In this document: positions 1 through 64,000 of the stretch, piece by piece | How the letters are laid out: each line of letters starts with the position of its first letter | Numbering within the stretch: the first letter of the stretch is position 1 | From: Bedellia somnulentella | Lineage: Eukaryota; Arthropoda; Insecta; Lepidoptera; Bedelliidae | NCBI GenBank assembly: GCA_963576735.1 | Contig: OY755187.1 | Location: 8,618,001 to 8,682,000 of the forward strand | DNA: 64,000 nt | Reading direction: 5' to 3' | Notes under the pieces: model-generated | Told to the model about the DNA's origin: nothing | Seen by the model: only the letters and a program-made list of their open reading frames with translations | The model's database searches: none | Made by a program: the position numbers and the translations under genes

Positions 1-195
1 TTCAGCCCAGTAGAACGCATAGTTTATCTCCCTTTTATGATAAAATACGCGTTGTATTTAGCTTACCGCTCTTGTAGCTTCATTCAAGTTAAAACTTTCT
101 CGTATGCCTTGCGAGAGAGAATTGGATTGTTTACAGTCCATTGAACAACGTCTAAGTCCAGTCTCCAGCGCCTTTGTGCTAGTTTATATAACAAT

Positions 196-447
196 ATGAC
201 TTTCAATCCTCGTCGTGTTAAAAGTAAGAAAAGATTTTCGAAGAATAATATTAAACAAGTTAAGAGGAAGAATAGAAGATCAGGAACTTCAACCTTTGGG
301 GGTCTAATCGCGTCTGGAGTTAGAACTTTAACATCATTCATTCCTGGACAAGCAATAGTAAAGCCTGCCGTAGATTTTCTGTTAAAGACGTTTGGTATTA
401 TTAAATTCTTTATCAACGAGGATGGTTCATTAGATGGTATATGTTAA
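196..447 (+). CDS. Small basic protein, unidentified (cargo of left LTR copy)
   Basis: An 83-residue reading frame starts at an ATG. Its first 30 residues are rich in Arg and Lys (NPRRVKSKKRFSK); the rest is mostly uncharged or hydrophobic and ends in GSLDGIC. The same frame is open from base 1 with a single stop near 139-141, so this may be the 3' part of a longer, broken coding region entering from the left. It lies just upstream of the conserved 3' module and purine tract of the LTR family, where the complete copy has a different and unrelated coding region. I do not recognise the protein. A reverse-strand frame covers the same bases but has no supporting context. Confidence 0.4.
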   Translation: MTFNPRRVKSKKRFSKNNIKQVKRKNRRSGTSTFGGLIASGVRTLTSFIPGQAIVKPAVDFLLKTFGIIKFFINEDGSLDGIC

Positions 448-509
448 GGTAGTTTAGGATTTTAGTCTAGAATACATGATTGAAGGAAACACACGTCTTT
501 TATTTGTCA

Positions 510-824
510 AATGTGAATATAAGAAAGAATATAATACTGTTAAAAGTAAATAATAAAGTGAAAAAAAAGAGTTAATCAATATTGTGAAAGTGAAAGATAT
601 GAAAATTATATATTACTGTACAGTACTGTGACAAGAGTCTTAAAGACATCCTAAATATGATAATTTTACTTGATAGCGATTACGCAGCAAATCGTTTGGC
701 CAACGATTTGTTTCAATATTTCCCGGATTTGACAATTAGATTTTAATTATATTATAGTTTTAAGTTTAATATATAGAAAAATATAAAATAATAACTTTTA
801 TATTTTTGTTTTCAAAGGGGGAGG
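510..824 (+). other. Conserved 3' internal module and polypurine tract of LTR family
   Basis: About 315 bp, nearly identical to 42024-42338 apart from small indels in an A run and scattered substitutions. It ends in a purine tract (AAAGGGGGAGG) directly abutting the LTR, as expected for second-strand priming. It is AT-rich and has no ORF. Similarity to the complete copy begins abruptly at the AATGTGAAT around 510, and the sequences upstream are unrelated. Confidence 0.8.
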
Positions 825-938
825 TGTAGTGTGGTACGCACACATATTCCCTATATATATTGTATGTTAGTTGTAAGTCTTTAGTAGTAATAAACCTATA
901 TCCAACGAGCAAACACGTGTCTTATTTCGTACATTGCA
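825..938 (+). repeat. LTR (114 bp) of cargo-bearing LTR family
   Basis: Begins TGTAGTGTGG and ends TACATTGCA (TG...CA). It contains an AATAAA. It is the same length as the LTRs at 40451-40564 and 42339-42452, with a difference at CCCTATATATA versus CCCTCTATATA. Confidence 0.9.
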
Positions 939-1064
939 TGGCGACCCTGCCAGGATAATTTTTTACTTTCTTACTCATATCGATAAAACTTTGTGTTAAA
1001 ACATCAAGATCATCATATATATAAACCCATCATTTGTGCTATTTAGATACAACAATGGTGAAAA
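939..1064 (+). other. Conserved 5' leader with primer-binding site
   Basis: Starts with TGGCGACCCTGCCAGGAT immediately after the LTR, the position and style of a tRNA primer-binding site. I see no difference from 40565-40690 over 126 bases, including the start context ACAACAATGGTGAAAA. After that point the two copies diverge completely. Confidence 0.8.
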
Positions 1065-1412
1065 TTTTCCGATTGCAAAAGATATTATCTCAAAAGAGTC
1101 AATAATAGTTCTGAACGCTTTGTGATTCGAGGTGAAGTCAATTACAAAGTTGACACGGGCGTGTCGAAAAGTATTATGAAACCGCGTGTCAAGTCAATGA
1201 ACGATTTTGGTGTTGGAGACATTGAGCCAAATACTGTTAAAATTGGCAAGCCCAAACTCGACGACGTCAATGTTTTACTGAACAAGCACTTTGGACAAGA
1301 TTGGTGTGAAGAACATGGCGATGACTTACTGTCTTACTATAAAAATGTTTTAGAGAATAATTATGAAGGGGGTAGAGAACCGGAAAATGAACCATGCGAA
1401 TATCTAGAATAA
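1065..1412 (+). pseudogene. Unidentified cargo coding region of right-hand LTR copy
   Basis: The ATG shared with the complete copy (1055-1057) opens a short frame that stops after 16 codons. The longer reading frame in this segment runs through to 1412 with a GTG as its first possible start (1122), giving a 96-residue acidic product that ends CEYLE. It contains a VDTG tetrapeptide near its start, a pattern also found in retropepsins, but the downstream sequence lacks the rest of a protease fold signature. An AATAAA lies about 50 bp beyond the stop. I cannot identify the protein. The start mismatch suggests a decayed or truncated gene. Confidence 0.3.
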
Positions 1413-2098
1413 GTAGGGATATCCATTTAATTTTGTTTTTAATTCTTTTGTCTGATTAATAAAGAAACTCTACCGATTTAAATTTTGTTTTATTTTTAAT
1501 ATCGCGTAACCCCTCAGAGATACCTACCTAGGATTTTATGTTCTTGGTGCAGTCTAGCATAACAGATCCTATGGATAGTATCGCGCAAATCCGCCTCTGT
1601 CCACACGTATAAAATTCAAAACCGCCTCTGTCCATGAGTGAAATGCATAACAGCCTCTATCCTTTTTTATTAACTATTTCTTGTTTTTCTGGCTTCTATT
1701 ATAATACCGTTTTAAAACTGATACACTGTTTACAAAACGAAAGAAAATTATGTTACTGAATGACATTGGATGAAAATAGGCAGGTTTTTTTTCCTTATCC
1801 TAAAAAGTCAAAAGGTAGACAGTGGCGGATATGCATTTAGCCCCTCAAGTATTCCCTATCTTTTCCCTTGGGTGTCGTGAGAGACATGTAAGGGAGTTAA
1901 AAGCCTAGTACCTACCTAGTACTCAATTGGAGATCGGGTTAGCAACCAATTACCAGTGACTACTTGTTTTAACATCTGTTCCCCTTGAAACATCTATATA
2001 TGGTTGAGATTCCTCAAAATCTTAACACTCTGATTACCCCAATTTGAGATACAAAAGGCGTGAGCATTTAGCTGAGTAAGCAGTGACAAAATACTATC
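1413..2098. other. Unassigned intergenic DNA
   Basis: No ORF of note. A short motif around CCGCCTCTGTCCA occurs twice (about 1589 and 1623), with a weaker third version near 1650. I see no terminal repeats or RNA gene. Confidence 0.5.
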
Positions 2099-2197
2099 AT
2101 GTATCACAAAATGCACTATTACACAAACAGAGTATATGTAGAAAAGGTTGAGAACTATAATAGTAGTGGGTGTATTAAATTCCAGTTATTTGTTACA

Positions 2198-3174
2198 GCC
2201 CTTTACCCAGATGGAAAACCCGTCAGCCCAACTTTAAAAAACACAGCTGGTATTGTTACTTTCTTTGACAAATTATTTGATTCATGCAACGGAGCTGCAG
2301 CTGGAATTAAAAATATGGGGAAACCTCTAAGACGGGCAATCACGACGAAGTCTGAACATAAAAAATTCTGGATAAAAAGTATAAATCCATTGGAAGAAAT
2401 GAGGTTCTTGGATACAGGAAAAGAAGTAATGGTACCTTCACAATAAAACTTTTTAACAACCCTGAAAAGTTTTATATGCCTGTGGGATTTTTTTAATAGT
2501 AAGGGCATAAATATTATGCGACCCCGATACCTCAGTTCTGATCCCATAGCAAATTTCTTTAGCTAAATGCGGGCTTACAGTTATAGGCATAATCACCCGA
2601 GTTGTCAATCATTTATAAATATATTTCGGTCCCTCCTTATAACACGGTTCATACATTACATTCAAATAGTTATAATTGTGAGGATTTTACAGGGGAACAA
2701 ATAATAAAATTTTAAAAAATATTTCCAAAAATCAAAGAGGGTTCTAAAATACTTTGTATATTAAATATTATATTATTATATATTATATTATTATTATTAT
2801 ATATTATTATTATTATATATTATATTAAGTGTACACTCACGTGCATACACTGCACGGTGGGTGGTAAAAAGATGTATAAAAATATTAAACTGCAATGATT
2901 GTAAAAAGAAACTTACTCAAACAAATGAGTCTCCTGTCCATAAATGGATTTCACAAAGAGAATTTGCAAACTTAAAAAGCTCACCTATCCTTCTGAGTAT
3001 GCAGTGAGGTATTTCAGTGATATTGTAAAAGAAACACATGAATATTTGGAAAGCAATGCTAATACAGAAAACATACTAAGTAAATGCTTTTCTAAATATT
3101 CATTTGAATTCTTAAATTGTGCCGTTCATGGAGATGCCCTACCAAAATGTTCTGCTATTTGGGATTTGAAGTAA
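2198..3174 (+). pseudogene. P-type (THAP9-like) transposase, C-terminal remnant
   Basis: P-type transposases are DDE enzymes of animal DNA transposons. Recognisable blocks here, in order: LYPDGKPVSPTLKNT, FFDKLFDSCNG and GKPLRRAITTKSEHKKFW; then, after a frameshift near 2446, blocks matching 'SKGINIMRPRYLSSDPI' and 'AYSYRHN.PSCQSF'; and near 2900-3170 a terminal domain with C..C pairs (CNDCKKKL) and LTYPSEYAVRYFSDIV. The same order recurs at 32715-33620. Several stops and frameshifts and an AT-rich stretch (2762-2827) interrupt it, so it is dead. The N-terminal THAP and catalytic core are missing. ATG 2099 opens the same frame, but homology becomes clear only after the splice-like CCAG at about 2193-2196. 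Confidence 0.7.
2762..2827. repeat. AT-rich microsatellite (TTA/TATA)
   Basis: Irregular runs of ATT and TATA units lying inside the P-type remnant. Confidence 0.9.
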
Positions 3175-3350
3175 GAGTTGTAAAGCTACCGGGGTTAAAA
3201 AACTGAAGCTTGGGAGGAATGGTACATATAAATTATTCCAAATTTTAGTAAAAAAGATGTAGCGCAAAAAACAAAGAAGGTAAGTTTTTGGACACTTTTA
3301 TTTTAGCGTATTAAAAGTGGATCTGCATCATCTAGTCACAAGCCGTATAT

Positions 3351-3780
3351 ACAGGGTGTCCCAAAACTCGACGTCAACCCGGAGCCGGGTGAAAAGGCAA
3401 ATCAAGCTGGTTGTCAGAAAAATATAAAAAAAAACTAAGTTATATGATTTCAAAATTATAAGCATTTTTTTAAAAATCGCACAATGTCACACCCTTTTAC
3501 AGTCTTTTTACTCCTGTTGCCACAAATCTAAACTTTTTCCAATTATTTTTTTTGCTGTGTTACCCTGAATAGTGCTTCTCTAAATTGTTATCAAAATTTT
3601 GAAACCAGCTGCTCTAGCTTGCATAAAAAATAAGACTTATTTTCTAGAAAAACTTTCAAAATACAAAATTGCCTAGTTTTAACTGACTGTATTGAAAAAA
3701 AAATGTACTGCGCGAGTTTGGCAAGCTATGTCAAAAGCTGGCGCATTTAGTAAATATATATATATAATTCCAAAATGGTA
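3351..3780 (+). mobile_element. 5' end of a Tc1/mariner-type element
   Basis: Begins ACAGGGTGTCCCAAAACTCG after a TA-rich stretch. This is the terminal sequence of a widespread insect Tc1/mariner-type family. The opposite terminus, GGACACCCTGT, appears at 45885-45897 next to a transposase remnant of that type, which I take as a different copy of the same kind. Here only noncoding 5' sequence remains and no partner inverted terminus follows within several kb. The right boundary is approximate. Confidence 0.5.
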
Positions 3781-4518
3781 TAATACTTGGTAAATTGTAG
3801 CTGATAACATGGATAAAAAAAATTATACTTGTAAAACCCAGTTTTTACCATTTTTTTCTTACTTGGTGTAAATGGCAAAACTTATTGCTTTTTACACTGG
3901 AGCCGATTCCAATACACACACTGATTTAATTTAACTTAAATGAACCTGTGCTTGTCTATCATAAACCGATTGAAAAAACAGATTGTCCACTAAATTTAGT
4001 TTAGTTCTCTTTGTGTGTGGTATGAAATAGGCCCATTTTTTTGTAAAAGTTTAAATTTTAAATCCAAGGAGCATGTTAAATCCATTGCCACTAAAGAAGC
4101 AGAAAAAAATGTAGGACTTGCAACAAGACTTTTATTTGCGAATACTTGTTATTGGCTTAGTCGATAACTGAATTTGTAAACATTTGTTGTATTATTTAGC
4201 TGTAAGTATTCCGAACTAATAAATAAATAAATAAATAAAAAAGACTCAATGGTATTCCACCCACCTTACGTTGCGTGTGCCCTACGTTGGCTCGGCTGAA
4301 CGCCGCTCGACCCCGAGCCCTGCGATGTCGGTTTTTTTTTCGCGAGCCGCGCTCAGCCGGTCTGGAAGCGCCTATATCGCCTAGCGCCTAGCTCTACGAA
4401 TATATCTCTGGTGAAATACATTTATAACTAAGCAAAATATTTTTACTATATTAGAAAACCTAAATGTAGAGTTATAGTATATCGATACTTCGATATTTAC
4501 TAAGTTAACAATTTACAT
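3781..4518. other. Unassigned DNA with (AATA)n and a GC-rich block
   Basis: No gene seen. It includes an AATA microsatellite at about 4217-4240, directly followed by a GC-rich 120 bp block (about 4255-4390) unlike its AT-rich surroundings. Confidence 0.5.
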
Positions 4519-4722
4519 TTAACCCATATCTTCCTAGTGATCGATTAGTTGATCGGTTCACTTTTTATTTATTTCTGAGTAAAACGGAACGCATCAATTT
4601 TTATTTTTTGTAAGTTAGTAAACTTGATGCCAATAGCTGTCAAAATATATTTTTGACGTTTAACAATTGGCGCCAATTTCAGTGTAGTTCGAGTGTAATT
4701 GCGGCCATTTTTAACCAAAACA

Positions 4723-7564
4723 ATGTCTCGTCGTAAAATGTAAGTATTTTTATCACATTTATATTATTCATGTATTGTTATTATTTTATACTTATTATAG
4801 TGTGTGTATTAATGTTGTAATATGTCACAATGAATGTAAATTTAATATGGGTAGATATGCGGATGTTTTATGAAGTGGTCGATTTTTCGATCAGGAGGGC
4901 AATTCTCACACGGTAGATATTATATCACTTTCGATATTTATCACTTTTGTGATATTTTGCGATCGATATTTGACTTGAGCTATTCTCACTCCATCCGATC
5001 GATATTTTTCTATTGAAAACCAGCTGATATGATGATATATATCAAAGGATGATATCGTGTGGTCACGATCAGACGATATGATGATATTTGAAGATGTCGT
5101 GCGAACGGTAGCCATTTTGTTTACAAATTTTGTTTGAATACTTATAGATAGAAAACTAAAATGTAGGTAAATATATTAAATGGATCATAGATCAAATAGT
5201 CTTAGAAGTTGTAAATAATATCTACTTGGATCAACGTTAATTATATTATTAAAATATATTATTTTTCCATAATAAAATTTCAAAAACTAAATTCGGTTGT
5301 CGGATGGTCCATTTGGGAATTCAGACTTTGCTAGTTACCGGCAAAGTACACTTAAAGGAAAATTTAAACAATCCAAAACATATGTAAATATTGACAAATT
5401 CAATATTCAATTTTCTAAGGTGGCTTCAATCGTGTTTGCCATAATTATTTCGCCAATGTCGAGTAAAAATATTTACAGATATGAAGACCTTTTCATATCT
5501 AAGATGACAGTTAAACTGACCTTTCGTTCAATTCATTCGCTTGGATCATTGATTTCGGTCTTCGTTCTTTAATGTCTAAGGAAAAATTACTACCGTGTGC
5601 GAGAATTTAGTTTCAATCTATCAATAGAAATATATTTCACTTTGTGATATTTTTCACATGACATTGAACACTTGATATAATTTCTATGATAGTAATGATA
5701 TCGAACTTGCGAGAATTGCCCTCCAGTAGGATAATATGCCCGTGTACGGTTATGCATTACGATTTTGCTTTTATTTAGATATTTTTATTTATTTTGTTAC
5801 AGATTGTCTGCAAATGAAATTATTTCGCACCTGGAGGAGGAAACGGACGTTTTAGCGGCAGATATTTTTATCACTCCACCAGAAAATTATGATAAAAGTG
5901 ACGAAGACAGTGGTGATGAGGAGTCGGCCCACATAAATAATTTGTCAAGGCACCAACTATTGGCAGAAGCTGAAATTCGGGCTACCGTTGCTTCAAATAC
6001 CGGTATTTATGTTGAAGACAGTTTATTTGACCACCAACCTCTCGAACCCGTACCCAGTACCTCGTCAGTAAACCCACCGCCGACGAAAAAAAAGGCGCGC
6101 TCCTGCATCTAGACGTTGGAGGGCTATTGTTATTTCAGAAAAACAGGAAAAAGATACAAATTTACCTAGTTTTTTAGAAGATTTTGAAACGCCAAAACAG
6201 TTCTTTGAATTGTTTTTTGATGACGAGGTGTTTGAGTTATTGCGTTCAGAAACAGAAAAAAACGCAATTCAGAAAGGCAAACATAGTTTTAGGGTGTCGC
6301 TGACCGAAATGAAACATTTTATCGGAATACTGTTATTGTCAGGGTATAACAGCGTGCCAAGGTACCGAATGTATTGGGAACAGCAAGTTGATTGTAGCTT
6401 TCAAGCCGTAGCATCGCTCATGTCAAGAAACAGATTTGAAGACTTACTTCGTTACTTTCATGTCGCTGATAATAATAATTTACCACCAAACGATAAGTTC
6501 GGTAAAGTTCGTCCACTTTGGAACCTTCTCAATTACAGATGGCTGAAATATTATCCTGGCGAAAAAAACTTGAGCATCGATGAATCGATGATTCCTTATT
6601 ACGGCAAGCATGTAGCGAAGCAGCACATACATGGCAAACCCATTAGGTTTGGGTACAAAAGCTGGTCAATATGCACTCGTCTTGGGTATCTTATTTATGG
6701 TGAGTTGTATCAAGGGGCTAGCACTGGGAATACTCACCCAGAACTTGGTGTGGGTGCGTCTGTAGTACTGGACCTTATAGAAAAACTACCGTCTGGCAGT
6801 TATGCTCTTTCTATGGATAACTTTTTAACCTCACTGGCACTGCTGGATGAACTGAAGAAGTTAGGGCATGATGCTACTGGTACTATAAGGGCGAACAGAG
6901 TTGACAAGGCGCCTTTGAAGGATCCAAAACAGATGAAGAAGACCCAGAGAGGTTCATATGATCAATGTACGGATGTGTTGTCTGAAATCACTTTAGTCCG
7001 GTACAATGACAACAATATTGTTACGGTTGCATCTACGCAGTGTGGCGTACATCCAATAGGAAAGGTCAAGCGCTATAGCGACAAGCAAAAAAAAGATGTT
7101 GACCAACCAAGATGTTTTATAAATTACAACAAATATATGGGCGGCGTCGACCGACTTGACCAAAATGTCGGGTGCTACCGAGTATCGATAAGACTGAAGA
7201 GGTGGTACTGGCAATGTTGATGTTTCCACTCAATGCCTTCCAATTATACAAATTATCTCCAGCATCGAAGAACGGCAACAGTCATGATCTTTTGTCATTT
7301 ACTAGGTACATAGTTAGTACGTTTTTTCTAATAAAAGAGGCCTCGAGCAACAACAGCAATGCTAACGTATCGGTACCCAAATCATCATTAGCTGTGATTA
7401 AACGGGTTCCTAATACGATAAGGCTAGATGGTACAGATCATCACATTATTAGACAAACCAAATCGACCCGATGTGGATTATGCCACAAAAATACATTCAT
7501 GAAATGTTCAAAGTGCAATGTGGCCTTGCACCAGAAATGTACTGTTGTATTCCACACAAAATAA
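4723..7564 (+). pseudogene. piggyBac transposase, spliced, two frameshifts
   Basis: A DDD transposase of the piggyBac (PGBD) family. A 17-nt first exon (MSRRK..., 4723-4739) ends at GTAAGT. The acceptor TTTTGTTACAG places exon 2 at 5803, and the join reads in frame into LSANEIISHLEEE. The acidic N-terminus is followed by the catalytic core with all three Asp residues in recognisable context: SIDESM (6579), SMDNF (6816) and GGVDRLDQN (7149). The C-terminal Cys-rich domain (CGLCHKNTFMKCSKCNVALHQKC, about 7469-7545) is the usual DNA-binding end. Two frameshifts break the frame: one near the A8 run at about 6090, and one near 7205-7215 after KRWYWQ. Otherwise the sequence is nearly complete, suggesting fairly recent inactivation. 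Confidence 0.9.
4895..5723. mobile_element. MITE-like element in the piggyBac intron
   Basis: Imperfect inverted termini of about 28 bp start GAGGGCAATTCTC (left) and end GAGAATTGCCCTC (right), flanked by a CAG duplication (4892-4894, 5724-5726). The interior is rich in GATATT motifs and has no convincing gene. It sits wholly inside the intron between 4740 and 5802, so splicing of the transposase would remove it. A 3 bp duplication fits PIF/Harbinger-like or CACTA-like elements, but I cannot assign the family. Confidence 0.75.
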
Positions 7565-7928
7565 CTTTATTTTGTAAATTTACAAAATATTATATAGTTA
7601 CTAATAATTCTAAATGTTCAAAAGTACTATATATTATGTTTTAAAATTAATAAAAATATAAATAAAAACCGCTTCTAATTTCTCAATCACCCAACCTACA
7701 CAATAAAAAAATACATGTATATATATTCCTATTGATCGATTAGTCGATCGGTTTCAAAACTTCAAAAGTAATAAAAAAAAATATTTTTCGTATTGTTTTA
7801 TGTTCACATACATAATAAGGTGCTATGATAAAATTTTCGTTAAAATCGATAAAGTCTATGTATGCTTGGGATGATATGGGTTAATACTCTACAAAGATTG
7901 CTTATTATGTCTCTCTGACTTCACTTAA

Positions 7929-8396
7929 ATGGAGTGTAAAATTATGATACAAGTCATTTATTTTGCGACCAAGCTCATGGCCACTGCTTTTTGGGATTGT
8001 GAAGGAATTATGTTTATTGATTACCTACCAAAAAATACTACTATGAACGGAGATTATTATTCGGCATTGTTGACAAAATTAAGTCAAGTGGTTGTCGAGA
8101 AAAGGAGAGGCAAACTGGCGAAAGGAGTCCTGTTTCTGCAGTACAATAATGCAACACTGCACACTGCACAAGCGTCAATACTGCACGCGTTGCAAGGCGT
8201 GCCCTCGCCGAGACAGGATTTGAAGAAATTAATCACCCACCCTACAGTCCAGACCTGGCGATTATTATTAAAAAAGAAGCTCCGGGGACGGAAATTTTCC
8301 TGTGACGAGGAAATGAAGGCGACCGTTAATGAACATTTTGAAGGCAAAGACTGCGAATATTTTTTGGGAGGGTTAAAAGCCCTTTTTAATAAATGA
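7929..8396 (+). pseudogene. mariner transposase, C-terminal part
   Basis: A Tc1/mariner DD34D transposase lacking its N-terminal DNA-binding half. Recognisable blocks: 'KLMATAFWDCEGIMFIDYL' with the first catalytic Asp region, LFLQYNNATLHTA (normally QDNAPxHT, so the second catalytic Asp is changed to Tyr), and the C-terminal stretch ending FLGGLKALFNK. The usual PPYSPDLAPSD block is disrupted by a frameshift near 8240 (HPPYSPD is readable in another frame). It begins about 45 bp after the piggyBac TTAA. The right terminus is probably the CTTTTCAGTCGCCCCTCGTA at about 8469-8488, which looks like a mariner inverted terminal repeat. Confidence 0.8.
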
Positions 8397-8499
8397 AAGA
8401 AGTGCATTGAATTAGAGGGAGATTATATTGAAAAATGTTTTTTTATGCATTTGTATCAGCTAAAAACTTTTCAGTCGCCCCTCGTAACATCACGCTGGG

Positions 8500-8554
8500 T
8501 TCCTGTAGAAACGATCCTGAACTCCACGAGGACGGAGTCGCGGGCATAAGCTAG
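8500..8554 (+). mobile_element. Helitron-like 3' terminus
   Basis: The sequence ACGAGGACGGAGTCGCGGGC, then ATAAG and CTAG followed by T, matches the usual 3' end of lepidopteran Helitrons: a short GC-rich hairpin followed by CTRR. Only the terminus can be recognised. No Rep/helicase or 5' TC end was found. Confidence 0.45.
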
Positions 8555-8846
8555 TTAATAATAAATAAAATATATATCACCTAGAGGAATTATAACTAAT
8601 TATTTATTTCTACATTATCATGAGGTTTGAGGAATTAATTTTCACTAAAGAAATTCTTTTTTTTTACGGGTTCGTTAAAGTTTAAAGAAAATATTTAACG
8701 TAGCATATTACAAGACGACACAAAAGAAAACGAAAATTTTGCAACGAGAATTTTTTTGGTAGAGTAAAGAGTGCGTATTTTAATCCAGGCTGGACGCTGC
8801 ATCAAAACTGTCTGACAACTCCGCTTTTCAAAGAGTTACGGCTGAT

Positions 8847-10351
8847 ATGTCTGTGCCAACTAGACTTTTCACACGTATGCAGTATCGAGAAGCAAAAAAA
8901 GAGCCAAAAGGTCATCGCTTCACTCTTGATGAGAAGATTTTATCGTTATCATTTTATAAACGTAGTCCTAAGGCGAACACTTTGCTACACAAAAGATTTC
9001 CCTTACCTTCCAGTAAATCGCTTAGAAATCTGCTTACTAAAACTAAAATCGATCCAGGGATCAACACACATTTTTTTTTAAAAATGAGCGACACTGTTGC
9101 AGATGTGAATGAGGACGATTGTGTCTGCATTGTAATGTTTGACGAAATGTCGATAACCCCTCAAGTACAGTATGATGCCAACGTAGATAAAATTACCAAC
9201 CAACCAACGATTTGAGATCAAAGTAAGATAGCGACAACTCTCTCACCTATATGGTAAGGGGTAAAAAGAAGAATTACATACAACCTGTTGCATACTATTT
9301 TGCCCAAAGACTTAACAAATTGGACCTCAAACAATACATAAAAGATGTACTATGTAATTCTTGTTCTAATTATGTATGTGTAATTCGCAGTCATAAAGTC
9401 AACTGCACAGGTTTGAAGGTGGTGGCAACTGTGTGTGGCCAAAGCACCTTTAATGTTGGCGCCACTGAAAGTTTAATAAAAGACACTAAGTAAACTTACT
9501 AACTAGTAAACACTCAATAAAGGGCATTAGAAATAATTTAATAAGTAAAGATATAAAATATGTTGATTGCGAAGAAAATATATAGAAGATTTTGAAGTGG
9601 AAGTATTTCCAGCAACAGTATAAAGCTGACAAGTCTCAAGGGAATCTGAACTATCTTCTGAAATTAACAGAAGAAAACGTAAACCCAGAGAAGATTAACA
9701 CAATGAAGGTAAAAACAGCTACTCAAATGTTCTGTCACTCCTTTGCAGTACATTTGAACTACACAGGAACAACAGGAAAACATTTGACATCCGTAGGGGA
9801 ACAGATACTTGTCGGCAAATTACGCCTATTGTTAAACTCCTAGACAATTTATTTGACAGTTTAAATTGCAATACATTTGGTGTGTTAAATGGAAAAATAT
9901 TCAGGTCTGGGGTCAAAAGAAATTCTCCTGATCATAGGCTTTCGCAAGACAGCCTTAAATTAAAAAAATATGGAACATATTGAAGTAAAAAAAGCTGGAT
10001 CTAAAATTACTATTGGGGAAGTACAGGCCATGTGGAAACTCTTACATGATAAGTATGGTTTTGATACAATGTTCTGTAGAAGTTTTAATCAGGACCCAGT
10101 TGAAAACTTTTTTGGCAGGGTCAGGAGTTCGAGAGCACGAAATGTATCCCTAAACACGGTTGGCTTTGAGGGAGCCTTTAAATCCCTCGTATTATATAAT
10201 TTTGATTCGTCTCAAATCAAACTGCGAACAAGATGTCTGCACAATTTTGCAATCCGTAGATTTTTTGATAAATGATAGAAATAATACAGAAGAAACTGAG
10301 CAATCAGAAGGTAATGTTTTAATGAAGGATAACATAGCCAATTTTTGTTAA
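8847..10351 (+). pseudogene. P-type transposase remnant A
   Basis: Sequential blocks of a P-type transposase: KRFPLPSSKSLRNLL, CVCIVMFDEMSITPQVQYD (first catalytic Asp context), KKNYIQPVAYYFAQ, GLKVVATVCGQSTFNVGA (second Asp lost, normally CD), LTEENVNPEKINTMKVKTATQ, then QDPVENFFGRVRS and a C-terminal helical block. Frames shift at least four times, so it is dead. The THAP domain is not visible upstream. From 9771 onward it matches 33661-34355 closely; the N-terminal part has no counterpart there. It is followed by an inverted segment relative to that copy. Confidence 0.8.
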
Positions 10352-10443
10352 AATTTTATTTTTCTTTTATGAACCCATGAGCTGTGTTCTCATACAAATA
10401 AATAAATTTCTACAGATAGGTAAATTTTTAATGATTCTTGAAC
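10316..10443. repeat. 128 bp segment inverted relative to 34302-34429
   Basis: The reverse complement of this segment matches 34302-34429 with only two mismatches that I could see. The flanking DNA on both sides is in the same orientation in both copies. Confidence 0.85.
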
Positions 10444-10483
10444 AAAAAATCACTTACAGAAAAAATACACATACAAAAATATT

Positions 10484-11117
10484 TAAAAAATGCTGGTGAT
10501 AGCGGCGCGGCAGATCCTTCTTTCCTGCCATACCGACTGGAAGATTTGCAAGCATAGTAGATGGCACAGAACCGCCGGACATTTAAGTATCGCATCAAGC
10601 CACAAGTAATGCGTCAGGTTTACCGCAGAAACTGCATCACAAGAAAAAGAAACAGCAGAAAATCTTATTATTTTGCCCTCTGTGACTGTTATTAGTGGTA
10701 AGAACATTTATATTTGGTCACGATCGAAATATAATCACAGAAACGTAGTCCACAGTTTATCGGCCCGAAGCATGATGCCAGAGATGTCATTAGACCATTT
10801 AACTGTTTTGGAAAGTTTTACTTCTGCTATGATAGATGAAATCCTCTTACGCACTAATGAAGAAATTTCGGCGAAAGCCAGCAAGTATAAACAGATCCAC
10901 AATGAGTTTAGAATGTTTCGAATTTCTCTTACGCTGTCTTCATTTTGATGACCGCAGTACTCGTGAAGACAGGAGACAACATGACAAATTCGCTCCCATC
11001 CGAGACATTTGGGAGGTATTTATACCAAGATGTAGAGATCTATACAAGCCTAGCTCTTACATAACCATCGATTAACAGTTACTGGCTTTCAGAGGTCGAT
11101 GTTCAAAGTTGGTCGGC
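10484..11117 (+). pseudogene. piggyBac transposase fragment A (N-terminal half)
   Basis: Fragments read ISGKNIYIWSRS, SLDHLTVLESFTSAMIDEIL and, after a frameshift, 'SLECFEFLLRCLHFDDRSTREDRRQ', 'DKFAPIRDIWEVFI' and SSYITID. This is the part of piggyBac transposases leading to the first catalytic Asp, where the frame stops. It matches 34480-35110 at high identity. The remainder of the transposase is absent here, while the other copy keeps a C-terminal piece. Confidence 0.8.
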
Positions 11118-11450
11118 TTGTAACTTACAGTTGCCAAGTATCTGTAAAAAATTGTAACAATGTCTTACAATGAGGTAATTTCCTGTTTTATAAGAAGTTT
11201 ATTTCTACTTGCAATAAATGGTACTAGTCAAAAAAAGGCGACTAACACCGCCTTCTTTGACTACCACCATGTAGTATCTAACACTGAACTCGTGAGCTTT
11301 GAAGATAACTTTAGTACCGCTGATCGCTCGTGACAAATGTTTTTTTTTATACCTACAAGACTGTATTTCATTTTTTGGAAAGCTTAGTCCATAGATTTCT
11401 TACTGTAGGCAGGTACTTACTGTAGTTCGTTTTTTGTTTCAGCAAAGTCT
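11118..11450. other. Unassigned DNA before MADF-BESS remnant
   Basis: No ORF. It ends in a pyrimidine-rich tract with TTTCAG at about 11440-11445, a plausible splice acceptor for the following exon. Confidence 0.4.
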
Positions 11451-12106
11451 AAAATAAAAACATGGACAGCTTTGCGAGATTGGTGGATGAAATGCCATAG
11501 AAGACTTAAAGAAATGAAATCGGGATCAGGTGCTAAGCAGGTTCGTAAATGTAATTTTTACGACGAAATGTTATTTTTAACAAAAATTGCAACACGTCGA
11601 GACACTGAGTCAAATATACCCAAAACGACAAACGTGGAAAGAACTCCCGTAGAACATACAGCGATCGCGAAGAAAAAGAAACAGGAGAGGTGGACCAAAA
11701 TATGGCAGAATTTATAAAAACTGTTACCAAAGAAGAAGAGAGCGGTGCCATGTCCTTTTTTAAAAGTATAGCTTCGAGTGTTGATAAGTTTAGTGATGAG
11801 GAAATGGTGGATTTCCAGTTTGAAGTTTTAAAACTTGTGCGTGCCACGCAACAACGAAAGGGAAGTGATGTTCAGCATCAGTGGAGTACTGAGTATTACA
11901 AAACCACGCAGCCTTCTACGTCGTTATTTAACTTATCCGGCCCATCATACTCAACTCGACCAGGTTACAGTACTCAAAAATCTACATCGATTGAATTTGA
12001 CTCCGAAACTATTAGTAGTGTGGAAACATCCTATACAGATGAATTTCAGTTTGACTTTTCTAAAGAATATGAAGATTTGGAGTCTGTTGAATTTAGAAAT
12101 ATGTAA
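11446..12106 (+). pseudogene. MADF-BESS protein remnant
   Basis: After a TTTCAG acceptor the sequence reads KIKTWTALRDWW, then MKSGSGAKQVRKCNFYDEMLFL, which is the C-terminal half of a MADF (Myb/SANT-like) DNA-binding domain. A frameshift near 11685 leads to DQNMAEFIKTV and a 'FSDEEMVDFQFEVLKLV' helix typical of a BESS motif, followed by a Ser/Thr-rich acidic tail to the stop. Such proteins are host regulators, and MADF/Myb-like proteins are also the accessory ORF of PIF/Harbinger transposons. A Harbinger transposase fragment lies about 140 bp downstream on the other strand, so a transposon origin is plausible but not proven. Confidence 0.65.
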
Positions 12107-12246
12107 CACTTCAAAGACATTGATTATTGTGAAACGTTAAAATAAATATGCTTAAAAATAATGATGATCCATCCGACCGATTTTCGGTCATGGCGACCAC
12201 TTAAAAAACTCCTAATCGGCTCTTCTTTCATGAGCCCGAAGATGGC

Positions 12247-12459
12247 TTATGTTATTTTGGTATTTTCATGTCGTATATTATTTTCTATAGTTGTCAAAAG
12301 CTTGTCAAACGTAGTCATTTTCATGCGAAAATAATCCACAATTTTTTTCTCATGTTGTCGCATTACACTGTAAAGGGTAATGAACCCACCAAACTCATTT
12401 TTCTCTTGTATAATTGGATGAACCCAGTAGAGTTTCTTGTTTTTTGTTTCCCTTTTCAT
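12247..12459 (-). pseudogene. PIF/Harbinger transposase N-terminal fragment, copy A
   Basis: The reverse strand encodes about 70 residues: KKLYWVHPIIQEKNEFGGF, LRQHEKK-like (VMRQHEKKIVDYFRM) and TFDKLLTTIENNI. This matches the conserved N-terminal segment of Harbinger nucleases (RRYWVHP...YFRM....FD.LL). It is cut off before the DDE core. It is virtually identical to 29328-29540. The adjoining DNA is split by the BEL/Pao insertion at 12493. Confidence 0.75.
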
Positions 12460-12492
12460 TTTCTTCTAATAATAATATGAATTCATCATTCT

Positions 12493-12733
12493 TGTTTAGT
12501 ATTCACTAAATTATTGTCTGTGGTTTTCATGTATAGCTGTCTCGCTCTATTGCTTTCTCTCTCTTTCACACATCGTCTGTGCCAACGTAACATTGTGCTC
12601 CACATAATTTAATTAATTAAAAATAGAAAGACTGATCTAAAGTTCTCCTAACTGCATTTTATGTACAAGTGTAAAGTGAATAACGTGTGCCAATAAACAT
12701 TCAAACCATAAGAAGCTGTTTCAATCTTATACA
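12493..12733 (+). repeat. 5' LTR of BEL/Pao element
   Basis: 241 bp, TG...CA, with AATAAA near its 3' end. It is followed by a leader beginning TGAATTGGTCCATTCGAG, the probable tRNA primer-binding region. Confidence 0.92.
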
Positions 12734-13112
12734 TGAATTGGTCCATTCGAGCAGCGAGCAAGGACAAGGAGGAAGCCATCTTGAACAGAATTTACAGAAT
12801 TCAGATAAGCAAAATCTCAATTTTACATTGGCAACTTCCGGGAACCCCAGCGCCATCTGTTAGGAAACTGAGAAAAAACAGCTCTGTTTTACCCTAAGTG
12901 ACATACACTATTGAGCCAACGTTCATAGACAACGGGAGCCATCTATCGGAATACCGAAGAAACTATACTATACTTTATCGACACATCTACTAAAAAGGAA
13001 TACCTTTGACTACATCGCTTTATCGAGCGGCCGGAAGTGATCAAAAATTCTCTCTCTCCGCCATACTTGTCCGACGGAACATCTTAAAATTTTAGCTACA
13101 CAATAAAATTAA

Positions 13113-16100
13113 ATGCAATCCGTTAAAATGACTACTACTAATCAGGACAAGGATACATTCATAAAAAAACGAAGTAGTATCAAAGGGAAGCTAACACGGC
13201 TCTTCAACTTCGCCTCACAGTTGGATCCGCAAAGCACCACGCCCTCGCACCATGAGGTGCGCGTGAGGCTGGAGGACATGAATTCAATACTTATTCAATT
13301 CGAAGAGATACAGGACAGTATTGAAGAAATCAGCGAATATACTGAAGAACATGAAGAGGTAAGAGCGGCCTTTGAAAATAGGTATTACGAAACTAAAGCC
13401 CTCATGGAGTCATACCTGGGCGGCGTCGGCACAACCTCACAGCCAGCCACTTCACGACAACATGACTGTACACCACAAAGGAAGCCCCAGGTGAAGCTGC
13501 CGCTACTCGAGCTGCCGAGGTTCGACGGGGACATCCGGCAATGGCCGGCGTTTAAGAATATATTTTACGCGTCCGTGGACAGCGCGGATCTGCCAACGGT
13601 CAACAAGCTACAGTATCTGAAGTCGGCGCTGACAGGGGAAGCTGCAGGTTTGGTTAACTCTCTACTTATTACGGAAGAAAACTACACAAAGGCTCTTGAC
13701 ATATTAAACAGAAGGTATGAAAACAAAACATTAATTGTTAACTTTCACTTAAAAGCCATGCTCAACTTCACCTCTATATCGAAGTTCAACTTAAAAGAAT
13801 TTCTGGTAATATTACAACAAAGTTTAGATTCTCTCAAAGCAATACATCTTCCTGTAGACGAATGGGACACATTATTAGTCTTTTTGATAAGTCAAAAGCT
13901 GGACAATTCCCTGCGTGCTGCATGGGAAATCAACCGCAAAGATAGTTCAATTGCTACTTTGTCAGAACTGCTGGAATTCCTAAACCTACGACGAACTGCC
14001 TTTGAATTGATAAATGATAAACAACAGTCACAACAGCATTGTACAATCAAAAACTCTCATCATGTATCCACTACTGACAACAATGTTACATGTATAATGT
14101 GTGGAAACTCGCACCCCCTATACAAATGTCCTACCTACCTAGAAATGTCAGTCTCAAATCGCATACAGTTTATAAAAGCTAAATCTCTGTGTTATAATTG
14201 CTTACAGCCATACCAGGCTAAACATAAGTGCTCTATATATAAATGTCAAACGTGCCGGGGAAGGCATCACTCAAGTATACATACTGACTTCCCACCTGCA
14301 ACTACAGTGAGTTCTGATTTACTGAAGCCATTTACACAAGCTTCTCATGCTACTACTAACCCGCCACAAGCAAGTAGTCAAGTACTAACGTCGAATATAA
14401 ATGAAAAAACTGTGCCTTCACAACAGCAAGACACACAACTAACCTCACCTGCCACAGTGCTTATGTCACATACTAACCTACAACAAATTTTACTATCCAC
14501 AGCTAGAATAAAGATACAAGATGCTAATGGCAAATGGATAACAGCTCGTGCTCTCTTGGATACTGGAAGCGAAGTCAACATTGTTACCCGTAGACTTGCC
14601 TTAGCTTTACAACTTAAGGAAAACCTAAACCAATGCACCATACAAGGGGTAGGCAACAGCCACAATCAAACACAAGTAAATGTTAATGCCAATATTTCAT
14701 CACACTATGACAACTATCAAACAAATCTTACATTCTTAGTCATGAATAACATTACTGTGCCACTACCACATACATTCATAGACACACACTCATGGAACAT
14801 ACCAAACCAACCAGCCAGTACACTAGCCGATCCTACATTCTTTAAACCAGGTGCTATTGACCTCCTCATAGGAGCAGAACTCTTCTATGACACACTACAA
14901 ACAGGACACATCAAGTTAGGTCCCAACATGCCTCATTTAATACAAACTACATTAGGGTGGGTTGTATCGGGTCCAGTTAACACTAATTTACCTTGTGGCA
15001 CTCAGCGAGTCAACATGCATGTTTCACAGTCAACTGAATCTCTCTTAAGCTCATTTTGGGATCAAGAGGAGATGCCTCCTGTGAAGTTACTGTCCCCAGA
15101 GGATAAATATTGTGAGGATTTATACAAAGCCACAACTACACAAGATCATACAGGTCACTACACAGTTAATCTTCCATTACAAGAAGAAAAAGTTCATGAA
15201 TTAGGTTCTTCATTTAACACTGCTTATTGCTACCTTAGGCAACTTGAATCAACCTTTCAGAAAGATCCAAACATTTATGAGAAATACAAAGCTTTCATAC
15301 ATGAGTTCATTGACCTTGGTCATGTTCAATACATAGACAGGTTTTCTCCCAATGACAGACCAGCATTTTATCTGCCACACTTTGCTATTATAAAGCCTGA
15401 AAGTAGAACAACAAAATTGAGGACAGTGTTTCATGCAAGTTCTAAAAGTTCAACGGGTGTGTCTCTCAATGACATACTTTATGAAGGCCCCAATATATAT
15501 AATGATCTGACAGATGTCGTGATACGATTCAGACTATACAAGTATGTCATTTCATGTGACATTGTCAAAATGTTTAGAGGAATTTTTATAAATCCCGAAC
15601 AACGCAGTTTACAAAGAGTGCTCTGGAGAGATTCACCTACCGAACCTCTCAAATGTCTAGAACTAACAACTGTCACCTATGGAACAAAATGTGCCCCATA
15701 TTTAGCTTGTCGAACAATGCTAGACCTTGCTGAAAAACATACAGACACACACCCACTAGCTTCTAAATGCATCAAGAATAATAGTTACATGGATGACTAT
15801 CTCACAGGGTCACAGTCCATGCAGGAATGTATAAAATTGTGCCTACAGTTAATAGATCTATTGTCTAAAGCTGGTTTTAGACTACACAAGTGGACAACTA
15901 ATAACCCACACATTCTTAAACAAATAGGAATTACATACAATGAAACTTCACCAATCTCACAGCGAGATCACTCTTCTGAACATAACAACTATGAATTCAC
16001 ACCTACAGACAAAGTTAAAACGCTAGGGTTGAACTGGACACATACTCTGGATGTGCTTCAAATATCTATACCAACACCAACTAGCAAAAAAAACACAAAG

Positions 16101-18451
16101 AGAAATATTCTGTCACAGATTTCTCAGATATTTGATCCAATAGGTATTGTAGCCCCTACAACTATTAATGCTAAACTTTTGATGCAGGCCATCTGCAAAG
16201 AGAATAAAGATTGGGACTCATTAGTTTCATCTGAATTAGAAGCAAAGTGGCTACAATTTATCAGTCAACTACATTATTTACAAGAAATTCAAATACCTAG
16301 ATGGTATTTCACAGACATACCTACTAAGATATATCTAGTTGGTTTCTGTGATGCTTCTCACAAAGCATTTGGTGCATGCCTTTACTTAAAAGCAACTTAT
16401 AACTGCAAACCTCCCACAACTACAATTGTTATGGCAAAATCTAGAGTCGCTCCATTGAAAAAACAACAGTCTATTCCTAGGCTAGAACTATGTGGTGCAG
16501 TGCTTTTATCAAAAATAACTAATAGATTTTTAGACAGGATAAACAATGAAATAAATATTAATGACATATATTTATTTTCAGACTCAAATATAGTTTTATG
16601 TTGGATTAAAGCACCATACAAGCATAAACATGACACATATGTATCACACCGTCTTATGCAGGTCATTGACACCACCAAAAGTAAGAATTGGTACTACATA
16701 AACACAAAACAAAACCCTGCTGATCTTATCACTCGAGGAGTGATGCCTAAAGATCTACCAACTTGTCAACTGTGGTGGCAAGGCGCCCCATGGATGGCTA
16801 ATGATTTATCATCTTGGCCTATACTCACACCTTCTGAGGAAGACATAAGTACACACCAGAACAAAGAAGAAAAAGTTGTAAATACCACTAGTAGTATATC
16901 TTGCTTAAATTACTCTTTCTTCTATGATCTGTTTCTTAAACAATCAAATTTTACAAAATTGAATAGAATAATGGCATACATGTTGAGATTTATGCATAAT
17001 ATATCAAACAAAACAAACAAACATTCCTCATACTTGAGTGTTACAGAACTGAATAAAGCACATGACTTTATTATAAGAATAACTCAAGGACACACATTTC
17101 CTAAAGAAATATCTGAATTACAGTCCACTCTCAAAAAATCAAATTATGACTCACACAAGTCATCATTCAAGTCAAGTCCCATAAGAAAGTTAAATCCTTT
17201 CTTAGATGAAAACAAACTGATACGCACAGGTGGTCGAATTCAGCATTCTGATATCCCATACAATCAGGCTCATCCTATTATACTGCCAGCTAAAGATCAC
17301 ATCACAACACTCATCATACAATATTACCATTTGAAACTATTACATTCAGGCATTCAAAACACACTGTATAACTTAAGACTAAAATATTGGCCTATTCATG
17401 GCAGGAATGAAGTAAAAAAGGTTATTCATTCATGTGTCAGGTGCATTAGGTATAGAGGTCAAGTTTGTGGTCAACAAATGTCGAACCTTCCTACTCCAAG
17501 AGTCACTTTAACTCATGTGTTTGATAAAGTTGGCATGGATTTTAGTGGTGCTATAGCCATACGCAGTGCCATGACTAGAAATCGCAAGTATTATAAAGGG
17601 TACATTTGCTTGTTTGTGTGCCTAGCTACTAGGGCTTTGCATTTAGAATTAGTGACTGACCTTAGTGCACAAGCCCTAATTTGTGCAATGAAACGTTTTA
17701 TTTCAAGGCGAGGAATTTTTAGTACTTGCTATTCAGATAATGCTACAAATTTTAAAGGAAGTAAATCAGAACTACACGAGTTGTATAAAATTTTAAAAAT
17801 GATGATTCATATAGCCAAATAATAGATTTCTGTACTTCAAATGAAGTAGAATTCAAATTTACAGTACCATTAGCTAGCCACATGGGTGGTATATACGAAG
17901 CAGGAATAAAGTCTGTAAAATCATTACTTAAAAGACATCTCTACAGTACTAAGTTGACTTATGAGTTATTGTATACTGTAATTGTTCAAATTGAAGGAAT
18001 TGTCAACTCAAGGCCACTTTGTCCATTAACTGATTTACCTAATGATGTAACTTGTCTAACACCTTCTCATTTTATTATAGGCAGAGCAATGACTGATCTG
18101 CCTGAACCAAATATGTTAGATTGTAATGAATCTAGATTAAATGTTTATCAAAAAGTTATAACATTAAAACAAAGATTTTGGAAAGAATTTTATAGTAACT
18201 ATTTGTCTGAGCTGCAAACTAGAAATAAATGGCTACAACCTAAGCCTAATTTAAAAATAGGAGATCTGGTGATTGTTAAGGACGAAATAGTTCCTCCTAC
18301 TTGCTGGCCCCTGGGCAGAGTAATTTCATTAAATATGAATAAAACTGATAACCTGGTCAGGTCTGTAGTTATACTTACTTCCAAAGGTCAATTTTCAAGG
18401 CCAATTCATAAGTTAATTTTACTACCACTTGACAAGGATATTAGTACATAA
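13113..18451 (+). pseudogene. BEL/Pao Gag-Pol polyprotein, one frameshift
   Basis: A continuous 1,569-codon frame, then a frameshift, then 189 more codons. Domains in order: Gag region of the DUF1759 type (about residues 130-300, PRFDGDIRQWPAF); zinc knuckles (about 328-375, CIMCGNSHPLYKC and CYNCL); aspartic protease (about 482, LLDTGSEVN); reverse transcriptase with YMDD (about 891); RNase H (CDASHKAFG, about 1078); integrase zinc finger (LLHSG...CVRCIR, about 1405-1445); and integrase core with the first Asp (GMDFSG) and second Asp (CYSDNATNFKG). The frame breaks in an A-rich stretch near 17795, between the second Asp and the third acidic residue (GGIYEAGIK). The C-terminal part then finishes normally (LTPSHFIIGRAM...). 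The frameshift is the only lesion I see. Confidence 0.93.
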
Positions 18452-18983
18452 TTTTAATATGTTAGTACTTAAGCTTATATGAGTAATATGTTAGTAGCTA
18501 CATAAGTTAATTTGATATGATAAATAAATTCATGTTTAGTTGTATGTTTAGAAATAAGATTTTGTAGCTAGTACTTAATGGTAATAATTACAAACTTTCT
18601 CATTTGCATGTTGTTTAGTACACAACCTATTTAGCACAATGTTTAGAATGCTATCATAAAGCCATATTTTATTAAATAATAATTCATGGTCTAAGATACT
18701 CTATTCTACTCTACTCTATTCTCTTTTTGTTATAAAGTAACTACAACCTATAATAGATAACATATTCAAATATTAAAGTAATACCTAAAAACTTTACCAT
18801 TGTTCAAATGTTATAAAGCTTGATACTAACAACCGTTGTACCTACCTACTTATTATAGCTAGAAAATTAAACGACATTTTAATTGTAGTAGTTTATTAAA
18901 TTATCAACCACAACTAGTTTACATAGGTTTCTTTTACATTGTAATTAACTCTAACTTTATGTTACTAAATTGAGGGGCGAGAA
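18452..18983 (+). other. 3' noncoding region of BEL/Pao with polypurine tract
   Basis: AT-rich and without an ORF. It ends in TTGAGGGGCGAGAA directly before the LTR. There is no env-like gene. Confidence 0.7.
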
Positions 18984-19224
18984 TGTTTAGTATTCACTAA
19001 ATTATTGTCTGTGGTTTTCATGTATAGCTGTCTCGCTCTATTGCTTTCTCTCTCTCTCACACATCGTCTGTAACAACGTAACATTGTGCTCCACATAATT
19101 TAATTAATTAAAAATAGAAAGACTGATCTAAAGTTCTCCTAACTGCATTTTATGTACAAGTGTAAAGTGAATAACGTGTGCCAATAAACATTCAAACCAT
19201 AAGAAGCTGTTTCAATCTTATACA
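18984..19224 (+). repeat. 3' LTR of BEL/Pao element
   Basis: 241 bp, differing from the 5' LTR at a few bases (for example CTGTAACAACG versus CTGTGCCAACG). It is followed by the ATTCT duplication. Confidence 0.92.
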
Positions 19225-19229
19225 ATTCT

Positions 19230-19837
19230 TTTTTGCTTTGTAGTGTTAGGATAATAAGCTTAGTGTCAAGCCATTTTAGGTATTCATGTAATTATCATGT
19301 CAGTCAATATCAATATCGAAATCAATATCAGTCATGTAATAGTAAAGTTTGATAGTTTAACTTGATCGGAAGTCAATTTTATATTTTATGAAAAGTAAAC
19401 TCGACAAATGTCTTTTTGATAACTAAGACAGACGCTAACTTAAATGGAAGTGTATTTAATTATTTTATACATGTTAAGTCCACTTTAGCCATATTGTTTT
19501 TTTTTTCATTTATGTACTCAGAATCGTTTATATTTTCCGGAGCCACAATGTATTAAGTCCTACGGGGCCGCCGTATTAGAAAAATACTTAAAATTATATT
19601 ACTTTATGTCCATTAACAGTCAGGGCCATAACAAGCCACGTCCAACTTAACACAATATGGCTCTGACTATTTCCCAGTATGGCAGCACTAAATTGTGACA
19701 TAAACTAAAGAAAAAAAAATCCGCGTAATTCCGCCCGCGCATTTTCTTTTTTTCTGCTCGCGTAGTCTCCTGTTTTTGTTTGAGTTAAGTTATTTTAATA
19801 AATAATTACGTGTTATTTAATGATAATTCATGCTAAA
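19230..19837 (+). other. Upstream noncoding part of duplicated segment (copy A)
   Basis: Matches 29571-30222 almost base for base. Differences include a shorter version of the stretch near 19470 (copy B has about 30 extra bases near 29812-29850). No separate gene is visible. Confidence 0.6.
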
Positions 19838-21683
19838 ATGAATAAATATACTCGTGGAGAACACTTTATTGATGTAAGTATGATAGATAACTGAATTAAA
19901 TCGTAGTGATAAAATGTCAACTCAACTTTAGCACTGGAAGATTAAACACATAATTTATTCGTGTGTTACTTTTTCAGCTTGTTTTATCCATAGATTAATC
20001 TTTGAACCAAGCTTCTAATGTTTTGTCTTCAAACCAAGTCGTATCCTCTCAAACTTCGGGCATTTCTGATCTTAATACTGTGAGTGTTCAAGTTGGTAAT
20101 TTTCAATGCTGTTTTTCATATATTACTGCTGTTTACTCTTGGTTTTTTCAATAAAACTATTTTATTTCATTGCAGAAAATATAGAAATCCAACAAATATG
20201 TAATGATAATTGCCAGAACCAATACACTGATCAGAGTGATCAGAGATCTCAGGTAAATATTATTTTAATAAACATACCTGTAAGTTATATAGTTCAGTAG
20301 TATGTTATTTACCTAGCTATCTAAACTTATATTGTCTATTTTATTGCATTTTAGGACAATTCTCGTACCATACAAGAAATCTTTCACTACCCTGTCGATA
20401 GTGATGATTCGATAACTCACTATTCGGATTCAGACAATGATCCAAATTTTACTGTACCAGAGTCAAAAGAAGTGTCCAGTGAAGAAGATAACATACCCTT
20501 ATCATTCATAGATACAAATAATAACATTGAGACTACAGGACCAAAACAGACTAGAAAAAGAAGGCGAAATGTAAATGCATGGAAATGTTAACAGCGTAAA
20601 ATTAAAAGGTGTACAGGTAAAAGTTATGTGACAGCTAAGGGCAATAAAACTGTTCCTGCTAAGACTCTTAAGCCTCCATGCTTGGCATCATGTAGAAAGA
20701 AATGTACAGAAAAAATACCTCATGAAGTAAGACAAAGTATATTTGATATTTTTTATAGGGAGGATTTTGACCTCAACATGAAGAGGTTGTTTGTAGCAAA
20801 AAGAGTGGAAAAAGTAGAAGTTAAGAGGAGGCGTTCCCGAACTGGCACTAGGGAAAATAAAAGGAATTCCAGTCTAAACTATAGCTTTATTGTTAATGAA
20901 AAGGTCACTCCAGTATGTAAAACTTATTTTTTAAGTACACTTTCTATATCACATAGCTTTGTTGATGTTGCACTAGTGAAAACAATTGAAGGAGGTAGTG
21001 TGACAAGTGACCAGAGAGGTAAACATCCCCCAGCTAATAAACTTGATGATGTTTGATGTGTTAGAAATTCGGTGAGAAGACACATAGAGACATTTCCAGC
21101 TATAGAAAGCCATTACAGTAGGGAACTAACTAAGCGTAAATACCTTGGTAATTATTTATGTATCAAAAAAATGTATTCATTATATGCAGAGAAATGTAAA
21201 GAACTAAACTTACCTCACCAAAACATTGCAAAAGAATGGCTCTATTATGATATATTTAACAATGAATATAATCTTTCTTTTAAACAACCTGCAAATGCCA
21301 CATGTGATACTTGTGATGAATTTAAAATTGCCATTGAACAAGTTACTATACCAAGTGAAAAACAGCTCATTCAAATAGATTTTGATAGACATTTGTTAGA
21401 GAGTGAGAGGAGATATAGAATGAAATCATCTGATAAACTACTATCTACAGCTGATAAAAAAAAAGAAAGTTATAATGATAGATTTGCAAAAGTGTTTAGC
21501 TACACCATATCTTACTAACTCTTAGATGTTCTACTTGAGAAAGCTCTGGACACTTAACAATATTTGATGCTTCTAAGAATGAAATATTTTGTGCAATGTG
21601 GGATGAGACAGTTAGTGGTAGAGGTGGTTGTGAAATAGCTTCTTGTCTTTTCAAATGGGCGAAAGAAAGCATTGATAACGATA
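19838..21683 (+). pseudogene. Unnamed transposase-like gene, copy A (truncated by LINE)
   Basis: A multi-exon gene in decay. A possible first exon, MNKYTRGEHFID, ends at GTAAGT. Further exons follow acceptors near 19977, 20175 and 20354. The main coding part carries CLASCRKKCTEKIPHEVRQSIF, a basic block, RNSVRRHIETFPAIESHY, KKMYSLYAEKC and a CDTCDEF motif. It continues into WDETVSGRGGCEIAS before an antisense LINE cuts it at 21685. The complete version is at 30223-32420. It shares in-frame stops with that copy (after LVLSID and after NAWKC) and adds others. This architecture (KRK...CR.KC, later SDNCGGQNRN) occurs in many arthropod genomes as repeat proteins. I cannot name the superfamily. Confidence 0.6.
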
Positions 21684-21684
21684 T

Positions 21685-24600
21685 GAAAGAAAGAAAGAAA
21701 GAAAGAAAAACATTTATTCATTGCTAAGCTTGAGTAAACAATACATGAAACATAACAACAAAATAATATTAAGGTTGGTTTTACAACAAAAGAAAAAAAT
21801 ATATATAAGTTAACAAAAATAAATAATAAAAAAAAAATCTCAAAATAAAACATGAGTTATAAAATAAGAAAAAAGCAAACATAAATAAAAACGAACCAAA
21901 ATATATGATGACTTAATAAAATTATTAAGAACCTGTCACAAGAATAGCCATTACCTGCGTAGCAATGAATTGGCAGATGACTCAGCATTTTCGTTGTGAG
22001 TTAATACCTCACAACACTGATTTTCAGTCACCGCCAAGTAGAGGTGATGCACGAACTATTAATATTATATACATAATGCATGCATATATTTTAAATATAT
22101 AAAAATATCAAACAAATCAACAGAACCATAAACATGAATATACAAAATTGATATATTTAAACAAATTGACAAAAAGTTAAATAGAAAAAATTAAATAAAT
22201 AAAATACAATGAAATGATAATTTCATACGACACATAACTAAAAATTAATAAACGATAATAGCAAAGACATTTCAAATAGTCATATATATCCGTATACTTT
22301 ATTTACAAAGGGAAAACTAATATAATTGTTTGATCCATTGATTGTCTACTTCTATTTAATAAGGAAGAATGGGTGGGGGATTAGCCAAAGGATTTTGTTG
22401 AAGTAGCAAAAGGTTTTTAAGCTTTCGCTTGAAGGTGAATTTACTGGTTAGACTACGAATTGGTGGAGGGAGGTCATTCCAGCATTTGGACGCCGCGAAT
22501 CTGAAACTGCCTCGAAAAGCCACCAAACGATGCATTGGCACAATCGCCCTGACTTTAAATTGATAGCCACTTTTAGACCATTGCAATTTTTTATACAAAT
22601 AGTCAGGAGATTCGTGTCGAATAACACCGAAAAGCAGAGTTGCGAGATGTAGTTGCCTACGTGCCTGCATTTTCAATAATTTTGCGTCGTTCAAATACGG
22701 AGTGACATGGGAACGAGGCGGGATGCGAAAACAAAAACGTGCACATGCGTTTTGCACACGCTGTATCAATTTCTGAGAACGGCCAATTATGCAACTACCA
22801 TAGACCACATCACAGTAATTTAACCTAGATAATACCAACGATTCACAAAGGTGAACACGCAAATCCACACTAAGGTAATCGCGAATATTATACAGGACTT
22901 TAAGGCGGTAGAAACAATTACTAACCACTGATAAAACATGGTTTTCGAACCGAAGCTCCCCGTCCATCAGTAAACCAAGGTTCTTTGCTTCTACAACCCT
23001 TTCTATGGGGTGACCCCTGATAGCTACAGCATTGGCCGGAAGAACCTTTAAAGTATTATGAATTTGATGCATAGTTCCAAGTACTAGGTACTTCGACTTG
23101 CTAGGATTCAGGACTAGACAGTTCCTCTCCGACCAGGCCACAATTCTCTCAAGCTCCGCATTAAGAATTTTGACAGCATCCACCACCTCACCGGGTAGCC
23201 TACTAATGTATAATTGAAGGTCATCAGCGTATAAATGGTACTGACATTTATGTATACTGTTAATTATATCAGCTGTGTATAAAATAAACAACATCGGACC
23301 CAATATAGATCCCTGTGGTACTCCTCTGTGTAATTTATTTGCTGATGATGTTTGAATACTGCCATTTCTCCCACGGAGCTCTACAAATTGGAACCTTTCA
23401 GATAAGTAACTATCAAACCAACGAATAGTCGCTGCATCAAATCCGTAATATGCCATCTTGGACAATAGAAGGGGCCTGCACAAACATTCAAAAGCTCTGG
23501 AGAAATCTAGTAACGTTAGTAAGGTGCTTTTACCTTCATTTCGGTCATTTAAAATATTGTCAACTACATCCAATAATGCAGATGCAGTTGACCGACCTTT
23601 TCGGAAACCTGATTGAAGCTCGGGTAAAATGGCATTATCCTCCAGAAACCTTGTGAGCTGATCGCACACAACCCGTTCCACTATCTTTGACGTGCAAGGA
23701 AGAATACTGATTGCTCGCAGGTCTGAAATTTGGACAGGATTGGGAATTTTAGGTAAAGGGGATATCTTTGCTACTTTCCAATCTGTGGGAAACTTACTGG
23801 TTGTAATGCTTCTGTTAACAATGGCAGTCAATGCGTCGAGTGAGGCAGGTAAGGTTAAAAGTAACATGTCAATATTAATTTCGTCTTGTCCCTTAGCTTT
23901 TGTTTTAATTTTAGTCACTAGTTTAGCAATATTGTCTCGTGAAACTGTTTGTAAAGTAAAAGTAGTGTTACCATGTCTATGAAACTCAAAATAAGTCAGG
24001 TCTGACCAGTTTGCGTTAGGTGCCCCAGGAATAGTACTAAATTGTTGATTTATTTCTTCAGGATCGTCAAAATGAGACGGAAGCTCAGTACGCTTAGTGG
24101 GCAGAATAGTGCGTTTTAAAGTTTTCCACAGCGTGCGGGTATCACTACCACAGTTGTTGATAAAATGCTCAAAGAAGGCCTTTTTCTCATTATATATCGC
24201 TTCTGTAACTTGGTGTTTTAGCTCTTTGTAATACTGTTTATGCTTACCATCTTTAGTTCTTTTGCTTTTTTCAAGAGCTTCGTTACGGAGTTGCATCATT
24301 AGTCTTACGTTGTCTGTAAGCCATGGTTTAGGACCCTCTCTAATCACAGCTTTAGTGATAGGTGCATGCTTATCAAAAAGAAACGTGATAAAGTTATTAA
24401 ATGCCCTCAACATATCATTAACATCATCCATTTGGGTAATAGAGTTCCAGTGAATTTTTGTCACGTCATCATTAAAAGCATCTAAGTTTATATCAGTTAT
24501 TGGTCTGTAAATAATTGTCTTTGGTATAGGTTTAGGTTTTTTTACGTCTAGTGCCATTGTAACAAAAGCATGACGACCAAGGTCCGGAATATGACGAACA

Positions 24601-25230
24601 ACTACGTTACGAACTGGAGCGTCAGTACAGATCAAGTCAATCGTAGTCTCGCTATGATCAGTGAAATGAGTCGGTTTAGGTACTACTTGTGTCAAGTTAA
24701 TCGACTGTAAGAAATGTGTTAATATGGAATAGTTTTTGTCTTTTTTGTCGTCAAAATTTATATTAAAGTCACCAAGTAATACAAGTTTGTCATAGTTCGT
24801 TGTAGATGTTATAGTATCCGTGATGGCGTCAAAAAATATATCGGCATTATGCCACGGTGGGCGATAAGCCGTCCCTATTAAAAAACGGCAACTGTTAACA
24901 GTGAGCCGGATCCACATTTGTTCCACTGTAGGCGCTGGCGGGTGTGGGCAAATGCGGACATTTAATCCTTCCCTGATATAAAAAGCTACCCCTCCCCCGC
25001 GTGACCGCACGCTACTAGGTCGAGGTATGTGTCGCAACCGGTAGCCCGGTAAAGTGGGCGCAACATCTTCTCTTCCCTTACGGAGCCAAGTCTCGTTCAC
25101 TGCCAAGATGTCAGGTTTCAATTCAAAGGTAATAGAAACAAGCTCATCGTGCCCCGTTCCAAGAGAACCAGCATTAAATAGTGCCAATGTTATATGCTTA
25201 AAGTTAATAATCGGAAATTAGAAAAAAGAT
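21685..25230 (-). mobile_element. Non-LTR retrotransposon (CR1/Jockey group), 5'-truncated
   Basis: A LINE on the reverse strand. Its 3' tail is the GAAA microsatellite at 21685-21710 (TTTC on the sense strand), joined directly to the interrupted unnamed transposase gene. Only ORF2 (endonuclease plus RT) is present and no ORF1 precedes it. The 5' limit near 25.2 kb is approximate because I could not find a clear target duplication. Confidence 0.85.
22356..25187 (-). CDS. LINE endonuclease-reverse transcriptase (943 codons, open)
   Basis: An uninterrupted frame with an APE-type endonuclease (FNAGSLGTGHDELV, ILAVNETWL, GGGVAFYI, LLGDFNINF, TTIDLICTD) followed by the RT domain (PLPKIPNPVQISDLRAIS, LDFSRAFE, GVPQGSILGPMLF, YADDLQLY with catalytic Asp pair) and a C-terminal thumb with LNYCDVVYG and FRFAASKCWNDLPP. 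The first codon of the open frame is not ATG (TTG at 25185-25187, with a stop about 13 codons further upstream), so the natural start was probably lost to 5' truncation at the edge of the endonuclease domain. The absence of internal stops implies a recent insertion. The domain order and motifs fit the CR1/Jockey group; clade placement would need a tree. Confidence 0.9.
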   Translation of the reverse strand: MALFNAGSLGTGHDELVSITFELKPDILAVNETWLRKGREDVAPTLPGYRLRHIPRPSSVRSRGGGVAFYIREGLNVRICPHPPAPTVEQMWIRLTVNSCRFLIGTAYRPPWHNADIFFDAITDTITSTTNYDKLVLLGDFNINFDDKKDKNYSILTHFLQSINLTQVVPKPTHFTDHSETTIDLICTDAPVRNVVVRHIPDLGRHAFVTMALDVKKPKPIPKTIIYRPITDINLDAFNDDVTKIHWNSITQMDDVNDMLRAFNNFITFLFDKHAPITKAVIREGPKPWLTDNVRLMMQLRNEALEKSKRTKDGKHKQYYKELKHQVTEAIYNEKKAFFEHFINNCGSDTRTLWKTLKRTILPTKRTELPSHFDDPEEINQQFSTIPGAPNANWSDLTYFEFHRHGNTTFTLQTVSRDNIAKLVTKIKTKAKGQDEINIDMLLLTLPASLDALTAIVNRSITTSKFPTDWKVAKISPLPKIPNPVQISDLRAISILPCTSKIVERVVCDQLTRFLEDNAILPELQSGFRKGRSTASALLDVVDNILNDRNEGKSTLLTLLDFSRAFECLCRPLLLSKMAYYGFDAATIRWFDSYLSERFQFVELRGRNGSIQTSSANKLHRGVPQGSILGPMLFILYTADIINSIHKCQYHLYADDLQLYISRLPGEVVDAVKILNAELERIVAWSERNCLVLNPSKSKYLVLGTMHQIHNTLKVLPANAVAIRGHPIERVVEAKNLGLLMDGELRFENHVLSVVSNCFYRLKVLYNIRDYLSVDLRVHLCESLVLSRLNYCDVVYGSCIIGRSQKLIQRVQNACARFCFRIPPRSHVTPYLNDAKLLKMQARRQLHLATLLFGVIRHESPDYLYKKLQWSKSGYQFKVRAIVPMHRLVAFRGSFRFAASKCWNDLPPPIRSLTSKFTFKRKLKNLLLLQQNPLANPPPILPY

Positions 25231-25874
25231 TGATACTATAGAAATAGAAACGTTTTGCCATAAGTATGAATAATAATTATATAGTTTTCAATACATAGTA
25301 TAAAACAAAGTCGCTTTCGCTGTATGTCCGTATGTATGCTTAGATCTTTAAAACTACGCAACGGATTTTGATGCGGTTTTTTTTAATAGATAGAGTGTTT
25401 CTTAAGGAAGGTTTGTATGTATAATAAATGCATAATATAGTAGAGAAACACTGATAAATTTAAAGGTTTCTAATGTAATGTCGTAAATAAGCACGTTTTT
25501 TTGCGCTTATATTGCAAACGCTGGCTGAACCCTACGAGATAGACCAAAATAATGTACTACAGTATTGTTCACCTTAAAAAGTTCAACAAAAAAGTCCGTG
25601 ATGGTATATGTCTATCTCTTAGGGATAACCCAGCATAACCATTTTTATTCTTTACTAAAAAATGGTTATTTACGAAGTAATTTTAAACAATACAGCATTA
25701 ATCCTTATCCAATTAAGTAACTTAAATAAATTGTGCATTTATTATAGATCAATATGCTTTTTACAGCATGTAATTTAAGTGAATATTACCGAAGATATTA
25801 CAAATTTAAAATGCAGGGTCGTAGTTGTTTGCGCGTGCCTATAAATACCGCGTCGATGGCCCAATTCGCCTTAC
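25231..25874. other. Unassigned repeat-like DNA
   Basis: No gene. The stretch around 25305-25450 (ACAAAGTCGCTTTCGCTG; ACTACGCAACGGATTTTGAT) resembles a repeat I associate with Helitron-like or MITE sequences in insects, but no termini could be defined. Confidence 0.35.
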
Positions 25875-26131
25875 ACACCAGACTCAACTAGAGTCTATTT
25901 TATTTTTATACTCACCCTATCCGACTTAGCTTAGGTACACTCCTTTTCGCCACCAGGGCGGCCTTCAGCCGCCCGGCACACAAGTTATGGTGACGCCGCA
26001 CAGGCCGCAGGGCCAGCAGCACCGTACCGGTGGGGTTTTAGTCGGTAAAAGTCCGACATACCCCCGTCGCTCTCTCGAGCGACGGGGGATCCTATGAGGA
26101 TTTCCCCACCGGTAAACAAAAAAAAAAAAAA
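25875..26131 (+). mobile_element. 3' end of a Jockey LINE (5'-truncated copy)
   Basis: About 257 bp matching 44390-44645 (CACACCAGACTCAACTAGAG through GGTAAAC and the A run). It consists only of the 3' untranslated region plus poly(A), the usual product of abortive reverse transcription. It contains the same multibranched inverted-repeat structure as the longer copy. Confidence 0.9.
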
Positions 26132-26404
26132 GCGCTTTGCCTTAGAGCACTTTATGATTTGCAGCGATCGCACGCGTTTATCGGAGCTCTCTAGCGAGGA
26201 AAATATCAAGAATTAATTAAACTGAATAGAATAAGTATCTTTTGTTGTTGATTATCTTTTGTTTTTAGTCGAACGAATAGTAAGTAAATATTTTTTACTC
26301 CAGCACTAACCAATAATTAGTGCAATCAGTTCATAGTCATGCGCGTGGAAAACCACAAATGTAAAACTATATTAAAAAGATATTTCCAACAACAATGTAA
26401 AACA

Positions 26405-26519
26405 GGGCCGATTTCACAGGTGGCGGGGGGTGCCGGTGGGGCAGATGAGCCATGAACTCTTATAGAATTCTTGCCTCATCTGTCACGCGGGTATCATCCG
26501 CGGCGTGTGAAATTGGGCC
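26405..26519. mobile_element. 115 bp foldback/MITE-like element
   Basis: The ends are near-perfect inverted repeats (GGGCCGATTTCACA and TGTGAAATTGGGCC). Pairing continues imperfectly inward (GCAGATGAG against CTCATCTGT). It abuts the assembly gap, so its right flank is unknown. Confidence 0.6.
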
Positions 26520-26520
26520 A

Positions 26521-26720
26521 NNNNNNNNNNNNNNNNNNNNNNNNNNNNNNNNNNNNNNNNNNNNNNNNNNNNNNNNNNNNNNNNNNNNNNNNNNNNNNNN
26601 NNNNNNNNNNNNNNNNNNNNNNNNNNNNNNNNNNNNNNNNNNNNNNNNNNNNNNNNNNNNNNNNNNNNNNNNNNNNNNNNNNNNNNNNNNNNNNNNNNNN
26701 NNNNNNNNNNNNNNNNNNNN
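26521..26720. other. Assembly gap (200 N)
   Basis: Undetermined bases. Reading frames reported across it are meaningless. It probably hides most of the 5' LTR of the gypsy-type element that follows. Confidence 1.
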
Positions 26721-26961
26721 AAAACTTTGTTTTCAAAAGCTATTCCTGACCTACCCCGTAACAGTGGTGTCAGAAGTGGGATTCCAGCGTTTAAGTCGTG
26801 TGCTCCGCATAGCACCGCTGGACTTCCTATCGGGTCACAAAAAAAGTTTTGTTATCTCTGTCTACCGCCGCCGTCCAATCTCCGGGGCGACTTTTTGTGC
26901 CAACTCTTAGACTGCGCCTCGACAAGCTCCAGAATAAATTACGAGGTGTCTCTTTTCATCA

Positions 26962-27163
26962 CCGTGTCACTACATGGTAATCGCCGTCTCGTCGCTGCCG
27001 ACGCAATCACCATCGTCGTGCCACTACACCGTGTTACTACTTCGTAATCGCCGTCTCGTCGCTGCCGACGCAATCACCATCGTCGTGCCACTACCTCCGT
27101 GTTACTACTTCGTAATCGCCGTCTCGTCGCTGCTGACGCGATCACCATCGCCGTGCTACTATC
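26962..27163 (+). repeat. 67-68 bp minisatellite, three units, in gypsy leader
   Basis: Three direct units starting CCGTGT.ACTAC (26962, 27029, 27097), each with GTAATCGCCGTCTCGTCGCT. Units are well conserved, with a few substitutions in the third. Confidence 0.85.
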
Positions 27164-27373
27164 TTCGTGCTACTATCACTACATCAATTTCAAGACTATA
27201 CAATACAAGACATGTTAAGAGTTCTTCTGATCCTGACACTTTTGTGAGTCTTACATTATTATTTTCTGTTATCGCCATTTTTATTCCTTATTTCTATATT
27301 GTTTCTCGGTAGTTCAGGCACATCATACATTACCGACTAATAATAGTATTTTTCTATATTTAATATCATAATT

Positions 27374-28293
27374 ATGTCTGTAAGCAAAATGGATAATCAA
27401 AAATTGGTCGAAACGGCAAACACTGAACCATTTCCCATTGGAGTGTTATGCAATTTTATTAACCCGTATAGAGGAGACAAACACTCACCGCGTTTCTGAC
27501 AAACTGTCAAAACGCATTGGATCTAGCATCAGCGACTCAAAAGACCCTTCTATTTAAATATATAATAGCCCGTTTAGAAGGAAAAGCGCAAGTAGCATGT
27601 TCGAATAAAATATTTGATAATTTCGAATCTCTTAAGACCTTTCTCAAACAAAATTTCGGTGAGAGAAAACATTACAATCATTTACTATTCGACCTACAAA
27701 CATGTAGACAACAGCCAAATGAGACTGTTTCTGAATTCGGTTTGAGAATAGAGAGTTGCCTTACGGATTTACAGTCTGAAGTACATAATTCGGACTCGTT
27801 AAAAAAGGATTTACCCGGCCGCATAGCGATGACGGAAGACTTAGCGCTCTATACTTTTTGTTTAGGGTTACATCCAAGACTTGGTAATAACGTCCGATGT
27901 AGAGACCCAAAAACTTTAAATTATGCTATTAATGTAGCCATTGAGGAAGAAAAAATTCAAAATCTTTTATATAAAACTGCTTCCACCAAAGTAAACTGCA
28001 AAACCTGTGGAAAACCTGGGCATTCCGAAACCGAATGTTTTAGCAGGCAAAAACGTGTATTACAACCACGTATATTTACTGAGTCTCAGCCATCCGCTTC
28101 GCAACAAACGAAATCACACGTTTTCTGCAGGTATTGCCGTAAAAGGAAATATAATAATGAAAAATATAGAGGCAACAATAATCAGGCGGCACATCATATT
28201 TTATACGCGCCGCAGTCCGGCGCGCCATCGCCAACTCCCGCTGATGAAACCACATTTGAGAACTCATTCCTCACTCAACCTCATGTAAACTGA
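27374..28293 (+). pseudogene. Gypsy-type Gag, frameshifted near its start
   Basis: ATG at 27374 opens a frame that reads PFPIGVLCNFINPYRGDKHS and stops. The main frame (LTAFLTNCQNALDLA onward) is offset, so one frameshift lies near 27487. The body is a capsid-like helical region (KTFLKQNFGE, FDLQTCRQQPNETVSEF, FCLGLHPRLGNNVRC) followed by a CCHC zinc knuckle (CKTCGKPGHSETEC) and a second Cys pair (CRYCRKRK). This is the standard Ty3/gypsy Gag layout. It overlaps the protease frame by about 37 bases. Confidence 0.8.
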
Positions 28294-29279
28294 ATAATCG
28301 GGCTACAGTTCCGTGCCGACGTAGCCCTCGTTTCAAAGGCATAACTACTAAGGCCAAGCGTGTCAATAACATTCAATCTTCAAACCATTTTGGGTGTAAC
28401 AAAAACATTAATTCAAATCCTCAATACATTCCTTCGGGAACCGCTGTTTCGTTTAGTGATAATTCAAAACCTCAACACATTCCTTCGGGAACCTCTGTTT
28501 CGTTGAGTGATAATCCAAAACCTCAACACATTCCTTCGGGAACCTCTGTTTCGTTGAGTGATAATCCAAAACCTCAACACATTCCTTCGGGAACTGCTGT
28601 TTTGTTGAGTGATAATTCAAAACCTCAACACATTCCTTCGGGAACCTCTGTTTCGTTGAGTTCTACTTCTAAGCCTCCATATAATAAGAGCGACAAATGT
28701 CAAGTTCCTATTCCAATTTACGAGATAAGTTCATCCTATAATAAAATATCTCTACCCCATATTTACTTATATTCTGACCTTGCTAAGAAACCGCTCTGTT
28801 TTTTAGTTGATACCGGCTCTAGCGTCAGTATAATTAAATTAAAAAACTTCATAACCAAACCCCCTCTTTTAAATGATATAATAAATTTGAAAGGATTGAA
28901 CAACAACAATTCTTTTTGCAAAACAATAGGATCTTTCTTTTTCTCATTCAAATGTTCTCCTACAGATACCTCTTTAGAATCAACTATGTTTAAGTATAAG
29001 TTTCATGTCATTTCAGATGATGTTCATCTTAATTACGATGGTATATTGGGAAGCGATTTCCTAAAAAAGGTAAACGCTGACATTCAATATTCTAAAAACG
29101 CTCTTTTCATTGAAGGCAATTCTTATCCAATTATTTTTAACCAACCATCTTATATTATTCCCCCTAGGTCAGAGGCAGTTATAGAATGTTTAATATCCAA
29201 CCCTTCCTCTGAAGTCGAGAACACAACGGAGGGCTTGGTTCTGGATCACCAAATTTCACAAGTAATTATTGTTATATAA
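28257..29279 (+). pseudogene. Gypsy-type protease region with internal repeats
   Basis: Lies in the -1 frame relative to Gag and is open from 28257, overlapping the Gag end. This fits a -1 ribosomal frameshift between Gag and Pol, though I see no classic slippery heptamer. The first third is an array of 18-residue repeats (SDNPKPQHIPSGTSVSL). Then comes a retropepsin: FLVDTGSSVSII with the catalytic DTG, and YDGILGSDFL for the second conserved loop. The frame ends at 29279 after DHQISQV, at the border with unrelated repeats, so RT is lost. Confidence 0.75.
28420..28660 (+). repeat. 54 bp coding tandem repeat
   Basis: About four to five direct units of 54 bp (core CCTCAACACATTCCTTCGGG). The length is a multiple of three, so repeat gain or loss keeps the frame. 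Confidence 0.9.
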
Positions 29280-29327
29280 TTGAATATGAATATTATATAT
29301 TAAATATGAATTAATGTTGCGACCAAT

Positions 29328-29540
29328 CTAATGAATTTTGGTATTTTCATGTCGTATATTATTTTCTATAGTTGTCAAAAGCTTGTCAAACGTAGTCATT
29401 TTCATGCGAAAATAATCCACAATTTTTTTCTCATGTTGTCGCATTACACTGTAAAGGGTAATGAACCCACCAAACTCATTTTTCTCTTGTATAATTGGAT
29501 GAACCCAGTAGAGTTTCTTGTTTTTTGTTTCCCTTTTCAT
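29328..29540 (-). pseudogene. PIF/Harbinger transposase N-terminal fragment, copy B
   Basis: The same 70-residue reverse-strand reading frame as at 12247-12459 (YWVHPIIQEKNEF; FDKLLTTIENN), differing in the final residue. Similarity of the two genomic copies begins at about 29334 and continues downstream through the former BEL/Pao target site. Confidence 0.75.
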
Positions 29541-30222
29541 TTTCTTCTAATAATAATATGAATTCATCATTCTTTTTTGCTTTGTAGTGTTAGGATAATA
29601 AGCTTAGTGTCAAGCCATTTTAGGTATTCATGTAATTATCATGTCAGTCAATATCAATATCGTAATCAATATCAGTCATGTAATAGTAAAGTTTGATAGT
29701 TTAACTTGATCGGAAGTCAATTTTATATTTTATGAAAAGTAAACTCGACAAATCTCTTTTTGATAACTAAGACAGACGCTAACTTAAATGGAAGTGTATT
29801 TAATTATTTTATCGGTTAACAATTTGGTTAAATCTGTACCACAGAACCATACTATGTTAAGTCCACTTTAGCCATATTGTTTTTTTTTTTTCATTTATGT
29901 ACTCAGAATCATTTATATTTTCCGGAGCCACAATGTATTAAGTCCTACGGGGCCGCCGTATTAGAAAAATACTTAAAATTATATTACTTTATGTCCATTA
30001 ACAGTCAGGGCCATAACAAGTCACGTCCAACTTAACACAATATGGCTCTGACTATTTCCCAGTATGGCAACACTAAATTGTGACATAAACTAAAGAAAGA
30101 AAAATCCGCGTAATTCCGCCCGCGCACTTTCTTTTTTTCTGCTCGCGTAGTCTCCTGTTTTTGTTTGAGTTAAGTTATTTTAATGAATAATTACGTGTTA
30201 TTTAATGATAATTCATGCTAAA

Positions 30223-32420
30223 ATGAATAAATATACTCGTGGAGAACACTTTATTGATTTAAGTATGATAGATAACTGAATTAAATCGTAGTGATAAAAT
30301 GTCAACTCAACTTTAGCACTGGAAGATTAAACACATAATTTATTCGTGTGTTACTTTTTCAGCTTGTTTTATCCAAATATTAATCTTTGAACCAAGCTTC
30401 TAATGTTTTGTCTTCAAACCAAGTCGTATCCTCTCAAACTTCGGGCATTTCTGATCTTAATACTGTGAGTGTTCAAGTTGGTAATTTTCAATGCTGTTTT
30501 TCATATATTACTGCTGTTTACTCTTGGTTTTTTCAATAAAACTATTTTATTTCATTGCAGAAAATATAGAAATCCAACAAATATGTAATGATAATTGCCA
30601 GAACCAATACTGATACTGATCAGAGTGATCAGAGATCTCAGGTAAATATTATTTTAATAAACATACCTGTAAGTTATATAGTTCAGTAGTATGTTATTTA
30701 CCTAGCTATCTAAACTTATATTGTCTATTTTATTGCATTTTAGGACAATTCTCCTACCATACAAGAAATCTTTCACTACCCTGTCGATAGTGATGATTCG
30801 ATAACTCACTATTCGGATTCAGACAATGATCCAAATTTTACTGTACCAGAGTCAAAAGAAGTGTCCAGTGAAGAAGATAACATACCCTTATCATTCATAG
30901 ATACAAATAATAACATTGAGACTACAGGACCAAAACAGACTAGAAAAAGAAGGCGAAATGTAAATGCATGGAAATGTTAACAGCGTAAAATTAAAAGGTG
31001 TTCAGGTAAAAGTTATGTGACAGCTAAGGGCAATAAAACTGTTCCTGCTGACTCTGAAGCCTCCATGCTTGGCATCATGTAGAAAGAAATGTACAGAAAA
31101 AATACCTCATGAAGTAAGACAAAGTATATTTGATATTTTTTATAGGGAGGATTTTGACCTCAACATGAAGAGGTTGTTTGTAGCAAAAAGAGTGGAAAAA
31201 GTAGAAGTTAAGAGGAGGCGTTCCCGAACTGGCACTAGGGAAAATAAAAGGAATTTCAGTCTACACTATAGCTTTATTGTTAATGAAAAGGTCACTCCAG
31301 TATGTTAAACTTATTTTTTAAGTACACTTTCTATATCACAAAGCTTTGTTGATGTTGCACTAGTGAAAACAATTGAAGGAGGTAGTGTGACAAGTGACCA
31401 GAGAGGTAAACATCCCCCAGCTAATAAACTTGATGATAGTGTTAGAAATTCGGTGAGAAGACACATAGAGACATTTCCAGCTATAGAAAGCCATTACAGT
31501 AGGGAACGAACTAAGCGTAAATACCTTGGTAATGATTTATGTATCAAAAAAATGTATTCATTATATGCAGAGAAATGTAAAGAACTAAACTTACCTCACC
31601 AAAACATTGCAAAAGAATGGCTCTATTATGATATATTTAACAATGAATATAATCTTTCTTTTAAACAACCTGCAAATGACACATGTGATACTTGTGATGA
31701 ATTTAAAATTGCCATTGAACAAGTTACTATACCAAGTGAAAAACAGCTCATTCAAATAGATTATGATAGACATTTGTTAGAGAGTGAGAGGAGATATAGA
31801 ATGAAATCATCTGATAAACTACTATCTACAGCTGATAAAAAAAAAGAAAGTTATAATGATAGATTTGCAAAAGTGTTTAGCTACACCATATCTTACTAAC
31901 TCTCAGATGTTCTACTTGAGAAAGCTCTGGACACTTAACAATATTTGATGCTTCTAAGAATGAAATATTTTGTGCAATGTGGGATGAGACAGTTAGTGGT
32001 AGAGGTGGTTGTGAAATAGCTTCTTGTCTTTTCAAATGGGCGAAAGAAAGCATTGATAACGATATAGAAGAAATTACACTATGGTCAGACAATTGTGGGG
32101 GCCAAAACAGAAATTATGTTATGATTTCATTTTATTTTTGGCTGCTAACCAAATTTGCTAATCTTAAAGTAATTAATCACAAATTTTTGTTAAGAGGGCA
32201 TACTCATATGGAAGTTGATGTACAACATTCTGTCATTGAAAGAGCTAAAAGGAAAATAAACAACACAAACACTAAAATAATGATCCCTTGGGACTGGCAA
32301 CAGTTTGTAAGAAGTTGTTCGTCACCTCAAAATAGAATTGAAGTTTTGAACATGGAGTTCCAAGACTTTTTGAATTTCAAATGTCTTTTTACTGGGAACA
32401 CATCACAGTCAGACAATTAA
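30223..32420 (+). pseudogene. Unnamed transposase-like gene, copy B (full length)
   Basis: The uninterrupted counterpart of the gene at 19838. Exons carry an acidic N-terminal region (DSDDSITHYSDSDNDPNF), a basic KRKIKRC block, CRKKCTEKIPHEVRQ, RRHIETFPAIESHY, CDTCDEFKIA and then a C-terminal RNase H-like part: MWDETVSGRGGCEIAS, LWSDNCGGQNRNYVM and HTHMEVDVQHSVIERAK. The WDE, SDN and later acidic/His residues are candidate metal ligands of a DDE nuclease (inference). It contains stops after NAWKC, frameshifts near 31045 and 31890-31950, and a damaged first donor (TTAAGT for GTAAGT). I cannot assign a named superfamily. Confidence 0.6.
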
Positions 32421-32519
32421 AATTTTCAAGGGGGGTATTTGGCTGTTTCGTCTTAGTATTTTTTTTTACTTTATTTTTGTTAATTCTGTTGTACTTCTTT
32501 TTGTTTCAGATGTTTTAAA

Positions 32520-32702
32520 ATGGACATTTCAAGTAATAAGGCCCTAATTGAAGCCTTGTTATTAGAAGAACTTCCGGACTGTAACGAAGACTCTGATGCA
32601 GGTGTTTCCGACGAAGAAATCGAAAATATAATTTATTTCCTATATGCACCTTTTCATACATGCCCGCCGGTTTCTTGTGCTAAGTTCACTACTCTTTTTT
32701 AA
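32520..32702 (+). pseudogene. Probable piggyBac transposase N-terminus
   Basis: Sixty codons starting MDISSNKALIEALLLEELPD with an acidic stretch (NEDSDAGVSDEEIENI), the usual N-terminal style of piggyBac transposases. It follows a TTTCAG acceptor-like site. P-type sequence starts directly after it and the probable continuation lies at 34480, so it may have been split by insertion of the P-type DNA. Confidence 0.45.
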
Positions 32703-32714
32703 GGCATCCCCAAT

Positions 32715-33655
32715 TTGATGCTAAAGGTTTTCCTATTAAAACCAATAAATTGTTATACATTTTCAGCTGTATATGCTGATGGCAGCAAAGTCAGCTCAAC
32801 ATTGAAAAATACTGCTGAAGCAATATCCTTTTTTGACGACCTTTTTGACAGTGTCAATGGGTCCAAGACCATTGGCTCAACCAAACAAAAAAGTAAATTT
32901 TTAAGAACAGCGGCAACTCCAAACTCGCAACACGAGGAATTTTAGAAAAATTCAATCAAAACTTTAAAAAAAATAAGAGTAAACAAGAGTAGACAATGTA
33001 CGGTGCCTTTGGTTAATTGGGAGACAACTTTAAAAAGTTATATAAGAGTGTGGCAGTTTCTGCAGTCCAAAAATGTAAATATTATGAGGCCAAAATATTT
33101 CAACTCTGACCCAATAGAAAAAATTAGCCGTTATAACAAACCCAGACTGCCACACTTATGTAAATACTTTTAAATCTCTTTTGATTACAGGTATAATCAA
33201 ATACCATTCTGAGAATTTTAGTTGTGAGAATGTGTCTTCGAATCCAATATTAAAGGTGTCGCAAATGTTTGAAGGAACAGATACTGTTAATTCTGATAAC
33301 ATTAGTACAGCCTGTGCTGATAAAACACAACTTACTTCGCCTGAGGAAAAAAAGCTTTTAGAAAGTATTCTTGAAACTGCTGTGCGAGAAAAAATTTGCG
33401 TACATTCCAATGCATATACAGTTGGGTGGGTAATAAGGAAAATAAGAAAAAGTAGAGGAAAATGCATCGAGTGCGATAAAATTTTAACCATTGAAATTAA
33501 TAATGACACCCACATAAGGATAAAAGAAAGAAAATATTAAAAAAAAAAAATACCTACCCTTCTGTGAATGCGGTAAGAATATTTGATAATGTGATTAAAG
33601 AATCAAATTATTATTTAGAAAATTTGGCTCATCATTCGAATATAAAAAAAATTAT
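32715..33655 (+). pseudogene. P-type transposase C-terminal remnant B1
   Basis: Blocks parallel to the remnant at 2198-3174: VYADGSKVSSTLKNTAE, FFDDLFDSVNGS, KFLRTAATPNSQHEEF, then QSKNVNIMRPKYFNSDPIE, AYTVGWVIRKIRK, CIECDKIL and, in another frame, TYPSVNAVRIFDNVIKES. Several frameshifts and stops. It differs clearly in sequence from the second P-type piece that starts at 33661, so two P-type lineages are joined here. Confidence 0.7.
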
Positions 33656-33660
33656 TAAAC

Positions 33661-34355
33661 AGTAACAGGAAAACATTTGACATCCGTAGGGGAACAGGAT
33701 CCTACTTGTCGGCAAATTACGCCTATTGTTAAACTCTTAGACAATTTATTTGACAGTTTAAATTGCAATACATTAGGTGTGTTAAATGGAAAAATATTCA
33801 GGTCTGGGGTCAAAAGAAATTCTCCTGATCATAGGCTTTCGCAAGACAGCCTTAAATAAAAAAAAATGGAACATATTGAAATAAAAAAAGCTGGATCTAA
33901 TATTACTATTGGGGAAGTACAGGCCATGTGGAAACTCTTACATGATAAGTATGGTTTTGATACAATGTTCTGTAGAAGTTTTAATCAGGACCCAGTTGAA
34001 AACTTTTTTGGCAGGGTCAGGAGTTTGAGAGCACGAAATGTATCCCTAAACACGGTTGGCTTTGAGGGAGCCTTTAAATCCCTCGTATTATATAATTTTG
34101 ATTCGTCTCAAATCAAACTGCGAACAAGATGTCTGCACAATTTTGCAATCCGTAGATTTTTTGATAAATGATAGAAATGATACAGAAGAAAATGAGCAAT
34201 CAGAAGACGTCATCCTTAATGAAGAAATAATTAATATAAGTATCGAAACAATTGAAGGCACTGGGCAAAAAAGTTACGTTTGTGGTTGGGTCCCAAAAAA
34301 TGTTCAAGAATCATTAAAAATTTACCTATCTGTAGAAATTTATTTATTTGTATGA
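33661..34355 (+). pseudogene. P-type transposase remnant B2
   Basis: Matches 9771-10315 closely (GKHLTSVGEQ, LLDNLFDSLNCNT, ITIGEVQAMWKLLHDKYGFD, QDPVENFFGRVRS). The copy continues with an extra C-terminal stretch (IEGTGQKSYVCGWVPKNVQ), which copy A has lost. At its end is the 128 bp segment that is inverted in copy A. Confidence 0.75.
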
Positions 34356-34479
34356 GAACACAGCTCATGGGTTTATAAAAGAAAAATAAAATTTTAACAA
34401 AAATTGGCTATGTTACCCTTCATTAAAACAGTATAACAACAAATTACTTACAAAAAAAATACGCAAACAAAAATTTAAA

Positions 34480-35390
34480 AAAATGCTGATGATAGCGGCG
34501 CGGCAGATCCTTCTTTCCTGCCATACCGACTGGAAGATTTGCAAGCATAGTAGATGGCACAGAACCGCCGAACATTTAAGTAACACATCAAGCCACAAGT
34601 AATGCGTCAGGTTTACCGCAGAAACTGCATCACAAGAAAAAGAAACAGCAGGGAATCTTATTATTTTGCCCTCTGTGACTGTTATTAGTGGTAAGAACAT
34701 TTATATTTGGTCACGATCAAAATATAATCACAGAAACGTAGTCCACATTTTATCGGCCCGAAGCAGGATGGCAGAGATGTCATTAGACCATTGGACTGTT
34801 TTGGAAATTTTTACTTCTGATATGATAGATGAAATCCTATTCCGCACTAATGAAGAAATTTCGGTGAAAGCCAGCAAGTATAAACAGATCCACAATGAGT
34901 TTAGAATGTTTCGAATTTCTCTCACGCTGTCTTCATTTCGATGACCGCAGTACTCGTGAAGACAGGAGACAACATGATAAATTCGCTCCCATCCGAGACA
35001 TTTGGGAGGTATTTATACCAAGGTGTAGAGATCTATACAAGCCTAGCTCTTACATAACCATCGATTAACAGTTACTGGCTTTCAGACGTCGATGTTCAAA
35101 GTTGGTCGGCTTGTAACTTACCTTAGTTAGTTACAAGCCGAAACCCCAAAAAACAGTCCTTCTGCTGTTAACTATGCACGATGAACTGGTAATAGATCCT
35201 ATAACAAAAAAAGACTGAAATCATAATGTCTTACAAAAGACTAAAGGCGCTGTGGATTCATTTGATCAAATGTGTGGTCATTTGAGTTGTAATTGCAAAA
35301 CAAGACGTTGCACGGTGATTCCGTAGTAGGACGAAATTCGAAAAAAGTCACTGGCTCATAATAGTCTGACCACCTTACTAAGTAATTAAC
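34480..35390 (+). pseudogene. piggyBac transposase fragment B (N- and C-terminal pieces)
   Basis: Counterpart of 10484-11117 (ISGKNIYIWSRSKYNHRNVV; LRCLHFDDRSTREDRR; SSYITID). It also keeps a C-terminal portion after an internal deletion: TKGAVDSFDQMC with the third catalytic Asp context at about 35240-35280, then a CNCKTRRC stretch. The two middle Asp blocks are deleted. Confidence 0.75.
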
Positions 35391-35478
35391 TAATGGACAA
35401 GCTTCAAAAAACTATAAATACCAATGCAATTAGTCAACATTTTCATTCGCGGCGTCCCGGTGGAAGTTCCCACCGACG

Positions 35479-35518
35479 CACAGTGATTCGCGTAGAACAA
35501 GCTAGGTGGACAAAAGTC
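35479..35518 (+). repeat. Transib left terminal inverted repeat, RSS-like
   Basis: Heptamer CACAGTG (35479-35485), a 24 bp spacer, then ACAAAAGTC (35510-35518). The heptamer equals the V(D)J signal consensus, and the distal block matches the nonamer ACAAAAACC at seven of nine positions. Confidence 0.85.
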
Positions 35519-35742
35519 ATTGTCCAATTTCCTGGAATTGATCGTTTTATGTTGTCAAGAACAACCCTATTATCTCATTTCCAAGAATTGATTGTGCAAA
35601 GTCCCGTTATGGCTTGCTAATGAGGTGTTAAAGGGTAAGTAATGACGATTATTACTAATTTGTAATCGTCTCAGTTGCAATTTTGCCACACATTCGACAA
35701 CACCTCATGACTTGTGCAGTAAACGAATCAGTGTTTTGTGCT

Positions 35743-38080
35743 ATGGATCCTATTAGTACAGGTAAGAACATTATATTTTTTTATAAATCTTACTCCTAGG
35801 TAACTAAATCCAATAAAATTTTACGGTCTAAAGGATAGTGGGAAAAACACAAAAAAATAATTTCATTTTAAATGTTTTATAGACTGCAACTTTTTGTCTC
35901 CACATGTCTCCGGGTTAGATTTTATATATGTCGTAGATCTAAGCCTAAACTTAATATTAAACATCATTCTCCATGCTCCTTTTTTGCTCTAACATTTTTT
36001 TTTATTTTTTTTTACAGAGCAAGTGCTTAGTGTTTCGAAAATTGAATTTTTCGAAGAGTGGATCAAACACGATAAAGAAAACAGGAATTCACGCATTTTC
36101 GATTATCTTTCGGTTAAATTTGATCTCTCAAATATAACCGAAGTATCCTTGCGTGAAATCACCAAGAGCATCGCTGCTAGTGGCACGAAAATAGCCCAGA
36201 AATGGAAAAGTGCTAGTCGCATTAGGGAAAGGTTTCTCTCTATGCATAAAACATGGCTGGAAGGCACAGACTTTCATTTCAAGGTGTCTGTTAACCCTCC
36301 AGTTGCCACCACTTCTACTGAGGGTGCTCAGCGACCGGGAAGACCTCAAAAGAGCTTTGAGGAGTCATCATATAAAACAAAAAAACGACGTGTGGACGGC
36401 ATTGTTTCTGAATGGAGTGCAAAAGAGTTGGCAATTGCTGCAGAAGTAGCTAGTAGATCGGAAGGCAAGCGGAACGTTGCCCAAGCTATAAAGCGAGCGA
36501 GTGATGGAACAAGTGTTGAGCAAAATGTATCCTGCCCTAATGGAAGACTTCTCACCAATATTGAAGCGTGTGCCTATTATATGGACGCTAAGTGTACAAG
36601 TCACACGTACAAAGCTACGAGGAAGTGGGAAATGAAGGCGGGACATAAAGTGTTTCCATCATACTATAGTATATGTAAGTGTTTTTTATCCTGTTATCCC
36701 CCTTCGGAGCACATTTCTGTAACGGAAACACGCGCAGAAATTAAGCTACAATCGATTTTAGACAAAACTGCTGAGAGATTAGTAAAAACACAGGAAGAAG
36801 TTATAAGAAGTGTGCTTCCACAAAATTCGTCATTCACTTTAATAAGTAAGTGGGGCTGTGACGGTAGTTCCGGCCACAGTACCTACAAACAGAAATTTGA
36901 AGATCATGAGGCCACAGATGAGTTCTTGTTCGTATTTTGTTTCGTGCCATTACGTTTATATCATGGTGATATAATTATTTGGCAAAATCCCCACCCTTCT
37001 TCGACAATGAACTGCCGTCCTATAAAATTTATATTTTCCAAAGAAACCACCGATTTCACTGTAGCTGAAACTAATAAAGTGTTGGAAGAAGTTTCGCTCC
37101 TACTTCCAACACTATGTTCAGTTGGTGATACTCAAATTTCTGTTGAACATAATTTTATCTTTAGTATGGTAGATGGTAAGATTTGTAACGCGTTGACGGA
37201 AACACGCTCTTCTCAAACTTGTTATATATGCAAAGCAACACCAAAAATGATGAACGAGCCCTTAACGGACACTTTTAGCGTAGAACACGATTTTGGCTTT
37301 GGTTTGTCCACTTTGCATGCTTGGATTCGTAGCTTTGAGTGCTTGTTACACATTAGTTATCGCCTTGACACCAAAAAATGGCAGGCCCGAAGTGCAGATG
37401 AAAAACAAAGTGTGAAACAGCGCTCAGACAAAATCAAGTTGTTATTTAAGAAAGAAGGGTTGATAGTGGACAAACCAAAGCCAGGATACGGAAACACAAA
37501 CGATGGAAACACAGCGCGTAGATTTTTTGCTAATGCAGATAAGAGTGCAGAGATTACAGGTTTGAATGTTGAGCTCATAAGAAAATTTGATATTATCTTA
37601 AGAACCCTTGCCTCAGGCTATGATATAAATTTAGAGAAATTTGAAGAAGCTTGTCGTGAAACGCGTGAGCTGTATCTAAGTCTGTATTCGTGGTATTTCA
37701 TGCCCGTTACCGTGCATAAGATCCTTGTGCATAGTGTACAGGTAATAAAGACAGCACTTCTTCCGATTGGACAATTCTCCGAAGAAGCCCTAGAAGCGCG
37801 TAATAAAGACCTGCGCCGATTTCGCTTGCACAATACGCGAAAGACGTCTCGCATTGCCACGAATACAGACTTATTACACATGCTTTTAACTACATCCGAC
37901 CCTTTAATTAACGCCTTCAGAGATATACCCAGGAAAAAACCTGAAAAGTTAAATTCGGAAGTTTTAAAATTAGTTATCCCGCCTTCAGTGCCCATTTCGC
38001 GACCTTATGTAAATATCCCTCGTAATGAAAATGATTACATAGAGTCGGATTCTTCAGATGATGATAGTGATAGGGAATGA
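35743..38080 (+). CDS. Transib transposase (RAG1-like), two exons, about 693 aa
   Basis: A RAG1-related DDE transposase that cuts at CACAGTG-type ends. Exon 1 (35743-35761) encodes MDPIST and ends at GTAAGA. The acceptor TTTACAG puts exon 2 at 36018-38080, and the join gives Glu then QVLSVSK in frame. Features: a basic linker (about residues 110-140), the core starting KWGCDGSSGHS (first Asp about 288), CRPIKFIFSKET, FSMVDGKICNAL (second Asp about 392), a CYIC zinc-binding loop, 'STLHAWIRSFECLLHI', the signature GYGNTNDGNTARRFF, SEEALEARNKDLRRFR (Glu about 599), and an acidic tail. The three acidic residues sit in the same contexts as in RAG1. There are no stops or frameshifts; this copy may be functional (inference). 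Confidence 0.93.
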
Positions 38081-38342
38081 TTGTAACATGTATAGAATAT
38101 TATTTTTTAAGTAACTGACTTGTAAACATTTGTTTTTTATATTAGTTTTAAGTTTAGAAAAATGTTTAATGTGGGAGAATACATGATTTTTGCATTTTTT
38201 TAAATATATATATATATTATTTTTTCATTCTTTGTGTTTTTATTTACACTACCCCCCTCCCATTTACCTTAAGTCATGAAATGCAAAACAAAGTACAGAA
38301 TACGTATGATTAAGCACATATAGAGCCATTCGAGTCGAAAAA

Positions 38343-38382
38343 TAATTTTGTCCATCTAGCTTGTTCTACGCGAATCACTGTG
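38343..38382 (-). repeat. Transib right terminal inverted repeat, RSS-like
   Basis: On the reverse strand it reads CACAGTG, a 24 bp spacer, then ACAAAATTA. Within the first 37 bp it differs from the left end at one position (GGTGG versus GATGG). Confidence 0.85.
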
Positions 38383-38387
38383 CGACG

Positions 38388-39160
38388 CCGTAAAATCCGA
38401 TCTAGTAGCGAAAGGACTGCCCGTCCTCGAATGCCACAGAATGTACGCGAGCCGAGCGCGTACACCATATAACATGGTTCTTGTCGTCCTTTCTAAGGAC
38501 GGAAAAGCCATATTCGATATCAAAACGGTATGCCGCCCGTCCGGCATACGTATCGAGCCGCCTCACAAGCGGGAAGGCCCCGGTCAATGCCACCGGTGCC
38601 AATTATACGGGCACTCGGCCCGTAACTGTCGCGCTCGCCCTAGGTGTGTTAAATGCCTGGGTGACCACGCGACACCCCAATGTTCGCGGACCCGCGAGTC
38701 AGTCGACCCGCCCGCATGTGTGCTCTGCAAGAGTGTAGGGCACACAGCGAACTACAAAGGGTGCCCCAAGGCACCCAAGGCTAAGAGCCAGAGGGGTATA
38801 ACCCTCTCCTCAAAGCCCGCCCCTCGCACCGCCGCGCGCCCCGCTGCTTCTCAGCCTGCGCCCGCGGCTGAAACACCATTGGTGCCCGCCCCCGCTCCAA
38901 AGGCTCTCACTAAGAGTTTCGCTGCGGCTACTTCAAAGCCTACAGCATCACCACTACCCGCCGCCCCTAAGACGCGCCCTACCCCTGCCCCTCAGGCAAA
39001 GCCCTCCGTGGGGCCGAACACCAACCCCATTGATATGGACCGCCTTCGTAGCTTCCTTAAGAAGCTAAAAGAGGCGGACGCCAACGGCGATATGATCGCC
39101 AAACTCACCGCCTCCTGCGACTACGTGGACATCGTAGCCGCCGTAGGCAAACCGTTCTAA
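38388..39160 (+). CDS. Jockey ORF1 protein (Gag-like), C-terminal part
   Basis: A nucleic-acid-binding protein of Jockey-clade LINEs. The frame runs from the Transib junction (AVKSDLVAKGLPVLECHRMY) through a PRE_C2HC-like region and three zinc knuckles (CHRCQLYGHSARNC, CVKCLGDHATPQC, CVLCKSVGHTANYKGC), then a long Pro/Ala-rich tail and a C-terminal helical block. Thirty bases of the same frame lie to the left of Transib (35449-35478, GVPVEVPTD). The N-terminus is missing through 5' truncation. ORF2 begins 39 bases after the stop. Confidence 0.88.
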
Positions 39161-39680
39161 ACGGTTACACGTCATTAGCCCGCTTGTTTAGTAGTCTCAA
39201 TGGCTACACAAAGTAGGATAAAGCCCCATTCGTTAAACGTAGTTTTCTTCAATGCCGAAGGCAAAGTACGTTCCCACAAAGAGGAAATAGGCATGTTTCT
39301 TAGAGATCATAGTGTCGATGTCTTTCTTGTGCAGGAATCCTTTCTGAAACCTCGCACTAAGAATCCCAATATTTCAAACTATAGACTCATACGGACTGAC
39401 CGACTAGGTAGGCCTGGAGGAGGCACACTCATATATTACAAAAAGACACTACACTGTGTCGCACTCACTACACCCGCACTACAACACATGGAGGCCACGA
39501 CATGCCGTGTAAGCATGTCGGGGCATCCATCCATTGTCATTGCGTCAATTCATCAAACCGGCTCCCAAGAGGTGTTACGCACCGACTTGGAAGCCCTACT
39601 CGCGCTCGGTAGCTCGGTTATTTTGGCAGGCGATTTCAACTCCCACCATCTCAGTTGGAATTCAACCAGAATCTGTCGAA

Positions 39681-39997
39681 CATACATACATACACTCACG
39701 CCGTTAATTCCCATTGGGGTAGGCAGAGACTATCGATCGCCACTTCGTACGATCCTGGCAAACCTCTCTTGCTTCGTCTACATCCATCAATCTTTTCATA
39801 CATGCTCTTTTATTCTTCATACTTCGGACGCCTGCCTTTTTGAGCACACTTTCAATTTGGTCCAAGTGTGTCTTTCGTGGCCGTCCTCTACTAACATTAC
39901 CTTCCACATTAGCTCTATAGATACCTTTTACCAATTTCCTATCATCCATCCTCTCGATGTGCCCAAACCATCTCAACATTCCTTTTTCTATCGAATT
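39681..39997 (-). mobile_element. Antisense LINE 3' fragment inside Jockey ORF2
   Basis: A 317 bp insertion flanked by the 11 bp duplication AATCTGTCGAA (39670-39680, 39998-40008), with a CATA repeat at its 3' end. The reverse strand encodes an RT C-terminus: RWFGHIERMDDRKLVKGIYRA, RGRPRKTHLD, 'AREVCQDRTKWRSIV'. This pattern is common at the end of RTE-like and related LINE RTs. It is a 5'-truncated insertion. Confidence 0.85.
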
Positions 39998-40450
39998 AAT
40001 CTGTCGAAACGGCCGGCTATTAGAGAAATTTTCAGATGATCTCGATTTCGAGATAATTGCCCCAATGACACCCACTCACTACCCAAACAATGTACTCCAC
40101 ACCCCCGGCATCATTGATTTGGCGCTTCTGCGTAACGTAACCTTACGTTTGCGTTCCGTAGAAGTTATACACGAACTTGAGTCAGATCACCGCCCTGTAC
40201 TACTATCACTAGGCCTACCCGAACACACTCCGCCCGCCACTCGTCCCAGAATTAACTGGGCGAAATTGACGGACGGCCTAAAAACTTACACTTCACCCCA
40301 CCTCGACACAATTCCGGATGACATCTCGTCACCGGATGACGCCCGCCGAGCTGTCTGTGCCTTAACAAAGCACCTCTCGACGGTCGTACAAGACGCCACG
40401 TCGCAAGTCGTTGTCGATGACTACCATCGCCAACGACTCCCCGACGACAT

Positions 40451-40564
40451 TGTAGTGTGGTACGCACACATATTCCCTCTATATATTGTATGTTAGTTGT
40501 AAGTCTTTAGTAGTAATAAACCTATATCCAACGAGCAAACACGTGTCTTATTTCGTACATTGCA
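40451..40564 (+). repeat. 5' LTR of cargo element
   Basis: 114 bp, TGTAGTGTGG...TACATTGCA. It is followed immediately by TGGCGACCCTGCCAGGAT as the primer-binding site. Confidence 0.92.
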
Positions 40565-40680
40565 TGGCGACCCTGCCAGGATAATTTTTTACTTTCTTAC
40601 TCATATCGATAAAACTTTGTGTTAAAACATCAAGATCATCATATATATAAACCCATCATTTGTGCTATTTAGATACAACA

Positions 40681-41937
40681 ATGGTGAAAACGGTAAAGAA
40701 GGTTATACGTCGAGAAGTATCACGTATACACAATACTACGGAAAAAAAAAACAACAAAACCTATAATCTATGTGGAGTTTTAGAAAAACAAGTAGAAACC
40801 GCAAAAGAATTCACGGCGCTGAGTAGAGAGGGAAACATCCCTCTTACTTCCACCCACCGGTCTCACTTACCTGCCACTCAATTTTCTTGGATAACATCAG
40901 AAGATATAGCTAACCCTGAAACAAACTTAAGGTATGCAGTTGCGTTGCTGAAATTGCTAGGTGAAGAAGAGACTGACTATGATGATGACTTAAAATTGAC
41001 TTGTTACTTAAATCTTTTACATATTGTAGCTCCAACCATAAAAAAATCCACTAGTCATTTGCTAAAAGTGTATGGGTATGAAAACGGAGAAGTAACTATG
41101 ACTGAATATCTTTCTAGGATAGACACATCTTTAGATGTTCTCTTGGATGAAGAGATGGATTCGGTTGGTACAAATGAAGTATATGCATTGACTGGAATCC
41201 TCTTTTGCTTGATCGGCAAGCAACTTTCAACTCTTAACTATAAGAAATGGACAGAAAACCGGGCTCGATCGTTTAGCCAGTCGCTTGGTACAGTGTTAGA
41301 AGAAGATGTCAAAAGTGCACTTATTCCTAGCTCGTCAAGTTGTGCAGCTATCTATAGTATGTTTCAGCGATGTGGGAAGTGCGCAGAGAAATCTTTCTCA
41401 CAAGCAGCCATGGCTAACGCTTGTATGGCTCTGCTTCACGGTTCTGAGATGGGAAATTACAACTTAACCGCGAAATATATAATGTTAGAAAACCCCATCC
41501 TACTGTGCTGGAACGAGCTGGCAAAATACAATCCTTATTTAATAGCGGCGGCTGAAAAATACGCATCATTGGGAGAGGACGCGCCGTATTGTAAGCTGCT
41601 GTACCCACCAAGCAGCCTCATGGAGTTTAACCGTAGGTCTCTTAGGATCTACGCTACAGTAGCACGGGAGATAGCAGTCTTAGAGGGTGAGAGCTCATAA
41701 AAGAATTACGAAGGAACTAGCACAGACCCCTCGTTGAAGAACTTAGCATCTAAAGCTCTGGCTTTAGTTCAAACAGCTGGAGGAATAAATACACGCGTAA
41801 CGAATGAAATTAGGCAAATGACTTTGGCTGATACGGTAGACAATGAGGACATACGGACGGACTTAGGTTTTGGGGCTCACATCCAGACCAAGACTGAAGA
41901 TATAGAAATTGAAGAAGAGGAAAACATCGGCAAATAA
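40681..41937 (+). pseudogene. Cargo ORF of LTR element; possible RNA-virus nucleoprotein-like
   Basis: ATG 40681 (in the shared leader, context ACAACAATGG) opens a frame that stops at 41698-41700. The same frame continues without further stops to 41937, so the gene carries one in-frame nonsense codon about 80 codons from its end. The product is soluble and apparently all-helical, with a basic N-terminus and a strongly acidic C-terminus (EIEEEEN). Blocks: YALTGILFCLIGKQLS, AIYSMFQRCGKCAEKSF, KYIMLENPILLCWNELAKY, AAAEKYASLGEDAPYCKLLY. It shows no zinc knuckle or Gag signature. Overall style recalls nucleoproteins of negative-strand RNA viruses, which would make it a captured viral gene. That is a weak impression; a divergent Gag or a host gene remain possible. 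Confidence 0.4.
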
Positions 41938-41940
41938 TAG

Positions 41941-42338
41941 GTTGTGACCGTTAAAATAAATGCCTCATTTAAGATTTTTTACTATAAATAAATATTCTTT
42001 GTGACAGCTATTTTTAAATATATAATGTGAATATAAGAAAGAATATAATACTGTTAAAAGTAAATAATAAAGTGAAAAAAAAAGTTAATCAATATTGTGA
42101 AAGTGAAAGATATGAAAATTATATATTACTGTACAGTACTGTGACAAGAGTCTTAAAGACATCCTAAATATGATAATTTTACTTGATAGCGATTACGCAG
42201 CAAATCGTTTGGCCAACGATTTGTTTCAATATTTCCCGGATTTGACAATTAGATTTTAATTATATTATAGTTTTAAGTTTAATACATAGAAAAATATAAA
42301 ATAATAACTTTTATATTTTTGTTTTCAAAGGGGGGAGG
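41941..42338 (+). other. 3' noncoding part and polypurine tract of cargo element
   Basis: Has two AATAAA-like motifs at about 41955-41995, just after the ORF, as if the cargo brought its own 3' end. From 42024 it becomes the family's 3' module, nearly identical to 510-824, ending in the purine tract. Confidence 0.7.
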
Positions 42339-42452
42339 TGTAGTGTGGTACGCACACATATTCCCTCTATATATTGTATGTTAGTTGTAAGTCTTTAGTA
42401 GTATTAAACCTATATCCAACGAGCAAACACGTGTCTTATTTCGTACATTGCA
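42339..42452 (+). repeat. 3' LTR of cargo element
   Basis: 114 bp, with one base different from the 5' LTR. It is followed by the ACAT duplication and the resumed Jockey frame (KELVTAKNRATRAY). Confidence 0.92.
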
Positions 42453-44784
42453 ACATCAAGGAACTTGTTACAGCGAAAAATCGTGCTACTCGCGCTTACG
42501 ATTCTTTTCCCTCGCCCGAAAACCGCTCCCGGCTGTGGGCTGCGAAGCGTATCCTTCGGGAGCGCCTAGTCGAACACAGAGGGGAGCGGTGGGATAAGTT
42601 CCTTGGTGATATCCGTCCGTCCCATAACGCCTACTGGGACGTGGCGAGGGCGCTCAAGTCGGACGGCACCGATCTTGGTCTTCCTCCCCTCACACAACCG
42701 AACGGCCTACCACCGGCCTTCGAAAACGATGAGAAAGCGGAATGCCTGGCTGAGAGTCTGGAGAAGCAATGTTCTCCGAGCTCTCAGCCATGCGACCCAC
42801 TTCACATCGAGGCCGTTGACAAGTTAGTCAACGACCGCGCCTCACTCCCTCTCCTCGATGATCTCGAACCGATCACCGAGGACGAGGTGAAAGACATCAT
42901 TAAACACCTCAGACCCAGAAAGGCCCCGGGGCCCGACGGGCTGACTAACAGGGTCCTTAAGATCCTACCACAACACATCATCACACTACTCACAATCATA
43001 CTTAACACATCACTCATACACGGCATCTTTCCAGACTCATGGAAGGATGCCGATGTGATAGGTATATTCAAAGTCGGAAAGCTCCGCACCGATCCCACGA
43101 GCTATAGGCCTATAAGCCTATTAAGCTCGTTAGGTAAGATCTATGAGCGACTAATCCTCGCTAGTATCAGACACTACTTGCACACTAGCGGCATTCAGAT
43201 AAACGAACAATTCGGGTTCAGGGCACAACACTCTTGCGTCCAACAAGCGCATCGCTTTACCGAGCATGTGCTTGATGGATTCAATGACACATACGAGAAA
43301 CAGACGGGCGCCGTCTTCTTTGACGTGGCTAAGGCATTTGACAAAGTCTGGCATAACGGTCTGCTATACAAGCTATACCAGATCGGTATGCCAGACAAAC
43401 TCGTGGCTATAGTCCGCGACTACTTGTCGGATCGCCGATTCCGCTTCAGAGTGGAGGACGCCCACTCACAACACCACCCCATACACGCGGGAGTCCCACA
43501 GGGCTCTACGCTCTCACCCACACTCTTCAATATATACACTAACGACATCCCGCGTACACCGCTGGTGGAGTTAGCACTCTTTGCAGACGACACACTACTC
43601 TACACGAGTCACCCCAACCACAACTTTATACGGCTCCGCCTTCAGCGAGCCGTAACACAACTCGGAGAGTGGTTCAGGAAGTGGCGGATCGAGGTTAATC
43701 CCTCCAAAAGCGCAGCCATGCTCTTTCGGAAGGGAGGCCCCTCACACGACCCGCCTCAGCCTGTTCAACTCTTCGACACACCTATTCCGTGGGTGAAAAA
43801 GACTAAATACCTCGGTATTGTCTTTGATCGCCGGCTCACATGGTCACACCACATCAAATACATACGCAACAAAGCCTCATTCGTCCTGAATAGGCTATCA
43901 CCGATGCTTTGTGCTCGCAGTAAGTTACCACTGCGTCACAAAGTTACACTATACAAAACATGTATACGTTCGGTCCTCTCGTACGGTAGTGTTGCGTTCG
44001 CACACGCCAGAGAGGGCTTGATACACCGCCTCCAGGTGATACAAAATAGGTTCATGCGCAAGGCGGTAGGGGCGCCTTGGTATGTTAGGAACTATGATCT
44101 CCACAGAGACTTAGGACTCAATACAATCAGGGATCACTTCAAACAAATCTCACGTAGATACTTTGATAGGATCCCTGATCACCCCAACTCCGAGCCTCGC
44201 TCGACTACACGATTTCCCCGGACGCCGGGATTCGACGCCCACGTAGCGTGCTCTCGGATCCCGACGACGATATCACCCGCGAGCTCGAGGCCTCAGGGGC
44301 CACCGGCGCTCGCGGTCACACCAACAACCACTATCACTCCCGACACCGACCCCGCCGGCGAGGTCGTAGAACCTAACACGAACTTTAGAGTCACACCAGA
44401 CTCAACTAGAGTCTATTTTATTTTTATACTCACCCTATTCGACTCAGCTTGTACACTCCTTTGCCTCGCCAGGGCGGCCTTCAGCCGCCCGGCACACAAA
44501 GTTATGGTGAAGCCGCACAGGCCGCAGGGCCAGCAGCACCGAACCGGTGAGGTTTTAGTCGGTAAGACTCCGACATACCCCCGTCGCTCTCTCGAGCGAC
44601 GGGGGATCCATGAGGATTTCCCCACCGGTAAACAAAAAAAAAAAAAACAACATTTTCATTCTCTTTTCTGCAACGGAAGTTAGCGGATCTCGGCGAATTA
44701 ATTACCAGACCTTTTTATACATCGCGCGTGAGTCACTTTGTTTTGGGTGTCAATATTTTAAATAGTGTTTTTACGTGAAAGTGC

Positions 44785-45114
44785 TATGGAGGTCCAAGAG
44801 CATGGTATGTAGCCCTACCAGTGCGGCGTTATTTAGATGAGGCATACCCAAGTAGATGGATAGGGCGACTTGGACCCATACTGTGGCCACCACGATCACC
44901 GGACCTTAATCCTTTGGATTTTTTTTACTGGGGATGCCTTAAAGATTAAGTGTACTCAAAACCTATTCGCAACGTGGAGGAACTTAAAGAAAAAATACAA
45001 AACGATGCTCGAGAAATTCAAGAAATAAATTTAAGGAAATTGCGCGCGCAGTTTTTAAAACGTTGTCAAGCTTGTATTCGAGCAGGTGGTAGGCAGTTCG
45101 AGCATTTATTGTAA
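44785..45114 (+). pseudogene. Tc1/mariner-type transposase, C-terminal part
   Basis: Reads GGPRAWYVALPVRRYLDEAY, RWIGRLGPILWPPRSPDLNP and LDFFYWGCLKD, then an in-frame stop (44947-44949), then NVEELKEKIQND and a C-terminal helix ending GGRQFEHLL. The RSPDLNPLDFF block holds the third acidic residue of the DD34D triad; the second lies in the eroded DGGP stretch. It matches the insect family whose ends are ACAGGGTGTCC; such an end is seen at 45885-45897. The N-terminal half is missing. Confidence 0.8.
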
Positions 45115-45897
45115 TAAATGATAATAATAAACTGATACACTAAACAGATGTTGTCCTTTTAGTTTTATTTTAGTATTATTACTTATGATTAATTAGTAGG
45201 TTGTAATTTATGAAGATTTAAATAGCCATCGCTCCAGAAAACGAGCAGGATGGCTGCTAGGTAGCTTGATTTTCTAGGAGCGCTTATGCAGGTAGCGAGA
45301 CAAACAATTTGCATTTAGAAAAAAATACGATTTAGAAAGTGTCTGGTTACATTAAATTGTTAGAAAATTGTGCATTGTTCGTTTGTAGTTGTATTTTTTT
45401 TATTTTTAGTGATGATTGCCACAAAGGTTTTTACTGTTTTGGAATCACAATTGAACAGACATAATTTAAATCTTTTTGTTCATGAAAACCTCATGTGGGG
45501 ATTATTACTAATAAATGAACAGACATGTTATTGAGCACATGTTAAAAAAAATCGTCTTACATTTTTTTACAATTTAAGCCTAAAGGAGAGAGTCTAAGTA
45601 AAAATAAACGTTTTTTTTTTAGTTGATTGCGGATTCTTATTATAAATTTTAAGCCAGCAAAGTTTTTGGACACTATTTAAGAGTACTTTAGAAAAAAAAA
45701 TGTTCCAAGGTCCGTTTTTACCTTAGTTATAATTTTTTTATTCATGGAAGGTAGAGATTTTTGAATATTTTACAAAATATTGTATAGTTTGAGAACCGCT
45801 GATTTTCGCGGAACATACTTTATAGGTCGTATAGGTAGGTCTTGACCTAGGCTATCATCCTACGCAGTGTGTCGTACGGTTTACTGGACACCCTGTA
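45115..45897 (+). mobile_element. 3' noncoding part and right terminus of Tc1/mariner-type element
   Basis: AT-rich, with no ORF. It ends in GGACACCCTGTA, the inverted counterpart of the ACAGGGTGTCC terminus at 3351. Confidence 0.6.
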
Positions 45898-46065
45898 TAG
45901 TTCTAGATAAAACTCTTAATAAAGAATGACTAGAAAATATCACACTCGTAAAATAATTTTTAGAACGCGATAGCGTGCACTGCCCCGGTAAAAAGACGTA
46001 ATAACTAAAAACAAAGTTACAAAACAGAAAAGGTAAATCTGATACTATGTTAAACCTTCATAAAA

Positions 46066-47003
46066 ATGGTCAACCAACTTCAAGTTAATATTTCTTTAGC
46101 TACATTTTGCCGTCTGAGACCATTTTACATCATCCATAGAAACATAAACGCAAGAGACACTAGCCTATGTGTCAAACATGAAAATATGAATTTGATGTTC
46201 AATAACGAAACTTTTTACAAAAAATGGACAGTGGCAACCGAAAACAGAGAAATTCACGGGAAGACAAAATCAGTCAAGAGAACTATAAAGACAGGTATAA
46301 AAATAAATAATAAACAGTTTTTTTTTTACACTTCCTGACAACTCGAACAGCTTTCTTCAACATCAATATTATATACACCATCAGTACACGAATACAACAG
46401 CAATAAAAACAAATTTAAAAGTAGGTAACATTTACATGCAAGTTGATTTCTCAGAAAACTATTGCTCTAAATATAATTCTGAAGTACAAGCTGTTCATTT
46501 TGGTGCTTCCAGAATGCAAATAAGTTTGCATACTGGAGTTTATTATTACAGATGTATAGAAACGGGTGAAATTAAGAGCGAGTCCTTTTGTACATTATCA
46601 GTATGCTTGCGCCATGACGCAAGTGCAGTTTTTGCTCATGTGAATAAAATATTAAATCACATTACTCAAACACATTTCGTAACTACACATGGCCAGTGAC
46701 GGACCTACTGCGCAATACAGGAACAGAAAAGCATTTTGGCTATATACACAATATATACCTAAGGAATTTGACTTGGGATAAGTATCCTGGAAGTTTTCCG
46801 AAGCTGGCCATGGGAAAGGTCCAATCGACGGTGTTGGAGCAGTCATAAAAAGAACTGCGGATCGAACTGTAGCTCAAGGCAATGACATACCAGATTTGGC
46901 TTTTCTTTTACACCACCTAGATCAAAACGTAAAAAATGAAAAAAAAATTGTAACTGAAAATTGTATAAATGAAATTGATAAACTTCTACCAAAAAATAAA
47001 TAG
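46066..47003 (+). pseudogene. Transposase-like remnant (SDGP/EAGHGKG type)
   Basis: ATG at 46066 starts a frame with LATFCRLRPFYIIHRNINAR and DTSLCVKHENM. Later frames give MQVDFSENYCSKYNSEVQAVH, CLRHDASAVFAHVNKI, then DGPTAQYRNRKAFW and EAGHGKGPIDGVGAVIKRTAD. The order (VDFSENY, H/D block, DGP.QYRN, GHGKGP.DG) occurs in many arthropod and cnidarian repeat proteins and looks like an RNase H-fold nuclease. A stop at 46697-46699 (after HGQ), a frameshift near 46320-46435 and another stop near 46778 kill it. It is related in style, but not in detail, to the unnamed gene at 30223. The superfamily is not assigned. Confidence 0.55.
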
Positions 47004-47464
47004 CATACTTAATATTTCAAAAGTACATCAGTTAACCTGGCATTGGAAACAACGTAACAAAGTCTATTTAAGAAAATTAAGTTGTGTTAGTTGTAACTTT
47101 ATTTGCACATAATTAATTTAATCAAGCCTCGGAAGTGTCCCTATACCAGGCCACTCAGAAAGTATTGCGAAAAAAGGTTTTAATGTATGAAACACTGGCC
47201 GGTTGTAATGTATACTGAAAATATGAGTCTTTATAAATAAAAAAAGGTACGTTCCAATTTTAAAATTTCCCTCTTTATTTTTTACGAGCTATTTTAAATT
47301 GTCGTGTCCACAGATATCTAATAAAAAACCTTAGATAAGTCACGCGCGCTCATAAGTGGCACTTAAAAAGGGGGCTAAATAGCTCACTTGACTTTAGTCG
47401 CACACTAGCTGCCGTCGCGATCGTTCACTTGTTTTGGCGTGTTTGTTTCTCAAAATAATCGAGA
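47004..47464. other. Upstream region of P-type gene
   Basis: No ORF. Contains AT-rich sequence and presumably the promoter and left end of the P-type element. I could not define an inverted terminus. Confidence 0.4.
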
Positions 47465-48236
47465 ATGCCGTCGTGTGTGATGAGATTTTGCACAAACTAT
47501 AGTCGAAAAACTACTAAAAGTGACGGGATTACTTATCATTCGTAAGTATTATACATTTTCAACGTTTTAATTATAATTTATAATAAATTAGGTGTAAGGT
47601 GTCATAAAATAGAAGAAGTATTGTGCGTGTTCAAAGACTAAAGTAAACAGAGTGTCCAGATGGGACATTCGTAATAAAGAGGTTACGTGTATACTCCTTT
47701 ATAGTACTTTTTATTTGTTTTTGTGAGTATTATGTTTTTTGTATGTCACGAATAAATATTTTCTTTCTTTATTATTTTTATAAGTGTACTCTCCTATAGT
47801 AAATGCCGGTAGGAAATGTTAAAGTTATTATTATTTTGGGTGTGAAGTTTCTAAATATACTTTATTAGAAAATACTATTTTAGGTTCCCATCAAATGAAA
47901 TACGAAGAATAAAATGGTTGGAAATTGTTCGCAAACAAAGAAAGGAAGATGATTGGCAATCAAATAATTCAAGTAGAATTTGTTCTTTGCATTTTAAGGA
48001 TGACGATAAATATAGTTCACGGACAGGAAGAATCTTTTTAAAAAAAACTGCACTGCCTTTTTTCGAGGTAATTTTATATTTACATATGGGATGTAGTGTC
48101 ATGCTGTGTAGTGTCGGCTTAGAATAGCACTACCCCGTTTCTTCCGGTGGGTGTACGTAAGAGGCAACTAACAGAATTGGGGCACTAACAGAAATGGACA
48201 TATGAACTTATGCTACAGATCAAGTTAGCCACAAAG

Positions 48237-48272
48237 TTGCAAATATATATATATATATATACATATTTGCAA
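48237..48272. repeat. 36 bp palindromic TA repeat
   Basis: TTGCAAATAT, a (TA)n core and ATATTTGCAA form a near-perfect inverted repeat in the second intron of the P-type gene. Confidence 0.8.
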
Positions 48273-48405
48273 GTTTGTCATTCTTCGCATACTGCTTTAG
48301 TCTGCTAAAACAGTTTTACTGATGTTGAATATTTTTTTTCAAAGTCTTCAAATCCTACTCCAGAAGTAAAGTATATATTAATTTTAAAATTGAATATATT
48401 TTAAT

Positions 48406-48433
48406 ATAATAATAATAATAATAATAATAATAA
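48406..48433. repeat. (TAA)n microsatellite in LINE 3' region
   Basis: About nine TAA units on the plus strand, equal to TTA on the LINE sense strand. Confidence 0.9.
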
Positions 48434-48848
48434 AACTCTTTATTGCACATTACAAAATAAAAACAACAATTACAAATAAGATCGGTATAAAAGCCAAAGT
48501 ACAACTGGCGGTCTTATCACTAAGAGCGATCTCTTCCAGACAACCCATTAATGGAAAGATTTGCTGGATTAAAAACATGTTCGGTAGATGTCCAATAAAT
48601 TAAACTGATTTGCTTAAAAACTAAAAATTATTCATCAAACTATTATCTATCTATTTTAAGTATTACTAAATATTTATTAAGTTCTAATACACTTACAGAT
48701 ACAGATAGTATTCCATAAAATAAATAATATTCAATAAATACAATACATATGCAATATATATAAAGATTTTTAAATAAAATACATATATACATTTTACGAC
48801 ATAATATATAATAGAATATATAAACTTTTGTATGCAACACAAATAATA

Positions 48849-49485
48849 TTATAATGTTTCGGAGAGGAAGTGTTTTTTTACCATTTTCTTGAAAATAGGG
48901 AGAGACTTGGCTAATCGCACCTCTACAGGAAGACCGTTCCATAGTTGTACAGCCTGGACGGTAAAGGAGGAACTGTAAAAATTGGTGGAATGGGAAGGGG
49001 TACTCAACAAAAGATTGTGGTAAGAACGCAGATTGAGGTCATGTGAAGAGTGAAGGAATTGGAAACGCTCTTTAAGGTAGGAGGGGGTGGCAGGATTAAA
49101 CAAGATAGAGTACAGGAGAGACAGAGTATGTGCATTCCGGCGGAGACGAATTGGAAGCCACTGAAGTTTATTGCGATACGCAGAGACATGGTCATATTTA
49201 CGCAGTCCGAAAATAAATCTAATACATAAGTTTTGTAAGCGCTCAAGTTTGTTCAGTTGATCTTCAGTTAGATCGAGATAGCAGGTGTCAGCATAATCAA
49301 GAATAGGTAGTAGAAGAGATTGGGCTAACGCAGTTTTGGTAGCAGTAGGGAGAAAGTTACGTAGCCTCCTGAGGGACCCTGCTGACGCAAACAGCCTCCG
49401 GCTTACTAATTCCAGTTGCGGTACCCAAGATAAGGTGCTATCTATCATCACACCAAGGTTTTTTACAGCAGCGCTGAAAGGAATG
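48849..49485 (-). pseudogene. CR1-like RT, C-terminal part
   Basis: The reverse strand reads HIPFSAAVKNLGVMIDSTLSW, LLLPILDYADTCYLD, LCIRFIFGLRKYDHVS and TVQAVQLWNGLPVEVR, ending SETL. This is the thumb and C-terminal region of a CR1/Jockey-group RT. With the BEL element and one GAATG removed, its frame is continuous with the N-terminal part at 54870-56865, giving about 875 codons of open ORF2. Confidence 0.9.
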
Positions 49486-49853
49486 TGAAGGATAGCAGGC
49501 TGTTGTGCGCCTGCTGCTCGATCACAAAGTTGACCCACGTTGTAAGGGCCTTGAAGAATGTGGCGTAGAAGAAATAACACGGCAACTTGTTCTACTATGC
49601 TTTATTACTTGACAATTACAGCTGTAGCTGTAGCTGTATTACAGTAAATATACAATGAAATAAATAGCTTCTCGTCTTCTCCGTGTCTTCTGTGTGGATT
49701 TGAGTTAAAAAGAGAGTTTTACAATATGTTAGATGGGTTTTTTATACGCGACGCTGTTTGTCTCCTTTCTGATGGCGCTTGACGTGACTGACGCGACTCT
49801 GGATTGTTTATGTTTTGAGCCCGTTAAAGCACTTGGATCCAAGTGCTTTAACA
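49486..49853 (-). repeat. 3' LTR of antisense BEL element
   Basis: 368 bp. On the sense strand it begins TGTTAAAGCACTTGGATCC, part of a perfect 30 bp palindrome (49823-49852), and ends CCTTCA. Confidence 0.92.
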
Positions 49854-49880
49854 TACTGGGGGGCCATTGAAGACGAGTCT

Positions 49881-50610
49881 TCAATCTTCTTCTACAAGTA
49901 GGCACAAGCGATTTATGGCTCGCCTTACTGTCGATTGCATGGTCTTGATATCGGCCACTCTCGGGACACCATCTGCTCCTGGATATAGTTTAGTGACTCG
50001 CCCTCTTCGCCATAACAGAGGTGGAGAGTTATCTTCGCTTATTAGGACAAGATCACCCATGCGCAAGTCTCTACATCTTACTCGCCATTGAGTTTGCTGT
50101 TGTAGCTCTGATAAATATTCCCTGTGCCATCTCCTCCAAAATGTTTGCCGTAGCTGCTCCAACAGTTGAAAGCGATCCAATCTCTTCGTCGGTAAGTCTG
50201 CCAGATCCGGTGATGGAAGAGCCGTGAGTGACCTGCCGAGGAGAAAGTGTCCCGGTGTGAGAACTGCCAAATCATTTGGGGAGGAGGAAAGGGGAGCGAT
50301 GGGTCTACTGTTGAGGATAGCCTCAACCTGGGCAAAAGAGAAGATAATTCCTCGAATGTGAGGTGGGTGTTACCCATGATGCGTTTAATGTGAAACTTAG
50401 CAAGCTTAATGCCAGCTTCTGCGCTTCCGTTGAAATTAGGGGCGTAAACCGGGCAAAATCTAAAGTTAATATTTTGAACATTAGCAAACTGCACAAATAG
50501 TCTTTATTGTCGTTAAAAAATGAATTTATTTCCTTAGCTGCGGCAACGAAATTTCGCTCATTGTCACAAAATATTTCCGTGGGTTTTCCCCTGGCGAAAA
50601 TAAAAGCATA
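49881..50610 (-). pseudogene. BEL integrase remnant
   Basis: Reverse strand, in order: FARGKPTEIFCDNERNFV (second catalytic Asp context), then INFRFCPVYAPNFNGSAEAG with the third acidic residue, LAKFHIKRIMG, and, after a frameshift near 50280, LTPGHFLLGRSLTALP, FWRRWHREYLSELQQ and GDLVLISEDNSPPLLWRRGRV. The frame ends LCLLVEED about 25 bp before the LTR. The N-terminal zinc finger and first Asp are lost in the deletion that also removed RT and RNase H; a microsatellite-like (GATGAT) stretch lies at the deletion point near 50620-50650. Confidence 0.85.
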
Positions 50611-50976
50611 AAGAAATTATGATGATGACCACCGTTGATGATGATGATAATCATGGTGATTGATCATCGCACTGATTCAAATACATCTGATAAATGAATC
50701 CAAAAAAAAATATATATATATATGCTAAAGTTCAAAGTCGATGAACTTGTAAGGTCAACTACCTCGATGTCAATGACCTTTAGGTAGTCAGCTGTTTACT
50801 GTATCTAGAAGGAAAGACATAATAAAATAGCAAATAATGATTGATCCATGTGTAGGATGATGTAAAGTGTATAAGTATTGTATAAAGTAAAATATTTGTA
50901 TATAAATGTAAATTAAAAGTAAACCATAAACAATTGTTGAATGTTTGTTGTGTATGAGTTCATTCAACTTAGGCTA

Positions 50977-53190
50977 TTAATAACCAATTGGTTTCGGTAA
51001 GGTGTAAGTATCACCAAGACGGTAATCTGCTGCCTTGAGTGGGCTGAGAGGACAGAAACGTCTAGTTTTTAGTCTATGAGTTCTAGTTAACTTGGTAAAA
51101 GAACTGCTACTAACAAAATTACAAGTTTGTGAATTTTGTGGTAATGGATGGGAAATCTTGCCAGCTATAATCCAGCCTAGCTGTGAATGATGCAGCATGG
51201 GTAGGCCTGGACCTAAGGTGAGCCTTTCGGAGCCAAGAAGATCCCAGAATAGATCGCCTCCAATCATAATGTCAACCTTTAGTGGTTGATTGAATTGAGG
51301 ATCAGCTAATGTGATAGCTGAGGGAAGAGTGATATTTGAAACATCAATGGCTTCATTAGAGTGCCTTTTTGCTATGGAAGGCAACACCAAAAAGGTGTGA
51401 AGATGTAAGTATGTGCCAGTGCGGGCACGAATTAACGCTGAGCACTGATGTGGTCTCAGGTTAAGAAAGGTGTTCCCAACACCTGTAACACTGTCGTGTA
51501 TCGAGGGTGTGGAAGCTAACTTAAGGCGATTCCTTAAGTCAGCGGAAAGAAAAGAGTAGTCAGAGCCGCTATCTAGCAAGCATCTGACTGTCTCCACCTT
51601 ACCATTTTGGGGATTGATGATGTCAATCATGGCGGTGGAGCGAATGATCCCTGAAGGGGAAACTGGAGGACTGAGAGAAAGCGACTGAGGCATTGAAGGG
51701 ACAGGATGTGATGATGGAGCAACATCATTTTGAAGAAGGGGAGAGCTGTGTAGCAGAGTGTGATGGCGTCCACCACACTTACGACAGTCTCCATAGGGAC
51801 ACTTGGCAACCATATGGTCAGACCGAAGGCAATTTGTGCAAACCTTAAGCCCAGTGACCCTACTCCGTCTGTCAGCCAATGTGAGCTTTCTGAAACGTAA
51901 GCATCGGAACAGTAAATGTTTACCCTTGCAAAGGGGGCACTTGAAATTAGTATTAGTTGTAACTGTTAATGCTAGGGGGGCATTGGGTAAACGTGAGGGC
52001 AATTGAGGATTGCTAGCCTCACCGCTTACATTACCTGAAGTTGAAACAATAAATGCTTGAGGTGGATTTATTGTTTGTTTAATATGATTGTTACTATGAT
52101 AGTGTTTTAAATCATGACTATTATTATTATTATTATGACTGTTGTTTGAACCCTGTGATGTGTTAACCCTTACCTTACTTTGAGGTAATGTCTCTAAAAT
52201 GTCAGCTCTTATCTTTAAAAATTCTTTTAAGTCATTAAATGTTGGCAACTCTGAATGAAGATTGCCTTTGTATTCTTCCCATTTGATATTAGTATTTAGA
52301 TCAAACTTTGAGGAAGCTAAATAAATTAAAATAGAATCCCAGTGTTGAACTGGTTGACCTAAAGTCTGTAAAGCCCTAACATTCTTGGTGATGTGATCAC
52401 TTAAAAACCTAAGAGACTTGTCTGATTCACTCTGCATAACCTTGAGATTAAAAAGTGCACTAAGGTGATTATTAACTAATTGTTTTGTATTGTTATACCT
52501 TTCACATAATATGTTCCATGCTTCTACATAATTGAAATCAGATACCTCAAGATTTGCTATAACCCTGGCTGCTTCACCTTGTAGGTATGAGCAGAGGTAA
52601 TGAAATTTATGAATAGGTTTAATGTGATTATTATTGTGAATTAATGATTCAAATGTATCTCTGAATTCAAGCCATTTGAAGTATGAACCATCAAACTTAG
52701 GTATAGTGATTTCAGGTAGCCTAAACCCCATTGTGCCTTGACCATTACAGTGGCATGGATGGGAGGCCTTTGACCCTTCAGTGGCATCTTGGAATTGGTC
52801 TGCAGGTTTGTTGACACCGAGCAGATTTCGAGCCTTCACAATACAAGAACAGAATTCATTTGATATGAGTTCTCTTTCATCTAATTCATAATCTAAGTTA
52901 CTAAAATTAAGAGCTTCCATTTGTGATTGCAGGTGTTCAAATTGAGAGTTTAACTCCAAAAACTTATCTAGCTTTAATGATAACATTTGTTCATCCCTTG
53001 ATGACAATGGATGGGATTCACATGATTCTAGTAAATTTAATAAATATTTTTTAAAGTGGGTTATTTGCCCTTTGATTGAAGTGCGTTTGTACTTAAGCAC
53101 AGTATATTCATCGCTTGCCATTTTGGCAGGGCTTGAGCTTCGACTGGCATGAGCAGTGTTTGTTTTTACTGATAATTCACTGCCAGTCAT
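50977..53190 (-). CDS. BEL Gag-protease (737 aa)
   Basis: An intact reverse-strand frame from ATG (MTGSELSVKTN). It has a DUF1759-type Gag region (PKFDGSYFKWLEFRDTF, YLQGEAARVIANLE), zinc knuckles (CPLCKGKHLLFRCLRF, CTNCLRSDHMVAKC, CRKCGGRHHTLLH) and an aspartic protease (CLLDSGSDYSFLS, with Ser for the usual Thr of DTG; later IMIGGDLFWDLL). It stops soon after the protease at TLPKPIGY, where the internal deletion begins, so RT is absent. The intact Gag may still package the transcript, with RT and integrase supplied in trans (inference). Confidence 0.9.
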   Translation of the reverse strand: MTGSELSVKTNTAHASRSSSPAKMASDEYTVLKYKRTSIKGQITHFKKYLLNLLESCESHPLSSRDEQMLSLKLDKFLELNSQFEHLQSQMEALNFSNLDYELDERELISNEFCSCIVKARNLLGVNKPADQFQDATEGSKASHPCHCNGQGTMGFRLPEITIPKFDGSYFKWLEFRDTFESLIHNNNHIKPIHKFHYLCSYLQGEAARVIANLEVSDFNYVEAWNILCERYNNTKQLVNNHLSALFNLKVMQSESDKSLRFLSDHITKNVRALQTLGQPVQHWDSILIYLASSKFDLNTNIKWEEYKGNLHSELPTFNDLKEFLKIRADILETLPQSKVRVNTSQGSNNSHNNNNNSHDLKHYHSNNHIKQTINPPQAFIVSTSGNVSGEASNPQLPSRLPNAPLALTVTTNTNFKCPLCKGKHLLFRCLRFRKLTLADRRSRVTGLKVCTNCLRSDHMVAKCPYGDCRKCGGRHHTLLHSSPLLQNDVAPSSHPVPSMPQSLSLSPPVSPSGIIRSTAMIDIINPQNGKVETVRCLLDSGSDYSFLSADLRNRLKLASTPSIHDSVTGVGNTFLNLRPHQCSALIRARTGTYLHLHTFLVLPSIAKRHSNEAIDVSNITLPSAITLADPQFNQPLKVDIMIGGDLFWDLLGSERLTLGPGLPMLHHSQLGWIIAGKISHPLPQNSQTCNFVSSSSFTKLTRTHRLKTRRFCPLSPLKAADYRLGDTYTLPKPIGY

Positions 53191-54481
53191 ATTGAAAAGG
53201 AAATTAATAATTAATAATTGATAAGTAACTAGTTAAGTGAAAGGTTCTGTATATAGATAAATTTCTGGAGTTAATTGTTATAGTAAAGGGTGTGGCAAGA
53301 ATGTAAAATTAAAGTAAATTGTAAACCGGTTTACGCTCCTTGTGAAGGTGACGCCGCTGGAGACAACAGGCAGCAGCTGAATGATGCAGGCCTGCGTTCC
53401 TCGGTGAAGTTCACGTTCACTGAAATTGTTTGAAACAGTAGTAAGTATATATCCCTGAATCGTTTGGTAGAGCGGAAACTGGCATGAAACTAACCAATAT
53501 TAAGTTTGTATATTGAAATTAATTGAATTAAGTGAAGAGTTGATTGATATGCTGCTAGAGTTGCCGGCACATGTGAGGTATGAGTACCTTAACTGCTGCC
53601 TTTACTTAATTGAGTGAATGTATATAAGCAAAGTGAGTCAATGATTCACATGTGCACTTGATGGCTGTAGAAAATATATGGTTGATTAACCTAAGTGAAG
53701 AGCATGTGGTTTTGTAAAATTAGTTATGTTGCTCACTAGTTTTACAAAAACACTAAAATGCTAAAGTGAAGTTAAAGTATTGAAAACTAAGTAATTAATG
53801 CAAGACAAGGCTGAAATTCTGATATTGATATGATTAAGAAACTATTTAAGTTGACATGTGGTATGAAACATAACCTGGATGTCCTTAATAGAGTGCGCTG
53901 ATTCCACTTGGTGAGGCGTTGGAGCCTGTTAGATGAATTGCTGTAAGGTTAAGTTGCAATTATCTTTGTAAATGTTATGCGCTAACTCTGTAGCACATGG
54001 GAGGCCTATGTCATACACTGGATCACAGAAACCAGCGGCTGTGGCTCAGAAATAGCTGAGTGGTGATTGCCTTGTGCAATCAGTTCAACTTTAATTTCAT
54101 CATGTGGACCATGCCGTTGAGAATCTATTCTAACCTCAAAATTTTTAAGAAATAAATGGGAAGTAATGTGCTTTCTAGGTAATTAAATAGATTTATGATA
54201 AGATTGATGTAAAATACAAAGGGATTGCTGAGATATTAATGGATGTAAATTGATTATCTATTGATTATCTTGACTAATTTGCCCGTGGTGAGGGGTTTTA
54301 AGGTGAGGAAAAGAAAGGAATGATTGGCTCACGATACTCTCCTCGGTAAGATGCTGGCAGGTGGGATGGCTGCTGTGTCCAACCCTTGGACCTGGCTTCT
54401 TCACCGGCGGCTTGGCGTGGCGTGGCGTGGTCCTCCTTTTCTCTCGTTCTTCGTCGTGGTGCCTCTGCTGCGTAGGCTGAT
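53191..54481 (-). other. Long 5' leader of antisense BEL element
   Basis: About 1.3 kb between the primer-binding site and the Gag ATG. No convincing ORF. It is unusually long for a BEL leader. Confidence 0.6.
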
Positions 54482-54501
54482 GTCCCTGTTCGGGCGCCAA
54501 A

Positions 54502-54869
54502 TGAAGGATAGCAGGCTGTTGTGCGCCTGCTGCTCGATCACAAAGTTGACCCACGTTGTAAGGGCCTTGAAGAATGTGGCGTAGAAGAAATAACACGGCA
54601 ACTTGTTCTACTATGCTTTATTACTTGACAATTACAGCTGTAGCTGTAGCTGTATTACAGTAAATATACAATGAAATAAATAGCTTCTCGTCTTCTCCGT
54701 GTCTTCTGTGTGGATTTGAGTTAAAAAGAGAGTTTTACAATATGTTAGATGGGTTTTTTATACGCGACGCTGTTTGTCTCCTTTCTGATGGCGCTTGACG
54801 TGACTGACGCGACTCTGGATTGTTTATGTTTTGAGCCCGTTAAAGCACTTGGATCCAAGTGCTTTAACA
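54502..54869 (-). repeat. 5' LTR of antisense BEL element
   Basis: 368 bp and apparently identical to the other LTR, including the 30 bp palindrome (54839-54868). Confidence 0.92.
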
Positions 54870-56865
54870 GAATGGATGTGCCATCAAATAAAACAGGCGG
54901 TAGTGATTTATAGTCAATCCTGGAAACAATTCGTGAGCTACCAACTATAATTATTTGCGTTTTATTCGGATTAACTTTCAATCCATATGCTTCACTCCAT
55001 TTCAAAATTTGCATTAAATCATTATTAATTAAGCTTATGGACATATTTATTTGGTCAAAATTAGCCTGTGTGTAAATCTGAAGATCATCTGCATAAAGGT
55101 GGTAGGAAGAAGTAAGTTTATGAGAAATGGAGTTAATAAATATAGCGAATAAGAGAGGAGACAACACACCACCTTGTGGAACACCGGCATTTAACTCAAT
55201 CCACGGAGACATGGCATCTTCGAGGTGAATGCGCTGCCGACGCCCCAGTAGGTAACTACGAAACCAGTCAACTACCGTTGGAGATATGTTAAGAGAACGA
55301 AGTAAAGCAAGTAATATTTCGAAGTCAACCGTATTAAAGGCGCTACTAAAATCAAGCAGTGCTAAAACAGTCAGCAGTCCCTTATCCATTCCCAAACGCA
55401 TGTCATCAGTTATTTTGATCAAAGCCGTTACAGTACTATGGGAAGGGCGGAAACCAGATTGGAAGGGGTTAAGCAGATCATTCCTAGTGAGAAAATCACT
55501 TAACTGTTTATGTACCAGTCGTTCAAGTACTTTAGAGAGGAATGGCAGAATAGATATAGGACGATATTCAGAGAAGGACTTAGGATTAGCTTTTTTGGGA
55601 ATAGGAGTGACCTGGGCTTCTTTCCATACCATAGGGAAGGATTCTAAGGATATGGAATTATTAAGGATTTCAGTAATAACAGGAAGAATAAGGTCTAGGA
55701 TAGGCAATATCATTTTTCGACTAATACAATCACCACCTACTGCGTTTGACGTAATGGACATAATATTCTTCTTAACATCACAATCGGAGAATTGACAAAA
55801 ATTAAAGGGAGGATAATCCGGAGCTGGTAGTGTAGAAAGAAAATGTAATGTTTCAGCTTTTTTAACACCATCAAAAGTAGATGTCGTGGAGAAATGGTTG
55901 TTAAGCGAAGTGATGTCTAGATCTTTTGGGATAGAATCGTGACGAGATTTTCCAACTCCTAAGGATCTAAGAAACTTCCAGACTTTAGCTGGATCGCCAT
56001 TTTCAACGGATTCGTGGATGTGGTTTCGCTGTCCATCCCTACACACCTTATTGCAGTGATTCCGAATCGACACATACTTTTCCTTGTTTAGATCTGATGG
56101 TCGCGACTTAAACTTTGACTTGGCTCGTGCTTTTTTCATCAATAGATCCCTAATTTCGTCTGTGAGCCATGGTGCCGGAAAATGCTTCATTTTAACTGAT
56201 TTAACGGGAGCGTGAATATCGAACAGTGCCGTAAGTTTTGTATTAAAAGTGTTGACTTGTTCATCGATAGTAGCCGCTGTGGTACATGTCATCCAGTCAA
56301 TATTAGAAGCATCATGTCTCAGCTTATCCAGATCTATACTACCAAAACTGCGCTGCAGAAGAATTTTAGACTTATTTTTAGGGGGCCGGACTTTATAGGA
56401 CAAGAATATTAGATCGTGATGAGAAAAAGCATCTGCAGCAGTTTGGCCATGCAGAGCCACGTGGTTAGGGGAGGAGACCGCTATAAGGTCGAGAAGAGAT
56501 GGCGTGCAATTTGGTAAGTTATGAGTGGCATTAAGGGGTAATATATGAAAATTACTGCCATGGAATATCGAAGTTAGGGATTTAGAACGCGAATCACCTT
56601 TTAAGAGGCAGGTATTGAAGTCACCCATAATAATTGAGTGATCGTAAGAGGGGGTGAGATCTTCTAAGATCTTCTCAAAAGAAGGAAAAAAATTTAATTG
56701 AAGTGACGGACTATAGTAGACACCCAATAAAACCTTATTGTGTCCTAAGACTAATTCTAAGAAAAGGTGTTCACCGGCATTTGATGGCGGGGGTTGGGTT
56801 GAGGTGCTGATAACTGAATATGGAAGTCTGTTGTTAAATGAAATATTTCTTTTTAGGGGTCTCAT
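54870..56865 (-). pseudogene. CR1-like endonuclease-RT, N-terminal part
   Basis: The reverse strand starts MRPLKRNISFNNRLPY at the very 5' end of the truncated LINE. It gives the endonuclease (LGVYYSPSLQLNFFPS, IMGDFNTCLL, LLDLIAVSS, SHHDLIFLSY) and then RT (VTPIPKKANPKSFSEYRPIS, LLDFSSAFNTVDF, GVPQGGVLSPLLF, YADDLQIYTQ with the catalytic Asp pair, LKVNPNKTQIIIVG). Reading into the BEL LTR ends the frame; the true continuation is at 48849-49485. No other lesion is visible. Confidence 0.9.
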
Positions 56866-58995
56866 TCTTCAAATCAATTTTTGGGAAGTCCCAGCAGCCT
56901 CGCCAAAGAAAGTGTATCGGAAATTGATTCGATATTAGGAACTCCACGAAAAGCTGCTCATAAAAAATGTATTAGAAGAGTTTTAATTCAAAAACAGACA
57001 CTAGTAAATCGAAACAGAAATATAAATAAACGTAACAGAAGGCTAACAAAAAAAGTGGCAAGCATGAGTGCCATAATAAAACATTTAAATAGAAAAGCAT
57101 ACATCTCTCATGAACAATTTTCAGAATTAAATTTGAATGCAGAAACATTACATATTTTTAACAGAATTATTGTCAAAAAGCAAAGTAAGACATCATATAA
57201 AGCAAAATATCCTCCTGTGTTGCGAAAATTTGCACTGACTCTAAATTTTTATTCACCCGCTGCGTATAAGTACGTTAGGCGTATCTTTCATACAGCCCTT
57301 CCTCACCCCAGAGTTTTGGGAAAATGGTATGAAAATACTACTGTTTCTCCTGGATTTACTACTCAAGCCTTTGATATGCTTAAAAAAAATACGTTTTATC
57401 AGGTAAACGAATGATTTGCGTTCTAGTAGCGGATGAGATGGCTTTGAGACATCAATCAAAGTGGACGGGGCGTAAAACTGAGGGCGTAGTTGATTTTGGC
57501 GGTACGCGTGATAGTAAAGTGATAGCCACATAAGCTTATGTTTTTTTGTTAGTAGCTTTGAATGAAAAATGGAAACTCCCTGTGGGGTACTTTTTCGTAA
57601 AAGGCGTAGCGGCAGAAACAAGATCATATTTAATCAATTCTTGTATAAGTAAAAGTTTTGAGTCTGGAGTAGATGTTGTCGCAGTCACTTTTGATGGATG
57701 TCCAGCTAACTTTTCAGCAGCCAATATATTAGGATGTAAATTAAAGGACCCAAACCCGTTGAAAACGTCTTTCAAACATCATGAATGTGATAAGCAAGTG
57801 GTCGTGTTATTTGACCCCTGTCACATGATTATGCTTGTTCGCAACACATTCGAATCAAAAATAATAATATTCAATGAAAGTGATAAAGGAATAAAATGGT
57901 CCTTATTATTTAATCTTAATCAATTGCAAAAAGACAAAGGCCTAAAATTTGCTAATAAACTATCAGAGCGCCATTTAAAGTTTAGGAATGAGATCATGAA
58001 GGTCAAATTAGCGACACAACTACTAAGCAAAAGTGTTGCTGATGCACTAGAGTTGTGTGAACAATTATCTGTACCTAAATTTGAGGAAACCGCTGCCACC
58101 GTAGAATTTATTAATATATTTAATAATCTCTTTGATGTGTTTAACTCTCGATCTGTTATCATTTTTGGTTTCAAAAAACCTATTTGTCCGCAAAATGCTG
58201 CTGATATAATTAATTTGTTAGTTAAGGCTAAACAATATATACTCTCTCTTAAAATATTTAACAAAACCAAGAGACAAGTGAAACGTAGAATCGTATTCTC
58301 AATCACGAAAAAAAGAATAGTCGATTGTAAATGCAAAGCTGGGTTCCTAGGCTTCCTTGTATGCATTGAATCACTGAAGTACCTCTATTCTTCTCTAATT
58401 GTAGATAATTCTATAATGAGTTACATTTCCACGTACAGATTAAGTCAGGATCACATAGAGATTCTCTTTGGCGACATTCGAAGGCACGGAGGATAATAAC
58501 AATCCAAATGTAATTCAGTTCAAAGGGATATATAAAAAAAAACTAAGTCATTTAGAGTTACGAAGTGGTTTTAGTGGCAATTGCGTCCCTTTGGAATGTG
58601 TGCCTTTATTAAATTGTTCATCAGCTGTTACAAATATTAATTGGTCGTCCGGTAAACGGATTTTGATCGATGAGGATGAATCTGATTCTCTTGGTGCTGA
58701 ACATATTGATAACATGTTTAGTGACGATGTAACACAAAACAATGTTAATATTTTTGCTCAAATTCTTAGCAATGATTCGTCACCAAATTATGTCAAGCAA
58801 ATAGTGGGTTACATTTCAGGTTGGGTAGCAAGAAAATTAGTTAGGATTTTAAAATGTGAATGGTGCGTTAAATCTTTATTTACATCCGAAAAAAAATGGT
58901 TCCATAAATTAATAACAATTAAAGACATGGGTGGATTGTGTTATTCATCGGAAAGCACGTTTGCTGTGTGTCTTAACTCGGAATATATATTTTAA

Positions 58996-59779
58996 TAAAA
59001 ATATAAAAACATTTTTAACTGTTTTACTCCAACCGCTCTCATATAAGTGATCGTGTCGCATCTGATCATGAAGGTACTAACTAAACAGGAGAAATCGCGC
59101 ACTCACAAAAATATGGTACACAATAGTGCAATTTATTAGCTTGCAATAAAGCTTATAATCTTTTAAACTCTCTCAAGCAGAGGAACGTCCTAGAACGAGA
59201 GCCGGAACTAGAGGAGTGTCTCACACTCGCGTGGTTGCCAGTCGAGTAAGTTCAAAGAAAAACAAATTTATAGGGAATGTTATATAATGCAGTTTACTAA
59301 CTATTCCTTTTTAATTAATTGTTTTAATTATTATCATCTATCAACTTAGATAAATAATTTATTAACTTTGTTAATCGGTAAAATTATATTTACGAACAGA
59401 AGGTCACCCTACTTAAAACGAGACACAGTTAACTAGTTAGTCATCCTTGTTCAGGACACTTTAAGACGCCAGTGCGCATTCCTGTTTAAATAGTAATTTG
59501 ATGCATCTGATCTAAAATTATTCTTTATCAAGCGGTCGTCTTAAGGTCATATTTCACGTCGGTGCAGAGAAAATATGTTTATCTCTTTTTAGCGCTTGCT
59601 ATGAAATATGCTATCTCGCTTACATTTCAAATATATTTCTTGGTGTGTTGTTTGGATATATTTCTAGTGGTGTGCGTGCGTACAACTGCCGCAATCAGTG
59701 CCACTCGTAAGCGCGGGTGTCCTTGTATAAAACATATCTAGGTAATTTAGTACATCTATGGTCGTGTCTTACTGAAAAA
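58996..59779. other. Unassigned DNA after P-type gene
   Basis: No gene seen. It probably contains the P-type 3' end and the start of a mariner copy. Confidence 0.4.
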
Positions 59780-60005
59780 TGAATTTGAGCCGGGAACATT
59801 TTCGCGCTATGATTTTTTACGATTTCAAATGTCGCTTAAAACCAGACGAATCATACGATAGATTTCAAATGGCGTTTATGGATGAAGGGCCTTCCAAGGC
59901 AACCGTGTATCGTTGGTAAAACGAATTCAAGCGTGGTCGATTAACTTTGCGGGATAAAGAAAGTAGTGGTCGCCCTCTAACGGCTGTTACGGATGAAAAC
60001 TTATA
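59780..60005 (+). pseudogene. mariner transposase N-terminal fragment
   Basis: Reads MNLSREHFRAMIFYDFKCRL, ESYDRFQMAF, EGPSKATVYRW, a stop, then NEFKRGRLTLRDKESSGRP and TAVTDENL. This is the paired helix-turn-helix DNA-binding region of a mariner transposase. The catalytic half is missing, and Transib-derived sequence follows shortly after. Confidence 0.85.
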
Positions 60006-60146
60006 ACTTATGATAACTTATGATTAATTTTTTCTCATTGCAGGTACTATGTACACAATAATATTCTCCAGAATGTTTATTTTGGAAATGTGGCATGCCT
60101 GCGACTCTTCGAAGGGAGAAAAAGTTGGTTTTATTTTGGATAACTG

Positions 60147-61695
60147 ATGCACATGGTGCCAGACAACGAAAACTGTGAAATAGAAGTACTTCGTGAATGT
60201 GTGCTCAAATTGAGTAAAAGATTCTCAGAATATTGGAAAAAAGCATCTAGAAATTTTAATAGGCTCAAGAACAATCATATGGAGTGGTTACAGTGTAAAG
60301 AAGTTGTGGATTTAATCAAGAGTGCAACTAGCAGAAGTTCGTCACTATGTAAAAATGTACAACTTCAGTGTTCATCCGGTAGCAGTTCAGCAGGTAGGAA
60401 AAAGGTCTTCTCGGAATGCAGTAAGCGTTCCCAGCGTAGAAGGCAAGCTGACCTTTCTAAAGTTGATAAAACTGCAGTAAATACGTTGATGGATCTATCA
60501 AACCATTCAGAAACTACTGAAAAGTAAGAATTTAGTACTGACGAAGTGTTATCGTTGTACACAGAAGCCAAATTGACAAAGCACCAGTACTTGCTCATTA
60601 TGAACTTTATAAACTCAAGAAACTCACACATTTTTCCCTCATATAAGAAGCTACTTAGCCAAAAAGCGGTGCTATCCGGAAAGCATCACAGTTAGAGAAA
60701 CAGGCGCGGAAGTGGAGCTGCAATGTTCGCTGGACCACACTGCCAAACGTATTGTAGATGTACAAAATGAAGTGCTTTCAAGCATGGATTATGAATCTCT
60801 TGGTGATTTATTTTTATTCGGAAAATGGGGTTTTGATGGCAGTACTGGACACGGAGAAAATAAACAGAGTTTCGTGGAAAATCCCGGACTGGAAGATGAA
60901 AGTATGTTTGTGACATCCTACGTCCCGCTACGTAAGGTAGCAGTTGTGCAGACCACCGGAGAAGAGACTCTTATTTGGAAGAATCCACGACCTTCATCTA
61001 CGAGATCCTGTAGACCTATTAGGTTTCAATTTGCAAAAGAAACAAAAGAAGTATCCCTTCACGAAAAACAGTACTTTGAGGAAAAATCAATAACTTATTA
61101 CCCACTGCATACAATGATTTGCAAATAAACCGTAAACTGCAGTTGACCATGGTGGATGGCAAAGTGTGCAGTACTTTATCGGACATATCCTGCTCAAAAT
61201 GTTTTTTGTGTGGGGCATCGCCTAAAGAGATGAACAAGATCGATGAGTGCCTTGAAAAAGAAATCGATAGCGTAAATCTAGAGTTTGTACTGTCTCCGCT
61301 GCAGGATCAGATTCTTTGAATTTTTATTGCATGTATCGTATCGTCTTGATTTTAAAACTTGGCGAGCTCGTTCAACAGAAGCCATAGACTTACTAGCTAC
61401 CAGAAAGAAGCGCATTTAACAAGAATTTAGACAGAAGTTGGGTTTAATTGTTGTCAAACCATGTTGTGGAGGAAGTGGCACCTCTAATGATGGCAATACA
61501 GCGCGCAATTTTTTTGCTAACTCTGTAGTTTCAGCTGAAATCACAGGTTTAGAAAAGAGTTTCATAGACCAATGTGGTGCCATCCTTAGTGCGCTTTCTT
61601 CTGGCTACAAAATATGTCCCAGTAAATTTAAATTATTTGGTGTAGCAACGGCTCGGTTGCTTGTTCAGGAGTATCCATGGTTTAATATGCCATAA
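60147..61695 (+). pseudogene. Degenerate Transib (RAG1-like) transposase
   Basis: Pieces in three frames follow the Transib order: an N-terminal block (RFSEYWKKASRNFNRLKNNH), TEAKLTKHQYLLIMNFINSR, FGKWGFDGSTGHGENKQSF (first Asp), IWKNPRPSSTRSCRPIRFQF, LTMVDGKVCSTLSD (second Asp), CFLCGASPKEM and GSGTSNDGNTARNFFAN. It ends PWFNMP followed by a stop, before the region of the third acidic residue. Sequence identity to the intact copy at 35743 is clearly partial, so this is a different, older lineage. No CACAGTG termini could be paired. Confidence 0.85.
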
Positions 61696-63591
61696 TCAGT
61701 GCATAAAGTTTAAGACAAAAAAAGTAACATTATTATCTAAATAACTTAAAAAATGTGTTTGTAATTAAAAAAACATCGTGTCTTATACGTGTCCTCCGAC
61801 TATGTTCCCAACTTTGATTTAGAAATTTTAGTTTATTTTCCTCTAAAGCTCATGTGTTGTTTTATTTTATTTAATTAAGAATATAGTCAAAATTCAAATT
61901 TAGTTATCTTTTTATACCATTACAATAGAAAAAATAGAAAAAAACTACAATTTCGATTGTCCTACGATTTCTGAAAGGTGGAATTCCCTTTCGTTCAGAG
62001 GTGGGTTTGATTAGCTTAACTAATGAATTACCCCAAAATTAAATTTGTTTTATAATATAGGCAACATAATTTTTTTGTTTGGTGTAACTTGTCAGTCTCG
62101 TTAAAACATGAATAATAAGTAGTGCGTAATCTGTTAGCAAAAATTGTTTTCCATTTAATTTATTTGATTTTGAGGTAAGTAAAGTTATATTTTACCTTAT
62201 TTATAAATTAAATTGTAGTTTAGTTATTAGTTTATGGGTTTCAACGATTAAATTTGATATTATACCAATTTTTCACTCTAAAACGTAATAATTTGCAAAA
62301 AAAATAGAATTTCGTCACACCCATTTCGTATTGTGATGTATAAGCGGAATCAAAAAGTGACGAAATGGAACTGTAAAGCATTAGCCACATTGCTTTGACT
62401 AGCAGACATTAAAATAAATGAATGAATTATATTATTTTTTGGTACAACGAAGGCAAGAAAAAACTCCTATTAAAACTAAGTTCGATAGGTAATTATATAC
62501 AGGTGTTTGAGGAAGTTGAAATTATATTACCTATCAGATTCATGTTGGGTTACCCTGATTAAAATCGGTAAAATTGATCAGTAAAATAAGTAATAAAAGT
62601 GGGACATTTTTTTAGACTTCACATAGACACTAGCGCTGTTGGAACTACGTTATAAATTTGTATGGGGAGTCGAAAAAAAAAGTCAGATTTTTATTATTTC
62701 ACCTACTAATCCTGACTCAAGGTATCTCTCGCAACACGAATCTGACAATATTATTTCAAGTTCCCGAAACACCCGTATATTAACACTTTATGCCTTTCTT
62801 TTAGATTCACACTTGATACAATTTGAAAGTTGAAACGTGGATATTAGTAGAAGTTTCGAAGAACTGTAAGAAAAAAAATATCGTCTTAAAGGTATGTATT
62901 ATGTACTGTGGTAGATTGATTTATCAGGGGCATTTGGATTTTACAATCTATGATAAATGCTGGCTGATAATATGGTTAAAATATAAATGTGAATGTGTCA
63001 GGGAAAAATATAGAAAAAATAGTTGAACATTTTGGTAGTCTGGTTTCGAAGTTTGAAAAAGGATATAGTATTTCTGGGAATAAAATTATAATATTTTTAT
63101 AAAATATAATACAATGAAAGTGTAAAAAGAAATAATAATGCATATATAATCTACCACAGGGAAATAAGGATTGAAATAAATGGAAAGTATTTATATATTT
63201 AATAATCTTTTATTGAATAGCTAGAAAATAGTATAGAGTAGTAAATACCGGAGAACATAAGAGGCCTGCTGATATATAGAGAGCATAGTTGCAAGAGGCC
63301 TGATGATATTTAATGAGCACAGAGTGCATTAGATTCTTTTAGAGAGCACAGTTGCTACAGTACAGTCTGCGAATCGTAAATTTTTCCACTATGACCGAAA
63401 AAATCAATAAAACCCCTATATAAATCGTTAGTTCTTCCACCGTCATCAGGACATGAAGTCAAAAAAAAAAGTCTGATTTCGAATATATCCCACCTACCAA
63501 TCCTGACTCAGATTGCCTCCCAAAACACGCATCTATTCATATTATTTTACATTCAATTAACACCCTGTATTTTATTTTTATAGAAACAATA
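61696..63591. other. Unassigned DNA with a diverged repeated segment
   Basis: No gene. Two similar stretches (about 62670-62800 and 63445-63580) share AAAAAAAAAGTC, CCTACTAATCCTGACTCA-like sequence and ACACCC near their ends. The second ends CACCCTGTATT, reminiscent of a Tc1/mariner-type terminus. Confidence 0.45.
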
Positions 63592-63702
63592 TGGAAGACC
63601 AAAATGACTCCGGCAAAGACGTGTGCGCCGCGCCGCCGCCGCCGCCGATTTTAGCTCACGCCGCCGCCGCCGAGGCTTGGACCGGCGTAAAACCGGCGTG
63701 AA
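63592..63702 (+). other. Short GC-rich ORF, possible exon
   Basis: A 36-codon frame MEDQNDSGKDVCAAPPPPPI followed by an Ala run and a stop. It is preceded by TTTTATAG, a possible splice acceptor. It is GC-rich (CCG/GCC repeats) within very AT-rich DNA. It could be a host exon or chance coding in a CCG microsatellite. Confidence 0.2.
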
Positions 63703-64000
63703 CAAAGCCAACAAATTCTTATTATTTAATCATAAAAACTAGTTTCAGTCCCTTCATTTTTGCCTTTTTTAACCATTCGTGCCCTAAAAGAACCAGTATC
63801 CAGAGGCATATAACTATGAAAAAAAAAACACTTTTTAAATTAAAACGTATCGTACCTATTCGTGTATTATTTTTTTTGCAGTATTTAATTACAATTTTTT
63901 GAAATGTTTAGTAGAGAAGAATTATTTAACTATAAAATTAAAGAGTTTACTGTGCATCCACTACACTGATATATCACGACAAGGGTCCCTCAACTTCAAA
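63703..64000. other. Unassigned AT-rich DNA
   Basis: I see no feature. Confidence 0.5.

Follow-up and report, generated by a model that had tools for sequence, protein, structure and literature searches.

What lies between the long terminal repeats of a 2.0-kb element in which neither gag nor pol was found, and how did it get there? The question is raised by positions 40451-42452 of a 64,000-nucleotide stretch of Bedellia somnulentella DNA, the whole of which was analysed here and is referred to below as the window. The first-pass annotation had described this locus as an LTR element devoid of retroviral enzymes and, from its resemblance to a sequence at the left edge of the window, had proposed a family of elements that keep their ends and exchange their coding cargo, perhaps through template switching during reverse transcription. 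The analysis reported below leads to a narrower reading, to which we assign a probability of about three in four: the locus is a non-autonomous Ty3/gypsy-like LTR element that has a lispivirus-like nucleoprotein (N) gene as its coding region, acquired by template switching.

Results

An LTR element reduced to its ends

The features of the locus are as follows.

40447-40450, no strand: left copy of the target-site duplication, ACAT (flank comparison)
40451-40564, plus strand: 5' LTR, TG...CA, with TATATA at LTR position 30 and AATAAA at position 65 (BLAST, alignment)
40565-40582, plus strand: primer-binding-site-like sequence TGGCGACCCTGCCAGGAT, presumably of tRNA-Arg type (from sequence only)
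40565-40690, plus strand: 126-bp leader, equal to 939-1064, terminating in ATGGTGAAAA (alignment)
40681-41700, plus strand: predicted lispivirus-like nucleoprotein cargo; its open frame begins with the element's ATG and has 339 codons before the in-frame stop at 41698-41700
41701-41937, plus strand: C-terminal remainder of the predicted nucleoprotein gene past the stop, 78 codons and a stop
41938-42023, plus strand: AT-rich stretch of 86 bp between N and the 3' module, either viral 3' UTR or element sequence
42024-42338, plus strand: 3' module, common to 510-824, terminating in the purine tract at 42327-42338 (AAAGGGGGGAGG)
42339-42452, plus strand: 3' LTR (LTR-head scan, BLAST, alignment)
42453-42456, no strand: right copy of the target-site duplication, ACAT (flank comparison)

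The LTR-element anatomy originally described for this locus is borne out. The two LTRs, each 114 bp long with TG...CA ends, differ at 1 of 114 positions; the primer-site-like TGGCGACCCTGCCAGG abuts the 5' LTR, and AAAGGGGGGAGG abuts the 3' LTR. The primer site is plausible by its letters, a search of the window for a tRNA having found none. The first 28 bases of the LTR, with up to 3 mismatches allowed, occur three times in the window as against no occurrence in 100 shuffles. The element occupies a LINE, whose right-hand ORF matches RVT_1 in Pfam (E 9e-40). When the flanks are fused, taking 330 bases from the left, one ACAT and 600 bases from the right, the LINE frame is open for 309 codons, that is, over the entire joined length; the other two frames are open across the site for 56 and 65 codons. 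The ACAT duplication and the restoration of an open LINE frame thus identify 40451-42452 as a true insertion. The 4-bp length of the duplication, together with LTR end motifs and a primer motif that we take to be Ty3/gypsy-like, suggests that the element belongs with the Ty3/gypsy group.

The statement that the element carries no retroviral enzymes also stands: gag and pol (protease, reverse transcriptase, integrase) were not found between its LTRs, and the only ORFs of more than 65 codons that begin and end inside it are N and its remainder. A Pfam scan of N and its remainder gave no match, and the element's DNA had no relative in the viral-contig and genome-contig collections, which may not include the host genome. 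RNA folding is unremarkable for both the leader (z -0.23) and the 3' module (z -1.82). The window contains one complete LTR-to-LTR element of this type.

The window is otherwise rich in eukaryotic transposons, with DDE_Tnp_1_7 ORFs (which we assume to be piggyBac-type), Pao elements, LINEs, and TNP-like and RAG1-like ORFs. This content and the kinship of the cargo with lispiviruses point to an arthropod genome. A BEL/Pao element at 12493-19224 (Peptidase_A17, DUF1759, an H2C2 integrase zinc-binding domain and DUF5641), bounded by 241-bp repeats that are 98.8% identical, is inserted in a dispersed repeat, of which an uninterrupted copy lies at 29335-32073. The 695-codon open frame at 35993-38080 has a Pfam RAG1 match (E 2.3e-6) and is presumably Transib-like; a frame at 60613-61128 looks related to it by eye. 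Direct repeats of 374 bp, 99.5% identical, at 49486-54875 flank a minus-strand DUF1759 (Pao-type) ORF, with frames on both sides that look LINE-like by eye. Downstream of a Retrotrans_gag ORF (27472-28293), another ORF contains in-frame repeats spaced at 51 bp, with HIPSGTSVSLSDNPKPQ-like peptides (28409-28677).

A broken viral nucleoprotein gene

The cargo ORF (40681-41697) begins at the ATG that closes the leader and runs for 339 codons to the stop at 41698, after which the same frame is open for 78 further codons, to 41935. When 40691-41937 was shuffled 1000 times (mononucleotide shuffles), open runs reached 208 codons at most, against the 339 observed. A first protein search with the cargo returned two relatives at E<=1, the unnamed proteins P0001 and P0002. 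A second search, made with an alignment of these two (which thus belonged to the query) and scoring the best 7998 candidates by word sharing, returned 10 relatives at E<=10; all were unnamed, and the weakest, P0010, stood at E 1e-26. The piece that follows the cargo's stop has counterparts in the C-terminal portions of P0001 and P0002, with which it aligns, and, when the relatives were compared with the window by tblastn, every one of the 10 matches extended past that stop; the match of P0003, a full-length relative, covers 40711-41895 at 42% identity. The window protein retains 44 of the 49 columns conserved among the relatives and shows, in comparison with them, an 11-residue gap at one place. 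This gap and the one in-frame stop indicate that the cargo is decaying.

The window protein itself had no significant match among Pfam, NCBIfam and PDB sequences, and its own model no structural match with E <0.001. Its homologue P0003 is predicted to adopt the mononegavirus N fold, as judged from the PDB matches of its model in a structure search. When the viral matches of this model are ordered by structural ranking, which is not a tree, the names of 5 of the 10 best contain arli or lispi, including the first two. The models have modest pLDDT values (54.6 and 62.4, the higher one belonging to P0003), and most matches of the P0003 model fall at a TM-score of ~0.35-0.65 with an rmsd of ~6-20; the VIA structure comparison covered chains ranked by Foldseek. 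Judging from this predicted fold, the cargo is a broken N gene from a negative-strand RNA virus akin to lispiviruses. Its putative translation product would be a truncated N of 339 residues, the element's first codons included.

A host gene or a gag as the cargo is ruled out, since both the fold of the relative and the best viral matches are those of nucleoproteins. Two groups of weak matches were judged to be due to chance, namely those of the profile, all 22 of which carry the name ribosomal protein L3 or uL3, the best at E 0.064, and those of two families that each match 1 of the 11 alignment members (best E 0.015). Scans of viral contigs with proteins as queries, in a collection that may omit the host genome, returned no relative. 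No L gene (RdRp) was recognised in the window, and a poly(A) marking the end of a viral mRNA is absent at the cargo.

The same ends beside another sequence

At the left edge of the window, the ends of the element recur in a different arrangement.

196-447, plus strand: basic ORF of 83 codons upstream of the 3' module
510-824, plus strand: copy of the 3' module (BLAST, alignment)
825-938, plus strand: single LTR (LTR-head scan, alignment)
939-1064, plus strand: copy of the leader, with its ATG at 1055 (alignment)
1065-1412, plus strand: coding sequence that follows the leader in a frame other than that of the ATG

The first-pass annotation was right about the likeness of the shared parts. The leaders at 40565-40690 and 939-1064 are identical at 126 of 126 positions, and the 315-bp 3' module plus LTR shows 5 differences from 510-938, two of them one-base indels. 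This near identity is of the same order as the 1 difference in 114 between the two LTRs of the element, and it suggests a recent separation of the two loci. The sequences between the shared modules are unrelated, as had been claimed, with no BLAST match between the N cargo and the left-locus interior. The left block is not, however, the comparable LTR element for which it had been taken. It is a contiguous 555-bp sequence (510-1064) that contains a single LTR, preceded by the 3' module and followed by the leader, and so represents a circular permutation of the 2.0-kb element; a BLAST search of the window with the element (E<=1e-3) found nothing beyond 510-1064, hence no second LTR or 3' module at the left locus. 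The two ends are therefore also present next to sequence other than N.

The claim that the junctions fall at equal positions in the two sequences turns out to be an artefact of comparing two sequences. A block shared by two sequences ends wherever either of them departs, so that equal junctions do not constitute independent evidence; the homologies start at different distances from the leader, 21 nt in the case of N (40711) and ~57 nt in that of the left sequence (1122, in tblastn with P0011). P0011, the longer, and P0012 are the two relatives of the 1065-1412 protein found at E<=1 among 4 candidates (E ~1e-28 and ~4e-28); these unnamed proteins show 59% and 75% identity and continue 6 residues past the window's stop. 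The frame of the left leader's ATG stops after 16 codons and differs from the frame conserved at 1065-1412. The notion of foreign ORFs set behind a shared start codon therefore applies to N, which is in frame for 339 codons, but fails for the left sequence, which is out of frame and broken.

The ORF at 196-447 has a basic head and a hydrophobic middle containing glycine; 62 bp (448-509) lie between it and the left 3' module, and it has no relative in viral contigs, Pfam or NCBIfam. A weak Pfam row for 1065-1409 (UPF0240, E 0.14) was set aside, as was one for the ORF at 2099-2443 (E 0.076). The latter ORF was dropped as part of the left cargo on account of a transposase-like reading and of a related fragment, 43% identical, at 32763-33008; we take the two to be P-element or THAP9-type transposase. 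These P-element-like remains begin at ~2.1 kb, downstream of the left block.

What, then, is the left block? Under the cargo-exchanging scheme, it would represent one or two additional elements that share the leader and 3' module but carry other captured genes, joined in tandem around one LTR. The close agreement of the ends, the lack of relationship of the left neighbours to N, and the fact that the post-leader sequence is that of a conserved protein, broken near its end, are in keeping with this idea. Yet the locus has a single LTR, and neither another 3' module nor another LTR follows between it and the 40451 element; the left sequence does not share the frame of the ATG, and the coincidence of the junctions is forced by the two-way comparison, all of which makes us regard such a scheme as improbable. 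What survives of the modular family is the presence of a foreign ORF, in frame with the leader ATG, in an enzyme-less LTR element; the permuted comparison copy and its out-of-frame neighbour do not extend it.

The block could also be a permuted insertion, a reading that we hold tentatively. Here, a related element in the form of a circle with one LTR would have been opened in its interior, whose two ends would then be the sequence from 1065 onward and the sequence preceding 510; a truncated tandem would be a variant. The order 3' module-LTR-leader is the one expected of a one-LTR circle, and equally of the place where two tandem copies meet, but a positive sign is lacking, for the window does not reach the left end and other transposon sequence appears from ~2.1 kb. 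Finally, the permuted block might be a product of chimeric assembly and not exist in the genome. It does start 510 bases from the window's end, among repeats; however, the window's sole run of the base N (26521-26720) is far from both loci, and we consider a chimera very unlikely.

Discussion

N is enclosed by the cis-acting ends of an LTR element that has integrated, and its reading frame is that of the element's ATG; we infer that it integrated together with these ends. A viral gene placed between a primer site and a purine tract, with the target site duplicated, points to the retrotransposon cycle itself. Template switching, as first suggested, is judged the likeliest origin of the N interior, at switch points that we infer. 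One may picture the RNA of a parent element undergoing reverse transcription and the enzyme jumping, near the 3' module, onto a sense viral N RNA, from which it would return to the element's leader just past the start codon. Since the copy-choice product would retain the LTRs as well as the primer site and purine tract, an autonomous partner could supply the enzymes for its integration, N included.

Two other routes to the same structure deserve consideration. In one, viral cDNA entered a standing non-autonomous element after the integration of the latter. Nested insertion is known in the window from the BEL/Pao element described above, and N is not dated relative to the LTRs. Against this, no more than 21 nt separate the shared leader from the start of the N homology, which has the reading frame of the leader's ATG, and the 3' side leaves room for 86 bp of other sequence at most; a late insertion thus has little to recommend it. 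In the other, the two interiors would be deletion derivatives of one original interior. For the N cargo this is unlikely, because N is not, to our knowledge, the interior of any LTR element; for the left sequence it may apply.

Capture of N through the retrotransposon cycle, the origin that we favor, would make a viral gene transposable. Should the host have further copies or cargos, it would become possible to measure where the switches occur and how often a gene is captured. It is conceivable, though quite doubtful, that a tiny LTR vector consisting of LTR, ATG-bearing leader and 3' module repeatedly captures unrelated RNAs, some of them viral, at near-identical switch points, and spreads in-frame genes or piRNA templates as a mobile archive of viral genes.

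Comparison with known systems

Associations between retroelements and RNA viruses have a history. Tanne and Sela, in 2005, are said to have described in a plant host an RNA-virus sequence of whose retroelement only the repeats remained, a likeness to the 40451 element. In mouse, Geuking in 2009 reportedly documented recombination between a retrotransposon and an exogenous RNA virus, IAP and LCMV; that case is experimental and mammalian. TRIM and other non-autonomous LTR elements have two LTRs and no enzymes. Set beside such elements, to which two accounts relate (PMC6934838, PMC10886601), the 40451 element stands apart by its viral ORF interior and its 2.0-kb length.

As for the virus, a lispivirus is named among exogenous aphid viruses in a passage of PMC11978097. 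Germ-line entry of RNA viruses that lack reverse transcriptase has often been inferred from nearby LTR elements, according to the portion of PMC5497376 that deals with this topic. The same portion describes Aedes aegypti, in which viral integrations show enrichment next to elements of the Ty3/gypsy group and AeBunya1 is embedded in a full-length Pao-Bel element (PMC5497376). AeBunya1 is thus, like N, a viral integration inside an LTR element, but its transposable element is called full-length there, whereas the 40451 element is reduced to its ends (PMC5497376). Anakin, which combines BEL-Pao with a chuvirus glycoprotein, provides another instance from insects of a negative-strand RNA-virus gene within LTR boundaries; its complete copies, as presented in the relevant section, retain all BEL-Pao domains along with the glycoprotein, in contrast to the 40451 element, whose sole gene is N (PMC7642597).

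A further parallel is offered by eBxnv-1 of Bursaphelenchus xylophilus, a nodavirus RdRp inside a Bel/Pao LTR element, for which the authors propose copy-choice in reverse transcription (PMC5177903). Here too, a gene from a non-retroviral RNA virus lies between LTRs, primer site and purine tract; by the part of the report that treats this element, eBxnv-1 keeps a degenerate pol and derives from a positive-strand virus, whereas the 40451 element yielded neither gag nor pol, and its gene is an N of negative-strand origin that shares the frame of the element's ATG (PMC5177903). An origin of the 40451 element by copy-choice would be in line both with the eBxnv-1 proposal (PMC5177903) and with the mosquito data (PMC5497376), as far as these are set out in the sections concerned.
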